Shown here in pieces: positions 1 through 64,000 of a DNA stretch of 64,000 bases. A program made the position numbers and the translations under genes. Below the pieces are notes generated by a model. The model saw nothing but the letters and a program-made list of their open reading frames with translations. It was not told the DNA's origin and made no database searches. Positions within the stretch are counted from its first letter, which is position 1. Each line of letters opens with the position of its first letter. Origin of the DNA: a virus; the IMG/VR virus record IMGVR_UViG_3300033153_009458, positions 87,142-151,141 of that record; one strand, written 5' to 3'.

Positions 1-18
1 ATAAAGACAAGGAAAAAG

Positions 19-324
19 ATGAAAAATAATTTTGAAAAAGTATTAAGCGAATTGACCGAAGGCAAAAAGGATTACGAAATTCATCACAAAGCATACTACA
101 AAGCGGTTGATGAAATTTTAGCTTTCATCAAGAAAAATGGATACGAAGTTTCAGACGATGAAGTATTCAACCAAATTTCCACTGGTGGAAAGCCCGGACG
201 TGAAAAAACAAAACGAATACGACTCGAATTAACCAAAAACGATAAGGTCCAGCGGAAAGCGATGAATGCACAAGTTTATCAGTTACCACACGGAACTTTT
301 GAACTCAACATGTACATACAATAA
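19..324 (+). CDS. Small protein with putative capsid targeting sequence (CTS)
   Basis: 101 residues, function not recognised. The N-terminus MKNNFEKVLSELTE-G fits a T4 internal-protein CTS: a short amphipathic helix ending in a gp21-type cleavage site (LTE before Gly, residues 12-14). The mature part would be a charged alpha/beta protein of about 87 residues. An AAGGAA ribosome binding site lies 7-9 bases before the ATG. It is the first of a run of small rightward genes of the same design, so a prohead-packaged role is inferred. Confidence 0.75.
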   Translation: MKNNFEKVLSELTEGKKDYEIHHKAYYKAVDEILAFIKKNGYEVSDDEVFNQISTGGKPGREKTKRIRLELTKNDKVQRKAMNAQVYQLPHGTFELNMYIQ

Positions 325-331
325 GGATAAT

Positions 332-622
332 ATGAAACAAACAGAAGAAGAAATTTTAGCATTACTTGAAGATAAAGACATCCTGAATGAAGGTGAAGAT
401 GTTATCCAGAAAGTAGCCGATATTGCAAAAGGAAAAACCCTTATGAATTTAAGGACACCACTTCAATCAATATTCAAGAAAAAAGATATCGATTTTGTAA
501 TGAATCCAATTGCACATTTTAGGATTAAAGTCGGTGGAAAAACGCTCGTAATTGTAAACAAAAAATACGCTGATGGTGCTGAACAGGTAGTCGGTGACAT
601 AGCAATAGGATATGACAGGTAA
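332..622 (+). CDS. Small protein, possible CTS
   Basis: 96 residues, not recognised. The reading frame is open from 266, but the ATG at 332 follows AAGGA closely and clears the upstream gene's stop, so it is preferred. The N-terminus is acidic and helical and contains LNE before Gly (residues 18-20), a possible gp21-type cleavage site. The tag is less typical than that of its neighbours. The C-terminal half looks like a small beta-rich domain. Confidence 0.65.
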   Translation: MKQTEEEILALLEDKDILNEGEDVIQKVADIAKGKTLMNLRTPLQSIFKKKDIDFVMNPIAHFRIKVGGKTLVIVNKKYADGAEQVVGDIAIGYDR

Positions 623-625
623 AAT

Positions 626-880
626 ATGAAAACATTTAAAGAACAACTAGAAAAAAATCTTGAAGAAATATCAATGGGTGATAGTCTTAGTGTTTTTAAT
701 GAAAATGGAAAAGAATTAGGTGATATACTTTTAAAAGCCATTAGATTTACTAAAAGTGGGGGTAATTTTGAAAATCAAGCTAGAGATGTCACTGGTTCAA
801 CTTCTCAAATAAAAAATATCAATAAAAAATTGATTGAATGTTCAAGTGAATTAAAAAAAATAATTAAAAAAGCTAAATAA
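626..880 (+). CDS. Small CTS-tagged protein
   Basis: 84 residues. It starts MKTFKEQLEKNLEE, very close to the T4 internal-protein tag pattern MKTYQEF(I/L)xE, with a possible cut after LEE (residues 12-14). The rest is Lys-rich and helical, as expected for a DNA-associated core protein. No domain is recognised. It follows the upstream gene by 3 bases. Confidence 0.72.
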   Translation: MKTFKEQLEKNLEEISMGDSLSVFNENGKELGDILLKAIRFTKSGGNFENQARDVTGSTSQIKNINKKLIECSSELKKIIKKAK

Positions 881-1120
881 ATGTCCTTTAAACAATTTTT
901 AGCGGGTGGTTACAAACAAGGAATTTTAACCCGTGATATGACTTTTTTTAGTGGTGGTGTTGGGAAGCTAAAAGTCGAAACAAACTCTATTGTCAATTTC
1001 AAAATTACAGACAACCGAGAAGTCAAAGGTTATAATTTGTACATGGAATTCCGGGATCACAATTTACAAATAAATCTGAAAAGAGAAGAAGATTACAAAA
1101 AATACATAACAGAGATATAA
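881..1120 (+). CDS. Small protein with degenerate CTS-like start
   Basis: 79 residues. It begins immediately after the stop of the preceding gene, so it is probably translationally coupled. MSFKQFLAGG resembles the tag of its neighbours but has no Glu for gp21 cleavage, so it may be a non-cleaved variant or not a tag. The body is beta-rich. Function unknown. Confidence 0.6.
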   Translation: MSFKQFLAGGYKQGILTRDMTFFSGGVGKLKVETNSIVNFKITDNREVKGYNLYMEFRDHNLQINLKREEDYKKYITEI

Positions 1121-1121
1121 T

Positions 1122-1421
1122 ATGGAAATATTCGAAAAAATATTAAAAAACCAGTTAACCGAAGCTGGTATGTTGCAAAATTCTTTACCAGATTTACAAA
1201 AAATCGTTGCAAAAAGATTTATGTTAAATTTCAATGATTCTTTAGATATAGCAAATGCTCTTGTGAATATTCATAGAATTTCAAAACAAAAATCACTTAA
1301 AATTGCCGCTATACCCAATTGGATAAGTAAACAAAAAATGGATACTAGTTCTTCACCACAATTAAAAGGAGCACCGGCAAACATGCAAGTCTATGACACA
1401 AAAAATGGAAAAAGGAGATAA
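1122..1421 (+). CDS. Small CTS-tagged protein
   Basis: 99 residues. It starts MEIFEKILKNQLTE-AG with a well-formed cut site LTE (residues 12-14) followed by Ala, as in T4 internal proteins. The rest is helical then basic and Pro/Ser-rich. Function unknown; packaging into the prohead is inferred from the tag and the cluster. Confidence 0.72.
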   Translation: MEIFEKILKNQLTEAGMLQNSLPDLQKIVAKRFMLNFNDSLDIANALVNIHRISKQKSLKIAAIPNWISKQKMDTSSSPQLKGAPANMQVYDTKNGKRR

Positions 1422-1422
1422 T

Positions 1423-1677
1423 ATGAAAACATTTGAAGAATTAGTAAATAAGAATTTGAATGAAGTGTTTGATGATAAAACATACAAAATGTTAATACAA
1501 ACTCTGTCTATTCAATTCAAAAAAAACGGGTATGATTGGTTATCACAAAAGGCCGAATATATATCCAAAAATCACAAAGATGCTATAAAATATTTGAAAA
1601 AATTTAGAAAAGAAACTGAATCAATAGCATATAAAATTATTCAAGACGTAAAACACGGTATCAATAACCAACATTAA
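1423..1677 (+). CDS. Small CTS-tagged protein
   Basis: 84 residues. The frame is open from 1393, but the ATG at 1423 follows AAAGGAG and gives the tag MKTFEELVNKNLNE (cut expected after LNE, residues 12-14), so this start is chosen. The mature part is Lys-rich, all-helical and of unknown function. Confidence 0.74.
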   Translation: MKTFEELVNKNLNEVFDDKTYKMLIQTLSIQFKKNGYDWLSQKAEYISKNHKDAIKYLKKFRKETESIAYKIIQDVKHGINNQH

Positions 1678-1687
1678 AAGGAAAAAT

Positions 1688-1909
1688 ATGAACAACTTTG
1701 AAAGATTACACGAAGAATTAACAGAAAAAAGCTTATCAGATGGAGAAGTTACGAACATGCTGAATCAATTAGTATCAAAAACCAAAGACGCTAAAAGCGG
1801 ATCGGGTGTTGATATTAACAAAATGGCAAAGTCTATGTTGTCTAAAGATGGAGATCTTTCACCTGATCAGGTGAAATGGGCTATGCAAACATCAAAATCA
1901 TTATCGTAA
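1688..1909 (+). CDS. Small CTS-tagged protein, tandem copy A
   Basis: 73 residues, starting MNNFERLHEELTE with a predicted cut after LTE (residues 11-13). The first 13 residues are identical to those of the next gene while the bodies differ, so the tag was duplicated or exchanged as a module. The body is short, polar and helical. Function unknown. Confidence 0.74.
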   Translation: MNNFERLHEELTEKSLSDGEVTNMLNQLVSKTKDAKSGSGVDINKMAKSMLSKDGDLSPDQVKWAMQTSKSLS

Positions 1910-1918
1910 AAGGGTATC

Positions 1919-2143
1919 ATGAATAACTTTGAAAGACTTCATGAAGAATTGACAGAAAATGCACGAGAAGATAAAGCCAAGGCTAAAAAACTTGCTAAAT
2001 GGTATTACGATGAATACAAAGGCAATTATAAAAAGGCGCACAAAGCTATTTTAAGTAATGTTGTGAATAGTGGCAATCCGAATAATTCTAATCAATTTGT
2101 CGCATTTCTTTGGGATGAAGTCAAGAAACTTTGGCCCTCTTAA
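1919..2143 (+). CDS. Small CTS-tagged protein, tandem copy B
   Basis: 74 residues with the same MNNFERLHEELTE tag as the preceding gene and an unrelated Lys/Ala-rich helical body ending in a Trp-containing tail. Function unknown. A late-type promoter box lies about 30 bases past its end. Confidence 0.74.
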   Translation: MNNFERLHEELTENAREDKAKAKKLAKWYYDEYKGNYKKAHKAILSNVVNSGNPNNSNQFVAFLWDEVKKLWPS

Positions 2144-2173
2144 TGTAATTGCAAAAAGTAGGCCATAAAGCTC

Positions 2174-2181
2174 TATAAATA
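2174..2181 (+). promoter_or_regulatory. T4-like late promoter box TATAAATA
   Basis: Exact TATAAATA in the gap upstream of the gene starting at 2209, which places transcription start about 15-20 bases before its ribosome binding site. T4 late promoters consist of this -10 box alone and need the sliding clamp, encoded in this window. In AT-rich DNA single matches can occur by chance; the intergenic position supports this one. Confidence 0.5.
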
Positions 2182-2208
2182 GTCATTGTACTTTTCAAAG
2201 GAATGATT

Positions 2209-2514
2209 ATGCAAGAGCTAATAGAGCTATTTTTTAAGAAAGCAAGGAGATTTCGAACAACCGAGTCGATCATCCTTGATATTAAAGCAATTAAGAAAGT
2301 GAATAATTTAATCACTAAATTTTTGCGATCAGACAACGAAAGAAAATATTACGAAGAAGTTATAAATACCTTTATATCGATGAATAACTCTTATAAATTG
2401 ATGGATGTAATAAATCAGATAAAAGAATTATACATCGACGAAGAAAATAAACAATTTTTCGATGAACTCATAGATGAATATAAAAGAAGAAGGGACCGGA
2501 ACAACGACAGGTGA
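2209..2514 (+). CDS. Helical hypothetical protein
   Basis: 101 residues, mostly charged helix, no recognised family. An ATG at 2203 abuts AAAGG directly and would be badly spaced. The ATG at 2209 has better spacing and is preferred. It follows a late promoter box. It lacks the CTS tag of its neighbours. Its 3' end overlaps the next gene by 41 bases. Confidence 0.6.
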   Translation: MQELIELFFKKARRFRTTESIILDIKAIKKVNNLITKFLRSDNERKYYEEVINTFISMNNSYKLMDVINQIKELYIDEENKQFFDELIDEYKRRRDRNNDR

Positions 2515-2854
2515 TGTCGCTATTCCAACAGATGCATCAAAACTAGGGAAACCCAAAAAACGGAAAAAAGATAAGGAAAATGACATGGAAAAAGTAACAA
2601 AAGAGAAATACGAAGTTTACCAGCAAGGTGACTACACAGTATTCGAAATTAAAGAACAATACGATTTTGATCATTACATGGCTGGTTTGAAAAAAAATAA
2701 CCTGAGATATTGGCGTCAAAACGAAACTGTATCTACTATGCTAGAATATTTTCAGCAACACAAACATGCTGGTTTCGTTGTAAAATTTCAAGACCAAGTT
2801 TCAGCTCCACAAAAGTATTTCAGAGAATACGATTCTGGATACTCAAAGATATAA
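2474..2854 (+). CDS. Hypothetical protein with TTTGDVA-type linker
   Basis: 126 residues from the ATG at 2474. The start has no clear ribosome binding site; an internal ATG at 2585 follows AAGGA and would give a 89-residue protein. The region between the two starts carries GTGTTTGDVAIPTD and a Lys/Arg-rich stretch, a linker style that I associate with virion and prohead proteins of marine T4-like phages. The C-terminal part is a compact alpha/beta domain of unknown function. The start is uncertain. Confidence 0.55.
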   Translation: MNIKEEGTGTTTGDVAIPTDASKLGKPKKRKKDKENDMEKVTKEKYEVYQQGDYTVFEIKEQYDFDHYMAGLKKNNLRYWRQNETVSTMLEYFQQHKHAGFVVKFQDQVSAPQKYFREYDSGYSKI

Positions 2855-2882
2855 CCACTAAATTTGTCAGGGGATTTTTCCC

Positions 2883-2912
2883 TTGACAACATTTCAAACG
2901 TTCTGATAATAT
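2883..2912 (+). promoter_or_regulatory. Sigma70-type promoter for the tRNA gene
   Basis: TTGACA at 2883-2888 and TAATAT at 2907-2912 with an 18-base spacer, about 30 bases upstream of tRNA-Trp. The -35 box is perfect and the -10 matches 4 of 6. Confidence 0.5.
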
Positions 2913-2942
2913 AATAATGTAGTGCCATACTATGTCCAAAAC

Positions 2943-3017
2943 AGGGGTGTAGCTCAGTGGTAGAGCATCTGATTCCAAACCAGAGTGTCGAGCGTCCGAT
3001 TCGTTCCATCCCTGCCA
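2943..3017 (+). tRNA. tRNA-Trp (CCA anticodon)
   Basis: 75 bases that fold as a cloverleaf. The acceptor stem AGGGGTG pairs with CATCCCT (one G-T pair), the D arm is GCTC/GAGC, the anticodon stem is TCTGA/CCAGA (last pair A-C mismatched), and the loop TTCCAAA has anticodon CCA. The T arm GAGCG/CGTTC carries the unusual loop TCCGATT (C in place of the usual second T). GCCA is encoded at the 3' end. The mismatch and odd T loop suggest some decay, but all arms are present. Confidence 0.85.
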
Positions 3018-3037
3018 ACCTAAAAATTCCTTTTTAC

Positions 3038-3066
3038 TTGCAATTATCATCATTTTATTGTATAAT
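3038..3066 (+). promoter_or_regulatory. Sigma70 promoter, TTGCAA family, copy 1
   Basis: TTGCAA (3038-3043), a 17-base spacer and TATAAT (3061-3066). The 30 or so bases around the -35 box nearly repeat those of the clamp promoter at 4066, including AAAATTCC upstream and TCAT inside the spacer. It drives the endonuclease gene at 3103, which has no clear ribosome binding site. Confidence 0.7.
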
Positions 3067-3102
3067 ATACGTAATATGGCTAACTTTATTATATAATATA
3101 TT

Positions 3103-4065
3103 ATGAGCGAAATGACAGAAAACCAAAAACATATTGATAGAAGATTAAACCAAGCAAAATTCATCCTTAAAAAATTAGGATTAGCACCAGCACAATGTAA
3201 TAATCGTTCCGGTTATGTATTTTTAGCTCTTGCAAATGTAACACCAGACAATATATGGAATAAAGCTGAATCACGTTTATTACCTATACATCTTATAAAT
3301 AAATTTCTAAAAAATTATTATAAAAAAGAATATGATCGAGAAAGTATAAGAAAAGACACGTTACATCAATTTGAACAAGTACAAATAGTACAACGAAACC
3401 GAGACGATCCATTAAGATCTACAAGCAGCGCAAAAAATAATTATTCACTAAATCAGATTATTATTGATATTTTACATCAATATCCGGGTGGTAATTGGCA
3501 AACAAAACTTGAGAAATATCATATATTAGCCCCGGTACTTGACGCTAAGTACGAAAAAGACGTGGATAGTAAAAGAATACCAATAAAATTTCCAGATGAT
3601 ACAGAAATATTTTTATCACCCGGTATGCACAATCAACTTCACGCTGATATTATTCATGAATTTTGTACTAGATTTATTGAAGAGGGTGGACATATTTTGT
3701 ATATTGGTGATACAGCAAGCAGTAGAAATGAAGGTGGGAGATCTCTAATTTTAAAAACTGAATACTTAAAAAAATTGGGAATTGTTTTGTCATCTCATAG
3801 TAAACTTCCAGATGTTGTTATTCACGATGAATTAAAAAACCGGTTATTTATTATAGAAGCTGTAACTAGTTCTGGACCAGTATCACAAAAAAGACTTTTT
3901 GAATTAAAAAAATTATTTTCAAATTGTACAACAAAAATTGAATATATAACAGCATTTCCAGATTATAAAGAATTCAAAAAGCATATCGCTGATATTGCGT
4001 GGGAAACAAAAGTTTGGTTAGCTAGTCAACCTAATCACATAATTCATTTCAAAAATTCCCTTTAG
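3103..4065 (+). CDS. BsuBI/PstI-like type II restriction endonuclease (orphan)
   Basis: 320 residues. The C-terminal half carries the family signature: LSPGMHNQLHADIIHEF, then YIGDT, then KLPDVVIH, then FIIEAVTSSGPVSQKR. The PD...E pattern forms the metal site of this PD-(D/E)xK-type nuclease family. The N-terminal half matches the length of the usual DNA-recognition region (family members are about 300-330 residues). Known members cut CTGCAG. No methyltransferase gene is adjacent, which is odd for a host restriction system. It may serve host DNA degradation, exclusion of other phages, or be a mobile hitchhiker. It sits between two near-identical promoters, suggesting insertion upstream of the clamp gene. 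Confidence 0.85.
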   Translation: MSEMTENQKHIDRRLNQAKFILKKLGLAPAQCNNRSGYVFLALANVTPDNIWNKAESRLLPIHLINKFLKNYYKKEYDRESIRKDTLHQFEQVQIVQRNRDDPLRSTSSAKNNYSLNQIIIDILHQYPGGNWQTKLEKYHILAPVLDAKYEKDVDSKRIPIKFPDDTEIFLSPGMHNQLHADIIHEFCTRFIEEGGHILYIGDTASSRNEGGRSLILKTEYLKKLGIVLSSHSKLPDVVIHDELKNRLFIIEAVTSSGPVSQKRLFELKKLFSNCTTKIEYITAFPDYKEFKKHIADIAWETKVWLASQPNHIIHFKNSL

Positions 4066-4094
4066 TTGCAATTTTCATAAAAACTTGGTACAAT
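4066..4094 (+). promoter_or_regulatory. Sigma70 promoter, TTGCAA family, copy 2 (clamp operon)
   Basis: TTGCAA (4066-4071), a 17-base spacer and TACAAT (4089-4094), just upstream of the clamp gene with an AAAGGAG ribosome binding site. It is nearly the same sequence as the promoter at 3038. Confidence 0.7.
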
Positions 4095-4118
4095 AAGATA
4101 TAACTTAAAGGAGTTTTT

Positions 4119-4856
4119 ATGACAGAGATCAATAGATTTTCATTTAGTAGTCAAGAGATTGATATCTTGACCAATTTTCAAGTAATTAATCCGTCTTTAG
4201 TATTCAAAGGAACAAAACTAGAAACTGAAAATGAATCAGGATCAGTAAGTGGTTTTTACAATTTTGATAAAGATAAAGAATTTGGTGAGTTTGGAATATA
4301 CTTACTTCAACAGTTCATTACGATTTTAAAAGAAATGAACGATCACGCTTTAGAAGTAAAACCAAGCGAACGAGAAGTAATTATTCACGATCAACTTAAT
4401 AAATCAAAAACATCTTACAGAACAACACCGGTTGCTGATAGTGGAATGTTCAAAGATATCAAATATCCAAAAAGCTTCAGTTCACAGCCAGAAGTAATCG
4501 ATATTATTTTCCGGGCTGATAAGATCGCTCAGTTAAGAAAAATTGGTGATATTATTGGATTTGATTGTGTGTACATCAATACAGAAATAAACGATATTGT
4601 TAGGTTCATCGGGGCTGATGAAGACCGACAGAACACCGAGAATGCGTACGAAGTAGAGATCAACGAGATTGATGTCAAAACAAACGCACTCGATGAAACT
4701 CTTGTTATTAAACGACCAGAGTTTAACATGTTGCTTCCGGGGTACGATTACAGACTGATAGTTGCGAAGTCCGCTAAGGGTAATTACATGACCAATTGGA
4801 GTAACGTAGGAATAAATTCTTTAGAATATTTTATAGGTATAGGAAAAGAAGACTAA
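4119..4856 (+). CDS. 45: Sliding clamp, T4 gp45-like
   Basis: 245 residues (T4 gp45 is 228). The call rests on length, a beta-rich two-domain pattern, the F-S-F-S-S-Q-E-I-D-I start typical of phage clamps, and the position directly before gp44 and gp62 as in T4. It would form a trimeric ring that tethers the polymerase and, in T4-type phages, activates late transcription. A strong AAAGGAG site precedes the ATG. Its stop overlaps the next start (TAATG). Confidence 0.8.
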   Translation: MTEINRFSFSSQEIDILTNFQVINPSLVFKGTKLETENESGSVSGFYNFDKDKEFGEFGIYLLQQFITILKEMNDHALEVKPSEREVIIHDQLNKSKTSYRTTPVADSGMFKDIKYPKSFSSQPEVIDIIFRADKIAQLRKIGDIIGFDCVYINTEINDIVRFIGADEDRQNTENAYEVEINEIDVKTNALDETLVIKRPEFNMLLPGYDYRLIVAKSAKGNYMTNWSNVGINSLEYFIGIGKED

Positions 4857-5797
4857 TGAAAGAATTCTCAATTTGGACGGAAAAATACAGACCACAAAGA
4901 ATAGAGGATTTGATAGCTTCGGATGCGTTAACGAGTTTTTTACAACAATTAAAAATAGATCAAAATTTGCCAAATTTATTATTTAGTGGATCGGCTGGTA
5001 CAGGTAAAACAACAACAGCCAAGGTCATTATTAATGAACTGAATTTGACAAGAGCGTTTCGATTTTTAAATTGTTCAATGGACACATCAATTAATGATAT
5101 CAGAAATAAAGTTAAAGGATTCGCTTCAACGTATTCTTTAGATGACAGTAACATTAAAGTATGTGTCCTTGATGAAGTTGACAGACTATCTCCACAGGCT
5201 ATGGACTCTCTAAAGGGTTTTATTGAGGATACTTACAAGATATGTAGATTCATTTTTATCACAAATCATCTATCCAAAATAATACCACCGTTGCTATCGA
5301 GATTGCAACATTTTTCTTTTGGTGATTCTATCGAAGACGCCCAAAAAATAAAAAAGAAAATGCTTGCTCGATCATTTGATATACTGAAAGAAGAAGAAAT
5401 AGAATTTGATTTAGAAGTAACATGGGATATTGTACAAGAACTTTATCCAGATTACAGAGCTGTTATTAACTCTTTACAAAAAGCATCAAAGGCTTTTGGT
5501 GAGATTGATGAACGTGCTATAAATATACTCGACAGCTCGAAAATAAATGAAGTAATAAAAGTTTTAAAAGATAGAAAATATTCTCATATGCGTGACCTTG
5601 CATCTCGACTAGATCCGAGTGGATTTTACGGTGCATTTTATGAACACATGGAATCGATTTTACAAGATTCATGTAAACCTGATATAATATATATACTAGC
5701 TAAAGGTTCTACGGATATGGGTGTAGCTGTCTATAAGGAAGTTGTACTATTCGAATCTTTATTAAGTTTAGCTAAAGCGGCAACATGGAAAACATAG
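4856..5797 (+). CDS. 44: Clamp loader large subunit, T4 gp44-like AAA+ ATPase
   Basis: 313 residues (T4 gp44 is 319). It starts with WTEKYRPQ, typical of clamp loaders. Walker A is GSAGTGKT (residues 45-52), Walker B is VCVLDEVD (102-109), sensor 1 lies around FITN, and the arginine finger is SR at 148-149. Four copies with one gp62 would load the clamp with ATP hydrolysis. It overlaps the clamp gene and the next gene, so it is translationally coupled. Confidence 0.95.
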   Translation: MKEFSIWTEKYRPQRIEDLIASDALTSFLQQLKIDQNLPNLLFSGSAGTGKTTTAKVIINELNLTRAFRFLNCSMDTSINDIRNKVKGFASTYSLDDSNIKVCVLDEVDRLSPQAMDSLKGFIEDTYKICRFIFITNHLSKIIPPLLSRLQHFSFGDSIEDAQKIKKKMLARSFDILKEEEIEFDLEVTWDIVQELYPDYRAVINSLQKASKAFGEIDERAINILDSSKINEVIKVLKDRKYSHMRDLASRLDPSGFYGAFYEHMESILQDSCKPDIIYILAKGSTDMGVAVYKEVVLFESLLSLAKAATWKT

Positions 5798-6147
5798 AAG
5801 AAGATGCAAGGGATTTAACGCTTGTTGATGATATAACAGTTTGTACAGGTGAAAGAACAGATAAGCAATACTGCAATAAAAGCGGGTTGTTACTATCGAT
5901 TTACAACAAAAAAATATTCGTGATGAAATTAGGTGATAATAAAATATCTATTTCTTTTTCGGTTTTGTTGAATCATCAAGAATGCTCAAAAATATTATTA
6001 AATTTAGTTAAAAAATATGACATAGAACCCGAAGAAGATTTTATGTATCACAATGAAGCGGGTCATGTTTTTGGATTAGAAAATATTATGTCTTACGCAA
6101 GAACGGTCAATAAAATGCATACATTAAAAAAATATGACATCAATTAA
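5785..6147 (+). CDS. Hypothetical protein between clamp loader genes
   Basis: 120 residues, not recognised. It starts inside the gp44 3' end and overlaps the gp62 start by 14 bases, so it belongs to the replication operon. T4 has no gene here. The composition is that of a small alpha/beta cytoplasmic protein. A role in the replisome is inference from position only. Confidence 0.6.
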   Translation: MENIEEDARDLTLVDDITVCTGERTDKQYCNKSGLLLSIYNKKIFVMKLGDNKISISFSVLLNHQECSKILLNLVKKYDIEPEEDFMYHNEAGHVFGLENIMSYARTVNKMHTLKKYDIN

Positions 6148-6520
6148 AAAGTCACCGTTTGATTTTGTTAAGTCGATCAATAATAAAGAATACATCGAAG
6201 ATATAAAAGGTTTTTCCCCTTATATTGTGACTAATGCTTTGAGTGCTAATAAATTGAATGTCTTAGCAATCAACGCAATTAACAACATTGGTGCTGGTAA
6301 ACTATCAGATCGGGCTATCTATGATTATTATTATCATTTAGTCCGTCAAACAGATAAGTATTACCCGTATCCGAAATCTGTAAAAGATTCAAAAAATTTA
6401 GAATACATAATGAAGTATTTTCAACTGAACGAGCAAACCGCAAAGAGTTATCTAGAACTACTGGAGACAGAAGAAATTGAAGAAATTCGATCTTTTTATG
6501 AAGACCACGGCGTAAAATGA
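6134..6520 (+). CDS. 62: Clamp loader small subunit, gp62-like
   Basis: 128 residues, shorter than T4 gp62 (187) and similar to the short gp62 of cyanophages. The pattern DFVKSINNK...FSPYIVTNALS near the N-terminus, then YYYHLVRQTDKYY and a C-terminal helix ending ELLETEEIEEI, is typical of that group. It would be the non-ATPase subunit that bridges gp44 subunits. It lies directly downstream of gp44 as in T4. Confidence 0.8.
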   Translation: MTSIKKSPFDFVKSINNKEYIEDIKGFSPYIVTNALSANKLNVLAINAINNIGAGKLSDRAIYDYYYHLVRQTDKYYPYPKSVKDSKNLEYIMKYFQLNEQTAKSYLELLETEEIEEIRSFYEDHGVK

Positions 6521-6705
6521 AAAGACTAAGAACAAAGAAAATGCACAAAAATACAAACAAGAATGAATACAGAGGTACAATTCTCAAAGCACTTTTTAAA
6601 AAACATAATACAGAATTTGATATGAAAAATAATCCTTTGTATTTTAGTGAATATTCAAAACCACTCGGTGTTATCCGGGTACAGCCGCTCGAAGATCGGG
6701 CATGA
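6517..6705 (+). CDS. Small basic hypothetical protein
   Basis: 62 residues, Lys/Arg-rich N-terminus, not recognised. It overlaps the gp62 stop by 4 bases (ATGA), so it is coupled to the clamp loader operon. Confidence 0.55.
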   Translation: MKRLRTKKMHKNTNKNEYRGTILKALFKKHNTEFDMKNNPLYFSEYSKPLGVIRVQPLEDRA

Positions 6706-6923
6706 ACAAATACAAAAGAACTAAAAAATTAGTTAAAAAATTATCAAAAACAATTAAACCAGATTGGATGAAGGAAATGATAGAGATGAGTAACAGAAAT
6801 TGGAAATTGCATCGTGATGGTATAAAAGAAACAGTCGATGAAATGCTCAAAGATAACGAGTTTTTTTTTAATTCTGAAGATGATAATAAATTAAAGGAAA
6901 AAAATGAAACTAGCAACGATTAG
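6702..6923 (+). CDS. Small helical hypothetical protein
   Basis: 73 residues, Lys-rich helical, not recognised. It overlaps the previous gene by 4 bases (ATGA) and the next by 20. It probably belongs to the same operon. Confidence 0.55.
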   Translation: MNKYKRTKKLVKKLSKTIKPDWMKEMIEMSNRNWKLHRDGIKETVDEMLKDNEFFFNSEDDNKLKEKNETSND

Positions 6924-7284
6924 AGTACAATGGGATAATAATGATCTTGGACCATATTGGTTCAATGAAGATACTTTAAAAACGTGTTTATTCAGTACAA
7001 CATATACTGATCCAGATTTATTACATATCGTCGAATACAAAGAAGAAGAAAGTGAAATAAACGAATTTGAAGGAATCAAAACAGGTGAAAAATATATTCT
7101 TGGAATTTCTCAAACAGGATTAAGATTTCAACAAATTGATTTATTGTACCGGTTGAAGGAATACAATGGAGAAATAGGTTATGTAGTAGAATACTCAGGT
7201 AAACAATGGTTATCTTTTGGTAATAGTGCTTTTGAATTATCAGAAATACCAAGTATTTGGTTATTCGCAACGGATTTAAAATAA
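6904..7284 (+). CDS. Hypothetical protein
   Basis: 126 residues, beta-rich with many aromatic residues, not recognised. An AAAGGAAAAAA ribosome binding site lies inside the previous gene. Its stop overlaps the start of the next gene (TAATG). Confidence 0.6.
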   Translation: MKLATIRVQWDNNDLGPYWFNEDTLKTCLFSTTYTDPDLLHIVEYKEEESEINEFEGIKTGEKYILGISQTGLRFQQIDLLYRLKEYNGEIGYVVEYSGKQWLSFGNSAFELSEIPSIWLFATDLK

Positions 7285-7559
7285 TGAAATTCAGAAATTA
7301 TTTGTTTTTCAAAAATTGGACTATCTTTAAACACGAATGGAACACCGTTGTTACGGATATTGATATTTACAGTGATGAAGATGGAGAACAAAAAACTTAT
7401 TCAGCCGAACACGATTATTTTGCTTTGTATTTTCATATGTGGCCAAGGATTAATTGGAAAAGATTAAAATATGATGGATGTTATTACAGAATAATTTCTT
7501 TTTTATTTTTTAGCATTTCTTTTGGTCAGCAAGGTAGTTGGTACGCAGTAGAAAATTAA
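7284..7559 (+). CDS. Hypothetical aromatic-rich protein
   Basis: 91 residues using the ATG at 7284, which overlaps the previous stop; the frame is open from 7257. It is unusually rich in Phe, Tyr and Trp. A hydrophobic C-terminal patch (FLFFSISF) may be a short membrane or core segment. Not recognised. Confidence 0.5.
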   Translation: MKFRNYLFFKNWTIFKHEWNTVVTDIDIYSDEDGEQKTYSAEHDYFALYFHMWPRINWKRLKYDGCYYRIISFLFFSISFGQQGSWYAVEN

Positions 7560-7620
7560 TTTCATTCGTTCATAAATAAAATAGAATTAAACTAACTATT
7601 AATATGAACCAAGGAATTAT

Positions 7621-7875
7621 ATGAAATCAGTATGGACTGAATTTTTACAACAAAAGAAGGATTCTGGAGAACGTTGTAAAATTTACTTAAATGAAAAGTC
7701 TACAATCTTCCAATACGACAATTCTGGAAACGTAGAACAAGTGAAATTAAACAATATTATGCTATCAGGTGTAATAGACAATTTCGACGAAAGTACGGTT
7801 CGACTCAAGAACCGAGAATGCCTTATTGAAAGACCAAACATCATGACAATAAAAAGTGACAATGGTGGTGGATGA
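7621..7875 (+). CDS. Hfq-like (Sm-fold) RNA-binding protein
   Basis: 84 residues. After an N-terminal helix (WTEFLQQKK) and a first strand, the segment IMLSGVIDNFDESTVRLKN matches the Sm1 core of Hfq (KLQGQIESFDQFVILLKN), followed by a last strand like Hfq's Sm2 (IERPNIMTI). An insertion of about 18 residues separates strands 1 and 2 compared with host Hfq. If correct, it would be a hexameric RNA chaperone able to rewire host small-RNA control. It is followed with a 4-base overlap by endonuclease VII. The assignment is from pattern only. Confidence 0.5.
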   Translation: MKSVWTEFLQQKKDSGERCKIYLNEKSTIFQYDNSGNVEQVKLNNIMLSGVIDNFDESTVRLKNRECLIERPNIMTIKSDNGGG

Positions 7876-8369
7876 AAGAGTTAAGGCAGATCGAAAGCAA
7901 AGAACTCACCAAAATTCGTGGAGCAATTTTAGACGCACAGGGCTATAAATGTGCTATTTGCGGTCGTCCATTAAATATAGAAATTGCTAACGTTGATCAT
8001 CAACACAAAACAAAAGCTGAAAAATTAGGTGTCAATGGTGCCGGGTTAATACGCGGTGTTTTGTGCCGAGCTTGTAATGTTTTCGAAGGGAAAATTTGGA
8101 ATAATTCAAAGAGGTACAGCGCATACGATAATTTGGTTCAGTGGTTACACGCACTTGCTAATTATCTAAATGATGAGCCGTACCCGTGGATTCATCCAAA
8201 TGAAAAACCAAGACCGCCGGACGTTTCAAAGAGAAATTACAATAAATTAGCTAAACTTTACGCTGAAACTAAAAGAAGAAAAAAGTTTCCCGGATACCCG
8301 AAGTACAAAAAACTGACTAAGGATCTCGAAAAACTTTTTTATGAATTTGAAATTGAACCGTATAATTAA
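7872..8369 (+). CDS. 49: Recombination endonuclease VII, T4 gp49-like
   Basis: 165 residues. The N-terminal zinc and active-site region reads CAICGRPL...NVDHQHK...GLIRGVLCRACN, with CxxC/CxxC zinc ligands and the catalytic DH of endonuclease VII. The C-terminal part is basic. It resolves Holliday junctions and branched DNA before packaging. Its ATGA start overlaps the Hfq-like gene. It converges on a leftward gene 12 bases away with no visible terminator. Confidence 0.9.
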   Translation: MKELRQIESKELTKIRGAILDAQGYKCAICGRPLNIEIANVDHQHKTKAEKLGVNGAGLIRGVLCRACNVFEGKIWNNSKRYSAYDNLVQWLHALANYLNDEPYPWIHPNEKPRPPDVSKRNYNKLAKLYAETKRRKKFPGYPKYKKLTKDLEKLFYEFEIEPYN

Positions 8370-8381
8370 TGAATTTTGTTG

Positions 8382-8675
8382 TTATGGTCGTTCTTCACCG
8401 ATTGCTTCATATAAATCGTCTAGCACCATTTCATAGGTTTCGGCCATAGCCATATAATGACCGGCTATATTATTTACAGCATTTTTAGCCGATTCATTCG
8501 CCCATGCAAGTTCTTTTTCCCATTTTTCAATGAGTTCTATGATTTTAGCTTCCATGTTGTTTCCTCTTTTAGCCAGTTTTACTTTTTCAGCCGAATCGTC
8601 ATTAAACACTGGATCATCATTGAGCATTTCTGAAACTTTTGCCCAATCTTTTGGCGTTTTGTATGTATCGGTCAT
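8382..8675 (-). CDS. Small acidic helical protein
   Basis: 97 residues, helical, not recognised. AAGGAGACT ribosome binding site. Last gene of a three-gene leftward cassette from the promoter at 9181-9209. Confidence 0.6.
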   Translation of the reverse strand: MTDTYKTPKDWAKVSEMLNDDPVFNDDSAEKVKLAKRGNNMEAKIIELIEKWEKELAWANESAKNAVNNIAGHYMAMAETYEMVLDDLYEAIGEERP

Positions 8676-8927
8676 TTAGTCTCCTTTTGGATCACAGATT
8701 GCTTTAACAAAATCGGCTTTTTCACCATTGATGTAAAAAAACGTGTCTACGTACGGCCAGCAATTCGGATTATCGTCAAGTGCTTTTTTGAAAACACCAG
8801 AGATGCCTTTGCGAGTGTTTGTACCTTCAATCGTTTTACCTTTCAAAACAATTTTGTATTTGCACAAACCGGTGGGGCGTGGAGTTTCAACATTCGGGCA
8901 AAAACTGAATTTTCCGAGAGTAGCCAT
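8676..8927 (-). CDS. Small hypothetical protein
   Basis: 83 residues with four Cys (CPN, LCK, NCW, ICD) and a beta-rich pattern. Not recognised. Good AAGGAGAC site. Middle gene of the cassette. Confidence 0.6.
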   Translation of the reverse strand: MATLGKFSFCPNVETPRPTGLCKYKIVLKGKTIEGTNTRKGISGVFKKALDDNPNCWPYVDTFFYINGEKADFVKAICDPKGD

Positions 8928-8935
8928 TTGTCTCC

Positions 8936-9139
8936 TTATGTAGTTGTGAAAAAATGCAAGTAATAACCTTCTGTCACACTACACAAATGAAATGTCATTC
9001 TATCAACAAACTCTTCAAAGTCCACATCACGTGGAATCAAAATTTCAGAAATGAAATGACCACTTTTGCAAGGTTTTAAATACACATCAGAACCTTCTTC
9101 AAAAAGTCTTTTTGCCTTTCTTTTGTTAATTTTTAGCAT
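8936..9139 (-). CDS. Small hypothetical protein
   Basis: 67 residues, basic N-terminus, not recognised. First gene behind the repeated promoter module at 9181-9209, with an AAAGGAC ribosome binding site. Confidence 0.6.
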   Translation of the reverse strand: MLKINKRKAKRLFEEGSDVYLKPCKSGHFISEILIPRDVDFEEFVDRMTFHLCSVTEGYYLHFFTTT

Positions 9140-9180
9140 TTCGTGTCCTTTGAAGGAGTTTTTTAACTCATTACAATTAT

Positions 9181-9209
9181 AATATGCTCCTTCAAAACAA
9201 CTATGTCAA
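9181..9209 (-). promoter_or_regulatory. Repeated promoter module, copy 1
   Basis: On the minus strand: TTGACA (9204-9209), a 17-base spacer TAGTTGTTTTGAAGGAG and CATATT (9181-9186), then TATAATTGTA and a GAGTT/AACTC hairpin before the ribosome binding site. One of seven related copies in this window. Confidence 0.75.
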
Positions 9210-9222
9210 GGAAAAAACGTAA

Positions 9223-9549
9223 TTATTTTTCACTTGTCCATCTTTTTTCATTTTCGGCGTATTCTTCAAACAGCCGGGTTACATCGTAGAAAGTTTGTTT
9301 TTCAACGACTAATAGAATTTGACCTTTTTCCAGTCCATCTAATTCTACATCAGGTTCAAAATGATGCGTATTTTTGAAGTCCAGCCAAGCATCATAATCG
9401 AATGTATATGGTATCGCTTCGGACCAAGGTAAGTCTTGAAGATCATCTTCGGCAATCAATTTATCAGTTTCAGAAATTTGTACGTACACAACATCTTCAG
9501 AACATTCAAAACCAGTGTCATCAACTGTAATTAAATAAGCTTTTGCCAT
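9223..9549 (-). CDS. Hypothetical acidic protein
   Basis: 108 residues, acidic alpha/beta protein, not recognised. Last gene of a five-gene leftward cassette from the promoter at 10711. The TTGACA box of copy 1 lies just past its stop. Confidence 0.6.
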   Translation of the reverse strand: MAKAYLITVDDTGFECSEDVVYVQISETDKLIAEDDLQDLPWSEAIPYTFDYDAWLDFKNTHHFEPDVELDGLEKGQILLVVEKQTFYDVTRLFEEYAENEKRWTSEK

Positions 9550-9557
9550 TTTGTTTC

Positions 9558-9956
9558 CTACGTGTAATAACCAGTTAACAAATTTCTGAATGTAAACATG
9601 TTATCATTCAGTTCACGAACAACGTCTGAAAGTTCATCTTCAACAGATTCATAGCCGTTTGTTTTACCGAGTTTTAGTTGAACTAATAAACTATTAGCCA
9701 ATTTTTCCATCATATCGGCACGTAAAATAACGTCCGGGTGTCCGTTCAGTTCAGAAACTCTTTTTCCTTTTTCTTCCGGGGTTACTAAACAACCATGCAT
9801 TCGCATCAATGATTTTAACTCATCAACGATTTCCTGTTCAGTTACATCGTCTTTAAGGTCATCATAATTACTGCAAAAACTAGCATCGAATATATCACAA
9901 ATTGTTCCAAACGACAGTGCATCAAGTTCTTCTTCTGTGTATAAATCTACTGGCAT
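9558..9956 (-). CDS. Hypothetical acidic helical protein
   Basis: 132 residues from the ATG at 9956, chosen because AAAGGAGAC precedes it; the frame is open to 9977. Acidic and helical. Not recognised. It overlaps the upstream gene by 10 bases. Confidence 0.6.
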   Translation of the reverse strand: MPVDLYTEEELDALSFGTICDIFDASFCSNYDDLKDDVTEQEIVDELKSLMRMHGCLVTPEEKGKRVSELNGHPDVILRADMMEKLANSLLVQLKLGKTNGYESVEDELSDVVRELNDNMFTFRNLLTGYYT

Positions 9957-10237
9957 TTTGTCTCCTTTGGGGACCATAGACCTTCGTTAAAACGTTTACG
10001 TGATGGTACAAACACCGGGAACCAAACAGGCCCGGTCTTACTGTAATGAACTTCGCATTTATTCCAATGGGTTTCGAACGTTCCATCTTCGTGAATTGTA
10101 TACGCCATTTTAAATTCGTAGTACGTGTCGTGATTCAATGCGATGTGCTGTGCTAACCGAGTTTCACCGGGATGTGGATTCATGATATACAAATTATGTT
10201 CTTTTTTCATAAATCGAATGAACTTACCGGGTGTCAT
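9947..10237 (-). CDS. Hypothetical protein
   Basis: 96 residues, beta-rich with many His and Trp, not recognised. It starts directly after the stop of the zinc-ribbon gene, whose last codons provide its GAGGA ribosome binding site. Confidence 0.6.
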   Translation of the reverse strand: MTPGKFIRFMKKEHNLYIMNPHPGETRLAQHIALNHDTYYEFKMAYTIHEDGTFETHWNKCEVHYSKTGPVWFPVFVPSRKRFNEGLWSPKETKCQ

Positions 10238-10387
10238 TTATCCTCTTAACTCGTGTTTGCATTTAGGACAAAAAATGTATTTTCCAAGTCTACTATCATA
10301 ATATTCTATTGGTGTGTTTATAGCTGTCAATTCAATATGATCACCGGGTTTTTCATCTACTTCTTTTCCGCATTTGTCACAGGTCAT
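10238..10387 (-). CDS. Zinc-ribbon micro-protein
   Basis: 49 residues, MTCDKCGKEV at the N-terminus and FCPKCKHEL near the C-terminus. Two CxxC pairs 34 residues apart form a zinc ribbon. AAGGAAAAAA ribosome binding site; coupled to the gene at 10237. Function unknown; such proteins often bind nucleic acid or protein partners. Confidence 0.7.
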   Translation of the reverse strand: MTCDKCGKEVDEKPGDHIELTAINTPIEYYDSRLGKYIFCPKCKHELRG

Positions 10388-10395
10388 TTTTTTCC

Positions 10396-10662
10396 TTAAT
10401 GAGAGATTCCGGCAACGTAATCACCGTCATTGTGATATTTCATGTGATTCACATAGCCTTTCGAGTTTTTTCCTTTGATAAGAACATCAGGATTTTTACG
10501 ACCAATTAACTTCTTAATGCGTTTACCTCTAGCTAAGAATTCTTTTGTTGCTTTTTCGATGTCTATTTCATCTACTGTGGCCATTCTTGTTCTAAGAACT
10601 TCTGGAAGTTCTTTTACACCAGCACCGTCTTCCGGTTTATTTTCAGAGAAAAGTTTAGTCAT
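10396..10662 (-). CDS. Small basic hypothetical protein
   Basis: 88 residues, basic middle section (RGKRIKKLIGRKN), not recognised. First gene behind promoter module copy 2, with a clean AAGGAGACA site. Confidence 0.6.
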   Translation of the reverse strand: MTKLFSENKPEDGAGVKELPEVLRTRMATVDEIDIEKATKEFLARGKRIKKLIGRKNPDVLIKGKNSKGYVNHMKYHNDGDYVAGISH

Positions 10663-10710
10663 TGTGTCTCCTTAAAGGGTTTGAAGAAATTTCTGACTCA
10701 TTACAATTTA

Positions 10711-10739
10711 ATACTACGGGTATAAAATCACTCTGTCAA
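10711..10739 (-). promoter_or_regulatory. Repeated promoter module, copy 2 (diverged)
   Basis: TTGACA (10734-10739), a 17-base spacer starting GAGTGATTTTA and TAGTAT (10711-10716), followed by TAAATTGTAATGAGT as in copy 1. The most diverged of the seven copies in spacer and -10. Confidence 0.65.
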
Positions 10740-10759
10740 GAAGAATCTTTTTAGTCTCT

Positions 10760-11005
10760 TTAAATTTTTGAATATATTTTGATTTTATCATTTGGTAGCA
10801 TCCAATGAAAAACACTTTCATTGTGTGTTACACCCCACAATTTTGCATCTTTACAATGTTCAGTAATATCACTTTTGTCTTTTGTGATGATCAGCCACCA
10901 ATCACGACCGTCATCAAAACAATCTTTGTATTCTATGACATCCAGAGCTTTGACAATTTTTGTGTATTCTATTTCAACGTAACAATCAAAAATGTTTTTA
11001 CTCAT
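10760..11005 (-). CDS. Hypothetical protein
   Basis: 81 residues, Trp-rich alpha/beta protein, not recognised. Last of three genes behind promoter module copy 3. AGGAGAC ribosome binding site. Confidence 0.58.
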   Translation of the reverse strand: MSKNIFDCYVEIEYTKIVKALDVIEYKDCFDDGRDWWLIITKDKSDITEHCKDAKLWGVTHNESVFHWMLPNDKIKIYSKI

Positions 11006-11013
11006 TGAGTCTC

Positions 11014-11202
11014 CTAGAGTTTAGCCGCTTTACTCATTAATCGGTAAAGCCCGATTGAAGTAAGATCAGGATCAGGATCATACAATAGTTCTTCAATGAC
11101 ATTCAACAAACCAGCTTCTACACATTCACTATGCCTAGAACCGTGTTTGATTAAATGTTTTATCGCTTCGAGAAGTTCTTTTTCTTTACGAGATCTGGAC
11201 AT
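11014..11202 (-). CDS. Small helical hypothetical protein
   Basis: 62 residues, Arg/Lys-rich start then helices, not recognised. TAGGAGACAC ribosome binding site. Middle gene of the cassette. Confidence 0.55.
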   Translation of the reverse strand: MSRSRKEKELLEAIKHLIKHGSRHSECVEAGLLNVIEELLYDPDPDLTSIGLYRLMSKAAKL

Positions 11203-11212
11203 TTTGTGTCTC

Positions 11213-11485
11213 CTAGTTCAAATTTGAAAGAGTGCTGTGCTCAACCAGTTCGTTAATTCTGTCACTTTCTATCATATGTCTTATGTGCCGCCTAGCATCA
11301 GCGGACCAAGCGAAGTTTGAAGTATCGTAATCGTAATACTTACCACCCCACTTAAATGAAAAATTTCCGTGGCATTTAACACCACAATCATAAAAAGAAC
11401 CATAATATCTGACAAACTCGATTTCACCGATTTCAACTTCATTCAGAAAAACTTTTTTGCCTTTTATCTTTACTTTGTTTTCCAT
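11213..11485 (-). CDS. Hypothetical protein
   Basis: 90 residues from the ATG at 11485, chosen for its GAAAGGAAAC ribosome binding site; the frame is open to 11518. A lysine-rich N-terminal beta hairpin is followed by an aromatic-rich region. Not recognised. First gene behind promoter module copy 3. Confidence 0.58.
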   Translation of the reverse strand: MENKVKIKGKKVFLNEVEIGEIEFVRYYGSFYDCGVKCHGNFSFKWGGKYYDYDTSNFAWSADARRHIRHMIESDRINELVEHSTLSNLN

Positions 11486-11528
11486 TTGTTTCCTTTCGAA
11501 GGGGTTTTTTCTTATCAATTACACTTTT

Positions 11529-11557
11529 AATATGCGCCTTCAAAACAACTATGTCAA
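11529..11557 (-). promoter_or_regulatory. Repeated promoter module, copy 3
   Basis: TTGACA (11552-11557), spacer TAGTTGTTTTGAAGGCG and CATATT (11529-11534). The spacer differs from copy 1 at one base and equals copy 7. The AT-rich sequence upstream of -35 is also shared with copy 1. Confidence 0.75.
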
Positions 11558-11577
11558 GAAAAAAACGTAATTATTTT

Positions 11578-11949
11578 TTAATCTAAATATGCTGGATTTT
11601 TAATTGTTTGCCATTTAGGTTTCTTTTTAAAGTATCGGTGTTGTTTTATTTTATTTTTTGATTTAGTTTTGATGTAAACAGGATACTTACGTGTTTTGGG
11701 ATATGGATTACCAAGCAATACAAAATTTTTAGAATTACTAATTAAAATAAAATCAGTGCAAATTGTTCTACATAATCCTTCTAAACTTTTCCAAGCTGAG
11801 TAATCAAATTTTTGATTATATTTTTCAAATAATAATTTATGAGCATTAGCGTGATCTTTGATTGATAAAAATTTTAGGTTTGACTTATCATCAGTTCCAC
11901 CCATATGTTTAGGGACTATATGATGTACGTGATAAGTAGTGTTATGCAT
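11578..11949 (-). CDS. HNH homing endonuclease
   Basis: 123 residues. The HNH core VHHIVPKHMGGTDDKSNL followed by DHANAH matches freestanding phage HNH endonucleases. The C-terminal part is basic (KTKSKNKIKQHRYFKKK) and probably binds DNA. An AAGGAGAAC ribosome binding site precedes it. A late promoter box and a strong hairpin lie upstream. It is related to, but more diverged than, the HNH genes at 22124 and 48993. Confidence 0.85.
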   Translation of the reverse strand: MHNTTYHVHHIVPKHMGGTDDKSNLKFLSIKDHANAHKLLFEKYNQKFDYSAWKSLEGLCRTICTDFILISNSKNFVLLGNPYPKTRKYPVYIKTKSKNKIKQHRYFKKKPKWQTIKNPAYLD

Positions 11950-11981
11950 GACTGTTCTCCTTAATAGAATAGTTGTGTTCG

Positions 11982-12010
11982 AAGACAGCGTTTTACATGA
12001 ACGTTGTCTT
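11982..12010. repeat. Strong hairpin next to a late promoter
   Basis: AAGACAGCGTT (11982-11992), loop TTACATG, AACGTTGTCTT (12000-12010): an 11-bp stem with one G-T pair, followed on the + strand by TTTTATTTAT. It would sit at the very 5' end of a transcript from the minus-strand late box at 12014. On the + strand it resembles a terminator, although no rightward gene precedes it. Confidence 0.6.
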
Positions 12011-12013
12011 TTT

Positions 12014-12021
12014 TATTTATA
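12014..12021 (-). promoter_or_regulatory. T4-like late promoter box TATAAATA
   Basis: TATAAATA on the minus strand, 65 bases upstream of the HNH gene start. The transcript would begin with the hairpin at 11982-12010. The remaining sequence up to the Hsp20 gene (12022-12202) shows no other clear element. Confidence 0.5.
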
Positions 12022-12202
12022 GTTTTGGTATAAAAATTGAATGTATTAATATAAACAGCTTTGAATAATGAAAAATGCTGTTTTATGGTACATGTTTGGC
12101 CTATTTTGGTTATAAAAATTGATTTAAATTAATTCAGTGTGCCATATTTGCACTCGCCTAATTTAGGGAGTGAACTAATCTTGCTTAATATAAGGAGAAG
12201 CA

Positions 12203-12625
12203 ATGAAACGTAATATTTTATACCCGTACGTAATCGACAACGCTTTGAGTAGATTTTTCAAAGAGTTTGAACCTTTCATTAATACAGTTGACAGGATGAC
12301 AAAATACCCACCGTACAACATCGTGCGAGTAGATGACGATAATTATACTCTTGAAATGGCTGTAGCCGGATTCGAGAAGGATGAAATTGACATCACTTGG
12401 AAGAAAGATACCCACGAACTTTGGGTTGAAGGTAAGAAGAAAGACGATGAAAAAGAACCTGAGTATATACACCGTGGGATCGCTGGAAGGGGGTTTAAAA
12501 CGAAACTTCCAATCGCTAAAGACATCGAGCCTAGAGAAACCAAATTCGAAAATGGGATGCTTACAATGCGTTTTAAGCGTGTAATTCCAGAAGATAAACA
12601 GTCCGTAAAGATCAAAATTGACTAA
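12203..12625 (+). CDS. hsp20: Small heat shock protein Hsp20 (alpha-crystallin domain)
   Basis: 140 residues. The alpha-crystallin domain spans about residues 40-135, with YTLEMAVAGFEKDEIDI near its start and the family signature block YIHRGIAGRGFKTKLPI through FENGMLTMRFKR. It would act as an ATP-independent holdase, probably protecting assembling virion proteins as proposed for Hsp20 of cyanophages. AAGGAGAAG ribosome binding site. It is followed by two overlapping inverted repeats. Confidence 0.93.
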   Translation: MKRNILYPYVIDNALSRFFKEFEPFINTVDRMTKYPPYNIVRVDDDNYTLEMAVAGFEKDEIDITWKKDTHELWVEGKKKDDEKEPEYIHRGIAGRGFKTKLPIAKDIEPRETKFENGMLTMRFKRVIPEDKQSVKIKID

Positions 12626-12677
12626 CCATTTTGACCTGTGTATAAAGCACGAATACGTCAAATGGCTTATACACAGG
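12626..12677. repeat. Two interleaved inverted repeats after Hsp20
   Basis: Repeat A: CCATTTTGAC (12626-12635) with GTCAAATGG (12657-12665), 9 bp with one bulge. Repeat B: CCTGTGTATAA (12635-12645) with TTATACACAGG (12667-12677), a perfect 11 bp. The arms interleave A-B-A-B, so only one hairpin can form at a time. A T6 tract follows at 12686-12691. It may be a terminator with an alternative fold or an operator. Confidence 0.6.
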
Positions 12678-12692
12678 CCAAACGATTTTTTC

Positions 12693-12721
12693 TTGACAGA
12701 GTTATTCAATAAGTTCATATT
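12693..12721 (+). promoter_or_regulatory. Repeated promoter module, copy 4
   Basis: TTGACA (12693-12698), a 17-base spacer starting GAGTTATT and CATATT (12716-12721). It lacks the GTGTA leader of the other copies and lies only 6 bases from the ATG at 12728. Confidence 0.65.
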
Positions 12722-12727
12722 GTAAAT

Positions 12728-13021
12728 ATGGAAAAATATTATTATTTTTTTTATGGAATTGATTCTGGTCCGAGTGCTGGTGTATGGATGAATAAATTTG
12801 AAAACACTGATAAAGGATCTTCATACTACCTTTGGCAAAAACCCGCTGAAGATTGTTCTGATGATGATTTAATTGATTGTTTTAGGTATATTAAAAATCA
12901 AAGTAATTATAATGCCCAATGGAAACAAATACACGGAAAAACTCATTTCGAACACTGCAAAGAAATCCTACCTGAAAGTAAAAAATACATTATACATATT
13001 CTTGAATTTATAGACTTATAA
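12728..13021 (+). CDS. Hypothetical protein, possibly leaderless mRNA
   Basis: 97 residues, aromatic-rich, not recognised. The only ATG upstream of the conserved body is 12728, which falls at the expected transcription start of promoter copy 4. There is no room for a ribosome binding site, so translation may be leaderless, or depend on read-through from Hsp20. Confidence 0.58.
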   Translation: MEKYYYFFYGIDSGPSAGVWMNKFENTDKGSSYYLWQKPAEDCSDDDLIDCFRYIKNQSNYNAQWKQIHGKTHFEHCKEILPESKKYIIHILEFIDL

Positions 13022-13037
13022 TAATTACATTTTTTCC

Positions 13038-13066
13038 TTGACAGAGTGATTTTAAAGGCACATATT
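13038..13066 (+). promoter_or_regulatory. Repeated promoter module, copy 5
   Basis: TTGACA (13038-13043), spacer GAGTGATTTTAAAGGCA and CATATT (13061-13066), then AAAGGTGTACTCAGTTGAT and CCTTTCAAAAGG before the ATG. Confidence 0.75.
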
Positions 13067-13108
13067 AAAGGTGTACTCAGTTGATAAAACCTTTCAAAAG
13101 GAAACAAA

Positions 13109-13330
13109 ATGATCAAATACAAAGGATATGGCATTTACCGGAATTCAAAAACAGTGTGGAAACACAATAAAATATCCGGGCATAGTTGGCCTGAAAGTAT
13201 TCCTTTGAAATCTTTTTATATTTCTGGATCTGGTGCCAGTGTAAATGATAGATTCATGAAAGTCGAAAAAGCCAAAGAGCACATTGATTATATTATTAAA
13301 TTTAAACTTTTTAATAAGGAATCAGTATGA
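13109..13330 (+). CDS. Small hypothetical protein
   Basis: 73 residues. KYKGYGIYRN at the start suggests a small beta domain of the kind seen in many phage early proteins. Not recognised further. AAAAGGAAAC ribosome binding site; ATGA overlap with the next gene. Confidence 0.58.
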   Translation: MIKYKGYGIYRNSKTVWKHNKISGHSWPESIPLKSFYISGSGASVNDRFMKVEKAKEHIDYIIKFKLFNKESV

Positions 13331-13560
13331 ACAACATGACAACTAAAAACGGATACATCGTACGAAAAAATCACCTAGAAGGTGATGCAATTTGTCTGAA
13401 TTGTAAATCCTGTTATGTTGTCAATGGCCTTTTTCTTTGTGGTCGAAACTCTGGTTCAGTGTCATTAATTGGATGTTGTAGTAAATTTGAACCTATTGAC
13501 GTAAGCACAATGATTGATCGTATCAATAGTCTTGATGGAAAATGGAACGAAGATAACTAA
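13327..13560 (+). CDS. Small Cys-rich protein
   Basis: 77 residues with Cys in CLNCKSC, LCG and CC patterns, a probable zinc-binding domain. Not recognised. Coupled to the previous gene by a 4-base overlap. Confidence 0.6.
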   Translation: MNNMTTKNGYIVRKNHLEGDAICLNCKSCYVVNGLFLCGRNSGSVSLIGCCSKFEPIDVSTMIDRINSLDGKWNEDN

Positions 13561-13570
13561 AAGGATAAAA

Positions 13571-13846
13571 ATGGCAACAGATATAGTTACGATGCAGATG
13601 TGTTCTGATTTAGAACATTACAAAAATTTCGAAATCAACGGTCATTCAATTTTTTACGATGGTCATGAAAATCACTTCAAATGTGATTGTACAGGATTTA
13701 AATTCAGAAAACATTGTAAACATATAATCGAAGTTATGAATACTATGTGTTCTTGGCACGAGCAGTATTCAGATGCGCCGATTGTAACAGACGGTGTTTG
13801 TCCGAAATGCGGTAAAGAAACTATTTATGTCCGAGTTGCTGTTTAA
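13571..13846 (+). CDS. SWIM-type zinc finger protein
   Basis: 91 residues from the ATG at 13571 (AAAAGGATAAAA ribosome binding site; the frame is open from 13514). CDCTGFKFRKHCKHI fits the SWIM zinc finger CxCx(8)CxH. A second CPKCGKE pair lies near the C-terminus. SWIM domains usually bind DNA or proteins. The function here is unknown; last gene of the copy 5 cassette. Confidence 0.7.
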   Translation: MATDIVTMQMCSDLEHYKNFEINGHSIFYDGHENHFKCDCTGFKFRKHCKHIIEVMNTMCSWHEQYSDAPIVTDGVCPKCGKETIYVRVAV

Positions 13847-13869
13847 CCAAAAGGGGCTGGCTTTTTTTC

Positions 13870-13898
13870 TTGACAGAATGATCTTAAAGGAACATATT
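13870..13898 (+). promoter_or_regulatory. Repeated promoter module, copy 6
   Basis: TTGACA (13870-13875), a 17-base spacer starting GAATGATCTTAAAGG and CATATT (13893-13898), then AAAGGTGTAGTCAATTGAT, nearly the same leader as copy 5. Confidence 0.75.
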
Positions 13899-13941
13899 AA
13901 AGGTGTAGTCAATTGATAAAACCCTTCCAACTGGAGACAAA

Positions 13942-14250
13942 ATGGTAAATTTTTTATATTTGTTTAGAGAAGAACACACTTATTCTGATGATGATCCGAG
14001 ATATTATGTTCGATCAGAAAAAAGATTTCGTGAAATTACACCAGAAATTTATGATGGTTTTTTAGATCGAATTTCTGAAAATGAATCTAAAATGGTTATC
14101 AGAGACGATGATGCTGGTTATAATACAGTAACAACGTTTTTTGAAGATTTTCATTTTTTACCATTAGAGTGTTTAATTGACATCATGAAAATATATCATG
14201 AAGATTACCATAATTCTTTTTCTCTTATTAAAAAAACCTTATTTAAATAA
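13942..14250 (+). CDS. Hypothetical protein
   Basis: 102 residues, acidic and aromatic, not recognised. CTGGAGAC ribosome binding site. First gene behind promoter copy 6. Confidence 0.58.
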   Translation: MVNFLYLFREEHTYSDDDPRYYVRSEKRFREITPEIYDGFLDRISENESKMVIRDDDAGYNTVTTFFEDFHFLPLECLIDIMKIYHEDYHNSFSLIKKTLFK

Positions 14251-14258
14251 AAGGAAAA

Positions 14259-14495
14259 ATGTGGATTAAAATCTGTGATCATTGTCAGAAACCATTCATT
14301 GATGGTGGATGGTTTCTGAATCTCAATAATGACAAAAAAAATCCGCTTAAATACGACATGCATTTTCACAATGATTGTTTTTTGCTTTCTGATAAGGTGC
14401 CGAACGATCAGAAAATTGCAGCTGTTAAAGAGCATCCAGAAAGATACACAAATTTAAATAAACTCACAGCCCCGTACGAATTAATGGATTTATAG
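14259..14495 (+). CDS. Small treble-clef-like zinc protein
   Basis: 78 residues. CDHCQKPF at the N-terminus and HFHNDCF about 30 residues later give a C-C-H-C ligand set like a LIM or treble-clef finger. AAAAGGAAAA ribosome binding site. Specific function unknown. Confidence 0.6.
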   Translation: MWIKICDHCQKPFIDGGWFLNLNNDKKNPLKYDMHFHNDCFLLSDKVPNDQKIAAVKEHPERYTNLNKLTAPYELMDL

Positions 14496-14504
14496 GAGAA
14501 AAAA

Positions 14505-14762
14505 ATGCCATCTAACAACGAAATAGATTATACAGATAAACACGCTTTTATGGATATTTTGGATTATGAATTTAATAGTTTTTTAGAAAGATATAAAAAT
14601 TATGGTGGCGAATTTATATCCAAAGAAGAAATGAGAGGTATTTGTCATGGTTTATATTTAGCAAAAAAAGATTTCAAGAGTTTCTTTTATGAAATCAAAG
14701 ATAAAAAACCGTACAAGAAAAGGCATCCGAGATCCTTTCATATCCCGTGGATAAAAAATTAA
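14505..14762 (+). CDS. Hypothetical protein
   Basis: 85 residues, helical acidic first half and a basic C-terminal tail (KKPYKKRHPR). Not recognised. TAGGAGAAAAA ribosome binding site. Confidence 0.56.
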   Translation: MPSNNEIDYTDKHAFMDILDYEFNSFLERYKNYGGEFISKEEMRGICHGLYLAKKDFKSFFYEIKDKKPYKKRHPRSFHIPWIKN

Positions 14763-14780
14763 AATAATTTCATTTTTTTG

Positions 14781-14809
14781 TTGACATAGTTGTTTTGAAG
14801 GCGCATATT
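14781..14809 (+). promoter_or_regulatory. Repeated promoter module, copy 7
   Basis: TTGACA (14781-14786), spacer TAGTTGTTTTGAAGGCG and CATATT (14804-14809), then ATAGGTGTATTGAGT and a GAGT/ACTC hairpin before AGGAGACATC. The spacer is identical to copy 3 on the other strand. Confidence 0.75.
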
Positions 14810-14862
14810 ATAGGTGTATTGAGTGAGAAAACTCTTTCAAAAACCCTTGATTAGGAGACATC

Positions 14863-15390
14863 ATGGATGACATGTATAAAAGATACTACGGCGACAAATA
14901 CGACACTTCATTAGGAATCAAAGATATTGCCAAATTGGTTCGTGCTGACATCAAAACCGCTGTTAAAGAAAAGCGGATCGTCGATGGTAAATACTCTGTC
15001 AGGATTGAGCGGTATTCTGGTGGTTGCGCCTTACATGTGTATCTCAAAAATTGTAAAGTCAACATGCTGAATGTTTGGGCTGTAAAATTCAGCGAAGAAA
15101 GTCCTTATGTGAATTCAGGTCGAATGCCGAAAGAACACCCGGCTTACGGACGTTATACCCCTTTTGTTACTAAGACTTTTGAAGAACTGAAAGACATCTG
15201 TGATGCGTACAATCACGATGGTAGTAACTCCATGATTGATTATTTCGACGTTAACTTTTATGCACACATCGGTATCTGGTGGGAAGACGAATCCGCCGAA
15301 AGAGATATGCTGATAGAAAAATCCAAGACTTTAGAATGGCCGAAAGCTTGGAAAAATTACTTCGAAATTGAAGATTTCAGAAACCTGTAA
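14863..15390 (+). CDS. Large polyvalent protein-associated (LPD29-like) protein
   Basis: 175 residues. The segment DIAKLVRADIKTAVKE followed by YSVRIERYSGGCALHVYL resembles the LPD29 domain, a helix-strand unit found in large polyvalent proteins of phages and mobile elements. The C-terminal half is acidic and aromatic. First gene behind promoter copy 7. Related in layout to the gene at 15675. Molecular role unknown. Confidence 0.5.
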   Translation: MDDMYKRYYGDKYDTSLGIKDIAKLVRADIKTAVKEKRIVDGKYSVRIERYSGGCALHVYLKNCKVNMLNVWAVKFSEESPYVNSGRMPKEHPAYGRYTPFVTKTFEELKDICDAYNHDGSNSMIDYFDVNFYAHIGIWWEDESAERDMLIEKSKTLEWPKAWKNYFEIEDFRNL

Positions 15391-15402
15391 TCGGTTAAAA
15401 CT

Positions 15403-15663
15403 ATGTGGGTTGATATTGATAGTCACAAATCTTTGGCTTCGCTAAAAAAAGGTGACAAAATTAGATACGCTATGCACAACGATGACGATTTCAGCAAATT
15501 TATAATTTCTGAAGTTGAGGATTTAGGAAATAATGCGTATCGACTGTACTTGAAAAAAAGCATAATCTCAATAGACGTTGAATATCTCTTGATTAATAAA
15601 CCAACAGGTTACAGTATACCGAAAGATGGTTCGTACAGATTATTTTTGCACAAAAAAATATAA
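15403..15663 (+). CDS. Small hypothetical protein
   Basis: 86 residues, beta-rich, not recognised. A GGTTAAAACTATG leader resembles that before the next gene. It lies between two LPD29-like genes. Confidence 0.55.
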   Translation: MWVDIDSHKSLASLKKGDKIRYAMHNDDDFSKFIISEVEDLGNNAYRLYLKKSIISIDVEYLLINKPTGYSIPKDGSYRLFLHKKI

Positions 15664-15674
15664 CGGTTAAAACC

Positions 15675-16115
15675 ATGACCACTACTTTCATTGGCGAAAA
15701 TTTCAATCACGAATACGATGCGGTTGAAATAGCCGCAAAAATTCGAAAAGAGATCTGGAGAAAGGTTGGTATATCGGAATTGCCGGATTACAAATACACC
15801 GTCCGCACGAAACGAAAAACGGATATGTACGAAAACGGCTTAAGAAAAGGTGATGAATATTTTAACTACGAATGGTCGGATCATATCTTTGTTTATATCC
15901 GTGATTCCGGCGATCTCGATCTGTACAAATACCGTGATGAAGATGTTGACGGTGATTACACCGATCACGCAAAAAATGTTTTAAAAGAAATTATGAAAAT
16001 CATGAAGAGTTACAATTACCGAGCTGTTAAAGGTACAAAAGTGTTCACCCGGTTTGAAATGGTTACAGGTATTTCAGCTGTATGGATCAGAAATTTCGCA
16101 AAGCATACGAGTTAA
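15675..16115 (+). CDS. LPD29-like protein, second copy
   Basis: 146 residues. Like the gene at 14863 it has a helix (VEIAAKIRKEIWRK) followed by YKYTVRTKRK and a hydrophobic strand pair, so it is probably a distant paralogue. No catalytic motif is seen. Preceded by GGTTAAAACCATG with a weak ribosome binding site. Confidence 0.5.
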   Translation: MTTTFIGENFNHEYDAVEIAAKIRKEIWRKVGISELPDYKYTVRTKRKTDMYENGLRKGDEYFNYEWSDHIFVYIRDSGDLDLYKYRDEDVDGDYTDHAKNVLKEIMKIMKSYNYRAVKGTKVFTRFEMVTGISAVWIRNFAKHTS

Positions 16116-16117
16116 AA

Positions 16118-16327
16118 ATGCCACCACCCGGAAAACTTGAAGGTTATGTTAATGTAAATTGTAAACAATACGATAGCCGTGTTGGTTTGTGCAATAAGAA
16201 AGACAAAAAATTTGGTGTTTTTAGAAGAGGATGTGAAGAATTAAAACCTACTAAGACTTGTGATATAGCTGAACGATATCCAAGACCTAAGATTTATTCG
16301 TCAAATCACGTACTGAAGAGTTTTTAA
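16118..16327 (+). CDS. Small Cys-containing hypothetical protein
   Basis: 69 residues from the ATG at 16118 just after the upstream stop. An in-frame ATG at 16082 would overlap that gene by 34 bases. Four Cys (CKQY, LCNK, GCEE, TCDI) may bind metal. Not recognised. Last rightward gene before the terminator; 16328-16432 shows no further gene. Confidence 0.52.
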   Translation: MPPPGKLEGYVNVNCKQYDSRVGLCNKKDKKFGVFRRGCEELKPTKTCDIAERYPRPKIYSSNHVLKSF

Positions 16328-16432
16328 ATCATAATATAAAACCCTGCCAAACCGAAGAGGTACAGAAATGTAAAATTGGAAGCTGAAGAGCTAATAATAC
16401 CTATAAAAAATATAATCTAAGAAAAGAATAAA

Positions 16433-16461
16433 AAAAAGCCGCTAAGTGTTAGCGGCTTTTT
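16433..16461. terminator. Bidirectional rho-independent terminator
   Basis: Perfect stem GCCGCTAA / TTAGCGGC with a GTG loop, flanked by A5 and T5 on either side. It separates the converging early-type rightward genes from the leftward head gene block and can stop transcripts from both. Confidence 0.95.
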
Positions 16462-16481
16462 CTGTTAGGTATTACTTAACC

Positions 16482-18071
16482 TTATGCAAGCTGAGAATTA
16501 CTGAAATCCAGTGTCATAAGTGTATAGTAATTAGAAGTTCCCCACAAGTTATGCATAATTGCACTTCTTGTCATAGCACCGATTACCGGTTGGAAGTTCT
16601 TTTCATGTACTGTTTTTTGCAACATAACAGGTACGTATGGGCAATAAACCAGACCTGTATCGAATGCGCTCGGTCCTTTATACCCGATTAAGGCATAATC
16701 TTTGTTAGGAGCACTAGCCGGTGCAAGTGATTCAAACAGTGTATCAACATAAACTTTAAAACGTCCGTCGAGTGTTCCAACGAAAGTAAAAGTTCCTAAT
16801 TGTCCGATATCATTTCCTACATTACTGTAAGTAAAGTTATTCAGACATTCCAGAGCTGTCAAGGCATTAGTAGTAACAACGATAAAGTTACCAGCACCTT
16901 TTCTAGTTCTACGTGCAATTTGATTAGCTTCTTTTACAAGCCGTGTATACATACTTCTAAATTTCATAATCTCATCACGTCCATCAGCGGCACCAGTAAC
17001 ATTTAATTGTTCTAAAGCAGCACTAGGTTTCAGACCAGCGGCACCTTGATTACCAAATACCCATGCTCCACCATTGTAAGCATTTGCTCGCATAGTATCG
17101 ATCAACTCACGGTCGATTTCAGCTGCAATTTCTGTTTGGATTGTGTTCATAAGTTCCGCTTCAGCGTCTAAATTATGAACGGCTTTTAAATCTTGAGCCA
17201 TTTCGATTGAATATTCTGCTTTCAATTTTCGAGTCCTTGCAGTAACAGTTGCCTGTTCCAAGGTACCTTTGATTGTCGGAATATCGTCATCAGTATAACC
17301 TAATGCTTCACCTTGAGCTGTACTGTAACCATTAGCGTTTCCACCACCAGCAAAGCGTGTCAGAACCATGTTGTACAGTTGCTCGTTGTTTATAATACTG
17401 TCGTATTGAGCGGCTGTAGAAGAACCAGCTGGCCAGAAGTCAGTTGAAGCGGCGAAAGGCCGTACAGGTGTTCCATCAGAATCTTGAATGTACTCAATTA
17501 ATACTTTTGAGAATCCATTTGATTGCTCAATATAACGAACATAACCGTGATCCGCACCAGATACTTGAAGTGAACCAGCACCAGTTACATCATAAATTAC
17601 TGAACCTTTAGTTGAAGCTTCATTTGCTGCTACTTCAGTATGAAAACTCGAATAAGTTGTATCATTTACTAAAATAATAACTGAAGTAAATTCAACAACG
17701 TTTGCACTATCGCCACGATCAAGCGGTTTAGTCAAAGCATTTGTAACTTCGTTATCATTAGCACCAGCGTATCCAACTCTCCAAGCAAAAGCTTGTCCAG
17801 TAGGTCCAAGCAAAGGCTGAACACCTACTAATTGGTTAGCTAGTAAATTTGGTGCAATCCGTCTGGATACAGGCATGATGATTGGTCGGAAAATCCCCAA
17901 ATCAGCTGTTCCAGTTCCATTATCCTCAGTCAACCAATTTTTAGTATTTTCGAGAATCATGGCCATATTTTTTCTTGAACTTTTGTCAACAATCGGCTTA
18001 ACAAATGGCCCTTCGGCATCTAATGTTTTTCCCCAATTTTCAACTAAAAGTTTTTCTTCTTGTTTATCCAT
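16482..18071 (-). CDS. 23: Major capsid protein, T4 gp23-like
   Basis: 529 residues (T4 gp23 is 521). A gp21-type maturation site WLTE-D lies after Glu49, followed by GTGTADLGIFRP and PNLLANQLVGVQPLLGPTG, the conserved start of mature T4-type capsid proteins. The rest follows the HK97-like pattern with a conserved C-terminal region. It assembles the prohead shell around the gp22 core. It is the last gene of the leftward head block and ends at the terminator. Confidence 0.97.
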   Translation of the reverse strand: MDKQEEKLLVENWGKTLDAEGPFVKPIVDKSSRKNMAMILENTKNWLTEDNGTGTADLGIFRPIIMPVSRRIAPNLLANQLVGVQPLLGPTGQAFAWRVGYAGANDNEVTNALTKPLDRGDSANVVEFTSVIILVNDTTYSSFHTEVAANEASTKGSVIYDVTGAGSLQVSGADHGYVRYIEQSNGFSKVLIEYIQDSDGTPVRPFAASTDFWPAGSSTAAQYDSIINNEQLYNMVLTRFAGGGNANGYSTAQGEALGYTDDDIPTIKGTLEQATVTARTRKLKAEYSIEMAQDLKAVHNLDAEAELMNTIQTEIAAEIDRELIDTMRANAYNGGAWVFGNQGAAGLKPSAALEQLNVTGAADGRDEIMKFRSMYTRLVKEANQIARRTRKGAGNFIVVTTNALTALECLNNFTYSNVGNDIGQLGTFTFVGTLDGRFKVYVDTLFESLAPASAPNKDYALIGYKGPSAFDTGLVYCPYVPVMLQKTVHEKNFQPVIGAMTRSAIMHNLWGTSNYYTLMTLDFSNSQLA

Positions 18072-18085
18072 AATCTATAACTCCT

Positions 18086-18808
18086 TTAGTTTTGTAGATA
18101 ACTTAAAATTTCGTCTTGGTCATCTTTAGATGCACTTGCAGACTCTTCTAAATTTTTGTCTTGTTGTTCTTCAAGCTCTTTATCTTTTAGATCGTCGGCA
18201 TTATCGTCATCGTCACCAGAACTATTAATAGTTTCTTTAAGTGTTTGTAATTTTGCTTCGAAAGTCTCTTCACCTTCGAATGACAATCCCTCTGCTAAAT
18301 CTTCAAACTTTTTACGTTGAGAATCAATTTGAATCGACTCACCTTTTTTCTCAATCAGTTTTGTGATTTGCATTTCCTTAAGTTTTTCTTCCAATTCAAT
18401 TTTTGCATTAACAGCATCGTTTAATTGTTCTTTTAAAGTATCAGATTGTAGTTCATCACCTACGGCATCCTCAGAAAGGACCATATTGAACTCTGAAACC
18501 AAAGATTTAAAATGTTCTAAAACTTTTTCAGCTGTTTTAACTTTCACAGATTCGTTGATCTGTTCAGTATTTTTTTCAACAAATTCGGAAGTAAACTCAT
18601 TCAGGTAATTGTCTAATTGTGTTTCTAAGAATTGTTTGTATTCTTTCAATTCTTGTGCGTTCTCATCGGCTAATTCCTCTTTGAGTTTGTCTCTTTCATC
18701 AGAAAGTTTAGTCTCCATAATAACTGCCATTTTTTCGACTACTTCTTCTGTGAAAACCTTCTCATCGAGTTTTAAGCTTTTAATGAGATCTTTAAACTCT
18801 TTATCCAT
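18086..18808 (-). CDS. 22: Prohead core scaffold, T4 gp22-like
   Basis: 240 residues (T4 gp22 is 269), almost entirely charged coiled-coil helix with an acidic tail, as in gp22. Many L-x-E sites allow its destruction by gp21 on maturation. Located between gp21 and gp23 as in T4. AGGAGTT ribosome binding site. Confidence 0.92.
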   Translation of the reverse strand: MDKEFKDLIKSLKLDEKVFTEEVVEKMAVIMETKLSDERDKLKEELADENAQELKEYKQFLETQLDNYLNEFTSEFVEKNTEQINESVKVKTAEKVLEHFKSLVSEFNMVLSEDAVGDELQSDTLKEQLNDAVNAKIELEEKLKEMQITKLIEKKGESIQIDSQRKKFEDLAEGLSFEGEETFEAKLQTLKETINSSGDDDDNADDLKDKELEEQQDKNLEESASASKDDQDEILSYLQN

Positions 18809-18854
18809 ATCTTAACTCCTAAAATGAATTTAGTATCTTTAATTTAATTTTTGT

Positions 18855-19529
18855 TTACTCATTATCACGTCGATTTTTCCACGTAGTATTCAAAATCTTT
18901 TCGAATACATCCAGTAAAACCTCGTCTTTTGTCCGGCCTTTAAAATTGGCCAAATCGTCTTGTAGTTCTTCTAGTTGTTTTTCAACTAGTAATCCGTTTT
19001 CTAGAACCCATTCTGTTTTTGTTTCCATGATGTTATCAACCATACATCCTGTGGCTGAAGGTTCCCAAACAACATCATTGCATACGTATCGGTAATCGTT
19101 TTGTACAACACCTTCTTTGAGTGTACCAGTACCCCTTGTGGATACTCCAAAAGTGAAACCGTCATCGATCAATCCTCTTAAAACTAGTCCTTTTCCCATT
19201 GATGTTATATTTGCTTCACCTATCACTGTGTGTTTATCCTTCCAGAAAAGTTTTTCAATTTTTATGGCTATATTTTCCATATTAATTTCCATACTTTGTG
19301 GATGATTTAATTCACCAGCGGCTCGATTAGCTTTAATTAAAGCTTGATATTTTTCTACCTGTGGTTCAACCACTTGCCTAGGGTAAACTCTGTTATTTCT
19401 GTTTTTGATATCACACTCGATAAATGGACCTTTAATTTTATACTGTTTGTCTTTACCTTCACCAATAACGGGATTCTCGACAAGTCCGAAATCTATCTCT
19501 TCAATCAACAATTGAGGATCTGATTGCAT
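18855..19529 (-). CDS. 21: Prohead protease, T4 gp21-like
   Basis: 224 residues (T4 gp21 is 212). The catalytic His is in GELNHPQS (His76) and the nucleophile Ser in FTFGVSTRG (Ser130), the signature of this herpes/T4-type serine protease. After head assembly it would cut after L/I-x-E motifs in gp23, gp22 and the many CTS-tagged proteins of this genome. The acidic C-terminal helix is probably its own propeptide. Confidence 0.95.
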   Translation of the reverse strand: MQSDPQLLIEEIDFGLVENPVIGEGKDKQYKIKGPFIECDIKNRNNRVYPRQVVEPQVEKYQALIKANRAAGELNHPQSMEINMENIAIKIEKLFWKDKHTVIGEANITSMGKGLVLRGLIDDGFTFGVSTRGTGTLKEGVVQNDYRYVCNDVVWEPSATGCMVDNIMETKTEWVLENGLLVEKQLEELQDDLANFKGRTKDEVLLDVFEKILNTTWKNRRDNE

Positions 19530-19562
19530 TTTTTACCTATTTAAATTACTTTAAGATTTTCG

Positions 19563-19889
19563 TTATTCTTTATCTTTCTTATCTTTACCGAACAAAGGCT
19601 TTTTATTGTCTTTACCTTTATCTTCATCGTCTTTATCATCACCCGAATCATCACCATCGGCGTCTTTTTCTTCTGGTTTAGCATCACCATCGGCGTCTTT
19701 TTTGTCATCGTCGCCTTCATCGTCTTCTTCCTTGACTTTCTTTTCGGCAAAAAGTTCATCTTCGTAATGCTTAATTTTATCGCCTATTGCATCTTCAAAC
19801 TTTTCTTCCATAGCATTTGCAATAAATTCTTTAAATGATACGTAGTCTTTTTTTGATGCACCTAAAATCATTTGTTTGATCTCATCCAT
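19563..19889 (-). CDS. 67: Prohead core protein, T4 gp67-like
   Basis: 108 residues. A short helical N-terminal part with the helix FKEFIANAMEEK is followed by a very acidic Asp/Glu/Lys tail of about 60 residues, the same design as T4 gp67 (80 residues), and at the same place between portal and protease. A minor core component cleaved to acidic internal peptides is expected. Confidence 0.8.
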   Translation of the reverse strand: MDEIKQMILGASKKDYVSFKEFIANAMEEKFEDAIGDKIKHYEDELFAEKKVKEEDDEGDDDKKDADGDAKPEEKDADGDDSGDDKDDEDKGKDNKKPLFGKDKKDKE

Positions 19890-19901
19890 AACACACTCTT
19901 A

Positions 19902-20084
19902 TTAAGGTTGTTTACTTTTCTCTGTTTTATTTATGTCTAAACGCTTTTTTATGTCTTTTTCAATTTCCAAATAGTGATTCCAAGCTATTTTTTCAATTAA
20001 TTTCGACTTAGCTGATTCTTCAAAAGCCAAATAATCATTCTCTGACAGGATATCTATCAAAGATTTCTTTGATTTTTCATTCAT
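19902..20084 (-). CDS. Small prohead core protein, gp67/gp68-like
   Basis: 60 residues, helical and charged, located between gp20 and the gp67-like gene. The segment DYLAFEESAKSKLIEKI resembles the helix of the adjacent core protein, so it may be a paralogue or take the place of gp68 (141 residues in T4). Follows a late promoter box at 20110. Confidence 0.6.
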   Translation of the reverse strand: MNEKSKKSLIDILSENDYLAFEESAKSKLIEKIAWNHYLEIEKDIKKRLDINKTEKSKQP

Positions 20085-20109
20085 AAAAGCGTTTGAATAG
20101 TATTAGTAT

Positions 20110-20117
20110 TATTTATA
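20110..20117 (-). promoter_or_regulatory. T4-like late promoter box TATAAATA
   Basis: Exact minus-strand TATAAATA 26 bases upstream of the core protein gene at 20084. It would supply extra late transcription of 68-67-21-22-23 inside the head operon. Confidence 0.6.
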
Positions 20118-20142
20118 AAGGTAGTTCATTTTTTGGTTTTTA

Positions 20143-21687
20143 TTAAAATCCACCTTCTTCTTTCGGTTCAGCGTCTTTTTCTGCTTGAATCTGTACAGAC
20201 ATTTTATTCATTTCTTCTTCGGTGAATCCTAAAATTTCAGATGCAATATATTGTTTACTGATCAGTCCACCCTCTTGATACAGTCGGAATGCAGAATCAG
20301 CAATATTAAATATCCCTTCTAAATTTTGAAGTTTCTTTAATCGTGCATAATCGTTATTATTTTTGAATTTGTATTTGATTAAATCTTCAATATCATTCCA
20401 ATCATTTAGAGCAAATACTTTAGTAATAATCAGTTCTTTTTTAAGTAAATCAGTAAAAAGAACCATGAATCTTTTTCTTAAATTCAAAATAAATTTAAAA
20501 AATTTAATTTCTTCGTTTTCAATTTCTATATTCTGAATATTAAGTGAATTTCCACGAGATTCAGGATCACGTCTTGATACCGGAACGTTTAATGCTCGCC
20601 AAAGTTTTCGCCACATATAATCTAAATCAGCAATTTCTCCAACATCCATACCAGATCCTTCTAATCGTTCAACTTTAGTACCCCGGCCTTCAGAGTTTAC
20701 AGCAAACCACATATCCTCTTGCATAGGAATTGATTTTTTACGATTTTCAACTTCACCGGTTGCTGTATTGTACGTTATCTTATTTCTAAAACGAGTCATT
20801 AGTTGTTTAATGTACTGTTCCGCTTTAGTTTTAGTCATCCGACCAGTGTCAACGTATATTGCGTTTCTTGATGGTGAACGGGTCCACCTATAAATGATTA
20901 AAGATTCTTCAATCATATTTAAATCATTGACAACTTTAGCCGCTTTCTGTAAATTACTAATAGAGAATAATCTGTCTTTTGAATAGATACCTGAATCAAT
21001 ATAAGCGATTTGTTCTGGTATATATTTGACTTTTGCCTTTTGGTAAAGACTAGTGAACGTACTTTGTGTAAAAGCCTGTCCATCCTGTTGGACTAATTGA
21101 GTATCCAGAAAATATCTTTTTTGCTTTGTTTCTGGATCAATTACACCGTAAAATCCTTTTGGTGGTAAGACTTCTAGATTTCTGATTCCTAATTTTGGTT
21201 GTGCGTTGTTGTATATAACTTCGAATGCTAGTGAACCGTCCACATACCAACGTTTGAAAAGATCTTCACCTTTAATTTTGAACTTCATCAGATTGTAAAC
21301 TTTTTCAAAAGCTTCTTCTAATGATTTTTTCAATGTTTCGTTCATTTCGATATCTTCAATATCTAATTCGAACGGTCTATCACCTGTTTCATCAAAAACA
21401 AATACTTCGTTGATAATTTCACCTAATGCATCGTCAACTTCGGGTGAGTACGTTAAATGCCGCCACTGATCAATCAATCGACTTTTTTCGGATACAATAA
21501 GAGCTATATCGAATCCGTACGAAAAGCTTTGATTGAGATTGGATGTTACAATTCCATCTTCGGTTGTAATTTCAGCCGGTGTGCTCGTTGAAAGCTTTTT
21601 ATCATCGTTTGCAAGAATCTTGGCTTCACGCTCAGAGTAAAAAGATTTTTTTAACTCTTCTTTGAGTACATCTACTAATTTAGTCAT
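20143..21687 (-). CDS. 20: Portal protein, T4 gp20-like
   Basis: 514 residues (T4 gp20 is 524). Conserved portal segments include SRLIDQWRHLTYSPEVDDAL, then EDLFKRWYVDGSLAFEVIY, then EVLPPKGFYGVIDP and the region MDVGEIADLDYMWRKLWRALNVP. It forms the dodecameric vertex through which DNA is packaged by gp17 and starts prohead assembly. Confidence 0.97.
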   Translation of the reverse strand: MTKLVDVLKEELKKSFYSEREAKILANDDKKLSTSTPAEITTEDGIVTSNLNQSFSYGFDIALIVSEKSRLIDQWRHLTYSPEVDDALGEIINEVFVFDETGDRPFELDIEDIEMNETLKKSLEEAFEKVYNLMKFKIKGEDLFKRWYVDGSLAFEVIYNNAQPKLGIRNLEVLPPKGFYGVIDPETKQKRYFLDTQLVQQDGQAFTQSTFTSLYQKAKVKYIPEQIAYIDSGIYSKDRLFSISNLQKAAKVVNDLNMIEESLIIYRWTRSPSRNAIYVDTGRMTKTKAEQYIKQLMTRFRNKITYNTATGEVENRKKSIPMQEDMWFAVNSEGRGTKVERLEGSGMDVGEIADLDYMWRKLWRALNVPVSRRDPESRGNSLNIQNIEIENEEIKFFKFILNLRKRFMVLFTDLLKKELIITKVFALNDWNDIEDLIKYKFKNNNDYARLKKLQNLEGIFNIADSAFRLYQEGGLISKQYIASEILGFTEEEMNKMSVQIQAEKDAEPKEEGGF

Positions 21688-21704
21688 AAGTTGCCATTTT
21701 TAAT

Positions 21705-21712
21705 TATTTATA
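21705..21712 (-). promoter_or_regulatory. T4-like late promoter box TATAAATA
   Basis: Exact minus-strand TATAAATA 18 bases upstream of the portal gene start, in the 36-base gap after the preceding gene. Confidence 0.65.
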
Positions 21713-21723
21713 CTTTCGTTTAA

Positions 21724-22134
21724 TTACGTACCCGGTCCACCCTTAACTTTCGCAGCTCGCCACTTGATTGCAAGTGTGTATGAACTTATATCTTGTCTTG
21801 ATATTAGTTTGGCTGATGAAAATCTTTTCTTGATATATTGTCGAATCATGCGGTCAGCCAATTTTTTCGCATGTCCCATTTGTTGAATGAGTTTCCAAGT
21901 CCACCGAACAAAGATTCTTGGATTTTTTATTCGTTTTGATGCTCGGTCTAGATACCCAACAAATCGAACTCTATCTTTTAGTGGTATCCAGTGTAAATTT
22001 AGAGCGAAAAGATGGCGGTTAGTCACACTTAAAACATATATTAAAGGTTTTTTATCCCAAATTGGAAGAATTTCTTTATATTTAGCTGAATATCGTCCAT
22101 AATATACATAACCTCTTTCAAAATTAATTGTCAT
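21724..22134 (-). CDS. Conserved protein upstream of portal gene
   Basis: 136 residues. The N-terminal half (FERGYVYYGRYSAKY...ILPIWDKKPLIYVL...FALNLHWIPLKDR) reminds me of a protein found beside structural genes in marine T4-like phages, but I cannot name its function with certainty. A basic C-terminal half suggests nucleic-acid contact. It overlaps the HNH gene by 11 bases. Confidence 0.65.
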   Translation of the reverse strand: MTINFERGYVYYGRYSAKYKEILPIWDKKPLIYVLSVTNRHLFALNLHWIPLKDRVRFVGYLDRASKRIKNPRIFVRWTWKLIQQMGHAKKLADRMIRQYIKKRFSSAKLISRQDISSYTLAIKWRAAKVKGGPGT

Positions 22135-22606
22135 TTAGTCTCTTAAATTTATATTTTTTTCTAACATAGTAATTTCGTTGTATCGATTCTGGTATTGTTG
22201 AATACCTTACTCCAATATATTTAGAAGCATCAAACATTGTATCAAATTTCATTAAAAGAATTCCTTTTCGATCATACATAGCAACTGGTGTACATAAATT
22301 TCTTTTTTTTCTTGTTTCTTTAATTTTTTGTTTTGATTCTATTGTATGATTCTTATTATACATTGGATGATTTTCTTTATTTCTAAATCTTTTTTTAGCT
22401 GATAATTGGGCATTAAGCCTTACAATTTCTTCTTTACCTATTAATCCAGTTAATCCTTGCCAAGCAAATTTATCTTGATATCTTCCATATTCTTCGTACA
22501 TAAATTTATGAACAGCTGCATGGCCGGGTATTGTAAGTTTAACTAAATTAGATTCATCATCAGACCCGCCTAATGATTTTGGAATAATGTGATGTTTGTG
22601 TTTCAT
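22124..22606 (-). CDS. HNH homing endonuclease with NUMOD DNA-binding repeats
   Basis: 160 residues. The HNH domain is HKHHIIPKSLGGSDDESNL (residues 3-21) with GHAAVHKFMYEEYGR. It is followed by a NUMOD3-like unit (NHPMYNKNHTIESKQKIKE) and a NUMOD1-like C-terminal domain (PVAMYDRKGILLMKF...ASKYIG). It is a freestanding mobile endonuclease between the PARP-like gene and the portal region. Its first 50 residues are very similar to the HNH gene at 48993. Confidence 0.92.
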   Translation of the reverse strand: MKHKHHIIPKSLGGSDDESNLVKLTIPGHAAVHKFMYEEYGRYQDKFAWQGLTGLIGKEEIVRLNAQLSAKKRFRNKENHPMYNKNHTIESKQKIKETRKKRNLCTPVAMYDRKGILLMKFDTMFDASKYIGVRYSTIPESIQRNYYVRKKYKFKRLNDN

Positions 22607-22614
22607 AATTTATA

Positions 22615-25600
22615 TTAACCTACGTATTTTTGAATCAACATTTGTAATTGACTTAATTTTCCTTCTGGATCTGTATGTAAAAATTCGTATAGATTAGTGA
22701 TATCGATCACATCATTCAAGTCTGAATCGTTGTGAAACATCAGAACTGGTCCCTTTTGTGAATATTCGATATGCACGTTTGGTACGTTCTCTAATTTTTT
22801 GTTGAACTCTTCAAATTCGATTAACTCTCCTTTGTACGGTATTTGACCCGCCCGGAATACAAACGATATACAATCTATATTTTCTTCTTTTCTTTTTTCC
22901 ATTAGATAATCACTGAATGAAGCTAATCGATTATGGTATTCTTGTTGCGCTACATTAACACCATGCTTTTTAGCTAATTTTAACATTTCTGTCTTTTTGG
23001 TTAATCTAACTTTATGTACTTTTTTAATATCTAGTTGTGCTCTAGGATCAAATACAACCCATTCAGGTGAACGAATGCTATCTTTACCAGTTCCAGCCTC
23101 TTTAGAATCTCTACCTTTCTCACCAAGATAAGCTTCCATCTCAAAAATGTATCCTATATTTCCTTGTCTTCTAGTGCCAGCACTCGCAAATGATCCAGTT
23201 CCTCTTAGATATTGTGCGCACTTGTCAAGTATATTTGAAAAATAAATACCATTTCCCATCATTCGACCATTAACATTCATAATAGCACGATCTACAATAG
23301 CGAATCCGAACCTCAAAATGAATGAAGCGGCTACTGGATCTGTACCATGAAAAGCTGGTACAATTGTCGGTGTTGGATACTGAGCTTTAAATATTTCGTG
23401 CTCTTTGTGTTTAAAAGTCACATTAAAAGAATCTATAATTTCAACACCTACGTTTCCATGTGTAAATTTAGGTGAATAGTGAACAGAAAGATTGGCAGTA
23501 GCTTGTTCTTTTTCGAGATCTGTCATGACAATTTCTTCAGCTTGCAAAGGTGGAATAGTATCGTCTCCATGAACTTCTTTTAATTTGGCAACAAATCTTT
23601 TTACAAATTCTTTTGTTGTTTCATCTTTCTTTAATCGCATTCGTGTTTCTTTAGTATTCGATACCTGAAAATTATTAATTGATAAAATTTGTTTCAATTT
23701 TTCAGGTTTCATTCTCTCTAACGGTGCAATTTTCGAATCATATAAACTTGTTTTTGATAACACTTCAGTAAAAAAAGCTTCATCGATCATCTTCTTTCTT
23801 TTTTCGTAGTAGTAATTCGCATTCATCGGTCGAATTGTATCTAATTGATCTGAAAATGCATCTTCATCATCTAAGTACAATTTATCCAGATATTTACTAT
23901 AATATATACTTTCTTTGAAAAAATACGTATCTAATTTAGATATATGTTTTGCTATCTCTTTGTGTATTTCTTTAAAAAATTCAGAATAATCTCTTGTTTT
24001 TTTCTTTTTTTCATCTCGGCGTTTTTTCTGATCATTAATTTGTAAGAATAATTTTGTTAATGTGTTTACTTGTGCCGAATCAAATCGTTCTGTTTTGATT
24101 TCTGATATCCAATCTGCTTGAAATAATTTAAATTCGTGATCGCTTAATTTTTCTAAAAAAGCAAGTGTAGTATCTTTTATTCCATTTACTCTCATACTGT
24201 TAATAAATAATTCTCTTCCTTTATATAAAGTATAATTTTTTACTTGGATGAAATTTTTCTCATCAATTTGACCTTTATCTAAAAAATCTGTTACGGTTGA
24301 ACTTTCATCTTGAGTTAACCATATAGAAGCATTGTGTATGTTTTCAGGCTTGTCAGTGAGAAGATCACTAATTTGATCATTAAAATGTTCTGAAAAATAT
24401 CCACTTAATATTGCAACTTCATCTCTTGATAAATTTTGAAATGTATCACTTTTATCAAAATCAACTGATTCTTGATTTGCTCGTATACTGTATAAATCTG
24501 CCCATGCATAAAAACTATCTTTGTCAATATCAAGATACCAATATTTCATTCCACCACCATATCGACTTGGTTTTGATTTTAGTAAGCGGCTCATTCTTTC
24601 AACAATAGGAATTATACCCCTTAATATATTTAGAAAGTCGCTAAATCTCCATGACGGTGTTCTCGAAGTTGCTTCATAATTTAAAATTCTTTGAAAATAC
24701 GATTCTGGGTATTGGCGCATTTGTTCAGCTATTAAATTTTTTAAAGCTGTTTTTCCTTCTGGTTCAAATGGAGAATAGAAAAAATCATCTAGAAAATTAT
24801 TACCAGATAATTGTAAATACAGATTTAAAAATTTTAGTCCGTAGACTTCATATAACCACTTAATAATTGGTATTTCTTTATTATAAAGCCGACTTACATT
24901 TAGTCTTTTTTCGTCTTCTTCGCTGATATCTTCTAGGTGATTCGTTATATTGAAAAAATTAAGTACATTTATATTTCCATTACCGTCTTTATCAACCCCG
25001 TACATAGTAAAAGGTATTCCTTGACCTTTTAGAATATCTAATTGACCAGCTTTTTTATAAAAATGGTATACATCACCACCGTTATCAATTATTGTTTGGT
25101 ATCCTTTAATAGTTGTAACATCAAGCAAATTGATATTTGCAAAATACGCCTGATCTTGCATAACTTCTCTTAAATATCTGAAGTATAATTGGTCTGGTTT
25201 GACATCATCATCAGTGATTCCCATGTGCAATAATTTTAGGGTTTCTTCTACTCTTACACGATGTACGGCATAAGCATTACTGGCACCCATTTTAACAACT
25301 TTATCAATAAAACTCGGCATTGCCTTTTTTACAGCATTTACTTCATCAGGAAAATTTATTGAACTTGATTCGCTCATATAATTGAAAATGAACCACGATA
25401 ATAATTCTCTATCACTTAAACCCCATACTCGGTTAAGATCAACTAAATTTAATACTTGACCTATTTTAACGTATTGATGATGGTCATCAATAAAGACTTT
25501 CATCATCATTGGTTTATCTGCTCTTAAAATACGTTGAATAGCTTCAAGATTTTGCATATAATATAAATTGTCCATTATTTCCGATAACATGACAGTAGTA

Positions 25601-26769
25601 TTATTTTTTTTAGCGGCTGTCATATTGTACGTTGAATTTTTAGACCAAAACTCCATAAAAGTATTTTTGTTCCATTTGAAATATTCTATTAAAAAATTAT
25701 CAAACAATGGAGACGGTTTGAAAAATTTCATAATATTATCCATTACGTACGGTGTAAAAACATCTGTTTCCTGAATAGCTTTCATGAATACACTTGTTCT
25801 TGTTACCGTTGTATTTCCTTTATCATCTTTATTTCTTGTTTTTACATCAACATTTTGGTGCTTCATGATATCACGTCGAATTAAAGTATAATTCGATTCT
25901 TTTTTAATATCTGTTACACTATGATATTTTATATTACTAACAAAATCTTTAATTTCTTGGTACGGTTTATCTTTGAATTTTCTAAAAAATACAGCATACC
26001 ATGTATCACCTAACCAATTATCCGAAAAATCGTAATCTTCGATCATTTGTTGTTCATCGGACTTTGAGTCTTGTTTTGGTGGTACATTAGCCGGATCATC
26101 TTGTACCTGAACTGTCGGTGATATTATGATTACTGGATCAACTATGGTATCGGGTACTAAAGGGGCATTAGGGGCATCAACTATAGTTGGTGATTGATGA
26201 GCTTTGTCAACTTCGTCTTTATCATCAATATCAAGCCCCGGAAAACCGAGTCTTCGAACCATCTTGATAAAATCGTTGTTAATTTTGTGCTTCCTAGAAT
26301 ACGCAAAAAAGAACTTCATCAATTCATTCAGAGTAAGATCCGCCCGCATAAAACTGAACAAATGCACTCGAAGAATACCGTCTATTTGAATCATCCTGTA
26401 CTTGATTTGATCTAGCATCTTTCTAATCTGGATTTCATCTATTGATATAATTTTATCCTTTTTAATCAGTGCTAAAAATCTAGTAATCTTATTAATCCCG
26501 GCTATCGGTGCAAGCTTATTATCTACAAGAAATTTGATAGTCCACATCAAATCATTGCTTGTATCTGTTATAGCTTTTGGAACGAGTTTTTCACGTTTAA
26601 TGTATTGCTTAACGTAATTATTGTCTGGATGTTCTTTGAACATAGCAATGTATCCAAGAAAATTAATGAAAAAAGAAGTCGCAATAACTGTATCTTTTTT
26701 CAGTTTGTCCTTGATAGGATCGATAAAATTTTCTCTTCCTTCAGCAATATACGTCTTAAACGATTCCAT
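22615..26769 (-). CDS. Giant CTS-tagged PARP-type ADP-ribosyltransferase (Alt analogue)
   Basis: 1384 residues. The start MESFKTYIAE-G matches the T4 internal-protein tag with its IAE cut site, so packaging and cleavage by gp21 are expected. The C-terminal region, about 1125-1260, is a PARP-class catalytic domain with all three H-Y-E residues: His1141 in FHGT, Tyr1176 in GNGIYFS and Glu1236 in SPEWVVFD. A SAP-like helix pair may lie just before it (EKLKQILSINNFQVSNTKE). The middle 900 residues are helical and unrecognised. T4 packages Alt, an R-S-E-type ADP-ribosyltransferase that modifies host RNA polymerase on injection. This protein looks like a convergent, eukaryote-like counterpart. Confidence 0.85.
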   Translation of the reverse strand: MESFKTYIAEGRENFIDPIKDKLKKDTVIATSFFINFLGYIAMFKEHPDNNYVKQYIKREKLVPKAITDTSNDLMWTIKFLVDNKLAPIAGINKITRFLALIKKDKIISIDEIQIRKMLDQIKYRMIQIDGILRVHLFSFMRADLTLNELMKFFFAYSRKHKINNDFIKMVRRLGFPGLDIDDKDEVDKAHQSPTIVDAPNAPLVPDTIVDPVIIISPTVQVQDDPANVPPKQDSKSDEQQMIEDYDFSDNWLGDTWYAVFFRKFKDKPYQEIKDFVSNIKYHSVTDIKKESNYTLIRRDIMKHQNVDVKTRNKDDKGNTTVTRTSVFMKAIQETDVFTPYVMDNIMKFFKPSPLFDNFLIEYFKWNKNTFMEFWSKNSTYNMTAAKKNNTTVMLSEIMDNLYYMQNLEAIQRILRADKPMMMKVFIDDHHQYVKIGQVLNLVDLNRVWGLSDRELLSWFIFNYMSESSSINFPDEVNAVKKAMPSFIDKVVKMGASNAYAVHRVRVEETLKLLHMGITDDDVKPDQLYFRYLREVMQDQAYFANINLLDVTTIKGYQTIIDNGGDVYHFYKKAGQLDILKGQGIPFTMYGVDKDGNGNINVLNFFNITNHLEDISEEDEKRLNVSRLYNKEIPIIKWLYEVYGLKFLNLYLQLSGNNFLDDFFYSPFEPEGKTALKNLIAEQMRQYPESYFQRILNYEATSRTPSWRFSDFLNILRGIIPIVERMSRLLKSKPSRYGGGMKYWYLDIDKDSFYAWADLYSIRANQESVDFDKSDTFQNLSRDEVAILSGYFSEHFNDQISDLLTDKPENIHNASIWLTQDESSTVTDFLDKGQIDEKNFIQVKNYTLYKGRELFINSMRVNGIKDTTLAFLEKLSDHEFKLFQADWISEIKTERFDSAQVNTLTKLFLQINDQKKRRDEKKKKTRDYSEFFKEIHKEIAKHISKLDTYFFKESIYYSKYLDKLYLDDEDAFSDQLDTIRPMNANYYYEKRKKMIDEAFFTEVLSKTSLYDSKIAPLERMKPEKLKQILSINNFQVSNTKETRMRLKKDETTKEFVKRFVAKLKEVHGDDTIPPLQAEEIVMTDLEKEQATANLSVHYSPKFTHGNVGVEIIDSFNVTFKHKEHEIFKAQYPTPTIVPAFHGTDPVAASFILRFGFAIVDRAIMNVNGRMMGNGIYFSNILDKCAQYLRGTGSFASAGTRRQGNIGYIFEMEAYLGEKGRDSKEAGTGKDSIRSPEWVVFDPRAQLDIKKVHKVRLTKKTEMLKLAKKHGVNVAQQEYHNRLASFSDYLMEKRKEENIDCISFVFRAGQIPYKGELIEFEEFNKKLENVPNVHIEYSQKGPVLMFHNDSDLNDVIDITNLYEFLHTDPEGKLSQLQMLIQKYVG

Positions 26770-27313
26770 GTACTTTTTTACCTAGCTCTATTTTTTTGTG
26801 AATTTCTTTTATTATTTTTTTGTGTATTGGATTTAACGATCTTTTCATTAATCTAAAAATTTCAAGTGTTTCATCTGTGTATTTTTGAACCCATTTTTTA
26901 GGCGCACGAGCAAAATCACTTACATTGTCAAGTCGATCAGCCAATTTGATGAGTAATTCTTCATCGGACATTTTATTCATTTTGTGCGCGTAGTATTCCG
27001 GCTTGCCGTATTTCTTTTCCGCTTTAGTATTCTTAGTTAAAGTTTGAACCAAGTCGGCTACACGTTTACCGAAAGTTGCTTCTATCTCTTCGTAAGTTGC
27101 CGGTGTATCTTCAATTGTATCGTGTAACTGAGCGGCTGATATTATATCTTTGTCGGCTGTGAATTTCGCAACCATTTTGGCTACTCGATTCGGGTGTGAT
27201 ATAAACGGCTCAAAAGTAAATCTTCGATTCTGTCCACTATGCCTGAATTGAGCAACACTAGCTGCGTGATCTGGTGTCGTCATTTCTTTTACTATTTGTT
27301 TAAATGTTCTCAT
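26756..27313 (-). CDS. CTS-tagged RSH-type HD hydrolase ((p)ppGpp hydrolase-like)
   Basis: 185 residues. The tag MRTFKQIVKE has a possible cut after VKE (residues 8-10). The rest is a complete HD domain of the RelA/SpoT or Mesh1 type: RHSGQNRR (24-31), FISHPNRVA with His40, LHDTIEDT (His64-Asp65, Glu68-Asp69), FGKRVADLV, and KLADRLDNV late in the domain. No synthetase domain is present, so only hydrolysis of (p)ppGpp or a related nucleotide is expected. It overlaps the PARP-like gene by 14 bases. Confidence 0.85.
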   Translation of the reverse strand: MRTFKQIVKEMTTPDHAASVAQFRHSGQNRRFTFEPFISHPNRVAKMVAKFTADKDIISAAQLHDTIEDTPATYEEIEATFGKRVADLVQTLTKNTKAEKKYGKPEYYAHKMNKMSDEELLIKLADRLDNVSDFARAPKKWVQKYTDETLEIFRLMKRSLNPIHKKIIKEIHKKIELGKKVHGIV

Positions 27314-27642
27314 GTTGCATTTATAGCTGTTTTTACCATGTCCTTAAAGCTGAAATTCGTTAGATTTTTTGCTTTGGTTTTATTCCTATTTACTATATCT
27401 TGATATTCTGGTGACTTAACGATCTTGATTATATCTTTGTAATCCCTTGATCCTTTTTGTACTTCTTGCTTTTTGTTTTTCATCCATTGGTAAAACTTCA
27501 CAACTATATCGTCGAGTCCTTTTTTATGAAGACACGCAATAAACTTACTTGAGTCACCTTTTGCGTTTACTTTACACGCTTGCATATCTGTTTTTGCGTC
27601 TTCTTCGAGCAAGCTATTTTCAAACTCTTCTATAAAATTCAT
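27310..27642 (-). CDS. CTS-tagged hypothetical protein
   Basis: 110 residues. The start MNFIEEFENSLLE-E has a possible gp21 site after LLE (11-13). The body has two Cys (QACKVN, FIACLHKK) and Lys-rich helices. Not recognised. Overlaps the HD hydrolase gene by 4 bases. Confidence 0.68.
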   Translation of the reverse strand: MNFIEEFENSLLEEDAKTDMQACKVNAKGDSSKFIACLHKKGLDDIVVKFYQWMKNKKQEVQKGSRDYKDIIKIVKSPEYQDIVNRNKTKAKNLTNFSFKDMVKTAINAT

Positions 27643-27644
27643 AT

Positions 27645-27845
27645 TTAACCTTTTGGTAAATCTGTTTTCATTTTCTTTAGAAGTTTTATTAAATCATCTA
27701 TTTGTTTTTGTACTACAAACTCTATTGTATTATTACCTTGTTTAATAAATAATTCATCAGCTTCACCTATTCCAATTTTTGTTAATGGTGAAACTCCTGA
27801 TAAAACGACATTTTTGGTTTCTAACATATCTTTAAAAGTTTTCAT
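27645..27845 (-). CDS. Small CTS-tagged protein
   Basis: 66 residues, MKTFKDMLE-T tag with a possible cut after MLE (7-9). The body is a short beta stretch and a Lys-rich C-terminal helix. Function unknown. Overlaps the next gene by 4 bases. Confidence 0.68.
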   Translation of the reverse strand: MKTFKDMLETKNVVLSGVSPLTKIGIGEADELFIKQGNNTIEFVVQKQIDDLIKLLKKMKTDLPKG

Positions 27846-28234
27846 ATTGTAAATTTCCTGTCAGCTGTTTTAAAATTTTTCTTTCGCATAACCGTCTTAC
27901 CTACTAAATCGAACATCTTTGATCGCCTGTTGTATTCAAAAACAAACGGCATGTTTAAATCAGTCATCATATCATTAATAACCGCTTGTGTTTTGTGTGA
28001 TAATTTAGCTATTTCTTTACCATATTTTCTGTACGATTCCTTAAATAATCGCATCAATTCAGCAACGGTAATAAGTTGTCTTTCATTTCGTTTATCATTA
28101 ACCCGCTTTAAAAAATGACCAGTAAAAGCAACATCAATTCCTAAAGTTTGAAAGAGCTTATCAGCGTATTTTTCAATACCTTTTAACTCTTGTTGCGATA
28201 CTTCTTCATTTAAAAATTGCTTGAAAGTTTTCAT
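27842..28234 (-). CDS. CTS-tagged protein with possible RelE/BrnT-like fold
   Basis: 130 residues, MKTFKQFLNE-E tag (cut after LNE, 8-10). The body reads FTGHFLKRVNDKRNERQ, a helical middle, then a strand-rich C-terminus (FVFEYN...FDLVGKTVMRKKNF). The His-x3-Arg...Arg layout and KTVMRK ending resemble small RelE/BrnT-like RNase folds, but no family can be fixed by eye. If correct, an injected RNase is possible. Confidence 0.65.
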   Translation of the reverse strand: MKTFKQFLNEEVSQQELKGIEKYADKLFQTLGIDVAFTGHFLKRVNDKRNERQLITVAELMRLFKESYRKYGKEIAKLSHKTQAVINDMMTDLNMPFVFEYNRRSKMFDLVGKTVMRKKNFKTADRKFTI

Positions 28235-28470
28235 ATATTTTTCAAATTTACTGATAAAATTTTTGACTGAGTTAAAAAACCTGTATCGATTGCAAAACGG
28301 ATCATATCTTCATCATTGTCTTCAAAAATATCTAAACAAATACGATGTGCAAAATAATGTCCATCTAAATTACCAAGATTATTAGTATTCCAACCAAAAT
28401 ATGCTTGATGGGTATCTGTAAATTTTTTACCACACCAACGGCACCTTGATTCTTTTCCTTCGTCTATCAT
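28231..28470 (-). CDS. Small zinc-finger-like protein
   Basis: 79 residues. CRWCGKKF near the N-terminus with HRIC about 30 residues later suggests a small zinc finger. No CTS tag. Coupled to both neighbours by 4-base overlaps. Confidence 0.6.
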   Translation of the reverse strand: MIDEGKESRCRWCGKKFTDTHQAYFGWNTNNLGNLDGHYFAHRICLDIFEDNDEDMIRFAIDTGFLTQSKILSVNLKNI

Positions 28471-28859
28471 TCTTTAAGAAACCGTATTTGACTTTTAAGA
28501 TCTTTTACTGAATTATTAACGTACCGCTTACTCGCCTTTTTTTCTTGTAATTCTTTTATTTTTAGGTTTATACGCTTTTCCATAGCTTCTATATTTCTAT
28601 CAAATTCTTCAATATCTTTTTCAAGATCACTTACATCTATTTTTCCTGAATTTTGTATATCTGTGATATCTTTAGAATTACCTTGAATCTGAAGTTGATA
28701 AAATACGGCTGTCGAAACAAAAAAAGCTACTACAATAATAATTTTAAGTACTGTAGGCATATCGAATTCTAATTCAGTAACATCTACTCGACCATCGCCT
28801 TTACGTTTGTCTTCTCCTTCGAACTTTTCTTTTTTTATCCGTTTTTCTTTTTTTACCAT
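28467..28859 (-). CDS. Single-span membrane protein with coiled coil
   Basis: 130 residues. Basic cytoplasmic N-terminus, one membrane segment at about residues 36-55 (IIIVVAFFVSTAVFY core), then a long charged coiled coil of about 70 residues. The layout is like an inner-membrane spanin or a membrane-anchored clamp. Not assigned further. AGGGGGAAATC ribosome binding site overlapping the end of the small gene upstream. Confidence 0.65.
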   Translation of the reverse strand: MVKKEKRIKKEKFEGEDKRKGDGRVDVTELEFDMPTVLKIIIVVAFFVSTAVFYQLQIQGNSKDITDIQNSGKIDVSDLEKDIEEFDRNIEAMEKRINLKIKELQEKKASKRYVNNSVKDLKSQIRFLKE

Positions 28860-28870
28860 TTGATTTCCCC

Positions 28871-29038
28871 CTACTTAAATCTATTGTGCATCCAATATTC
28901 GTATTCAATGTATTCGTTCAGTTCTTTGGGTGTCCATCCGTTTTTAATCATTAAATACAATATATGTCCTAACGATAGTGATATATACAAACAATACAAA
29001 CCGCCGATATAAAGAAGCGCACTTATAATAAAACTCAT
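28871..29038 (-). CDS. Small membrane protein
   Basis: 55 residues starting MSFIISALLYIGGLYCLYIS, a single hydrophobic span over residues 3-30, followed by a polar tail ending in HNRFK. Its ATG overlaps the stop of the HAD phosphatase gene (ATGA), so it is translationally coupled. Function unknown; a holin-like or phage membrane accessory role is possible. Confidence 0.65.
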   Translation of the reverse strand: MSFIISALLYIGGLYCLYISLSLGHILYLMIKNGWTPKELNEYIEYEYWMHNRFK

Positions 29039-29397
29039 CTGACAATTTTTCCTGTATTTGGAATAATTTGTATAGCTCTATCATCCCAAAATTCACGCAT
29101 CCCGTTATCTTTTATATTCGTTACTTCAAGCCCGCCTATACCATGAAGCTCTAACCATTTTTCAATATATGGTATTGCTTTTGGATCTGTTGCCCTAGCA
29201 GTAAAAATTTTTATTGTTTTTCCTTCTTGTATCCATTTACGCACTCGTGCAAGCATAGCTGGTATCGGTTCACCGATATGGCCTTCACCTTTCCAACCAT
29301 CGTAATACGCCAACGTCCTGTCTAAATCAACTGCGATTGATTCGGTGTACGTCTTTAATGTGTCACTTTCCATAATATATTCTTTAAAAGTTTTCAT
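29035..29397 (-). CDS. CTS-tagged HAD-family phosphatase
   Basis: 120 residues. The tag MKTFKEYIME-S has a possible cut after IME (8-10). The HAD motif I is VDLDRTLA (Asp24 and Asp26 approximately), motif II is FTARA and motif III or IV is FWDDRAIQI. It is a minimal-cap HAD phosphatase like those that act on nucleotides or nucleic acid ends. Packaging with the virion is inferred from the tag. AUG-stop overlaps on both sides. Confidence 0.82.
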   Translation of the reverse strand: MKTFKEYIMESDTLKTYTESIAVDLDRTLAYYDGWKGEGHIGEPIPAMLARVRKWIQEGKTIKIFTARATDPKAIPYIEKWLELHGIGGLEVTNIKDNGMREFWDDRAIQIIPNTGKIVR

Positions 29398-29621
29398 AGA
29401 ACACTTTTTTCCTGTTTTTCACAATACGGACAAGGATGCCCACTCGGTAATTTTTTATTTAAATCAATAGTTGTTTCTTTAGTCCATTTAGAACAAATTA
29501 AACGCATTTTGTTATCGTCTAGTAATTCGAATGGATGATTACGTTTCCAATTCGGGCTGTATTTTTTATCGAACATGTCCGATACTTCTTGAATATTTAA
29601 ATATTCTCTAAATGTTTTCAT
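29394..29621 (-). CDS. CTS-tagged small zinc-binding protein
   Basis: 75 residues, MKTFREYLNIQE-V tag (possible cut after IQE, 10-12). The body has a single CPYC pair near the C-terminus and one more Cys (RLICSKW). A tiny DNA- or RNA-binding core protein is possible. Function unknown. Confidence 0.68.
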   Translation of the reverse strand: MKTFREYLNIQEVSDMFDKKYSPNWKRNHPFELLDDNKMRLICSKWTKETTIDLNKKLPSGHPCPYCEKQEKSVL

Positions 29622-30622
29622 TTAAATTTTACTCTCCATTTATTTAAATCAAACCAACCTTCATAATCATAATCATCGTACATAATTCCTTTTGTTAAAA
29701 TATTACCACTTACGGCTCTTTGCATTTTTTTAACAAAACCATTACAATCTAGGACCGAAAATTTGTATTTTTTATCTAATACTTCTTCAATTATATCGTA
29801 AACTAAACCACCATCGTTTAAATGCCATTCTAAGAATTCGGTGTACTCACCTTCTGGATAACTATCTGATAAAGCCTTCATATTGCTGTGTCTAAGTTCT
29901 ACTTGTCCTAAGTTCAAATGTCGAACTCCAATTTTATCAATAATTGGCAACATTTCAAATAATTCTTTTCGATGGTTAGGCCAAGAAGGTGTTTCTATAC
30001 TCACCGTGTTGAGTATTCCAACTGCTTCTTCTATTGTACGGTATATCTTTTCTGAAAAATTTGATGCACCGATATGAATTCGAATTTCATCAAAACCTAT
30101 TTCTTTTAAAAAAAGAAGTTTTTCATTGGTTAAGCTCATTCCATTTGTGTATACATAATACCAAATTGGACTTTTCAATTCGGGTTCAATAAAATTTTTA
30201 AAATATTTTGTACCGTGTGCAATCATATCTAAATGTAAAATTGGATCACCACCACCAGAAAATGATAATGAATGAACTTTACTTTTTTCATTTATAACTC
30301 TACTTAAAGCCCACTCAACCTCTTGTTTAAAAATATCGGGGATAGTGTGAATCTTTGTTTTTTTTTCGTTATTGTGTGATTCACGATTATCAGTACAATA
30401 ATCACAATTTGCTTGGCATAAATTTGGCTGCCCAAATAAAGATGGACCAACATTCATTTTTAATTGGCCGTACGCAAAGCATCCAACACATCCCGGTGAT
30501 AATTTACCTGTGTGAGCGCAATGTCCATTAGCGTGTATTCGTAAACCTTTAAGTTTTAATTTATTTTGTCGATCAAATATTTTTTGGTATGCTTCTTGTA
30601 TTGGTAATAATTTCATATTCAT
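29618..30622 (-). CDS. Radical SAM enzyme with extra Cys cluster
   Basis: 334 residues. The canonical radical SAM motif is CQANCDYC (Cys69, Cys73, Cys76), followed by SLSFSGGGDPILH, the usual SAM-binding strand, and YYVYTNG. Upstream Cys35, Cys45 and Cys48 (HCAHTGKLSPGCVGCF) may hold a further iron-sulfur cluster, which is unusual on the N-terminal side. Substrate unknown. It lies inside the CTS cluster, overlapping a CTS-tagged gene by 4 bases. Confidence 0.85.
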   Translation of the reverse strand: MNMKLLPIQEAYQKIFDRQNKLKLKGLRIHANGHCAHTGKLSPGCVGCFAYGQLKMNVGPSLFGQPNLCQANCDYCTDNRESHNNEKKTKIHTIPDIFKQEVEWALSRVINEKSKVHSLSFSGGGDPILHLDMIAHGTKYFKNFIEPELKSPIWYYVYTNGMSLTNEKLLFLKEIGFDEIRIHIGASNFSEKIYRTIEEAVGILNTVSIETPSWPNHRKELFEMLPIIDKIGVRHLNLGQVELRHSNMKALSDSYPEGEYTEFLEWHLNDGGLVYDIIEEVLDKKYKFSVLDCNGFVKKMQRAVSGNILTKGIMYDDYDYEGWFDLNKWRVKFK

Positions 30623-30639
30623 TTTATTAAGTTAGTTAG

Positions 30640-31152
30640 TTAATGTATTTTTGCTCTTTGTTTTATATATTCATTGAATTGACTTTTTCCTGTGTGGTTT
30701 TTTGTTAATTCTATTAAAAAATCTTGTGTAACTAATAAATGCCAAAAAATACCTTTTTTATTTTTTGGATTCAATAGTTTTGAATTGTTTAATACTTTTT
30801 GGTGATCTTTTTCAACTATTGCTGCTAATTTATTATGCCCGATGAATATACTATTTTCATTTTTTGGATTAAATAAATCTTCTAAAAAATCGATTCTTTC
30901 AATAGCACCTTTTCGAGTTTTCATTAATTTTGATGGAGCATTTCTTAATAAATCCCATTGTGTTGTATCTCGTGTTTCTAAAAGACTTACTCTTTGGCTT
31001 AATACATCAATTTGTTTATTGTTGTTTGATATCACCACTGTTACTGAAGTAACAGCCGTTGCAGTGACGAATACAACAAATAAAATAATTGCAATTAATT
31101 GTCGTACTGTTATTGTGGCCTTATCAGCGGCTATTGTTTTATCTGTTGTCAT
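30640..31152 (-). CDS. Single-span membrane protein
   Basis: 170 residues. One membrane segment at about residues 18-42 (LIAIILFVVFVTATAVTSV core), then a short coiled coil and a helical domain with basic C-terminus. Function unknown. It starts at the stop of the metallopeptidase gene. Confidence 0.62.
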   Translation of the reverse strand: MTTDKTIAADKATITVRQLIAIILFVVFVTATAVTSVTVVISNNNKQIDVLSQRVSLLETRDTTQWDLLRNAPSKLMKTRKGAIERIDFLEDLFNPKNENSIFIGHNKLAAIVEKDHQKVLNNSKLLNPKNKKGIFWHLLVTQDFLIELTKNHTGKSQFNEYIKQRAKIH

Positions 31153-31949
31153 TATGCGTACTTGAATTCGTATTCTTTGATTTCAATTTTAATTCTTTTC
31201 ATTAGATGATCCCAAAAGCCGGTTAGTCTTTTAATCCATTTTTTCTTGTATTTTTCATCGTATCGATCTATATCAGCGTATTTTCTAATCAAATCAAGAA
31301 ACCATATATAATCTTTTTCTCTAAGTTTTACTAAATTCATACGTTGCTCTAAAGACATTTCATTATAAACAACTTTTTCAAAATAACTTACAGCCGCTTG
31401 ATAAAATGCGTTGAATTCTTTAGGATTACTCATATAATCACTAGTAGATTGATAAACTTTATCTATCTTATCAAAATAATTATCTGGATTTTTCCAACGT
31501 TTTTTGTCCATCAAATGTATAACTTCATGAATAAAAGTTTCACGTTGTTTTTTAAATTTACCTGCTACTTTTCCATCATTAGATCTTTTGTTAAAATCCC
31601 ATGCCGGTGGTAATGCGTATATAATTATTAAGTCTTTATTTTCAATAGTAGTGCTGAACGAACCATGTGTAAATTTTTTTTCACCTGATGGTCTAATTGT
31701 ACTACCTTCTTTCATTTCAATTGTTAAATTTAATTTGTTAAATCGCTCACTAGCTCCTTGTACTTTAATTAATTCAAGACAATAAAATAACGGTCCTTCG
31801 TCTGAACGTTTACCAAGAAAAACATATTTAAATCTTTGTGATGGGTTTTTAAGCAAATTGTAAACACGTATGTATAACTTGTCCGCTATTACACGAAAAG
31901 CCGTATCCCGTTTTGCATCTTCTTCTAAGTATTGTCTAAATCGCTTCAT
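31152..31949 (-). CDS. CTS-tagged zinc metallopeptidase
   Basis: 265 residues. The tag MKRFRQYLEE-D has a possible cut after LEE (8-10). The zincin motif is FIHEVIHLM (HExxH at 141-145), and a downstream NPKEFNAFYQA (Glu178) could be the third zinc ligand in a gluzincin-like arrangement. The first half is beta-rich. A protease injected with the DNA would be able to cut a host protein; an assembly role is the alternative. Confidence 0.8.
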   Translation of the reverse strand: MKRFRQYLEEDAKRDTAFRVIADKLYIRVYNLLKNPSQRFKYVFLGKRSDEGPLFYCLELIKVQGASERFNKLNLTIEMKEGSTIRPSGEKKFTHGSFSTTIENKDLIIIYALPPAWDFNKRSNDGKVAGKFKKQRETFIHEVIHLMDKKRWKNPDNYFDKIDKVYQSTSDYMSNPKEFNAFYQAAVSYFEKVVYNEMSLEQRMNLVKLREKDYIWFLDLIRKYADIDRYDEKYKKKWIKRLTGFWDHLMKRIKIEIKEYEFKYA

Positions 31950-32422
31950 AATTTAATTCCTAAATCACTCTCAGTAAAAATTTGAAAATATAATTTTCTA
32001 CCAGTTTCTCGCCTCACCTTTGCACAAAAAAGTTTAGCGGCATCGAATTTGTTCTCATTCTTTACCCATTCAGCTAGTCTTTTATTATATGCTTTCGTTA
32101 CTCTTTTAGGTTTTTTTGGCTTTTGTAATTTAGCTTTTGGTTTAACTTCAACAAGATATTCTTTTATATCTCCATCGTTATCATTTACCTTCACCCAAAA
32201 ATCAATAAAATATCTGTGTATTTTTTTATCAATATCGTATTTGTATTTTATGTGATCTTCAGAACTCCATTCCATAACTGAAGGATTTGAGTCTAAAAAT
32301 CCCTTAACAAATTTTATCTCGTACGAACTCCTTAACGTAATTGGTCTTCTTCCGGTGTATTTTTCCGGGTGTTTCAAATACGGGTAATACTCTGCTATTT
32401 GTTTATATTTGGACCTGTTCAC
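31946..32422 (-). CDS. 4: Head completion nuclease, T4 gp4-like
   Basis: 158 residues (T4 gp4 is about 150). The segments RRPITLRSSYEIKFVKGFL, SVMEWSSEDHIKYKY, RYFIDFWV and YLVEVKPKAK match gp4. The D...EVK pattern is a TnsA-like PD-(D/E)xK nuclease core. It would trim or seal the packaged DNA end when the head is finished. Coupled by overlaps to both neighbours. Confidence 0.88.
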   Translation of the reverse strand: MNRSKYKQIAEYYPYLKHPEKYTGRRPITLRSSYEIKFVKGFLDSNPSVMEWSSEDHIKYKYDIDKKIHRYFIDFWVKVNDNDGDIKEYLVEVKPKAKLQKPKKPKRVTKAYNKRLAEWVKNENKFDAAKLFCAKVRRETGRKLYFQIFTESDLGIKL

Positions 32423-32901
32423 TAAGCAATCCTAGAATAAGTGTAATAATCACAATTCATAGCTACGTCAACCGTGATATTCGTATTATCTGAGTCCGAA
32501 GAATTAAAATTGATATCACTTATACTTTCAAACCACGAACTATGAAACTGAAACTCCATAATTGGATGATTCATATTATCCATTAACTGCAAGATCCCTA
32601 GAAATGTGTGTTCAGGATCTTGCATGTTAGTTTCCATATTTTTTATCTGACTCATATGATCTAAGATTTGTTCTAAAGCAAGCAATCTATCGTCGAGTAT
32701 AACAGTCAAATTAATCGGATTTACAGTGATAGAATCACCAGGATACTTCCTAGGTATACCCATATCATTGTGTTCAGTTAATCCTAGTGTAATACCTAAT
32801 CCACTGATTTGTTGACACTGAAAATCTATATTTTCGTGACCCGGTTCAGCGATAGTAAAACTGAAATTTGTTGAACTAAATTGTGCCGCTGTAAATCCCA
32901 T
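32422..32901 (-). CDS. Tail-tube-like or baseplate tube initiator protein
   Basis: 159 residues. FSFTIAEPG, DFQCQQISGLGITLG, and GDSITVNPINLTVILDDRLL then WFESISDINF follow the strand order of the gp19/gp54 tail-tube fold (PGD...DE...). It is shorter than T4 gp54 (320) and may be a tube initiator or tail completion protein. Next to gp4, separate from the tube gene at 48355. Confidence 0.6.
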   Translation of the reverse strand: MGFTAAQFSSTNFSFTIAEPGHENIDFQCQQISGLGITLGLTEHNDMGIPRKYPGDSITVNPINLTVILDDRLLALEQILDHMSQIKNMETNMQDPEHTFLGILQLMDNMNHPIMEFQFHSSWFESISDINFNSSDSDNTNITVDVAMNCDYYTYSRIA

Positions 32902-32909
32902 TTATATCC

Positions 32910-33308
32910 TTATGTTATTTCTGCTTTGACTTCTTCTAGATTCAAAAACGGTCTTAAAGCATTTATTTGACGCCCGGATAATTGAAAATTTTCCTTGTAT
33001 ACTAAAGGTTCAACTTCAAATTTTATTTTGATAGCGTGTAAAGCTTTTAATTCTTTTAAGAATGTTTCAGCTTTTTCTTTTGCTACTCTCCAGCGTCTTT
33101 GCTCTTTATCTTCTGGATCAATTTCACCGTATTGTTGAAGAAGTTTAGCCTTCGCTTGAAAAAAAGCAAAACTCTTATCACCTACTTTTTGAAAAACTTC
33201 AGCGATCAAATACGTTGTTACTGCATCCAAATCGTCTTTATCGTAAATCTTTTTTAACGCTTCGCCAAAAACATCGTTATCGAAAATTTCATTCGTAACT
33301 TCTATCAT
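32910..33308 (-). CDS. Hypothetical helical protein
   Basis: 132 residues, charged helices, not recognised. The position between a tube-like protein and the holin suggests a virion part, possibly baseplate related. AAGGAAAATA ribosome binding site. Confidence 0.58.
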   Translation of the reverse strand: MIEVTNEIFDNDVFGEALKKIYDKDDLDAVTTYLIAEVFQKVGDKSFAFFQAKAKLLQQYGEIDPEDKEQRRWRVAKEKAETFLKELKALHAIKIKFEVEPLVYKENFQLSGRQINALRPFLNLEEVKAEIT

Positions 33309-33317
33309 TATTTTCCT

Positions 33318-33554
33318 TTATTTTTTTGGTTGGTATACTGAAAACTTTGAAACAACTGCTTTAATTATTTTGAACAGAATATTTCCTTCAATTGCGGCCC
33401 AAATTTTATTATCTCTTTCACCGGGTATAATTTTAACGATTGTAGGCATAACAATCGTTGCAATAACGACGATAGTACCTATAAGTGTTAATATCATAAC
33501 TCCGTAAGGACTTGCGGCAACTATACCAGCAAACCATAATGCTAATGCTTCCAT
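33318..33554 (-). CDS. Putative holin
   Basis: 78 residues. One or two hydrophobic helices between residues 5 and 45 (VMILTLIGTIVVIATIVMP core), then a charged C-terminal tail. It lies immediately downstream of the endolysin gene with a 1-base gap, as holins often do. Called from topology and neighbour only. Confidence 0.68.
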   Translation of the reverse strand: MEALALWFAGIVAASPYGVMILTLIGTIVVIATIVMPTIVKIIPGERDNKIWAAIEGNILFKIIKAVVSKFSVYQPKK

Positions 33555-34112
33555 TTATTCTCCTTTAGCTATATTAATTATTTTACTTAATTTTTCTCTG
33601 AGATCTTCATTTTCTTTTTCGAGCAACATAGCTCTTTCTTTAAAAATCACGAGAGATTTTACATCAAACGGATTAGATAAACCTGACAATCTTTCGGTCG
33701 ATACTAATTCAAAATGTGGAAAATCTACAAATTTGGTTTCTTTAAGATCCCAATCTTGATCCCAATCTGTACCGTTTTTTACTTGAATACCCATTGCTTG
33801 TGCTAAACCTAAAACAAACCCGGCAAAAATAGCAAATTCTACTTCTTCTTCCCAATCAATATGTGGTGTTCGATGCCCGTAATACGGTACCGCATCAACA
33901 GCCATTGATGGTGTTGAATTATGCTTAGAGTCCGGCCATTTAACTTTTGTTATTTGTGGTACTGCGTTAAAAAATCTATTTTGAGTTTCTTCATTTCTGT
34001 GACCACAAATAACCGAACAATCAAACCATTTAACTACTTCTTCAAACAATTCTTGTAATAGTGGATGAGCTTCACTTAAATTTCTTGCTGATGTACTTCC
34101 GAAACTTGGCAT
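33555..34112 (-). CDS. Endolysin, M15-family peptidase (L-Ala-D-Glu type)
   Basis: 185 residues from the ATG at 34112, which has a strong AAAGGAGAAAGTT site. The frame is open to 34187, but that ATG lies next to a late promoter box and would leave no leader. Zinc ligands sit in SKHNSTPSMAVD (His and Asp) and FPHFEL (His), the M15 pattern, with GHRNEETQNRFF upstream. It would cut the peptidoglycan cross bridge during lysis. Late promoter at 34193; holin next. Confidence 0.88.
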   Translation of the reverse strand: MPSFGSTSARNLSEAHPLLQELFEEVVKWFDCSVICGHRNEETQNRFFNAVPQITKVKWPDSKHNSTPSMAVDAVPYYGHRTPHIDWEEEVEFAIFAGFVLGLAQAMGIQVKNGTDWDQDWDLKETKFVDFPHFELVSTERLSGLSNPFDVKSLVIFKERAMLLEKENEDLREKLSKIINIAKGE

Positions 34113-34192
34113 AACTTTCTCCTTTGAATTTGTTCGTTTCGAGAACACTTGGAGTATTTTAAATAATATTTCAAGTATTTTTCTCATGTTTT

Positions 34193-34200
34193 TATTTATA
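34193..34200 (-). promoter_or_regulatory. T4-like late promoter box TATAAATA (lysis genes)
   Basis: Exact minus-strand TATAAATA, 80 bases upstream of the chosen endolysin start at 34112. It would time holin and endolysin synthesis to late infection. Confidence 0.65.
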
Positions 34201-34774
34201 GTTTATTTTTTAGCTTCTCTATATCAAGTTTAATTTTATTATGATTTTCAGTATTTTTTTCTTTATATTGCTTCAAATCTTTTTCTGATTCGTCAATATC
34301 TTCTTTTATATCTTCAACTTGAATATTTACTGATTTTCTAAATTGTGCGCAGCCTTGAATATGTGCCTTGAAATCCCCTTGTAAATCAAAATAAGAAAAT
34401 AAACCCCCGGCTGTAAAGATAACAAACATAATAATAACAATAAGCCAAGGTGCCCATTTACGCTCTGATCGTTGGTTCATTTGATTCTCGACATCGGTGG
34501 CTGTTACGTAGTGACCTTTTTCAAAAGTTTCGAGTTGTTTTCTGAGGCTTTTAAATTCTTCACCAGCTAGTAATTTTTTAGTATCTTGAAGTTCTTGATT
34601 ATGCGAGAATTCGGTTAAAACTTCTTGTTTTAAGTGTTCGAAAGCTTGTGAGATTTGTTCAAATTTTGAATCTGTGTAATCTTTTTGATTAGATTCAACT
34701 AATTTTTGAATTTTTGTGATGGTTTCGTTAATTTGTTGTAAAGAACCATTTCCGTTATTGTCATTAGGTGGCAT
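34196..34774 (-). CDS. Membrane protein with coiled coils on both sides
   Basis: 192 residues. Long helical coiled coil from residue 15 to 105, one membrane span at about 113-135 (WLIVIIMFVIFTAGGLFSY core), then another coiled coil. The symmetrical layout suggests a structural or lysis-related anchor. Not recognised. Overlaps the receiver-like gene by 11 bases. Confidence 0.62.
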   Translation of the reverse strand: MPPNDNNGNGSLQQINETITKIQKLVESNQKDYTDSKFEQISQAFEHLKQEVLTEFSHNQELQDTKKLLAGEEFKSLRKQLETFEKGHYVTATDVENQMNQRSERKWAPWLIVIIMFVIFTAGGLFSYFDLQGDFKAHIQGCAQFRKSVNIQVEDIKEDIDESEKDLKQYKEKNTENHNKIKLDIEKLKNKL

Positions 34775-35222
34775 AATTTTGTATTGTTATATTCTGTAGT
34801 CGTGACTCAAAATTAATCTTACTTTCTTCAAGATCTTTATAATAAGTCAACCAGCGTTTCATAGAATCGATTAATAGTTCTTCCCACGGGTCGTTTTTAT
34901 GTATAAATGACAACGCACCTTTTTCGACAGAATTAAATGCATCTCCTATTTTATCTGTTTTCGATAATACAATGAATTGTAATTTTTCACAGTGTGTTCT
35001 GACTTCTTGAATAAAATCAAGACCGGTCATCGCATTCAAATAAAATTCAGTAATAATTAAATATGGCTTATCTTGACTATTACAATAAGTAATTGCTTTT
35101 TTGCACGTACTCGCTATTTTAACGTTCTTAAATCCGTTTTTTTCTAGTAAAGAACTAACACGTTTGAGAAAATTTATATCGTTATCAATCAATAGGATTA
35201 GAGTGTCATATAATGTAAACAT
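34764..35222 (-). CDS. CheY-like receiver domain with Glu at phosphorylation site
   Basis: 152 residues with an entire receiver fold: LLIDND (12-15, second acidic residue is Asn14), YLIITEFYLNAMTGLDFI where the usual phospho-accepting Asp is Glu59, VLSKTD (Ser87) and FIHKND (Lys109). Glu mimics phospho-Asp in many receivers, so it may be permanently active or a decoy for host partners. No output domain; a charged C-terminal helix follows. Confidence 0.82.
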   Translation of the reverse strand: MFTLYDTLILLIDNDINFLKRVSSLLEKNGFKNVKIASTCKKAITYCNSQDKPYLIITEFYLNAMTGLDFIQEVRTHCEKLQFIVLSKTDKIGDAFNSVEKGALSFIHKNDPWEELLIDSMKRWLTYYKDLEESKINFESRLQNITIQNYAT

Positions 35223-35309
35223 TTTTATTTATTCAATTTCATCTGTTTATTAAGACGAAGAAATTTCGAACTTAATTTAAAGGATTGTAGAGAGAAAAGT
35301 GTTACTACT

Positions 35310-35317
35310 TATTTATA
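35310..35317 (-). promoter_or_regulatory. T4-like late promoter box TATAAATA
   Basis: Exact minus-strand TATAAATA 88 bases upstream of the receiver-like gene at 35222. A second near-match lies nearer to the ATG. Confidence 0.45.
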
Positions 35318-35337
35318 AGAGTTGTTGTTAATGTAAG

Positions 35338-35360
35338 AGAGTAAGCTATTAACTTACTCT
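35338..35360. repeat. Inverted repeat after OMPLA gene
   Basis: AGAGTAAG (35338-35345) and CTTACTCT (35353-35360) with a 7-base loop. It lies 10 bases beyond the OMPLA stop. No T tract follows, so it may stabilise the mRNA 3' end rather than terminate. Confidence 0.5.
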
Positions 35361-35370
35361 TAAAGGATGG

Positions 35371-36138
35371 TTATCTTCGGTGGAACATTAAGCCTACACC
35401 AATTCGTTCAATGTCTTGATCCCATTGAAGTTGGTTATCTCCTTTCCCACGTTGGTAAGAATAAACTGTTTTTAAACTATTTGGAAAGATCCAATTCGGG
35501 TGTGAAAAACTTATATATCCACGATTAGAACCGCCATTCAGAGTCCACCAATTATCACCAAACTTGATAATTACAGTTCCATCGAAGTTACCCAAATCTC
35601 TAGCCATTTGTTCATGTTCATATAGAAGCACATTCCAAAACTTTCCACGCAAAACAAACGTTTCATTTTCCCATGTAGATTCAAAAAAAAATCGATCCCA
35701 CGATCTACTGAACAGCTCTGTTTGTCCGTTTGATTCGTGCCAATACCCGACATCGAACTGAAATCCGTTCCATTTGGGAGTCCGTATAAACACTTGTGGG
35801 TTGTAGTTTGTTTCCCTGAATGGTCTGGAGTTTTCTTTATTGTAAACATCCCACCAAGATTCCTGAGTAAATGCAACTACTAATTGCCAATCTTTATAAT
35901 TTAGTAATTCTGTTTTTACTGATATCTGAAATTTAGCTTCTGTGAATTCATCTATTACTTCACCTTGTTCATCGTAAATTATGTACTTACTGGCCGGTAC
36001 GAAATAATTATCGTAATGTGGAACTAACGAAATTGTAGGTTCTTCACCTTTGGCTTCATTAATCCACATAATACTTACCAAAATAGCTAATAACCCAAAA
36101 AATAGTATAATTAATCTAATTTTTATTTTTTCAGACAT
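35371..36138 (-). CDS. pldA: Outer membrane phospholipase A (OMPLA/PldA-like)
   Basis: 255 residues (E. coli PldA is 289). A signal peptide covers about residues 1-31 (Lys/Arg start, hydrophobic core, AKG cleavage). The active-site block HESNG...SRSWDR gives His134 and Ser136 at the positions of OMPLA His142 and Ser144, and Asp148 where E. coli has Asn156. Alternating aromatic beta strands up to the C-terminus fit a 12-strand barrel. It would open the outer membrane at lysis or change lipids earlier. Next to the lysis cassette. Confidence 0.88.
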   Translation of the reverse strand: MSEKIKIRLIILFFGLLAILVSIMWINEAKGEEPTISLVPHYDNYFVPASKYIIYDEQGEVIDEFTEAKFQISVKTELLNYKDWQLVVAFTQESWWDVYNKENSRPFRETNYNPQVFIRTPKWNGFQFDVGYWHESNGQTELFSRSWDRFFFESTWENETFVLRGKFWNVLLYEHEQMARDLGNFDGTVIIKFGDNWWTLNGGSNRGYISFSHPNWIFPNSLKTVYSYQRGKGDNQLQWDQDIERIGVGLMFHRR

Positions 36139-37144
36139 TTATTTTCTCCCAATTAATTGACGTACTGTATAGATATTTTTCTGATCTTGAATCACTACCA
36201 ATATGATTTGTTGGTGTCTCATGTGTACAACAAAATTCTAAATTGCAATCCATAATCATTTCTATTTCACTAAAAAAAGTTAAAATCATTCTATCAAATG
36301 ATAAAAATTGTTTTATGTATTCTTTTGTTAAAGGATGCAGCAACATTTTAAAATTGATATCCTTAATTATGTCTTCTATTGTGTCAAAAGAATTATCAAA
36401 TGGTAATATTTCATGTAACAGCCCGCTTAAGCACGAAACATAATGATTATTATTTAAAACTATAGGTATACAACCACAAGCTAATCCTTCTCTTATAGTC
36501 ATGGATAAACATTCATCCAAAGAAAACAACCACAAAAATTTATGTTCATTATATACTTGCAAAAGATCTTTACGGCTTACCATTCCTTGATAGTCTATAA
36601 CATCTTTATGCTTTTCATAATACGATTCATCTACCATAGGCCCGTAAAATTTTATCTTTTTGTTTTGTTTTCTGATGAATGAAATGAAATTTGGTAAAAT
36701 TTTTCTTTCATTTAATCTTCCAATATATAAAATATCATCACTTCTATCTTCCCACGGTGTAATATTTTCCCAAATATTACTTGAAACAAATTCCATCCGT
36801 TTTCTTTTTTTTAATAATTGGGCGTGATGCGTGGTAAATGATAGATTGAAATCTAGCACCGAAGTTACACACTCAGGATCACCATGTGTAATTCCACCAG
36901 CTGCTAAATTGATCACAGGAAGATTAATACGATTTAAAGTTTCAAAATAATGACCATCATCGAAGTCGTTCAGTAATATCAAATCATACGGTGAAAAATC
37001 TACTGATTTAATTTCCATCCCGCATTGAGATGCATATATATCGATATTATCAATTCCTTTTGTTCGTTTTAATATTTCAATAAAAATTTGTCCGGTATAC
37101 TCAACACCATAACTAGTATCCCGGTTCCAAAAAAATACGTTCAT
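36131..37144 (-). CDS. Glycosyltransferase, GT4-like (group 1)
   Basis: 337 residues. The C-terminal half has the GT-B pattern: ILYIGRLNERK at its start and ECLSMTIREGLACGCIPIV, the nucleotide-sugar binding block. The N-terminal half starts with a Rossmann strand (MNVFFWN) and has LLNDF. Acceptor unknown; it follows the radical-SAM module and could glycosylate a virion protein or the host envelope. Overlaps OMPLA by 8 bases. Confidence 0.8.
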   Translation of the reverse strand: MNVFFWNRDTSYGVEYTGQIFIEILKRTKGIDNIDIYASQCGMEIKSVDFSPYDLILLNDFDDGHYFETLNRINLPVINLAAGGITHGDPECVTSVLDFNLSFTTHHAQLLKKRKRMEFVSSNIWENITPWEDRSDDILYIGRLNERKILPNFISFIRKQNKKIKFYGPMVDESYYEKHKDVIDYQGMVSRKDLLQVYNEHKFLWLFSLDECLSMTIREGLACGCIPIVLNNNHYVSCLSGLLHEILPFDNSFDTIEDIIKDINFKMLLHPLTKEYIKQFLSFDRMILTFFSEIEMIMDCNLEFCCTHETPTNHIGSDSRSEKYLYSTSINWEKINV

Positions 37145-37149
37145 TTATT

Positions 37150-38124
37150 TTAATTGTTAATTGTTTCTAGATACGCAAAAAGTTCTTTTTCTTTTTGTAT
37201 AAATTCATTGCTAATATTTGTTAATGTATTATATCTGGTTTGAGAATCAGGATCATTCATAACATCGGCTAATTTATTCTTCCTTGCCAAATTAACAGCA
37301 TCTTTTAATTCTTGATTAAAATTATTTTCATCAACCATGTCTCTTAAATGCCCATCTTCCATGATAAATGGTTCATCAGGGTATTGCTCTTTAATAAGTA
37401 AATCCGCCGTTAAATAATCACCAAATTCATTTATTTTAAACTTATAATCTTTAGAATCTATTGTGCTTAATTTAATTATAAAAGGCGTATATGTAATAAA
37501 CCCTTTCCAAATAGGCCAAACTTGATGAGTTTCAGAAATATCAATATTTTTACCGTAACGGTATATCGTCGTATCTATATTATAAGATTCTAATATTTCT
37601 TTTTTATCATAATTGCCATCCAGCATAAATTTATAAAAATCATCTGACATTTTCAAAAAATCAAGAATTTGTTCACGATTTAAATAAGACATGAATTTTT
37701 TCATTGAATTGTTAATATAATTAAAATTAAAATCAAAAAATCGTTTATTTGCTGGCTCACCTGGAATCCATGATGTAGGAATCAAACATCTTCCGATAAT
37801 AACATCAATACGTTCTATATTATCAAAATCGGTATTAGTACACATCCAAAAATTTCCCATTTTTTCTATAAATTCTTCATAAAGTTGATACATACCTGTA
37901 TCTAAAAATTTAACTTTTAGAAATCGAGTTTCTTCTTCAAAGCCCATATTTAAAAATTTTTCTTTTTCTTGAAGATATATTGAAGCAAAATTGAAATAAT
38001 ATACATCTTTAGAAGGTACTAAAGTATATATATCAATATTAATATCAAAAATATTTTTTACCTCATAAATAAAATGACTTAATTTTTGAACTTCTATTAT
38101 TTTTTCTATTTTTCCGGCCGCCAT
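37150..38124 (-). CDS. Hypothetical protein of the radical-SAM locus
   Basis: 324 residues, alpha/beta with aromatic-rich segments, no recognised motif. It overlaps the upstream gene by 19 bases and sits between the glycosyltransferase and the radical-SAM pair. Could be an accessory modification protein; this is inference from position. Confidence 0.65.
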   Translation of the reverse strand: MAAGKIEKIIEVQKLSHFIYEVKNIFDINIDIYTLVPSKDVYYFNFASIYLQEKEKFLNMGFEEETRFLKVKFLDTGMYQLYEEFIEKMGNFWMCTNTDFDNIERIDVIIGRCLIPTSWIPGEPANKRFFDFNFNYINNSMKKFMSYLNREQILDFLKMSDDFYKFMLDGNYDKKEILESYNIDTTIYRYGKNIDISETHQVWPIWKGFITYTPFIIKLSTIDSKDYKFKINEFGDYLTADLLIKEQYPDEPFIMEDGHLRDMVDENNFNQELKDAVNLARKNKLADVMNDPDSQTRYNTLTNISNEFIQKEKELFAYLETINN

Positions 38125-38531
38125 CTTTGGATCTCTCTTAAATCTAATTCTTCATTTTTAAAATAAGAAATAATTCTATCAAAAATAAGTAAAAATCTAT
38201 CTGTAAAACTTCGACGCCTAGTTTTACTATCGTATCCTACATATTGTATATTCCAAATTTTTGTTTTTAAACCTTCTCCAAATATTTCATTTTCTTCAAG
38301 ATTATTAATCGCATCTTCATAAAAAGGAAAAGTAATAATATTACTGTTTGGATCACCATTAAACCAATTTAATAATGTATATGCTTGTATAACTTGTCTA
38401 GTATTATATTCGTCTTTAATTGAAGTATTTATAAAAGTTAAATCAGGTGGTATGGTAAATGACCAAGCAAATATTTCGGAGTCTAAATCAAAATTTTTAA
38501 TTTTTTGTAATATTTCATCCGCTGTTTGCAT
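38106..38531 (-). CDS. Hypothetical protein of the radical-SAM locus
   Basis: 141 residues with a hydrophobic middle part and Arg/Trp-rich C-terminus (QRWRPEK). No known domain. Its size and place next to the maturase pair would allow a peptide-recognition partner role; this is not shown. Confidence 0.62.
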   Translation of the reverse strand: MQTADEILQKIKNFDLDSEIFAWSFTIPPDLTFINTSIKDEYNTRQVIQAYTLLNWFNGDPNSNIITFPFYEDAINNLEENEIFGEGLKTKIWNIQYVGYDSKTRRRSFTDRFLLIFDRIISYFKNEELDLREIQRWRPEK

Positions 38532-38532
38532 T

Positions 38533-39075
38533 TTATTTACCTGTTTTTATTTTTGTCAATACATGGTCTGGATTATCAACATCTTTCATAATTTCATCAT
38601 CATCTTCAAGATACTGTAGATAATGTTTTGCAATATCTATACTTGGCGGATTCCAATGTCTGAATTCTCTTAAACGTTTTGATAAATTTTTAAGAATGTC
38701 TATAGCATCTTTTGTAGCCAAATATCCTTGAAGTAATCTTGTTATTAACGCTACATTGTGTTTAATTTTAGAATCTTTAAATGTATTCAAATTCCAATTA
38801 TGCACTAAATAAATCCACGCATTTGAAAAATCACAAAATACTTGATCAATTTCTTCATACAGAATTAAATTTAATAAATTTTCTAAAGTACCTCTTACTT
38901 TATCTATATCTATTTCACTTAATTCTTCATCTTTTCCCAATAATTCAATATGGTTTCTTATAGCTTCATATGAATATATAAATCTATCAAAAGTATCGTG
39001 CCCTAATATGATTTCAGTTTCAACCCTATTGCAAAATAATCCATTAATTGTATCATAACATAATTTTTCATCCAT
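38533..39075 (-). CDS. Helical hypothetical protein of the radical-SAM locus
   Basis: 180 residues, mostly alpha-helical, with HWNPPSIDIAKHYLQYL near the C-terminus. Not recognised. Directly downstream of the SPASM radical-SAM gene (6-base gap). Confidence 0.62.
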   Translation of the reverse strand: MDEKLCYDTINGLFCNRVETEIILGHDTFDRFIYSYEAIRNHIELLGKDEELSEIDIDKVRGTLENLLNLILYEEIDQVFCDFSNAWIYLVHNWNLNTFKDSKIKHNVALITRLLQGYLATKDAIDILKNLSKRLREFRHWNPPSIDIAKHYLQYLEDDDEIMKDVDNPDHVLTKIKTGK

Positions 39076-39081
39076 AATTCT

Positions 39082-40467
39082 TTATTCTCCTAATGTTTTT
39101 TTAATTTTTTTATATGAAACTGCTTGCTCTAAACTTAGAAAATTTACAAAAAATTCAAACAATCCGTGTTCAGATAAAAATTCTATTTGAGCTTTAACTT
39201 TTCCGAATTCAAGTAAACAGACTGAAGGATCGGGTAAAAAAGGATCACCTGTTGCTTCATATTGTGCACCCATACAACCACCTAAACATATTTCTTTAAT
39301 TCCACAACTGACACAATACGGCCAATTTGTGTGATCTGTTGTCATTGTTCCTATATAATATTCAACGTTTTTTGGTTCTATATCAATGATGTTTTCACCA
39401 TCATGTATAAATTTAAATCCATTGAAAGAATCATAAGATTGTCTATGACAAGGTGTAGCTGCTAAATCACTAAGCCGAAGTTGCATTGTTGTCTGTAAAC
39501 TACACCCAATTCCTCTACCAATTTTTCCTATGTTATTAAACATATTCATACGGCTAACATTACACGATGCTTTATCACCGTATCCACCAAATACGAAACC
39601 AAGGATAAAAGTTTCAGGATTTCTATTTAATTTATTGTACGCAAATTCTAATACTTTTTTATAAAAATCTATATATAAATTTACAGTTTTTTTTGTCCAT
39701 CCTTTATTTCTAACTTCTAATAGATATATATTATTCCAATTAATACCAAATTCTTCAAATTTTTCTTGAAACCACATAAAATTTTTGAAAGCATTTTCAA
39801 TATTATCGTAATGAATCATAGGATGAAAACCACATCCATATTGTTTTGAATATTCAAATATTTTATCGTAAAATTCATCTGTATAATAATCGTGCTGATC
39901 TAGTGTATTAATATAAGGTCGATTAACATGATCCATATATTTACCATCAAAAGATGCACTAAGTCCAAAATGTATACCAGCTTCTTTAGCTCTTTTACCA
40001 ATATTTACTACTTTTTCTGTTATAGTATTACTACGTATCCACCCAAAATTTGTTGGTACTACAATGTCTGGTTTTTTATCTGTATTTTTATAGAAATCAA
40101 ATACCATATCAAAAATTTTAAATGTTGATGGTTGTAAAAATATTTCACCCCCAAAAAGTTCAAATACAGCTGGATAATAATTATTCTTACTTAAAAAATT
40201 AAACATAATTTCTGCATTTTTTAGAAGAGTTTTGGTATCAGCCAATTCTGATGGGTGTAATTCTTTTCCATGCCCACTGCGATCATTATAATAACAGTAA
40301 GTACAATTTAGATTGCACCTAGGTTTTAATTGAAATTCTAAATTATCGTATAATTTATGACTGTGGTCTAAGTCACCTTCGAATCTAGGAGTTTTCCAAT
40401 CTTTAAAATGAGTATTCTCTAAATACGTCCACAATAATTCTTTTTGTTCATCTTGGTGTGTTTTCAT
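39082..40467 (-). CDS. Radical SAM peptide maturase with SPASM domain
   Basis: 461 residues. CNLNCTYC (Cys51, Cys55, Cys58) binds the radical-SAM cluster; FELFGGEIFLQ and GLSASFDG are the usual SAM barrel segments. The C-terminal Cys set (SCNVSR, GCSLQ, TPCHRQ, YCVSCGIKEICLGGCMG, SVCLL) is a SPASM or twitch auxiliary cluster domain like that of anaerobic sulfatase maturases and RiPP enzymes. Paired head-to-tail with another radical SAM and two His/Tyr-rich proteins. Confidence 0.9.
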   Translation of the reverse strand: MKTHQDEQKELLWTYLENTHFKDWKTPRFEGDLDHSHKLYDNLEFQLKPRCNLNCTYCYYNDRSGHGKELHPSELADTKTLLKNAEIMFNFLSKNNYYPAVFELFGGEIFLQPSTFKIFDMVFDFYKNTDKKPDIVVPTNFGWIRSNTITEKVVNIGKRAKEAGIHFGLSASFDGKYMDHVNRPYINTLDQHDYYTDEFYDKIFEYSKQYGCGFHPMIHYDNIENAFKNFMWFQEKFEEFGINWNNIYLLEVRNKGWTKKTVNLYIDFYKKVLEFAYNKLNRNPETFILGFVFGGYGDKASCNVSRMNMFNNIGKIGRGIGCSLQTTMQLRLSDLAATPCHRQSYDSFNGFKFIHDGENIIDIEPKNVEYYIGTMTTDHTNWPYCVSCGIKEICLGGCMGAQYEATGDPFLPDPSVCLLEFGKVKAQIEFLSEHGLFEFFVNFLSLEQAVSYKKIKKTLGE

Positions 40468-41871
40468 TTAATTTATTTTCCTTTCTGTTATATATCGTTT
40501 CAAAAATGACTCTACCATTCCATTTCCAAATAATTTGAAATACGAATTAAAATTTAATTGCATAGAACCTAAAAACATTTGTGCATCAACATTACAAGAA
40601 TGCCTAGAATTACAAAAAAAGGCCAATACTTCTGCCATTTCAGTTTCTTTATAACATTTTGAAACTTGACCAGCTTTTGCTAATAATTTTATCATTGCAA
40701 CAGAAAGTGATAAACGATTTTTTGGAAAATCATGAAAACTTCGCATAAAATAAAGATATTCTGTCAATTTTTTATCTGTCAATTCATCAAATTTAATTGT
40801 AAGATTTTTTTCTGCCATTTTACTTCTTCCACTAACAATACTATCCACATTTTTTATGCTTTGTGTTCTATTGTTTTTACCTTGTTGAAGAGTTTCTTCT
40901 TGTAATTTTTCATTGTTTAAAAAAAATGTTGCATGGCAAGGATGCAAATAATCACTAAATCCAAATTGTGAATCACCAGCCGAGCATGTAAACATAGAAG
41001 GTTTTGAAAAATATTGTGGAGAAAGTAACAACAATCCATAAAAAGCTTGATAATAATTACTACCCGGTGATATATACTTAAATCTAGTATTTTGTTGAAA
41101 TTCGAGCGTTTTTTCATATAATTCGTGAAAACAAATTCCATCTAGTTGTGTATATTCATCAGGGCAAACAATAGTTGGATCAACATTTCTTGAAAAAAAC
41201 ATTGCGTGTTTTGTATTTACAGATTCTATTCGTTCAAAAACTTCATCAAAAAATTCATAATATTTTAATATTTCACCATCTTCAAGCATTTTAGGAAATT
41301 GTGTTCTACTCATTGTAGGTTTAAAATGACAGTGTACAACTGTGAAAGGTACATTTTCTATATTGTTAACACCTTCAACAAATTTAACCATATTTTTTAT
41401 AATTGTTTCAGTAGCACCAATTTTTCTATTTTCATCTGTTACCCACTTTGGACCATCAAGAGAAAATTGTACGTGTAATTCAATTTTTCTATCGTCAATT
41501 TTTGGAAAATGTTCTACAAAATTTATTAACGCATTTGTGTGTGATAAAAAATTTGAAGAAAATCCTATTTGTTTTAACTTAGGAAATTTAGACAAAGCTT
41601 TTCTGTAAAATGGTTTAAAATATTTAATTGTTAAACTAGGTTCAGTTCCCCAATGTGTAAAATATTCTAAATCTTCACCGTATAAATCATATAATCTGTC
41701 TATGATTGGATCAACTTCTTGAATTTTTTTAATAACATCTTCATGCATTTGATCTATTGCCGGACTATTTTTTAAAATATGACAATATGTACAATCTAAA
41801 TTACATTTGGCTGAAGAAAATAGTTCAGCGGCAGCCGGTTTATAAAATTTAGAAACGCTAGATAGAAGCAT
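40468..41871 (-). CDS. Radical SAM enzyme, partner of the SPASM maturase
   Basis: 467 residues. CNLDCTYC (Cys23, Cys27, Cys30), then FTHWGTEPSLT and HVQFSLDGPKW, the SAM-binding and barrel strands. Additional Cys in FTCSAGDSQFGF, HPCHAT, SRHSCNVDAQ may bind auxiliary clusters. It ends one base before the SPASM gene starts. Its own start follows the His/Tyr-rich protein by 24 bases, so the three form an operon. Confidence 0.88.
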   Translation of the reverse strand: MLLSSVSKFYKPAAAELFSSAKCNLDCTYCHILKNSPAIDQMHEDVIKKIQEVDPIIDRLYDLYGEDLEYFTHWGTEPSLTIKYFKPFYRKALSKFPKLKQIGFSSNFLSHTNALINFVEHFPKIDDRKIELHVQFSLDGPKWVTDENRKIGATETIIKNMVKFVEGVNNIENVPFTVVHCHFKPTMSRTQFPKMLEDGEILKYYEFFDEVFERIESVNTKHAMFFSRNVDPTIVCPDEYTQLDGICFHELYEKTLEFQQNTRFKYISPGSNYYQAFYGLLLLSPQYFSKPSMFTCSAGDSQFGFSDYLHPCHATFFLNNEKLQEETLQQGKNNRTQSIKNVDSIVSGRSKMAEKNLTIKFDELTDKKLTEYLYFMRSFHDFPKNRLSLSVAMIKLLAKAGQVSKCYKETEMAEVLAFFCNSRHSCNVDAQMFLGSMQLNFNSYFKLFGNGMVESFLKRYITERKIN

Positions 41872-41895
41872 TTTTTAGTTCCTTTGTTAAAATTT

Positions 41896-42300
41896 TTATG
41901 TTGGTGGTATATTCCATATTGGATTTACAGTTACATATGCACCCGGTGTTTGCGGCGTATAATCAACACCTTTATGACCTGAGTAATAAGATCCTTCGTC
42001 TGAATAATCAGAACTTGGATAATTGATACTGTATTTAGTGTTATCATCTGATCCATAATGAGTACCTAATATGCCATCTTTATGACTTGGATAATAAGTG
42101 CCTTCGTGTCCATCATAATGGGTTTTATGTTCATTATCATCGTGGCCCGGATAATGTGTATCATATTGAGTTACTTGATCAGCTAAATTAGCTAAATTTT
42201 CATCTACATAACTTACATTATCTTGTATTTCGGTTATTTGTGCTGTTTTTATTGATGTACTTGTTGTGATTGTAGGATCTTCTACCCATGTAAATGACAT
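41896..42300 (-). CDS. His/Tyr-repeat protein 1, candidate substrate of radical SAM pair
   Basis: 134 residues. The N-terminal 50 residues look like a virion-fibre start (MSFTWVEDPTITTSTSIKT...ITEIQDN). From residue 50 it repeats a motif (T/S)-(H/Y)-Y-x-(G/S)-H: THYPGH, THYDGH, TYYPSH, THYGSD, SYYSGH, with 8 His and about 14 Tyr overall. The repeats end in an aromatic-proline tail. Adjacent upstream to the radical-SAM pair in the same direction. Confidence 0.75.
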   Translation of the reverse strand: MSFTWVEDPTITTSTSIKTAQITEIQDNVSYVDENLANLADQVTQYDTHYPGHDDNEHKTHYDGHEGTYYPSHKDGILGTHYGSDDNTKYSINYPSSDYSDEGSYYSGHKGVDYTPQTPGAYVTVNPIWNIPPT

Positions 42301-42312
42301 TTATTTCTCCTA

Positions 42313-42837
42313 TTAGGCTTTGAGATACGGATTGTGATTGCCACCTTTAATAGTCACATCATGACCATCTAACGCACCTGGATAATTTCCCGGATAATCA
42401 CCTGGATAATGTGTACTTTTGTGTAAACTCCACTGACTACCATCATGAGTAGGACAATGAGCAGCTTTTTGAACAGATAGCACATTACTCACATAACTTC
42501 CTTTATGCGTTGTTTCTAACGCCGGATTATGGCTTCCATAATGTGTTATATAATGAAATTCATCCCATCCAGTATCAAGAGCAGCTTTATGGGTAATTTC
42601 ATTACCACTTAAATGTGCTCGGCAATAATTTTGATCATCTAAATAATCTGTAGCTAACCTAAGTTCTTCAACATCTAATTCTTCTACGTTTTCACCTTCA
42701 CCGCTAATATCCGTCCAAGACCAATCAGTAGTATCCAATTTTGCAGGATTTGTTGCAACGTCACTTATGTTGACTCGTATTTCCGCGTGTTCTTCATTTT
42801 CAATATCACCTGTTACAGGTAGCCATTCAAAACTCAT
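42313..42837 (-). CDS. His/Tyr-repeat protein 2, candidate substrate of radical SAM pair
   Basis: 174 residues. It starts MSFEW like its neighbour. The C-terminal half is rich in HY and HxG units: HYITHYGSHNP, TTHKGSY, AAHCPTHDG, LHKSTHYPGDYPGNYPG, DGHD, GNHNP, with 13 His. Two Cys are also present. A late promoter box precedes it at 42865. Virion function likely but unproved. Confidence 0.75.
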   Translation of the reverse strand: MSFEWLPVTGDIENEEHAEIRVNISDVATNPAKLDTTDWSWTDISGEGENVEELDVEELRLATDYLDDQNYCRAHLSGNEITHKAALDTGWDEFHYITHYGSHNPALETTHKGSYVSNVLSVQKAAHCPTHDGSQWSLHKSTHYPGDYPGNYPGALDGHDVTIKGGNHNPYLKA

Positions 42838-42864
42838 TTTTTTTCCTTTTTTGAATTATACGTT

Positions 42865-42872
42865 TATTTATA
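42865..42872 (-). promoter_or_regulatory. T4-like late promoter box TATAAATA
   Basis: Exact minus-strand TATAAATA, 28 bases upstream of the His/Tyr-repeat protein 2 gene, overlapping the 3' end of the preceding gene. It would express the repeat proteins and the radical-SAM pair late. Confidence 0.6.
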
Positions 42873-43494
42873 ATCTTAAAACATTACTAAAACACTCAAC
42901 TTTCTTAATATCCCGTTTAGAATTACTTTCTAATGCTTCACCTATGACAAGTTTTTGATCATCTGTTTTTTTAATTTTTCGTGCAAAACCTTCACCAGCC
43001 GGAACAAGTTTATCCCATTTTTTAACAGAACCTTTTACTAATACTGGTACTCGGCCAATCATCGTAATTCCTGGTCCATCGCATCCACGGTTCATTAAAT
43101 GTGCTGGTTTAGTGGTAATAATACCAAAAACATCTGGATCAAGTTCTTTATCAGAAATTTTCAATTCAGAACCTTCTTCTTTGTTTCGACTAGCTAACAT
43201 TCCGGGTTCCCATATTCCTGTTAATGTGTATCGTTCCGCTAAATCTGAATATAGAGCCGCTGTTGCTGTTCCTGTCATTTCATTACAAGCAAAATCACCA
43301 GACGCATCACGTTTAATAATTTGATCTACTGTATTGATAGATGTAGCACCGTGTACATCTTTTGTTCCCATTGTTGCATCCAAATTCTCATGATCTAATA
43401 AATTAGTTTCAATACTAGCAATATTCGGTGTTGTATTATCTGTTTTATGCTTTTTTTTACGTAAAGTAAAACCACTTCTAATTATTGTTGCCAT
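42868..43494 (-). CDS. Structural protein with peptidase G2-like C-terminal domain
   Basis: 208 residues. ALYSDLAERY, EPGMLASRN and later VFGIITTKPAHLMNR, MIGRVPVLVKGSVKKWDKLVP follow the pattern of the intramolecular chaperone/peptidase G2-like end of phage fibre and structural proteins. It probably attaches to or caps the large fibre protein encoded just upstream. Confidence 0.68.
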   Translation of the reverse strand: MATIIRSGFTLRKKKHKTDNTTPNIASIETNLLDHENLDATMGTKDVHGATSINTVDQIIKRDASGDFACNEMTGTATAALYSDLAERYTLTGIWEPGMLASRNKEEGSELKISDKELDPDVFGIITTKPAHLMNRGCDGPGITMIGRVPVLVKGSVKKWDKLVPAGEGFARKIKKTDDQKLVIGEALESNSKRDIKKVECFSNVLRL

Positions 43495-43501
43495 TTTTAT
43501 C

Positions 43502-46500
43502 CTATACTATTCTTATCCATCCAGTTAATGCAGCATATAAAACCGCAACATCCCACTGAGTTGTTAATGCTAATGATGAAGCCGACCCATTAATAGTTTC
43601 AGAACTATCAGGATCAAGTGTAAATGTTCCAGATGCTCCTATATTTACAAATATAAAAGTTCGTTCTACAACAGACGCCACTGGTAATAAAGTTAATGTT
43701 AATCCACTACCATTATCACCTGTAACAAAATGATCATCAATATCGAGAGTATCAGCTGATACATAATTAGTTTCTTTCGCTGTATGGTATCCAGTAACGG
43801 CTTGATGTTGTGCTAAAATAAGTTGATTATTTTCAAGTGAATTATCTACAGCACCATAATATTCTTCAAAAATTAAACTTTCACTAACACCCAAACCGTA
43901 TAACATTTTTACTGAATAGTGATCATTTTCTTCAAAATCAGTACCAATAAATAATCTTCCGTTAGTATCAGAAGTAAGTTGTAAACTAACACCGTCTTTT
44001 GTATACGATCCATTATTCGGAATAGTGATAATATCATTAGGTGATCCACCACTTCCACTGTCTGTATATATTTCGAACATTTTCTTAATGGACGCAATAA
44101 CCTTATTATCGTAACCGTACATAACACCAAAGCTGTTTATTGTACCTGTTGCACCCCACGTAAAACGAAGATGCAAATCTACAAACCCACCCGTTACAAG
44201 AACAGGTTCATCGTATTTTGGAATTTTTATCCACGTAGAAGGTGATTCATCTATTGAATATTCAACAACCATTCTTGGTTCTTCAACATATTCAGCGTGT
44301 ACTTGAAATCTATAATCGGTTGTTGGTCTTCTTGCTTCCCAAACAACACCGCCAGCATCTTCGATAACAACATCTTCTTCAAGACTATTACTGATCTCAC
44401 GATGTAGATTTCTTATTTCGTACGGTGATAATGTTACACTATAAACTCTGACTTGATCGACATGACCATTTAGAGCTGATGAAGTATTTTTATAAGATCC
44501 GATAATCATTTGATTTACAGTTGAATTACTTAAATCTAATGAGGCTGGTACTGATATTGTTTCAGACGTAACTTCTACACCATCTAAATACATTTTTGCT
44601 GTTGGTCCAGATCCATCGTACGTTGCAACTAAACTATGAAATTTATCAGATATATCTGTAAAAGCATGTACATCAGAAAAACCTGTTAAGCCAAATGTCA
44701 AGTTTCCACTTACTAAAGCTAAATAAAAATCACCGGCTGTTCCAACATAAGGACCAATATCAAATAATCCATCATCCCCTGAAGTTACATTTGCTTGAAA
44801 TGCTAAAGAAACAGAAAAATTTGTCACCGCCGCACCTAAAGCTGTTGGGAATGTAGTTCCGGTATTAATTTCACCGGTTCCCGGTAAAAACATTGATTTT
44901 CCAACATGACCTATATTTACTTGTATTAATTCTGATGATGCTGTTCCATCATAACTATTTGATGTTTCGTCTACGACCGTTGTTCCTGTTACATCATCCA
45001 TTGTATAATGAGCTTCTAAACTCGATGTTGATACTTTATCTGTCCAACTTGGTTCTGATCCTGATGAAGTACCCGCTTCTATACATTCCCAAATCCATGA
45101 ATCTGCAAGAATTTCATCTTCTAATGCCCATGCTTGTATTCCCCACGTATCATCAGTTTCAGATATAATTTGTTTTTGTATGTACTCTGTTGCGATACCG
45201 TTATAAACACTATCATTAAATGATGCATCACCAGTAACAGTTCCCGGTTGAGAAAAAGTATCATAATGCATTCTTAAAAAAGACGATGATTCTAACAAAC
45301 CACTATATTGCATATCTTCTTGCGAAGCCATAACAGGACCATCTTCACCACCTGTTGAAGCAGTAATAACCATATAATAATTTGATCCGATCAATCCAAT
45401 GTATCGACCAACTTCTACACCTGATGGTAAATTAGTTACTTTACCCGGATAAGAAGCTTCTAAAGATAAGTAAACTTTATCACCAATTGCTAACGAAGTA
45501 TTCGTAACCACGTAACCTAAAGTTCCTGTACTATCGGCACCGGTACCTGTATCAGTTCCCATATCAACATAACCTTGAGACTGTACGATACCATTATCAC
45601 CCACTGTTGGCCCTTCAGTACATACACCAATAAAATATTCTTTTGCTGTATTGTCTACAATAGCTCTATCATATTCAAGCCCAGAATTGTCGTATACATA
45701 AACGACATCATATGCATCAACATTACTGTTAAAATGAGCAAATTGATCAATGGCTGTATCGACGTATCGATCACCTAAAATATTAATTAAAATTGTTCCA
45801 CCAGCTGCAACGGTACCTATTGTGACAACTGTTGCCACTTCTATATTATTGGTGTTGCGTTTTGTAGTAGTTAATAAACCACTTGTTGTATACGATAGAT
45901 AAGCTTTGTCACCTACTACCGCTGTTGTGCCTTCTATACTCGTTGTATCGTACGCAACTAAACCGTGTGAAATCATCACACCAGCTGTTGACGTAATACC
46001 AAAAGCTATACCTACAACGGCACTAGCTGGATTATCATCAAAATCTAATTTTGCTTTTGTGTAAGTTGAGTCTGATTTTCTGTATACAAATTCATAATCG
46101 GCTACTGTTCCTTCGAATGTTGCGTTTTCATCTACTGCAAAATTTTCTAAAGAAAGATTTTGACCGATTCTTAAGAATATATAACCAGTTCCAACCGCAC
46201 CTTTAGCGATTACATAACCAACTTCGACGTTATCAGCCGTGTCTTTTGTATTAGATATTGCACCAGCTGAATCTTTTGATAGGTAAAGTTTTTCACCTAC
46301 AGTTACAGTTGAGGCAGCCGCTTGAGTTACGTCATCCCAAATTTTTGTTGCATCTTGTGTGTCGTATGTAACGAAACCACCACTTAAAACACCACCATAA
46401 TCCGTATCAGAAACGTCATACGCTATACCAACAACATCAGCTGTTAGTGGTGTACTATTTAAATTTTGTGCTTGTTTATAGTCACCATCAGATGCGTGAT

Positions 46501-48340
46501 AAACTAAATCGTAATCAGAAACACCAGAATAACTCGGATCTTCATCAAACATTTGTCCACGGTACGTGAACGTGTGATCAGTATTTCCCCTTACGTAAAT
46601 ACCAGCTTTCATCATTTCATTTTGAATGTTATCATGAGAAAAAGCACCCTCATCATGATCATCTAAAGCCGCCGCTGAACCACCAACAAAAGAAATTAAA
46701 ATAGTTCCGGTTACTGAATCACCAGTAGCAATAACCATACCAACACGAGTATTATCTGTTGTCTGTGGAACATTCGCAAATTGTCCTTCATTGTATTTTG
46801 ACAAATACAGAATATCGCCTGGATTCACTGTGGTTGGTGCTGTACCCGCACCATCTTCGATTAGAGTAGTATCATAATGAACGTATCCACTCGATAAAAC
46901 GTAACCCGTTTTTCCAGATCCATTTGTTCTGTGTGAAACACCAATAGCTCTTTCAAGTATAGTATCAACTGCTTCATTCAATGCTTTACCATAAGTACCG
47001 TCTGTCTTCATGTAGATTAACGATATTTCATTATCACTCCATGATTCAGCGGCATTAAAAACAGCATTTTCGTCAAAGTATTGCCCACGATATTCGAAAT
47101 CTGTTACACCTTGCGATTGATTATAAGTCCAAAGACCAGCTTTTTGCATTGCTGTAATTATATCAGGATGCGCTAATGCAAAATCGTTATGATCATCTAT
47201 ATTACCCGCACCTGTTGCAAGCCCTAATAAAAATTTACCACTTCCAAGTGAAATACCAATTCGAACTTTCATATCACCTTCAAACACACCTTCGTAATCA
47301 GCGTGATATCCCCAATCAATACCACTTCCACCTGAACCACCGTTATCAGCTACACCGTTTGTTCCATCAACAAAAGCATCACCTGTTTTATAATAAACTG
47401 ATGGGTTATCCCATGTTGTTGGTTTAGTCGAGCCGTGTGTATCACCACCATTAATAGCCCGCCAAATACGGTCATTAGTTACCATGTAAATATCAGCTAC
47501 ATGAGTTGTATTAGCAATCCATTTGATAAAATCTCTTTCAATTTTACCAGCTGTGGTATCTGACAAATAAAGATACGTTCCTTCAGCGTATAATTCAGCA
47601 TCAGTAGATAAATCGTTTTGCCCCCCTGATCCGGTTGTATCTACTACACCAGAAGTTATAACAATATTATTACCAAATACACCGTCCCTTGATACATCAA
47701 CAATACCGATAACTGCTTCTTGTTCTTTGTCGGCATCATCGGCTAAAGCTGGATCAAAAAATGTAGTCTTGTAATAAACAAGGTCCATATTTTGAACAGT
47801 TGTTGGATAGTCTAATGCTGCATCTTTAATAACATTTTGACCACGGTAAATAAAATCATTATCATCAAATCCTAAAACACCGTAATCTTTTAATACTTGA
47901 GTAGCGTCTAAAACGCCTTGTGAAATGACTGTTCTTACTGAAGTTGGATCGATGTGATTATAAGAATCTGTTTCATCCAGAATAACTCTGAATGTACATA
48001 TAACTCTTCTTCCAGTATCGTCACCATCCCAAATTGTATCACCAGCACCAATATATGTACCGACTGAAACAGGTTGTTGAATGATTGCTTTACCAGCTGT
48101 ATCCGATCCTGTTGGTGCTGAAGCGTATAAAACATAATTTCCGGGTGATAATGATGGTACAATAATCACTTCTTCTTCTGCTATGTAATAACCCCTTCCA
48201 TTACCGCCAATATTAACTAGTCCTTCATAAACTGTAAGTCTGTGATCAGCGGCACCCGAATAGGTAGAGGTATCCGCAATCGCCTGTTTAAATGAAATAA
48301 ACCCGGCTGATTGCGAAGCAAGATAAAATTTTTCGGCCAT
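43502..48340 (-). CDS. Very large fibre-like structural protein with LamG domain and tandem repeats
   Basis: 1612 residues. Residues about 120-1010 hold five or six diverged repeats of roughly 110-150 residues with a shared pattern (DF.Y(R)GQ-VY..-A..GIA..-SGYV.YDT-V..GD.LYLS..G-V.VGYVI..G-GTI.I). Residues about 1108-1315 form a LamG/concanavalin-like domain (HYTMDDVTGTTVVDE... up to RVYSVTLSPYEIRNLHR). A C-terminal region ends in a beta segment. It is probably a receptor-binding or baseplate fibre. In-frame stops are absent. Confidence 0.82.
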   Translation of the reverse strand: MAEKFYLASQSAGFISFKQAIADTSTYSGAADHRLTVYEGLVNIGGNGRGYYIAEEEVIIVPSLSPGNYVLYASAPTGSDTAGKAIIQQPVSVGTYIGAGDTIWDGDDTGRRVICTFRVILDETDSYNHIDPTSVRTVISQGVLDATQVLKDYGVLGFDDNDFIYRGQNVIKDAALDYPTTVQNMDLVYYKTTFFDPALADDADKEQEAVIGIVDVSRDGVFGNNIVITSGVVDTTGSGGQNDLSTDAELYAEGTYLYLSDTTAGKIERDFIKWIANTTHVADIYMVTNDRIWRAINGGDTHGSTKPTTWDNPSVYYKTGDAFVDGTNGVADNGGSGGSGIDWGYHADYEGVFEGDMKVRIGISLGSGKFLLGLATGAGNIDDHNDFALAHPDIITAMQKAGLWTYNQSQGVTDFEYRGQYFDENAVFNAAESWSDNEISLIYMKTDGTYGKALNEAVDTILERAIGVSHRTNGSGKTGYVLSSGYVHYDTTLIEDGAGTAPTTVNPGDILYLSKYNEGQFANVPQTTDNTRVGMVIATGDSVTGTILISFVGGSAAALDDHDEGAFSHDNIQNEMMKAGIYVRGNTDHTFTYRGQMFDEDPSYSGVSDYDLVYHASDGDYKQAQNLNSTPLTADVVGIAYDVSDTDYGGVLSGGFVTYDTQDATKIWDDVTQAAASTVTVGEKLYLSKDSAGAISNTKDTADNVEVGYVIAKGAVGTGYIFLRIGQNLSLENFAVDENATFEGTVADYEFVYRKSDSTYTKAKLDFDDNPASAVVGIAFGITSTAGVMISHGLVAYDTTSIEGTTAVVGDKAYLSYTTSGLLTTTKRNTNNIEVATVVTIGTVAAGGTILINILGDRYVDTAIDQFAHFNSNVDAYDVVYVYDNSGLEYDRAIVDNTAKEYFIGVCTEGPTVGDNGIVQSQGYVDMGTDTGTGADSTGTLGYVVTNTSLAIGDKVYLSLEASYPGKVTNLPSGVEVGRYIGLIGSNYYMVITASTGGEDGPVMASQEDMQYSGLLESSSFLRMHYDTFSQPGTVTGDASFNDSVYNGIATEYIQKQIISETDDTWGIQAWALEDEILADSWIWECIEAGTSSGSEPSWTDKVSTSSLEAHYTMDDVTGTTVVDETSNSYDGTASSELIQVNIGHVGKSMFLPGTGEINTGTTFPTALGAAVTNFSVSLAFQANVTSGDDGLFDIGPYVGTAGDFYLALVSGNLTFGLTGFSDVHAFTDISDKFHSLVATYDGSGPTAKMYLDGVEVTSETISVPASLDLSNSTVNQMIIGSYKNTSSALNGHVDQVRVYSVTLSPYEIRNLHREISNSLEEDVVIEDAGGVVWEARRPTTDYRFQVHAEYVEEPRMVVEYSIDESPSTWIKIPKYDEPVLVTGGFVDLHLRFTWGATGTINSFGVMYGYDNKVIASIKKMFEIYTDSGSGGSPNDIITIPNNGSYTKDGVSLQLTSDTNGRLFIGTDFEENDHYSVKMLYGLGVSESLIFEEYYGAVDNSLENNQLILAQHQAVTGYHTAKETNYVSADTLDIDDHFVTGDNGSGLTLTLLPVASVVERTFIFVNIGASGTFTLDPDSSETINGSASSLALTTQWDVAVLYAALTGWIRIV

Positions 48341-48354
48341 TTAATTTTCTATTT

Positions 48355-48939
48355 TTATAGTGTTACACCTGTTGGAATATCTGTTCCACTAGCTACTACA
48401 CCAGCATCAGTTCCATTTGAAAAATAATCTAAGTTAAAAGTTACATCAAATTCTAAAATCGCACTGTTTGTGTCATGGTTAAGATCCATAGTTGAAACAG
48501 TTGTTGGGTAGACACCTTCACAAACATAAGAAGCTGAGACTGTATTCGCATCATCTAATTGTGAAAGAACGACACTAGTCTTATATAGTGCGGGATCACC
48601 CCTAGTATTATCTTTTGTGTGTGCTATTTTATCCATCCATTTTTCAAAAACTGATCTCAGATCGTAAGAATGATTAGCTAAAAATTTTAGTGTGATTGCT
48701 TCAAAAGTTGGATCACCACCAAATTTATAGTTCAAACCAAACCAATAAAGATTAGCAATATCTGGAATAGTTTTCGCTGGCAAACTGGCACTTCTTACAT
48801 AATATTGATAATTAGCAGGTAAAGCAGCACCGTGATTTGCTTCTGTCATATTCCCAAAAGTCACTAAAAACCTATTCGGTCTAGCTAAATTCTTGACATT
48901 AGCTGAAAAAGTTTTTAAGTCTACTGAGGCAGTAGTCAT
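48355..48939 (-). CDS. 19: Tail tube protein, T4 gp19-like
   Basis: 194 residues (T4 gp19 is 163). RPNRFLVTFGN, YYVRSASLPAKTI and the C-terminal LEFDVTFNLDYF match gp19. Polymer rings make the inner tail tube. Position between gp18 and gp20 as in T4, although an HNH gene and a long insert flank it. An AATAAATA late-like box lies 30 bases upstream. Confidence 0.93.
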   Translation of the reverse strand: MTTASVDLKTFSANVKNLARPNRFLVTFGNMTEANHGAALPANYQYYVRSASLPAKTIPDIANLYWFGLNYKFGGDPTFEAITLKFLANHSYDLRSVFEKWMDKIAHTKDNTRGDPALYKTSVVLSQLDDANTVSASYVCEGVYPTTVSTMDLNHDTNSAILEFDVTFNLDYFSNGTDAGVVASGTDIPTGVTL

Positions 48940-48992
48940 AATTTGTACCTATTTTAATTGTTGTTATTTTTAAGTATTTATTCATGTAAAAA

Positions 48993-49457
48993 TCATGCAC
49001 ATTTTCGAGGTTTTTTAATACCTTTACACGATTCACTTATTTTTATTTTTGTTTCATTAGAATGTGTTTTACCTAGCATACCACGGGGATGTTTAGATCT
49101 TTTTCTCGATTCCCGAATTTTTTCTTTGGCTTTTTCAGTATGGGTTTTTCCAAACATACCATTATTTTTTCCAATGCATTTACCTTTCCTATTTTCTTTC
49201 ATTTTTTTTATTGATTCCGCTGTATGCTTTATACCCTTTCTAGGATGAATACTAGGATTTTTCAATTCGTTATCAGACTTCCCGATAATTTGACCGTTTA
49301 AAACTCTATAAGCAAGCCAGTCTTCCCATCTTCCGTATTCTTCGTACATCCATTTATGCACAGCTGCATGGCCAGAAATTGTCAATAATACAATATTTAA
49401 TTCGTTATTTGAACCACCTAATGATTTAGGTATTATATGATGTTTATGTTTTTGCAC
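48993..49457 (-). CDS. HNH homing endonuclease with NUMOD3 repeats
   Basis: 154 residues. HKHHIIPKSLGGSNNELN and GHAAVHKWMYEEYGR give the HNH core (first 50 residues close to the gene at 22124), then NUMOD3-type repeats KHTAESIKKMKENRKG and KTHTEKAKEKIRESRK and HSNETKIKISE. It sits between the tail sheath and tail tube genes, a usual homing site beside conserved late genes. Confidence 0.93.
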   Translation of the reverse strand: MQKHKHHIIPKSLGGSNNELNIVLLTISGHAAVHKWMYEEYGRWEDWLAYRVLNGQIIGKSDNELKNPSIHPRKGIKHTAESIKKMKENRKGKCIGKNNGMFGKTHTEKAKEKIRESRKRSKHPRGMLGKTHSNETKIKISESCKGIKKPRKCA

Positions 49458-49518
49458 GATTTCTTCTCTTTATATATAGTTGTGTAGGAAACAGTTAACC
49501 GATCTTCTCTGGTTGATT

Positions 49519-49545
49519 GCTTACGTTACTATGAATAACGTAAGC
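49519..49545. repeat. Perfect 10-bp hairpin after the sheath gene
   Basis: GCTTACGTTA (49519-49528), loop CTATGAA, TAACGTAAGC (49536-49545), 14 bases beyond the tail sheath stop on the minus strand. No T tract follows, so it may protect the sheath mRNA 3' end or be a weak terminator that separates it from the HNH insert. Confidence 0.65.
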
Positions 49546-49558
49546 TTATCCTACGAAA

Positions 49559-51829
49559 TTAAATTAATTCCTCAAAACTAACACCTGATTTTGTAACATT
49601 AAAATTCAATTGAATGAACTCAGCTACTTGTTGTGGTTTTACGAAAATATCTACGACTATTTTATTTTGATTGATTACTTCAGCTGTGTTATTGCTTGAA
49701 TCACACACAACTAAGAAATCTTCAAGACCACGATTTGCTTGTACATTTCCAAGATAAGGATTAATTACACCTAAAATCTGGTTCCAAGTTGTTTCATCTG
49801 CGAATTCCATTACGAAAGGTCGCATTGATTTTGAAATTTCTTTTTCTAATGTAATCATCAGTCTTCGAATATTAATTCGACTGAAAATTGAAGCAACACT
49901 TGTCGCTGTTTTTTGACCCCAAACTACACCTTGACCCTCACCGGCTATTGCATAAACAATATTAATGCCGTTTACATAAAGGCTATCACGTCCGGCTTGA
50001 TTTGGATTGAATGCAAGTTTTATTGCATTTCGAATTTTACCCCGGTTTAATCCAGCTGGTGCATACCAAGGAAAAAATAATCGGTCTGTTTCTGCCATAA
50101 TTCCAGCCATGTCACCGTGAATAGGTACCCATCGATTCATGTCATTGTACCGATCAAACATATATTTCATATTGCCGAACATACCAGTGTACGTATTGTG
50201 ATTATTAAAATCATCTACTTCACCAGTAGAATAATTAACAGTTCCCATTGCAGTTGTTAAATAAGTCACTGCATCATCACTCGATTTTCCAACTAAATCA
50301 CTAGAAGAATATGGAGAGACAATTGCAAAAGCGTCTTTTCTAAGAGCGGCTACTGTCGAAGCGTATTCTTGATCTAAGAAATGATTCATAATTAAACCGA
50401 TATCTGTTGTATCAGGATCATCTATAAGATCGTAACATTCTTGAATATCACCAGATGTATAAGCAGTTGCATCATATTCCGCCGCTGGCCATGTGTCATA
50501 AGTTCTTGGATAAATTGTATCGTACCAAGTGTGTCTTAACACTGGTAATGGACTTGATTCTGTATTAGGCATTACACCATTTGCACCAACTTTACAGAAA
50601 ATTCTTGAATCAGCTGCAAGTAAAATATCATCGACAAAGTTTGACCGTCCGTAAACGTCCTTTCCTGTAGAAACAGCACTTACTGTATAAGATTCAACTT
50701 GTGTCCACGTTGAGTCTGTTTCTTGTTCGTAAACTAATAACGCAAATTCATCATTAGAAAAATCTGGTGCGTACTCAAAATACGAACTGAATGTATTAGT
50801 GTCACCTGATGTTGCAACTTGTCCTGTCCAAGATGCTAAAGCCGAACAAACGCCAATTGCTATGTCTTGAGTCGGTGCAACGTATCTGTTGTAAAAAGTT
50901 AATTTAGAACTTGCTACTGTTCCGGCTACTGTTACAGTTCCAGTTACATCTGTTGCTGTAAATGAAGCTAGTTCTAATGGTCCACATGCTGATCCTGTTC
51001 CTGAAGCACTTCCTGTAATAGCTTCTGTTGTTCCATCACCAAATACTTGTGAAGCTGTTCCACCATTTGCAACACTCGAAACAACTAATAAATTAGTGTC
51101 TATTGAAACTACCGTTGCAGTTGCACCAGAACTCGTTCCAGTTACAGTTTCACCCACTACAAATGCAACACCGTCTGTAAAATTCAGTGTTCCAGTTGTT
51201 ATGCCCCATCCTTGAAGAGCAGCATCATTAAGCAATTCGACAGTCCAGTTAGGGTCTGAACCACCTATTCCAAGTGTATCAATCGAATTGACAACTAAGA
51301 TTGCTGAATCCGCACCAGTTAAACCTTTTGCTGAAAGTGCATAATCATCAACACCGACTTGACCTAAAGATGTCCATGCCCAATCTGTTGATTCTTCGGT
51401 ACCAACCGCTAACAATTTTGTTTGTGTATCAGTTACTAAAGATGAAAGTGTTCCTTCAGCTGTAGTTTGATTGTATAAATTTGCTTGACTAATCCCTTCG
51501 TTTACCGTCAATGGATCTGAATCATCACCACCACTCAAAACCAATCCGACATTTTTCGTTGTTTTTAATGCATCAATCGGACGTGAAACGTACATAGATG
51601 ATGCATAGTCATAAAAATTATTAATATTAAACCAATCGAGAAAATTATTATTAGTCGGTCTTCCAAAATTTGAAACTAATTCAGCTTCACTTGATGTTAA
51701 AACGACTGTAAATGCTTCACCTTTTTCGGCTCTTAATACACCAAATGTATTAGAACTTGGTAATGCACCAACCGAGTAACCAAAATTCTTTTCGGTTACT
51801 GTTATTCCCGGTGATAAAAGAGATGCCAT
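49559..51829 (-). CDS. 18: Tail sheath protein, T4 gp18-like
   Basis: 756 residues (T4 gp18 is 659). SPGITVTEKNFGYSVG at the start and the C-terminal block NIVYAIAGEGQGVVWGQKTATSVASIFSRINIRRL, followed by PYLGNVQANRGLEDF, are typical of contractile sheaths. The additional 100 residues fall in the variable surface domain region (about 200-400). Sheath contraction drives DNA ejection. Confidence 0.96.
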   Translation of the reverse strand: MASLLSPGITVTEKNFGYSVGALPSSNTFGVLRAEKGEAFTVVLTSSEAELVSNFGRPTNNNFLDWFNINNFYDYASSMYVSRPIDALKTTKNVGLVLSGGDDSDPLTVNEGISQANLYNQTTAEGTLSSLVTDTQTKLLAVGTEESTDWAWTSLGQVGVDDYALSAKGLTGADSAILVVNSIDTLGIGGSDPNWTVELLNDAALQGWGITTGTLNFTDGVAFVVGETVTGTSSGATATVVSIDTNLLVVSSVANGGTASQVFGDGTTEAITGSASGTGSACGPLELASFTATDVTGTVTVAGTVASSKLTFYNRYVAPTQDIAIGVCSALASWTGQVATSGDTNTFSSYFEYAPDFSNDEFALLVYEQETDSTWTQVESYTVSAVSTGKDVYGRSNFVDDILLAADSRIFCKVGANGVMPNTESSPLPVLRHTWYDTIYPRTYDTWPAAEYDATAYTSGDIQECYDLIDDPDTTDIGLIMNHFLDQEYASTVAALRKDAFAIVSPYSSSDLVGKSSDDAVTYLTTAMGTVNYSTGEVDDFNNHNTYTGMFGNMKYMFDRYNDMNRWVPIHGDMAGIMAETDRLFFPWYAPAGLNRGKIRNAIKLAFNPNQAGRDSLYVNGINIVYAIAGEGQGVVWGQKTATSVASIFSRINIRRLMITLEKEISKSMRPFVMEFADETTWNQILGVINPYLGNVQANRGLEDFLVVCDSSNNTAEVINQNKIVVDIFVKPQQVAEFIQLNFNVTKSGVSFEELI

Positions 51830-51932
51830 TTATTACTCCTTGTTAAAATGTAAACGTAGTTGTGCGTTTTAAGTGAGTGCTACGAATCCCTCACTCGTTC
51901 AAAAATAAAAAATGTATATTCCTGTGTTCTAT

Positions 51933-51940
51933 TATTTATG
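51933..51940 (-). promoter_or_regulatory. Late promoter-like box CATAAATA (gp18)
   Basis: Minus-strand CATAAATA, one mismatch from TATAAATA, 104 bases upstream of the sheath start. No better match lies nearer. Tentative. Confidence 0.35.
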
Positions 51941-51956
51941 TGTGACGCCAAAAAAT

Positions 51957-51985
51957 TTGACACGGGACGCTAATATTGATATAAT
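51957..51985 (+). promoter_or_regulatory. Consensus sigma70 promoter for the 52-57 kb operon
   Basis: TTGACA (51957-51962), a 17-base spacer and TATAAT (51980-51985): all twelve consensus bases. It points right, toward the gene at 52037 and away from the sheath gene. It probably gives early expression of the rightward accessory operon. Confidence 0.88.
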
Positions 51986-52036
51986 TAAAATTATGATTGA
52001 TAAAATATCATATAGATAAAAATGGAGAGAGATTAG

Positions 52037-52345
52037 ATGACATTGATAGTAGATAGAGAAAAAATAGCCGATTTGTGCCATAAACAATGGACCGGTTGGA
52101 TGGAGTATTTGTTCAGTCGATGTAAAGAAGATACAGAAATTACAAGTCCAGCTGGATATGCATATAAGACAACAAAAAATGGTGATCTAATAATACCAAA
52201 GGAATGGGTGGAACGCTGGAAACGACAAATGGAAACAGACTACAAAAACTTAAGCGAAGATGAAAAAAACATCGATAGAAAAGAAGCTGACAAATACATC
52301 GATGCGTTTGTTCCTAAATATCACAATTTAGAGGATTCATATTGA
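52037..52345 (+). CDS. Hypothetical protein, first gene of early operon
   Basis: 102 residues, helical, with Trp-rich start (CHKQWTGWMEYLF) and ERWKRQMETDYKNLSEDEKNIDRKEA, a style common in small phage proteins that bind other enzymes. Function unknown. A GGAGAGAG ribosome binding site precedes it. Confidence 0.65.
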   Translation: MTLIVDREKIADLCHKQWTGWMEYLFSRCKEDTEITSPAGYAYKTTKNGDLIIPKEWVERWKRQMETDYKNLSEDEKNIDRKEADKYIDAFVPKYHNLEDSY

Positions 52346-52971
52346 AATTACCAAAAAAACCCGATCATAAATTCGTAAGGAAAACTGATTATTACAGAGA
52401 CGTTGTGTACGAATGGAATTTACCGGCTGGTTGGTCGTGTCCATTTGCTCAAGATTGTTTAATAAAAGTGGATCGTAAAACAGGTAAATTCGATAACCAA
52501 AGTAATCCTGATTATGGATTTAGGTGTTATGCTGCAAGTGCTGAAAGGTTTCCAGGTGTTCGTGAACACAGATGGAAAAATTTTGAATACGTCATGAATG
52601 GTGGAATTCCGGTCTTGCCAAAAAAAGCAAAAGCTGTTAGAATACATTCAAGTGGTGATTTTTTTAAACAAGCGTATTTCGATATGTGGCTTGAAATTTG
52701 CAGGAATCACCCAGACGTTGAATTTTGGGCGTTTACAAAGAGCGTTTTGTATTGGGTAAATAGAATGGATGTAATACCTGACAATTTGGTATTGACTGCT
52801 AGTTTCGGTGGAAAAACTGATCGTGACATATCAAAGTACAGTTTAAAATGGTGCAAAGTTATTAAAAAGAAATATCTCTATATGCACCAACCTGAACAAT
52901 TTGACACGAACGACGATCTAGCAAGAGAAAAATTTGTAAATTTTTATTTACTCAATAACTACGAAAGGTAG
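52342..52971 (+). CDS. Gp88-like domain protein, TTG start
   Basis: 209 residues. A likely TTG start at 52342 (overlapping the previous stop) follows GAGGATTCA. The segment VRIHSSGDFFKQAYFDMWLE and FWAFTKSV is typical of the mycobacteriophage Gp88-like family, which looks like a shortened radical-SAM barrel without the cluster motif. Function unknown in the family. Confidence 0.75.
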   Translation: MKLPKKPDHKFVRKTDYYRDVVYEWNLPAGWSCPFAQDCLIKVDRKTGKFDNQSNPDYGFRCYAASAERFPGVREHRWKNFEYVMNGGIPVLPKKAKAVRIHSSGDFFKQAYFDMWLEICRNHPDVEFWAFTKSVLYWVNRMDVIPDNLVLTASFGGKTDRDISKYSLKWCKVIKKKYLYMHQPEQFDTNDDLAREKFVNFYLLNNYER

Positions 52972-52972
52972 A

Positions 52973-53704
52973 ATGAAAAAAATTGAAGAAAATAAGATAG
53001 ATGAATTAGCTATTAAAGGTTCTAAACTGATATTTGGCAAAGCAGTTGATGAAGTAATAGAAAGAGCAAAAAAAATGGGAATGGTAGAAGATAGAGAAGA
53101 TGGTTTTTTTATTGATCTACCAACAGACGAAAGCGAGCATCCATTCTTTGAAGATATAAAACCGGCTCATTATGATGAAGAAGAAATTGATATCAAAGAA
53201 GTTACACCATTACATGAGCTTGGAATTATTTTAGATAGTGATGAAGATGAGTTATTACCTAACAGGTGGGCTGTTCTAAGTCCAGAAGAAATTGATGCGC
53301 TGTTGCCGCACGATAACACAAATTCGACTTTCGTTGAAGAAATTGAAGATATGATAGAAAATACTGAAGATATTATATCGCGTGATGATAAACTACAACA
53401 CGAAAAAATGGTATTTAAGCCTCAACATTATCAGATTTTATTCGATGATGGTGTTGCAAAAGAAGTTCTAGATGTCATCAAAGCAATATCTACGAAAGAA
53501 GAATATACAGGTGCCATGAAATTCCAGGTTTTGAAATATTCAATGCGAGCTGACAAAAAAGGTGCCATTATTCAAGATCTAAAAAAAGCGAGATTTTATC
53601 TCGATGAATGGATTAAAATAATTGGAACGAATGAGCGAAGTTGGAAAGATCTCAAAGATCACGTCGAAGAATTAGCTCACCAAGCAATCAAAGGAGAAAG
53701 ATGA
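52973..53704 (+). CDS. DUF3310-containing protein
   Basis: 243 residues. The C-terminal part (about 150-225: HYQILFDDGVAKEVLDVIKAI..EYTGAMKFQVLKYSMRADKKG..DLKKARFYLDEWI) is a DUF3310 unit with the typical KYxxR and DLxKAxxYL pattern. The first 140 residues are acidic and unrecognised. DUF3310 proteins of phages have been annotated as nucleotide-kinase-like, but the activity is not established. Confidence 0.78.
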   Translation: MKKIEENKIDELAIKGSKLIFGKAVDEVIERAKKMGMVEDREDGFFIDLPTDESEHPFFEDIKPAHYDEEEIDIKEVTPLHELGIILDSDEDELLPNRWAVLSPEEIDALLPHDNTNSTFVEEIEDMIENTEDIISRDDKLQHEKMVFKPQHYQILFDDGVAKEVLDVIKAISTKEEYTGAMKFQVLKYSMRADKKGAIIQDLKKARFYLDEWIKIIGTNERSWKDLKDHVEELAHQAIKGER

Positions 53705-53955
53705 CCAACGAAATAACATGCCCGTGTGGATGCTCAATGCCAAACGGACATTGTATTGAAAAATCAGAAATAGGTGTTGTTGTAATTCCAATCGAAAGAT
53801 ACAGGCAACTAGAAGAATGTGAATCTAAATATTATTCTCTTCAAGGTCATGGTGTTGATAATTGGGAAGGTTGGGATGACGCCATGACAGATTTTCACAA
53901 TGCATTTGAACCTGAAGATATAGAGATAATTGATGAATACATTAAAAAAGATTAA
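53701..53955 (+). CDS. Small Cys-rich hypothetical protein
   Basis: 84 residues from the ATG at 53701 (GGAGAAAG site; the frame is open from 53641). CPCGCS and HCIEK at the N-terminus could bind zinc. Overlaps the previous gene by 4 bases. Not recognised. Confidence 0.62.
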   Translation: MTNEITCPCGCSMPNGHCIEKSEIGVVVIPIERYRQLEECESKYYSLQGHGVDNWEGWDDAMTDFHNAFEPEDIEIIDEYIKKD

Positions 53956-54289
53956 AGAATTTTTTTGGCCGAATCTGTGTGCTATTAATTTTGCTAGACC
54001 CCGAAATTTTGCTATTTGGATGATATATATTTCCGTTGCAATAATTACAGAAATTACTATATTTTCATTAGGTTTTTGGACTCTAAATGCATTCATTATA
54101 TTCACATTGATTATGCTGGCATCTTTATTATATTACGTTTATTGTATAATACGATGCAATCCATTTGTAAGTTTAATGAAAGCAAGTTTAATAAAAGTAC
54201 CAGAAAACAATCCTCAAATCATAATCGGGCATTGCTGGAAATGTGGGTCCGCTATATACAAAGACAACTTAGATGAACATACAAGATAA
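53933..54289 (+). CDS. Two-span membrane protein with C-terminal zinc motif
   Basis: 118 residues from the ATG at 53933. Hydrophobic segments at about 27-50 and 53-75 suggest two membrane helices; CWKCGSAIY near the C-terminus is a half zinc ribbon. It overlaps both neighbours by 20 or so bases. Function unknown. Confidence 0.6.
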   Translation: MNTLKKIKEFFWPNLCAINFARPRNFAIWMIYISVAIITEITIFSLGFWTLNAFIIFTLIMLASLLYYVYCIIRCNPFVSLMKASLIKVPENNPQIIIGHCWKCGSAIYKDNLDEHTR

Positions 54290-55397
54290 AACAATTTCAA
54301 GATACATGTACGAACAACTTTCAGCAAACGGTTTAAATATTTTACCTATAATGTCGGCTTGTTCGTCGAAGTGTTTCTTTTGCTCGAATAAGCTTAATCC
54401 TTTTCCTGTTTACACCGATCCGCCACGGCCACTCGACGAAATAAAAAAAGCAGTGTTAATGATTGGTCAAAATCCAAACAGCATGATTGATTTGTCGTAC
54501 GCTAGAAAAATGACTGAAGGTGAAGCAATTCAACATCCGAATTTTTTTGAAATTTTAGATATAATTCGAAAAAAACATCCGCAAAATAAAATTTTCTTTT
54601 ATACGAATGGTGTGCATTTTACAGAAGAGAACATCAAAGAATTATCTAAATATTCACCTATCAATGTTTCTTTGTCAATACATAGTATTAATTCAGATTA
54701 TTGGTGTGAAATTTCAGGTAAAAATATAGACGATTACACAAGGGTAATGTCTTCTCTTAGTTTATTATCTGAGTACAAAATTAAAATAACACCAACAGTT
54801 GTTCCTATGCCAGAATTAGTTGGTTGGGATGATATAGATCAAACTATCGAAAAACTTTCAAATTATTCAAACAGAATCCAAATATATACACCCGGTTTCA
54901 CAGATAATTCTAATGAAAAAACTAAAAAATTTATGAATATTGACTTAGAAGAATTATCCACTGTATTAAATATATTAAGTAAAAAATATAGTGTCGATTT
55001 GTCATTTTTTGGCGATCCGAACAAACCAATTAATTTTTATCCTGAAGGTATGCTTAATATGACTATGGATATGCGCTATATGAACGTTTTATGGATGTTT
55101 TCTGAATTTGCTTATACACAAGCGAATTCCATTTTAAATGCGTACGCCAGAACAACAGGTAATAATCATTATACTTGTTCAGTAAAAAATTATACGTACG
55201 GTGGAAATATTAAATGTGCTGGTTTGTTAACAGTTGACGATTTTAAAACTTCATTAAAAGAAGTATTACCAAAATTACCTAAAATAGATTGTATTATGTT
55301 ACCCGGAGTAGCATTTGATTCATTTGGTGAAGATTTAAAAAGTACACCTTATTCTGAAATTATAGATGAATTCGATATACAAACTAAACTAGGATAA
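54273..55397 (+). CDS. Radical SAM enzyme
   Basis: 374 residues. CSSKCFFC (Cys30, Cys34, Cys37) binds the cluster; MIDLSYARKMTEGEA replaces the usual GGE strand; FFYTNGVHFTEENI and VSLSIHSIN follow the barrel. The C-terminal 120 residues have CSVKN and KCAGLL that might bind another cluster. Layout resembles DUF512-type radical SAM proteins; I cannot assign a substrate. Followed by a PP-loop ATPase in one operon. Confidence 0.82.
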   Translation: MNIQDKTISRYMYEQLSANGLNILPIMSACSSKCFFCSNKLNPFPVYTDPPRPLDEIKKAVLMIGQNPNSMIDLSYARKMTEGEAIQHPNFFEILDIIRKKHPQNKIFFYTNGVHFTEENIKELSKYSPINVSLSIHSINSDYWCEISGKNIDDYTRVMSSLSLLSEYKIKITPTVVPMPELVGWDDIDQTIEKLSNYSNRIQIYTPGFTDNSNEKTKKFMNIDLEELSTVLNILSKKYSVDLSFFGDPNKPINFYPEGMLNMTMDMRYMNVLWMFSEFAYTQANSILNAYARTTGNNHYTCSVKNYTYGGNIKCAGLLTVDDFKTSLKEVLPKLPKIDCIMLPGVAFDSFGEDLKSTPYSEIIDEFDIQTKLG

Positions 55398-55398
55398 A

Positions 55399-56052
55399 AT
55401 GAAAAAATTTAAATTATTAGTTTGGTCAGGTGGTTACGACAGCACTGCTTTACTGATGCATTTAGTTGAAGAACGTGAACTATTTGATTTATTGAGTATT
55501 CGTCTATACAACAACGAAAAAAAACATCGATGCGAATTGAAAGCCCGGAAAAAAATATTAAAAATAATTAATCCCGGTCGTTTATTACGAAACTATTATA
55601 ATTATAGTATCGATGATCTTCCATCATCAGCTGTTCGATTACATCAAGCACCGCTTTGGATTTCAGCTATTGTCCATCATATTCAAACAGATACAGATGA
55701 AGTACAAACCGGTTATATCAAAGGTGATGATCCGTTAAATTATAACCGTATGGAAAAGGCGTATCAAAGTATGTGTAAATTAGCAAGTATTTCACACATT
55801 CCAGATTTGACGTATCCATTAAGAGCTGAAACAAAAGTTGACGTTCTTACAAATTGGTATTATAATAAACATTATGATTTAGGCCAAAAAGTACGCGAAC
55901 ATATTTGGACGTGCGAAAATCCACAAGGTACAGGTAAAAACATTGAAAAGTGTGGTCAATGTACACCATGTAAAGTTGAAGGTCGAGCAATTATGCAAAT
56001 CGAAAAACAACGTGTACAGAAATTTTTAAACCCTGAAAGGAGCAAGCAATGA
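55399..56052 (+). CDS. PP-loop ATPase, QueC-like
   Basis: 217 residues. SGGYDST (10-16) is the PP-loop. The C-terminal CENPQGTGKNIEKCGQCTPC zinc-ligand set is the QueC type (C...CxxCxxC). QueC makes preQ0 from 7-carboxy-7-deazaguanine, used in tRNA and in phage DNA guanine replacement. No QueD, QueE or FolE partner is recognised next to it; a nearby radical SAM does not look like QueE. Confidence 0.8.
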   Translation: MKKFKLLVWSGGYDSTALLMHLVEERELFDLLSIRLYNNEKKHRCELKARKKILKIINPGRLLRNYYNYSIDDLPSSAVRLHQAPLWISAIVHHIQTDTDEVQTGYIKGDDPLNYNRMEKAYQSMCKLASISHIPDLTYPLRAETKVDVLTNWYYNKHYDLGQKVREHIWTCENPQGTGKNIEKCGQCTPCKVEGRAIMQIEKQRVQKFLNPERSKQ

Positions 56053-56276
56053 AAATGAAGTGGTTAGTTACTGTTTTAAAAACAGCTGATGTAAAAAACT
56101 TAAAAAACAGCATAGAAAAAGAAGGTGGAGAAATTGACCAGGAAAATGAGTCTATTCCCCTCGAAGAATCAGAAATTGTTTTAAAGGTATCCGGTCCTAG
56201 TGATCTTCCTGATAAATTAAAATCAATTTCAGACATTATAGAAGTTTATCCAGATTCAGAAATGCAGTCTTATTGA
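56049..56276 (+). CDS. Small alpha/beta hypothetical protein
   Basis: 75 residues, beta-alpha-beta arrangement (KWLVTVLKTADVKNLKNSIE then EIVLKVSGPSDLPDKLKSI) like a protease propeptide or ferredoxin-like fold. Not recognised. Overlaps the PP-loop gene by 4 bases. Confidence 0.6.
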   Translation: MKMKWLVTVLKTADVKNLKNSIEKEGGEIDQENESIPLEESEIVLKVSGPSDLPDKLKSISDIIEVYPDSEMQSY

Positions 56277-56331
56277 ATAGAATCTGATTGTTTGATTTAT
56301 GTTTCGTAAAAATACAAGATAAGGAAACAAC

Positions 56332-56550
56332 ATGAAATACAAGGTTAGTAATGGATCAATAGTTTTTTATGCACTTGTACAATTTTCTATAATAATATTC
56401 GCATTATATGCTGGATATGCAACTGGAGCAGCTGTTGCATTTATAACAATCCTTTGTTTTTTCTCTGATATTTTTGACATCATAGAAAACTCATTCAAAA
56501 AATTTACAAAAGAAGTAATAATATATAGGATACATAATGAAAATAATTAG
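56332..56550 (+). CDS. Small membrane protein
   Basis: 72 residues with a hydrophobic stretch over residues 9-50 that could form one or two membrane helices. Polar C-terminus. AAGGAAAC ribosome binding site. Function unknown. Confidence 0.6.
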   Translation: MKYKVSNGSIVFYALVQFSIIIFALYAGYATGAAVAFITILCFFSDIFDIIENSFKKFTKEVIIYRIHNENN

Positions 56551-57532
56551 ACCAAGTTATAAAATCAAGAATCATTCGCCTTATGCTATTATGGTTCGAG
56601 ACATTGAAGAAGTTGCAAGTGTTTCTTACAAATCCGAGCACACCATTGGAAGTTTTGATAAAGCTGAAAAGTTTTTAAAAAATTTAATCCAAAACAAAAA
56701 AGACGAATCAATAATTGAACATCAAACTATCAGTATTAAGTTTGTTGTTGATAGACTTATGAATCAGTATTTAACCCGGAATCTGATAGCCGCGATTAGT
56801 CAAGAACCGAGTCGATGTAATAATTTTACTAATTCAAATGATGGATTAGATAATTATATTACATTCATCAAACCACCGTGGGTTGAAGATTGTGTTTTAC
56901 ATATCAGTGAAACATGCGAACTAGATATAGATTCAACAAAAAAGAGTCGGTGGGATTTTGGTCTGTTAGATGCAGATGAAGATACCGGTTTTCTGTTTGA
57001 TGATATAAGTAAAAAATCATTTGACTTAGATTATTCGACAGGTGTTTGGTTATCAGCATTGAGTGTTGCTGAACATGATTATTTTGATGCTATACAAGGT
57101 GGTTGGTCGCCTGAACAAGCTGAATCTATTTTACCGTTTAATACCAAAAGTGAATTTCGAATGACTTGTAATCTCAGAGAGTGGCGTAATATACTCAGGT
57201 TAAAAACTGATGATTCAGCTCATCCTCAAATACGAGAAATAATGCGACCGCTTTTGGATGAGATGAAAAAGGAATTTCCAGTTTTCTTTGAAGATATTAG
57301 TTACGCGAGTATAACAGAATCAATTTTGTTAGACGATGATTTGATTGTGAAGCTTGCTCAGATGTCAATGGATCAGGATATCACAATCAATGAATTGATT
57401 AATGATATAATGAAAGCAAAAATCCAAGAAGAAAAAGAAAAAGAAGTTGATCCAGGCTTAATCAAAAAAGGTCTGGATGCTCTTAGCAATATTGGATCAC
57501 TTGCAGATATAGCTAGAAGTAAATTAAAATAA
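56537..57532 (+). CDS. thyX: Flavin-dependent thymidylate synthase ThyX, atypical motif
   Basis: 331 residues (usual 210-260; the extra length is C-terminal). The region TRNLIAAISQEPSRCNNFT replaces the ThyX signature RHRxxSxNExSxRY: the first His and second Arg are Asn and Leu. SIIEHQTISIKFVVDR (start) and the late LREWRNILRLKTD...AHPQIREI fit ThyX. It would methylate dUMP with folate and FAD, but the missing residues raise doubt about activity. Confidence 0.8.
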   Translation: MKIIRPSYKIKNHSPYAIMVRDIEEVASVSYKSEHTIGSFDKAEKFLKNLIQNKKDESIIEHQTISIKFVVDRLMNQYLTRNLIAAISQEPSRCNNFTNSNDGLDNYITFIKPPWVEDCVLHISETCELDIDSTKKSRWDFGLLDADEDTGFLFDDISKKSFDLDYSTGVWLSALSVAEHDYFDAIQGGWSPEQAESILPFNTKSEFRMTCNLREWRNILRLKTDDSAHPQIREIMRPLLDEMKKEFPVFFEDISYASITESILLDDDLIVKLAQMSMDQDITINELINDIMKAKIQEEKEKEVDPGLIKKGLDALSNIGSLADIARSKLK

Positions 57533-58072
57533 ATCTTTGTTTCGATTGATAAAAAACGATCCGGTATCTTGAAAGAATTCTCTCTTCATTGTAGAGATTT
57601 CTTTCAAGAGAAGTGACATTTCTTTATCGTACGAAAATCCGAATCCATCAAATACATTCTTCCAGTAATCGTGATTTTGAAGATTAAAATGTCGGTCGGC
57701 TGGTTTTTTACTGAACGTCAACGCAACATACCTAGCTGATTTGAACGTCTCCATAAAATTTTGTATATATTTTTCTTCGACGTGCTCAAGGAATTCTACT
57801 GACCAGCATAAATCATATGTAGCTTTTAGATATAACGGACCTTGTGTGTAATCATGTATATAACAATTACAATTTCTTTCTATTGTGAAATCACCATCAA
57901 CACCTACAGCATTCAATCCCCTATTTTGTGCCATTTCAACCATTTTACCGGTACCACATCCAATATCAAGAAAAGATGTAATGTTGTATGTCTCGATAAA
58001 ATAATTTAAAATTCCTTGGTCTATATGACAGATATTTCCGTGTCCGCCTAAATGTCGTGGTAAATTATTCAT
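57524..58072 (-). CDS. SAM-dependent methyltransferase (class I)
   Basis: 182 residues. FLDIGCGTGKMVE and VGVDGDF are motif I and II of class I methyltransferases; LCWSVEFLEHV is motif IV. No DNA methylase signature (NPPY or PC) is present, so small-molecule, sugar or protein substrate is more likely. Converges with ThyX with a 9-base overlap. Confidence 0.78.
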   Translation of the reverse strand: MNNLPRHLGGHGNICHIDQGILNYFIETYNITSFLDIGCGTGKMVEMAQNRGLNAVGVDGDFTIERNCNCYIHDYTQGPLYLKATYDLCWSVEFLEHVEEKYIQNFMETFKSARYVALTFSKKPADRHFNLQNHDYWKNVFDGFGFSYDKEMSLLLKEISTMKREFFQDTGSFFINRNKDLF

Positions 58073-58075
58073 GTT

Positions 58076-58675
58076 TTAGTTATTTTGTTTTAACCACACG
58101 TTTGGACTTGCTAATTCCCAACCGGGTAGTAGTTCGTCAACTGCTTTTCGTACTCCTAGACATCTTTCGATATCGTCACCGATTAACCATCCACCTTTTT
58201 TTACTTTAGGTTTCCATTGAACTATATCTTGTTTGCAATTGTTATAACTATGATCTGCATCAATAAAAATAAAGTCTAAAGAATCGTTGTGTATTAAGTG
58301 GTGTACTCGATTCGTATATCCCTTGATAATTGTAACTCTATTACCATAATTTTTTGCTTTATTTCTGACATTTAATTCGTATGCTTCATGATCAAATTTA
58401 AATCCATCGTCTGCTTTATTATCTTCCCACGAATCGATTGCAAAAATATGTGTTAAATCAGGACAATTATCTAAAAGCTTAAATAACAATCCACCCACTC
58501 TAACTCCTAATTCAGCACCCTTTACTAATTTATTTTTTTTAATAAAATTTGTAACATAATTTCTGAAATTATGCATCCTTTTATAATACTCTTGATCAAA
58601 ATCTTCATTGTACAACAAAAGTTGATCGTCATCAGGATTTTGCATTTTCTGCTTTAACGTTTTATATTCTCCCAT
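58076..58675 (-). CDS. SAM-dependent methyltransferase (Methyltransf_24-like)
   Basis: 199 residues. AELGVRVGGLLFKLL (motif I variant), FAIDSWED, DSLDFIFIDADHSYNNCKQDI and GGWLIGDD are typical of the O-methyltransferase or cephalosporin hydroxylase-like family that decorates sugars. It forms a cluster with the other methyltransferase and a capsule-type transferase. Overlaps the next gene by 22 bases. Confidence 0.8.
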   Translation of the reverse strand: MGEYKTLKQKMQNPDDDQLLLYNEDFDQEYYKRMHNFRNYVTNFIKKNKLVKGAELGVRVGGLLFKLLDNCPDLTHIFAIDSWEDNKADDGFKFDHEAYELNVRNKAKNYGNRVTIIKGYTNRVHHLIHNDSLDFIFIDADHSYNNCKQDIVQWKPKVKKGGWLIGDDIERCLGVRKAVDELLPGWELASPNVWLKQNN

Positions 58676-59463
58676 ACGGTTCCATTTTTAAATTCTTTTT
58701 CTGTCCATTGACAGTAAGATAAATTATTTAACCATTGATCACGATTAATCTCTTCTGATCTATTCCAATCCTTTAGATCGTGGTACGCAATTGGATAAGC
58801 CATAGACCCTTCATCTAACGCAATAGTTGGTTTTCCTTCTAATAATGATATCACCCCGGCTGTACTGTTAATGGTTACTACACAAACAGCATCTTTAATT
58901 TCTTTTAGAAGTGTATCTTTCTTTTTAAAGTGTTCAGCGTATATTACTGGACCGGGATGCTTACGAAATTTATAAAAAATATTTTGGTATTCGAACCAAT
59001 TAGAAATATTTTGGATTATTACAGCGTGATTCAAATGCGCTAAAGAAGCATCTGTTGAAATCTGTCCGATAACCAATACATATTTACCTTTCGGATTCCA
59101 CGGTTTTTTTAAACCTGACCAATATTTTTTGTATCTGTCGTTTGGTGTGTTTGGTTTGATGTTAAAATCACCCCGATTATTCAAGCCGTTGTACGCAACT
59201 GAAGCCCAATTCAACCGATCACCTAGATAACCTCTTTCAAGAACTATGTGGTTTTGCGCTTTAGTAAATGCCCGTTTGGGTGTTCCGTCTTCTTCAATTT
59301 GACTCCATCCAATAGCTAAATCACTTTCAATAGAGTCACCGTCTAAACGGATTTCATGTGGTACGTTATGCTTTTTTAATCCTTCAGCAAACCAAAAAGG
59401 CCAACTACATGATGCATAACTTCGTATTTCTTTCATTCGTGGAACAGTTATTATTATTTTCAT
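58654..59463 (-). CDS. Capsule-type glycosyltransferase-like protein
   Basis: 269 residues. The stretch YKFRKHPGP then VVTINSTAGVISLLEGKPTIALDEG resembles the C-terminal nucleotide-binding block of capsular polysaccharide (Kdo transferase-like) proteins. A role in sugar attachment to DNA, virion or host surface is possible. Overlaps the terminase gene by 4 bases. Confidence 0.6.
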   Translation of the reverse strand: MKIIITVPRMKEIRSYASCSWPFWFAEGLKKHNVPHEIRLDGDSIESDLAIGWSQIEEDGTPKRAFTKAQNHIVLERGYLGDRLNWASVAYNGLNNRGDFNIKPNTPNDRYKKYWSGLKKPWNPKGKYVLVIGQISTDASLAHLNHAVIIQNISNWFEYQNIFYKFRKHPGPVIYAEHFKKKDTLLKEIKDAVCVVTINSTAGVISLLEGKPTIALDEGSMAYPIAYHDLKDWNRSEEINRDQWLNNLSYCQWTEKEFKNGTVWENIKR

Positions 59464-61409
59464 TGGTGTCTTGCAAGTTCTCTCATAAAGTCTCTCGACA
59501 TTTGTGCGATTTCATCTTCTGGATCTAAATCGAACGGCATAGGTGCAAAATCTGTATCTTCATCATAATCAATATCTGGTAATTTCTCTTCCAAAGGATT
59601 ATCTTTTTTCTCTCTGAGAGATTTGTAATAATCGATTTGTTCTATGTAATCACCGAACATTGTGTGATCAGTCATACTAAAAAGGCATCCGAGCATTGCC
59701 ATTACTAAATCATCTTTATATCCTGTTTCAGCTTTGTAAGAATCTTTCGCTTTGATAAATGTACTTAGTTGTGAAATAGTCTTCTGATCGTGCAAAATTA
59801 ATTTTTTCTTTTCGAATAGTTCTTTTAACCGTAAAGCACCCGCTTTTTTTGTTGACTTGGTTGTTCTGTATCCAAAAGTTCCAGGTTTTTCACTGTATAT
59901 ATTTTCGTATTCGACATCTCTATGCAATTTATCGGCAACGAGTAACCCAACTTGATCATTATTTTCAATAAAAATCCAAGCATAATTATAGTACGATCCG
60001 AGTAATGCGGCTATATCGTGTACATCTGTATAGTGAATTCCAGTTGGAATTTCAACAGATGCAACTTGAACAAACGGCTGAACAGATATATCTATAATTT
60101 GCATAGCCAATGAATCACCGGCTGATTTAATTGTAATTTTTGCTGGATCTAACCCTAAGATATATTCGTGTTTCTCTTGTGGTTCGTGATAAATTTTTAT
60201 GTATTTATCTAATAAACCACTGATCCGCATCAATGGTTTGTACAGTAAAGTCTTTTCTAAACCAATCGGTGTCTTGTAATCTACGTTCTTTAAAAATTCA
60301 GGTGAGATTAACGAATCAGCACTGGCTAGAAATTCACCACCAAATTCTTGAGTAAATTTTCTAAAGCTTGTATTCGCTATTGTTTCTTTTCTCCAGTATC
60401 CCTGAATCGGAGTATAAAAAGTCGATCCATCGTGTTTTGTTTTTTTGTCGATTCCATAGATGTCTTTGATTCCGCTTTGGTCAAAACCAAGCTCGTATCT
60501 GTCATCGTCGTTTGTACAAATATTTCCGTTGTCTACTAAAAGACTTCGAGCTTGTTCTATTGACATGTCCTTTCCGATATTTGTAGTCCTATCGATTAAA
60601 TGGATTTTATCTTTGGCTTGATATTCATCAAATTGTAATCCCGGACATCCGTAAATCGGAACATCCCACCATTCAATCGCTAACGGTTTAAAGAAACTTT
60701 CACCATTAATCGCATCAAACCACATCTCGGAATAATGATTCATACCATTCGGCGTACTAACCAATATAACTTTAGATGTATTCGAAGATGAAATAGTTGG
60801 ATAAGTTGAATTCCAAAATGCGTCAAAAATATTCACAGGAACGAAAGCCACTTCGTCAAGGATCAGTAAACTTACGGCCTTACCCCTGATTGCTGTACTT
60901 GATGTTGAGTAGGCCATTACTCGACTTCCATTTTCGAGCTTGATTTGACCTTCGTTCCATTTAGTGACACCTTGCTGCATCCAGACAGGTAAATTTACGT
61001 AAGCAAGTTTGATCCTTGCGAGTAATTCTTCGGCCTGTTCCGCTTTATCTGCCAGCAAAGCAACTGTTTTTAAATCATTAAAGAGTACATACCAACATAC
61101 AAAAATTTCGAATATTGTTGATTTTCCTGATTGTCTCGGAAACTTCAGAATGTTAAACCGACCCTCTTGAAAATTAATTAATGCTTGTTTTTGGTAATCC
61201 CTTAGCTGAATCTGAATCATACCGTGATCTTGATGGACTATCTTATAGTAGTTCTCAGCAAAATAAAATACATCTTTTTGACACCTGATTAGTTCTTCGA
61301 CTTGATGCTTTGTATACGGGATGGGCTGTCCAGACGATTTTAGATCAGTATTCTTTAAATACGCTAATAAATTGCCGTTTAGATCGTGCGTTAGGGTTGC
61401 ATCTTGCAT
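59460..61409 (-). CDS. 17: Terminase large subunit, T4 gp17-like
   Basis: 649 residues (T4 gp17 is 610). ATPase Walker A PRQSGKST (91-98), Walker B LLILDEVAF (Asp185, Glu186), coupling motif STPNG (about residue 220). The RNase H-like nuclease has ILGLDPAK with its Asp and a late YKDDLVMAM block. It packages DNA through the portal. Follows gp16 by 4 bases as in T4. Confidence 0.97.
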   Translation of the reverse strand: MQDATLTHDLNGNLLAYLKNTDLKSSGQPIPYTKHQVEELIRCQKDVFYFAENYYKIVHQDHGMIQIQLRDYQKQALINFQEGRFNILKFPRQSGKSTIFEIFVCWYVLFNDLKTVALLADKAEQAEELLARIKLAYVNLPVWMQQGVTKWNEGQIKLENGSRVMAYSTSSTAIRGKAVSLLILDEVAFVPVNIFDAFWNSTYPTISSSNTSKVILVSTPNGMNHYSEMWFDAINGESFFKPLAIEWWDVPIYGCPGLQFDEYQAKDKIHLIDRTTNIGKDMSIEQARSLLVDNGNICTNDDDRYELGFDQSGIKDIYGIDKKTKHDGSTFYTPIQGYWRKETIANTSFRKFTQEFGGEFLASADSLISPEFLKNVDYKTPIGLEKTLLYKPLMRISGLLDKYIKIYHEPQEKHEYILGLDPAKITIKSAGDSLAMQIIDISVQPFVQVASVEIPTGIHYTDVHDIAALLGSYYNYAWIFIENNDQVGLLVADKLHRDVEYENIYSEKPGTFGYRTTKSTKKAGALRLKELFEKKKLILHDQKTISQLSTFIKAKDSYKAETGYKDDLVMAMLGCLFSMTDHTMFGDYIEQIDYYKSLREKKDNPLEEKLPDIDYDEDTDFAPMPFDLDPEDEIAQMSRDFMRELARHQ

Positions 61410-61413
61410 TGTT

Positions 61414-61935
61414 TTAGAGATTAGTATCTTCTTTTATTTGTTTGATTATATCGCTAGTGGTTCCCTGGATGACCGTTGTATTATGTTGAGTAAAAGAGGT
61501 ACCTGATGGTAATTTACCCATGCCTTGTTGAACACTATTTAACTCTTTTACGTTCAACTCGATTTCAGTAATATCCTTAAGCATATTGACCATACCACGT
61601 AACTGTGTGTATATTGTTTGTGATAGTTGAGCAATAGCAGATATTTCACTAGCTTTCATATCGTTCAATTCTAATGTAACAGTTTGTGACATCAAGTTTT
61701 GACCGAAATTAATTATTTGTTGTAACGATTGTTGTGCTAAATCGTACTTTTTCTTTAGTTCAGTAAGTTGAAAAACACTATCCGTCCTTTCAGCTAAAGG
61801 ATATTCTTCGGCTTCTACGATTTCGACATCTAGTATTTCTTCTTTTTCTTGTATTTCATCTAAAGTAGCTTGAGACACATTTAAAATTTCTTCAACTTTT
61901 TTTATACGACCAGCAATTTGCGCTTGTCGATCCAT
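61414..61935 (-). CDS. 16: Terminase small subunit, T4 gp16-like
   Basis: 173 residues (T4 gp16 is 164). Two long helices with a central hydrophobic coiled coil (residues about 70-135), then a flexible tail, the gp16 design, and position directly upstream of gp17. It would recognise DNA and stimulate gp17. Confidence 0.82.
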   Translation of the reverse strand: MDRQAQIAGRIKKVEEILNVSQATLDEIQEKEEILDVEIVEAEEYPLAERTDSVFQLTELKKKYDLAQQSLQQIINFGQNLMSQTVTLELNDMKASEISAIAQLSQTIYTQLRGMVNMLKDITEIELNVKELNSVQQGMGKLPSGTSFTQHNTTVIQGTTSDIIKQIKEDTNL

Positions 61936-62337
61936 TTATTCTCCTAGGATTTCATACATTGCATCTAACATGATGCTATAAAATTCATCAGGTTCTTCTT
62001 CTAAAATACCAGCTAAATCGAAATCTTCTTCGCCTTCTCCTTCGTGTGAAATCGTTCCTATTTCTTTAATGGATACTCTATCAGCACTATCAAAATATTC
62101 GGGCGTTTCGGGATCTTCTGGTATGTCTGGATTCAATGGTTGAGAATAGTCTTCTATATCCATCACTTCAACGATTGAAATTTCATTTGCTCTTAAAGTC
62201 GAAAAAACGGCATCATTGGCTTCTTCAGGAAACATTACTACACTTTCTATTTCGTATGCTTCTTGATCTAGTACGCCTAAATATAATAGCTCACTTATCG
62301 AGTCTTTAATTACAAATCCTAAATTTAAAAATTCCAT
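61936..62337 (-). CDS. Acidic hypothetical protein next to terminase
   Basis: 133 residues, strongly acidic (Glu/Asp-rich, with several Pro), not recognised. It ends one base before the gp16 gene begins and starts 8 bases after gp15 ends. In T4 no gene lies here; a tail or packaging accessory role is possible. Confidence 0.62.
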   Translation of the reverse strand: MEFLNLGFVIKDSISELLYLGVLDQEAYEIESVVMFPEEANDAVFSTLRANEISIVEVMDIEDYSQPLNPDIPEDPETPEYFDSADRVSIKEIGTISHEGEGEEDFDLAGILEEEPDEFYSIMLDAMYEILGE

Positions 62338-62345
62338 GTTACTCC

Positions 62346-63143
62346 TTAGTAATCAGTAATTGTTGTTTCTATGTCCAAATCTTCAATAGCCGTTTCGACT
62401 GTTGTGGACAATGAGTTTTCTGTTAGTTCGTACGATTGAAATTTAATCGCTGAACCATCAGGTTCTTTGTTATAAAAATTCAGTATAATATCTCGGATTA
62501 GTTTTCCGTCTCTTTTAATATAATAATAATTAATATCTACTGAGAATGATAAAATTGTTTCAAAAATTCGTGGGTCCATTGCGCCGTATTCGTCTTCACC
62601 AGATGGAGTAACACTATTGAGTGTATACACAACCGGTTCAGCATCGAAATTATCTATAAGACGTAATTCGAATGGAAATTGCGGTGTAAAGAAAGGTACT
62701 ATTTGTTCAATGATTTGAAACATATCATCTATCGATTTAGTAAGTACACTGACTTCAACATCTAATTTGTACGGTACAGGTGTGATTGTTCTTGGTAATG
62801 TATCATCAGTTGCTTCTACACCACGAACTTTTTTATATTTGTTTAATTTTCTTTCACCAGCATAAGCCATTGAAGTAACAAAAATAGAAACTCTCGGAAG
62901 AATATTATTGACTGTAACATTTGCATTCGAAAATTTGTTATCATTAACAGCTCTGTAAATATCGAATACACGACTACGATTAGAGTATTGAATAGGTGGT
63001 TGAACCACCGCTTGAATAGCTCCATTCTCATCGTAACGCTCGACAAATATCTTATTCGAAAAGAATTCAATGAATGCTGCAACTGCTTTTCTTGTAATAA
63101 ATCTATGACCGAAGTATTCCAACGGTCTGGATACCATAACCAT
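62346..63143 (-). CDS. 15: Proximal tail sheath stabiliser, T4 gp15-like
   Basis: 265 residues (T4 gp15 is 272). RPLEYFGHRFITRKAVAAFIEFFSN, NNILPRVSIFVTS, and LDVEVSVLTKSIDDMFQIIEQIVPFFTPQF match gp15. It forms the hexamer at the top of the tail that joins to the neck. Its start overlaps the upstream stop (TAATG), with GGAGAT 10 bases before the ATG. Confidence 0.93.
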   Translation of the reverse strand: MVMVSRPLEYFGHRFITRKAVAAFIEFFSNKIFVERYDENGAIQAVVQPPIQYSNRSRVFDIYRAVNDNKFSNANVTVNNILPRVSIFVTSMAYAGERKLNKYKKVRGVEATDDTLPRTITPVPYKLDVEVSVLTKSIDDMFQIIEQIVPFFTPQFPFELRLIDNFDAEPVVYTLNSVTPSGEDEYGAMDPRIFETILSFSVDINYYYIKRDGKLIRDIILNFYNKEPDGSAIKFQSYELTENSLSTTVETAIEDLDIETTITDY

Positions 63144-63388
63144 TACTTAGTATCTCCTGGTGTTCGTATGCTTTTCTTGATGCACTCTTTACACACAATA
63201 TTTTTACCAGAATAAAGAGCACCCCCTGATTTCTCAGCGGCGGTTTTTCTCCATTTCCCTTTTGCTACTTCTACTTTGACCATTTTTCCGCACGATGAAC
63301 ACGCCACTTCTTTGACGAAAACAGCTGTTGGTTTATCATCATATGTGCCAGCGATACCGGCTTCGAGTATATTTTTAAATGTCTTCAT
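63143..63388 (-). CDS. CTS-tagged small zinc protein
   Basis: 81 residues. Tag MKTFKNILE-AG with an ideal ILE cut site (7-9). CSSC and CKEC pairs about 35 residues apart form a zinc ribbon, with KVEVAKGKWRK between. A packaged DNA-binding or regulatory protein is possible. Coupled to gp15. Confidence 0.75.
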   Translation of the reverse strand: MKTFKNILEAGIAGTYDDKPTAVFVKEVACSSCGKMVKVEVAKGKWRKTAAEKSGGALYSGKNIVCKECIKKSIRTPGDTK

Positions 63389-63391
63389 ATT

Positions 63392-63637
63392 TTACCTTAA
63401 TCCTAAATATTCTTGTTCTCTGGTTGCCCATCTCATAACTTCGTCGTTTGAAAGTTTTTTGAAATTATCAAATACCTGATCAGCTTTTTTAGCGGTTTCT
63501 GAATCATCTGATAAACTATCACGTTCAATAGCTGATAATGCATAACTTATACGAAGTTTTTTATTTTTTTTCAATTGTTGTACAGTAGCTATTTTATTTT
63601 CAACTAAATCACATATAATTTTTCTAAATGTCTTCAT
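63392..63637 (-). CDS. CTS-tagged hypothetical protein
   Basis: 81 residues. Tag MKTFRKIICDLVE-N with a possible cut after LVE (11-13). Helical, Lys-rich body. Function unknown. Overlaps the next gene by 14 bases. Confidence 0.7.
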   Translation of the reverse strand: MKTFRKIICDLVENKIATVQQLKKNKKLRISYALSAIERDSLSDDSETAKKADQVFDNFKKLSNDEVMRWATREQEYLGLR

Positions 63638-64000
63638 CTTCTTCCTGTGATATAAGTCTGTATTTCATCATCGGCTTGCCGTTAATCAGTATATCGCCTT
63701 TTTCGTTTGTATCAATCGACTTGACTGTAATGCGTTTGTTTTTCCATTTACCACCGAGTACGACGTCACCGATTTCAATAGGGACTGTTATAGCTTCTTT
63801 TAAATAAGGTAATTCTGCAAACAGAAATCTTTTATCGATGAATTTTACATCGTATATTCTAAATTCTAACTCATATTTTTCTGGTTCTAGTACACCAACA
63901 TAATTACCAAATTTTTTAAGATTTTCTTTTGTCCAAACAGGATTTTTTATATTATTTTTCTTTACCCAATTCCAAAAATCGTCTTGTTTTGATTTTGCCA
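63624..64000 (-). CDS. Hypothetical protein, 5' end outside window
   Basis: The window holds the last 125 codons; no start codon in frame is visible and the open frame reaches the window end. The C-terminus has the pattern GDVVLGGKWKNKRITVK and GDILINGKPMMKYRLI, a beta-rich block that I associate with CTS-type small proteins of T4-like phages. Partial; function unknown. Confidence 0.7.
   Translation of the reverse strand, partial: AKSKQDDFWNWVKKNNIKNPVWTKENLKKFGNYVGVLEPEKYELEFRIYDVKFIDKRFLFAELPYLKEAITVPIEIGDVVLGGKWKNKRITVKSIDTNEKGDILINGKPMMKYRLISQEEDEDI

Follow-up and report, generated by a model that had tools for sequence, protein, structure and literature searches.

Described systems closest to the phage locus

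Radical-SAM maturation has known roles in making antibiotics and cofactors and in activating enzymes. Among the systems described so far, paired radical-SAM proteins beside a His-rich repeat protein are found in His-Xaa-Ser (HxsA/B/C/D) systems. In the TvgA/TvgB system of Halomonas anticariensis, a radical-SAM enzyme forms cyclopropylglycine within TVGG tetrapeptide repeats (PMC9062424). In the two-component sactibiotic thuricin CD, TrnC and TrnD act together, as a complex, on TrnA and TrnB (PMC12093266).

The locus compared here lies in a T4-like phage contig, within a stretch of 64,000 nucleotides (the window; virus record IMGVR_UViG_3300033153_009458, positions 87,142 to 151,141), where two tandem radical-SAM genes directly follow two small repeat proteins. 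It resembles TvgA/TvgB in joining radical-SAM enzymes to a tetrapeptide-repeat protein, and T-V-G-G fits the tetrad pattern given below, a likeness of description. TvgA/TvgB has a single radical-SAM enzyme and a single short bacterial precursor with invariant TVGG, whereas the phage block is virus-borne, lies in a tail module and has two radical-SAM enzymes, a helper and two long proteins of degenerate tetrads. Thuricin CD likewise has two radical-SAM enzymes and two substrates, but it has RRE domains, Cys-based thioethers and an antibiotic function, while no RRE was found for the phage block and its repeats are mostly Cys-poor. The original prediction had put the locus forward as a candidate for an undescribed system, and it is probably undescribed: the open-licence papers searched held nothing equivalent.

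Gene block and tetrad repeats

All genes named in the original prediction were found on the minus strand, in the transcription order R1, R2, rB, rA, u180, u141, u324, glycosyltransferase. The features are as follows.

43502..48340, minus strand: fibre-like protein of 1612 aa, judged so from sequence character and location, without PHROG match
42868..43494, minus strand: tail-fibre-tip-like protein of 208 aa, directly upstream of the block (phrog_22593, 3e-14; phrog_19602 tail fiber, 2e-5)
42313..42837, minus strand: R1, repeat protein of 174 aa with 13 His
42316..42612, minus strand: tetrad-repeat region of R1 (residues 76-174), with the stretch THKA ALDT GWDE FHYI THYG SHNP ALET THKG SYVS
41896..42300, minus strand: R2, repeat protein of 134 aa with 8 His, one N-terminal FxW domain followed by tetrads
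41899..42174, minus strand: tetrad-repeat region of R2 (residues 43-134), with the stretch THYP GHDD NEHK THYD GHEG TYYP SHKD GILG THYG
40468..41871, minus strand: rB, radical-SAM protein of 467 aa with CxxxCxxC, full SPASM set absent
39082..40467, minus strand: rA, radical-SAM/SPASM protein of 461 aa with CxxxCxxC and seven SPASM Cys
38533..39075, minus strand: u180, predicted all-helical helper, present in 27/33 loci
38106..38531, minus strand: u141, 141 aa, function unknown
37150..38124, minus strand: u324, 324 aa, function unknown
36131..37144, minus strand: glycosyltransferase (GT group 1 type), optional

R1 is composed of two N-terminal FxW... domains, a conserved DYxDDxNYC junction and the tetrad-repeat region. 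The repeats are built on a strict tetrad, [T/S/G]-[Y/V/H/D/N]-[D/N/Y/C]-[S/G/T/A], which replaces the unit (T/S)-(H/Y)-Y-x-(G/S)-H proposed earlier. A cyclic model applied to the R proteins of all loci strongly preferred period 4 (BIC gain 2152), followed by period 8 (1775) and period 2 (122), with negative values for periods 3, 5, 6, 7 and 9. The register slips at most once in the 191 residues of window R1 and R2 together, and no other ORF of the whole window scored with the tetrad model. His, on which the repeats had been defined before, is not their defining residue; His and Tyr in the tetrads depend on the lineage and are all but missing from one, with a repeat His content of about 0% in locus L020 and 2% in L006. 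Small residues (S/T/G/A) recur at positions 1 and 4 in every lineage and D/N occupies position 3 in most, while position 2 is only 3% aromatic in L020. At other loci the R proteins reach 390-505 aa. When R1 was modelled as a monomer by AlphaFold2, only the N-terminal helices were modelled (pLDDT around 70-80) and the tetrad array was unfolded (pLDDT < 50 over 111-174).

The strong period 8 recalls the octad periodicity of the triple-stranded beta-helix of T4 gp5 C-terminal and VgrG proteins, and R1 of L020 scored above the Pfam thresholds for Gp5_trimer_C, the trimerisation domain at the C-terminus of T4 gp5 (2.1e-10), and for DUF2345 (5.2e-14). R1 and R2 could on this ground be ordinary trimeric beta-helix segments of a tail fibre or needle, with the radical-SAM enzymes modifying another target (another tail protein, tRNA or a host component) and sharing the locus only because horizontal transfer carries them as one morphogenesis cassette. 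However, L020 R1 was the sole match among 10 R proteins scanned singly, and window R1 and R2 gave none. The gp5C/VgrG beta-helix is not known to have a radical-SAM partner, and SPASM domains mainly have peptides or proteins as substrates. Moreover, across 30 loci R is found with the radical-SAM pair and the helper and diverges along with them, while the rest of the neighbourhood varies. This reading is considered quite unlikely.

The late promoter box reported just upstream of R1 is the sequence TATAAATA at 42865-42872. The argument from a late promoter was dropped because this sequence occurs 11 times in the window against 11.9 expected by chance. The co-directional genes u141 and u324, also taken in by the earlier reading, have no relative in any other locus compared, and they were rejected as core parts.

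Recurrence of the block and its radical-SAM enzymes

The R1–R2–rB–rA–u180 block recurs in 30 diverged loci of tailed viruses that are unrelated and for the most part uncultured. Median pairwise identity of rA is 39%, with no pair at or above 90% and 19 clusters at 50%. The R genes, rB and rA (with or without u180) stand together as one block in 27 tabulated loci besides the window. This recurrence is partly by construction because the loci were found with an rA query; R, rB and u180 stood outside that query. Repeat proteins standing without the radical-SAM pair, named by the original prediction as counter-evidence, were looked for by a scan seeded with R1 alone, which gave 9 loci and radical-SAM genes in 8/8 of those having enough downstream sequence. 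The proposed genetic tie is supported, and the R pair is present in 28/30 tabulated loci. Distances were also correlated (Mantel p=0.001 each), with r=0.87 for rA/rB, 0.75 for rA/u180 and 0.41-0.48 for R and the radical-SAM proteins. In L012, L015 and L020 the block is split as rB-u180a and rA-u180b around R1-R2, giving one helper per enzyme. It persists under recoding, with TGA read as Trp in L006, L007 and L011 and in-frame TAG in L028 and L039. No R was found in the whole 37.6 kb contig of L025 despite its rB-rA-u180, and u180 was not seen at L033, L040 and L049. L002, a radical-SAM gene beside two YcaO proteins, was rejected as a relative, since it held no R match.

Both tandem genes encode CxxxCxxC and are matched by many radical-SAM models, although Pfam Radical_SAM (1.2e-4 and 3.6e-3) stayed below the Pfam cut-off for both. 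The rA radical cluster (C51/C55/C58) and SPASM set (C..C..CX2CX5CX3C..C; C322, C340, C385, C388, C394, C398 and C417) are conserved in 30/30 loci; the SPASM model TIGR04085 gave 22.5 bits, below its cut-off of 27. In rB, which has C23/C27/C30, the seven-Cys SPASM set was not found, the only extra conserved Cys being C296 and C312 (30/30) and C426 (29/30). The helper u180 carries conserved NWN and C-terminal PPxxELSxHYL motifs, and its AlphaFold2 model (mean pLDDT 90) had no match below E 0.16 in PDB and BFVD.

Similarity of rA and rB to characterised maturases is weak and mostly within the radical-SAM core. The nearest by profile are CteB (PDB 5wgg, 1.2e-7) and the ranthipeptide maturase family PapB (1.3e-13) for rA, and the anaerobic sulfatase maturase anSME (PDB 4k37, 2.8e-6) for rB; scores are far below family cut-offs and the substrates differ. 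A His-rich repeat protein beside two radical-SAM genes had suggested a His-Xaa-Ser system. Such a system is not supported because HxsB (TIGR03978) scored 17.9 (rA) and 27.5 bits (rB) against a cut-off of 370, and HxsC (TIGR03977) had no match among the families listed for rB and the best 25 of 32 for rA. The repeat period is 4, no His-x-Ser repeat of period 3 was found in the R proteins, and His is optional. The CXXX-repeat maturase (19.4 against 350) and PapB (50.9 against 340) models also fell far short, and assignment to His-Xaa-Ser or any other named radical-SAM maturase system is highly improbable.

Tail-module setting and proposed modification of the repeat pair

The fibre neighbourhood seen in the original prediction holds across loci, where tail genes flank the block. 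The neighbours include tape measure, tail fibre, baseplate gp10 C-terminal domain, peptidase_G2 and lectin/laminin-G domains, and homologues of the 208 aa tail-fibre-tip-like protein adjoin the block in L006. The cassette is viral in distribution, with cellular genomes practically devoid of it. Host-genome origin was rejected after surveys of the family of an Oscillospiraceae MAG and the class of a Thermoplasmata MAG, each of which gave 1/300 genomes, namely its own seed genome. Searches of cultured phages found no close relative of the system; INPHARED tblastn with rA, rB, R1 and the R proteins of L001 and L049 gave no match at the limits used. The rA homologue of L001 had only weak matches there, to distant Campylobacter-phage radical-SAM proteins and one faecal contig. 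The PHROG 1802 radical SAM domain protein (e.g. Campylobacter phage CP220 gp023) is phage-borne and of the same broad superfamily, but shares about 24% identity with the L001 homologue, and no tetrad-repeat protein was found nearby.

The RiPP-like layout of the earlier reading is upheld. Two precursors with two radical-SAM enzymes resemble thuricin CD (PMC12093266) and the conserved N-terminal domains of the R proteins look leader-like, as if R1 and R2 were precursors whose modified cores lysis would release as a soluble product, antimicrobial or signalling, and not as a virion part. The other elements of that reading were not found: the 23 virus records had no PqqD-type RRE (PF05402), so RRE-based leader recognition was rejected, and no ABC transporter (ABC_tran) over cut-off, and no conserved protease or exporter family occurs among the block neighbours. 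R proteins of up to 390-505 aa are large for RiPP precursors and the block consistently sits among tail genes. A phage-borne RiPP is therefore regarded as unlikely.

The two radical-SAM enzymes and the helper instead probably act on a paired tail or adhesion protein and modify its tetrad repeats. We infer that R1 and R2 are the paired substrates, whose N-terminal domains would serve recognition and whose C-terminal arrays would be modified. Aided by u180, rA and rB (with its three-Cys auxiliary set) would work along the array by repeated hydrogen abstraction and change each tetrad. The modified pair would be built into the tail or adhesion apparatus and not exported as free peptide; with tail genes flanking the block, R1 and R2 may be virion parts. 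As to the chemistry, the best available guess, though rather less likely than not, is a change at small residues or the backbone, e.g. epimerisation or a cross-link centred on Ser/Thr or Asp/Asn; it is prompted by the residues kept at positions 1, 4 and 3, against the loss of aromatics at position 2.

These observations suggest that viruses remodel their own surface protein by radical-SAM chemistry, for which the literature searched held no description; the system apparently places known peptide maturation in a new viral role. There may be close to an even chance that a widespread group of tailed viruses uses the R pair to build a tail needle or adhesin, with repeats that a dedicated machine of two enzymes and a helper epimerises or cross-links en masse by radical chemistry. 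The product would be a structural polymer of the virion whose chemistry is non-ribosomal, and it would be maintained in bacterial viruses, perhaps in archaeal ones too, and under three genetic codes. If true, virions would contain a new kind of material, radical-SAM enzymes would have a new class of substrate with tandem sites by the dozen, and there would be a new family of helper proteins and also a marker for uncultured tailed viruses. The reason for chemically altered fibres would become testable as protease resistance, stiffness, host adhesion or escape from host defence.

In some phages the glycosyltransferase may add a further layer. It is present and co-directional in the window as predicted, but was rejected as a core part and is optional, with homologues beside or within the block in about eight other loci (8/33 in one clustering, plus L049).

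Gene order in the phage contig

The window comes from a 151 kb IMG/VR record whose head and tail genes are of T4 type, encoding major head protein, portal, head protease, sheath and tube. The two repeat proteins (R1 and R2), the two tandem radical-SAM (rSAM) proteins (rB and rA) and the putative helper u180 are all encoded on the minus strand, in the following order.

43502-48340, minus, large fibre-like gene, preceding the 208 aa gene
between the large fibre-like gene and R1, minus, 208 aa tail-fibre-like gene
42313-42837, minus, R1
41896-42300, minus, R2
40468-41871, minus, rB
39082-40467, minus, rA
38533-39075, minus, u180
after u180, minus, two lineage-specific genes, then a glycosyltransferase

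A phage-encoded outer-membrane phospholipase A1 gene (35371-36138, minus; PF02253, 1.8e-38) overlaps the end of the glycosyltransferase gene and is an unusual lysis or envelope candidate.

Linkage and distribution of the cassette

Scanning with a single rA sequence retrieved the loci L001 and L002; profiles built from two and from five sequences yielded 28 viral loci, together with 7 contigs from genome collections. Loci were annotated with rA, rB, u180 and R profiles, the R proteins were read and R-seeded loci were added, giving 30 tabulated sets. Both rA and rB were present in all 30 sets, the R pair in 28 and u180 in 26. The R pair was missing from L025, where a search of the entire contig found no R, and from L037, whose contig begins within an R gene. 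L011, L028, L031 and L039 were additional partial or recoded cases, with in-frame TAG in L028 and L039. No two rA proteins were at least 90% identical, and they formed 19 clusters at 50% identity. The phage contigs L006/L007 and L011, in which TGA is read as Trp, keep the cassette and include the nearest relatives of the window rA (closest, L006, 48% identity). In all-against-all clustering of neighbours, general recurrence was found only for rSAM (33 loci), u180 (27) and R (26), followed by a glycosyltransferase and a fibre-like family with 8 loci each. Distances co-varied between rA and rB (0.87) and rA and u180 (0.75); the values for R with the rSAMs (0.41-0.48) should be taken cautiously because R distances partly reflect composition. 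It is nearly certain that the system exists and is linked. An expanded version at L049:1349-8771 has four R-type proteins around rA, a glycosyltransferase and rB.

Close relatives of six query proteins (window rA, rB and R1, L001 rA and R, and L049 R) were absent from 50,697 phage records, and the cassette was essentially absent from cellular genomes of the surveyed groups. The MAG contigs labelled archaeal or bacterial are probably binned virus contigs; two of them coincide in length and coordinates with IMG/VR entries (L035/L017 and L038/L024). Three copies in a single MAG belong to the additional partial or recoded cases. No description of an R–rSAM system was found in the open-licence literature, in which the closest precedents are TvgB, acting on TVGG repeats (PMC9062424), and the thuricin CD enzymes, with two rSAMs and two substrates (PMC12093266).

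Repeat proteins and their putative maturation

The original prediction described a His/Tyr hexamer in the repeat proteins, which proved to be a local view of a tetrad. Autocorrelation of the H/Y and S/T classes in the window and L001 proteins had maxima at multiples of 4, and a cyclic emission model of R proteins from all loci chose period 4, with the consensus [T24 S22 G20]-[Y22 V15 H15 D15]-[D25 N20 Y18 C8]-[S32 G12 T11 A10]. Pooled periodicity z over the same proteins was 22, 31, 23 and 34 for periods 4, 8, 12 and 16, and -20 for period 2. Register slips number 0 to about 2 per 100 residues in most loci and are more frequent in the divergent L030, L033, L034 and L040. Across tabulated loci, small residues (S/T/G/A) make up 59-100% of the residues at position 1 and 43-92% of those at position 4. 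The aromatic share at position 2 is highest in L029 (74%) and lowest in L020 (3%). The L020 pair (L020:7695-9973; 390 and 368 aa) consists of near-perfect octads (VDSGDDVT VNADKDTT). Since L020 R1 scores over the cut-off for the T4 gp5 trimerisation domain, the sequence hints that tetrads, two per octad, may be able to form a triple-stranded beta-helix. In the AlphaFold2 monomer of window R1, the tetrad array has pLDDT < 50 over residues 111-174. The N-terminal domain (FxW...ELRxxxDYxDDxNYC), present in two copies in R1 and one in R2, had no convincing family match in Pfam or PHROG for the window proteins.

The CxxxCxxC motif and all seven SPASM cysteines of rA are kept in 30/30 sequences, as are CxxxCxxC and C296/C312 of rB (C426 in 29/30). 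Profile similarity of both to known maturases is real, yet far under family cut-offs; the nearest solved structures are 5wgg, which we take to be CteB, and an anaerobic sulfatase maturase. The u180 model is confident and all-helical, and a fold search with this predicted structure gave no match; three loci have a separate u180 copy for each rSAM. No PqqD-type RRE was found in 23 records, so u180 and the N-terminal domain of R would presumably recognise the substrate. The block is set among tail genes, with tape measure, fibre and baseplate genes and lectin and laminin-G domains nearby, and no exporter (ABC transporter over cut-off) was found in 23 records. The rSAMs probably act on R, and R is probably, at slightly lower confidence, a tail or adhesion part of the virion; that both hold together is rather likely. 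As neither aromatic residues nor His are universal in the tetrads, chemistry centred on small residues or the backbone is tentatively favoured.

Other radical-SAM genes

At L002:7966-16905, an rA-like rSAM gene occurs with two YcaO proteins (PF02624, 1.8e-32 and 5.2e-28) and two proteins that on visual inspection resemble U32 peptidases, and TAG codons are found in frame. This may be a diverged rSAM/YcaO modification cluster carried by a virus. The window has two further genes of the radical-SAM type.

54273-56052, plus, radical-SAM gene (PF04055, 3.5e-14) with weak HxsC/TYW1 similarity
29618-30622, minus, rSAM-like gene (PF04055, 3.4e-5)

The first is directly followed by a QueC-like gene and then ThyX (56537-57532), a set possibly serving 7-deazaguanine-type DNA modification. 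Close to the second, 31152-31949 encodes a zinc-protease-like HEVIH motif.
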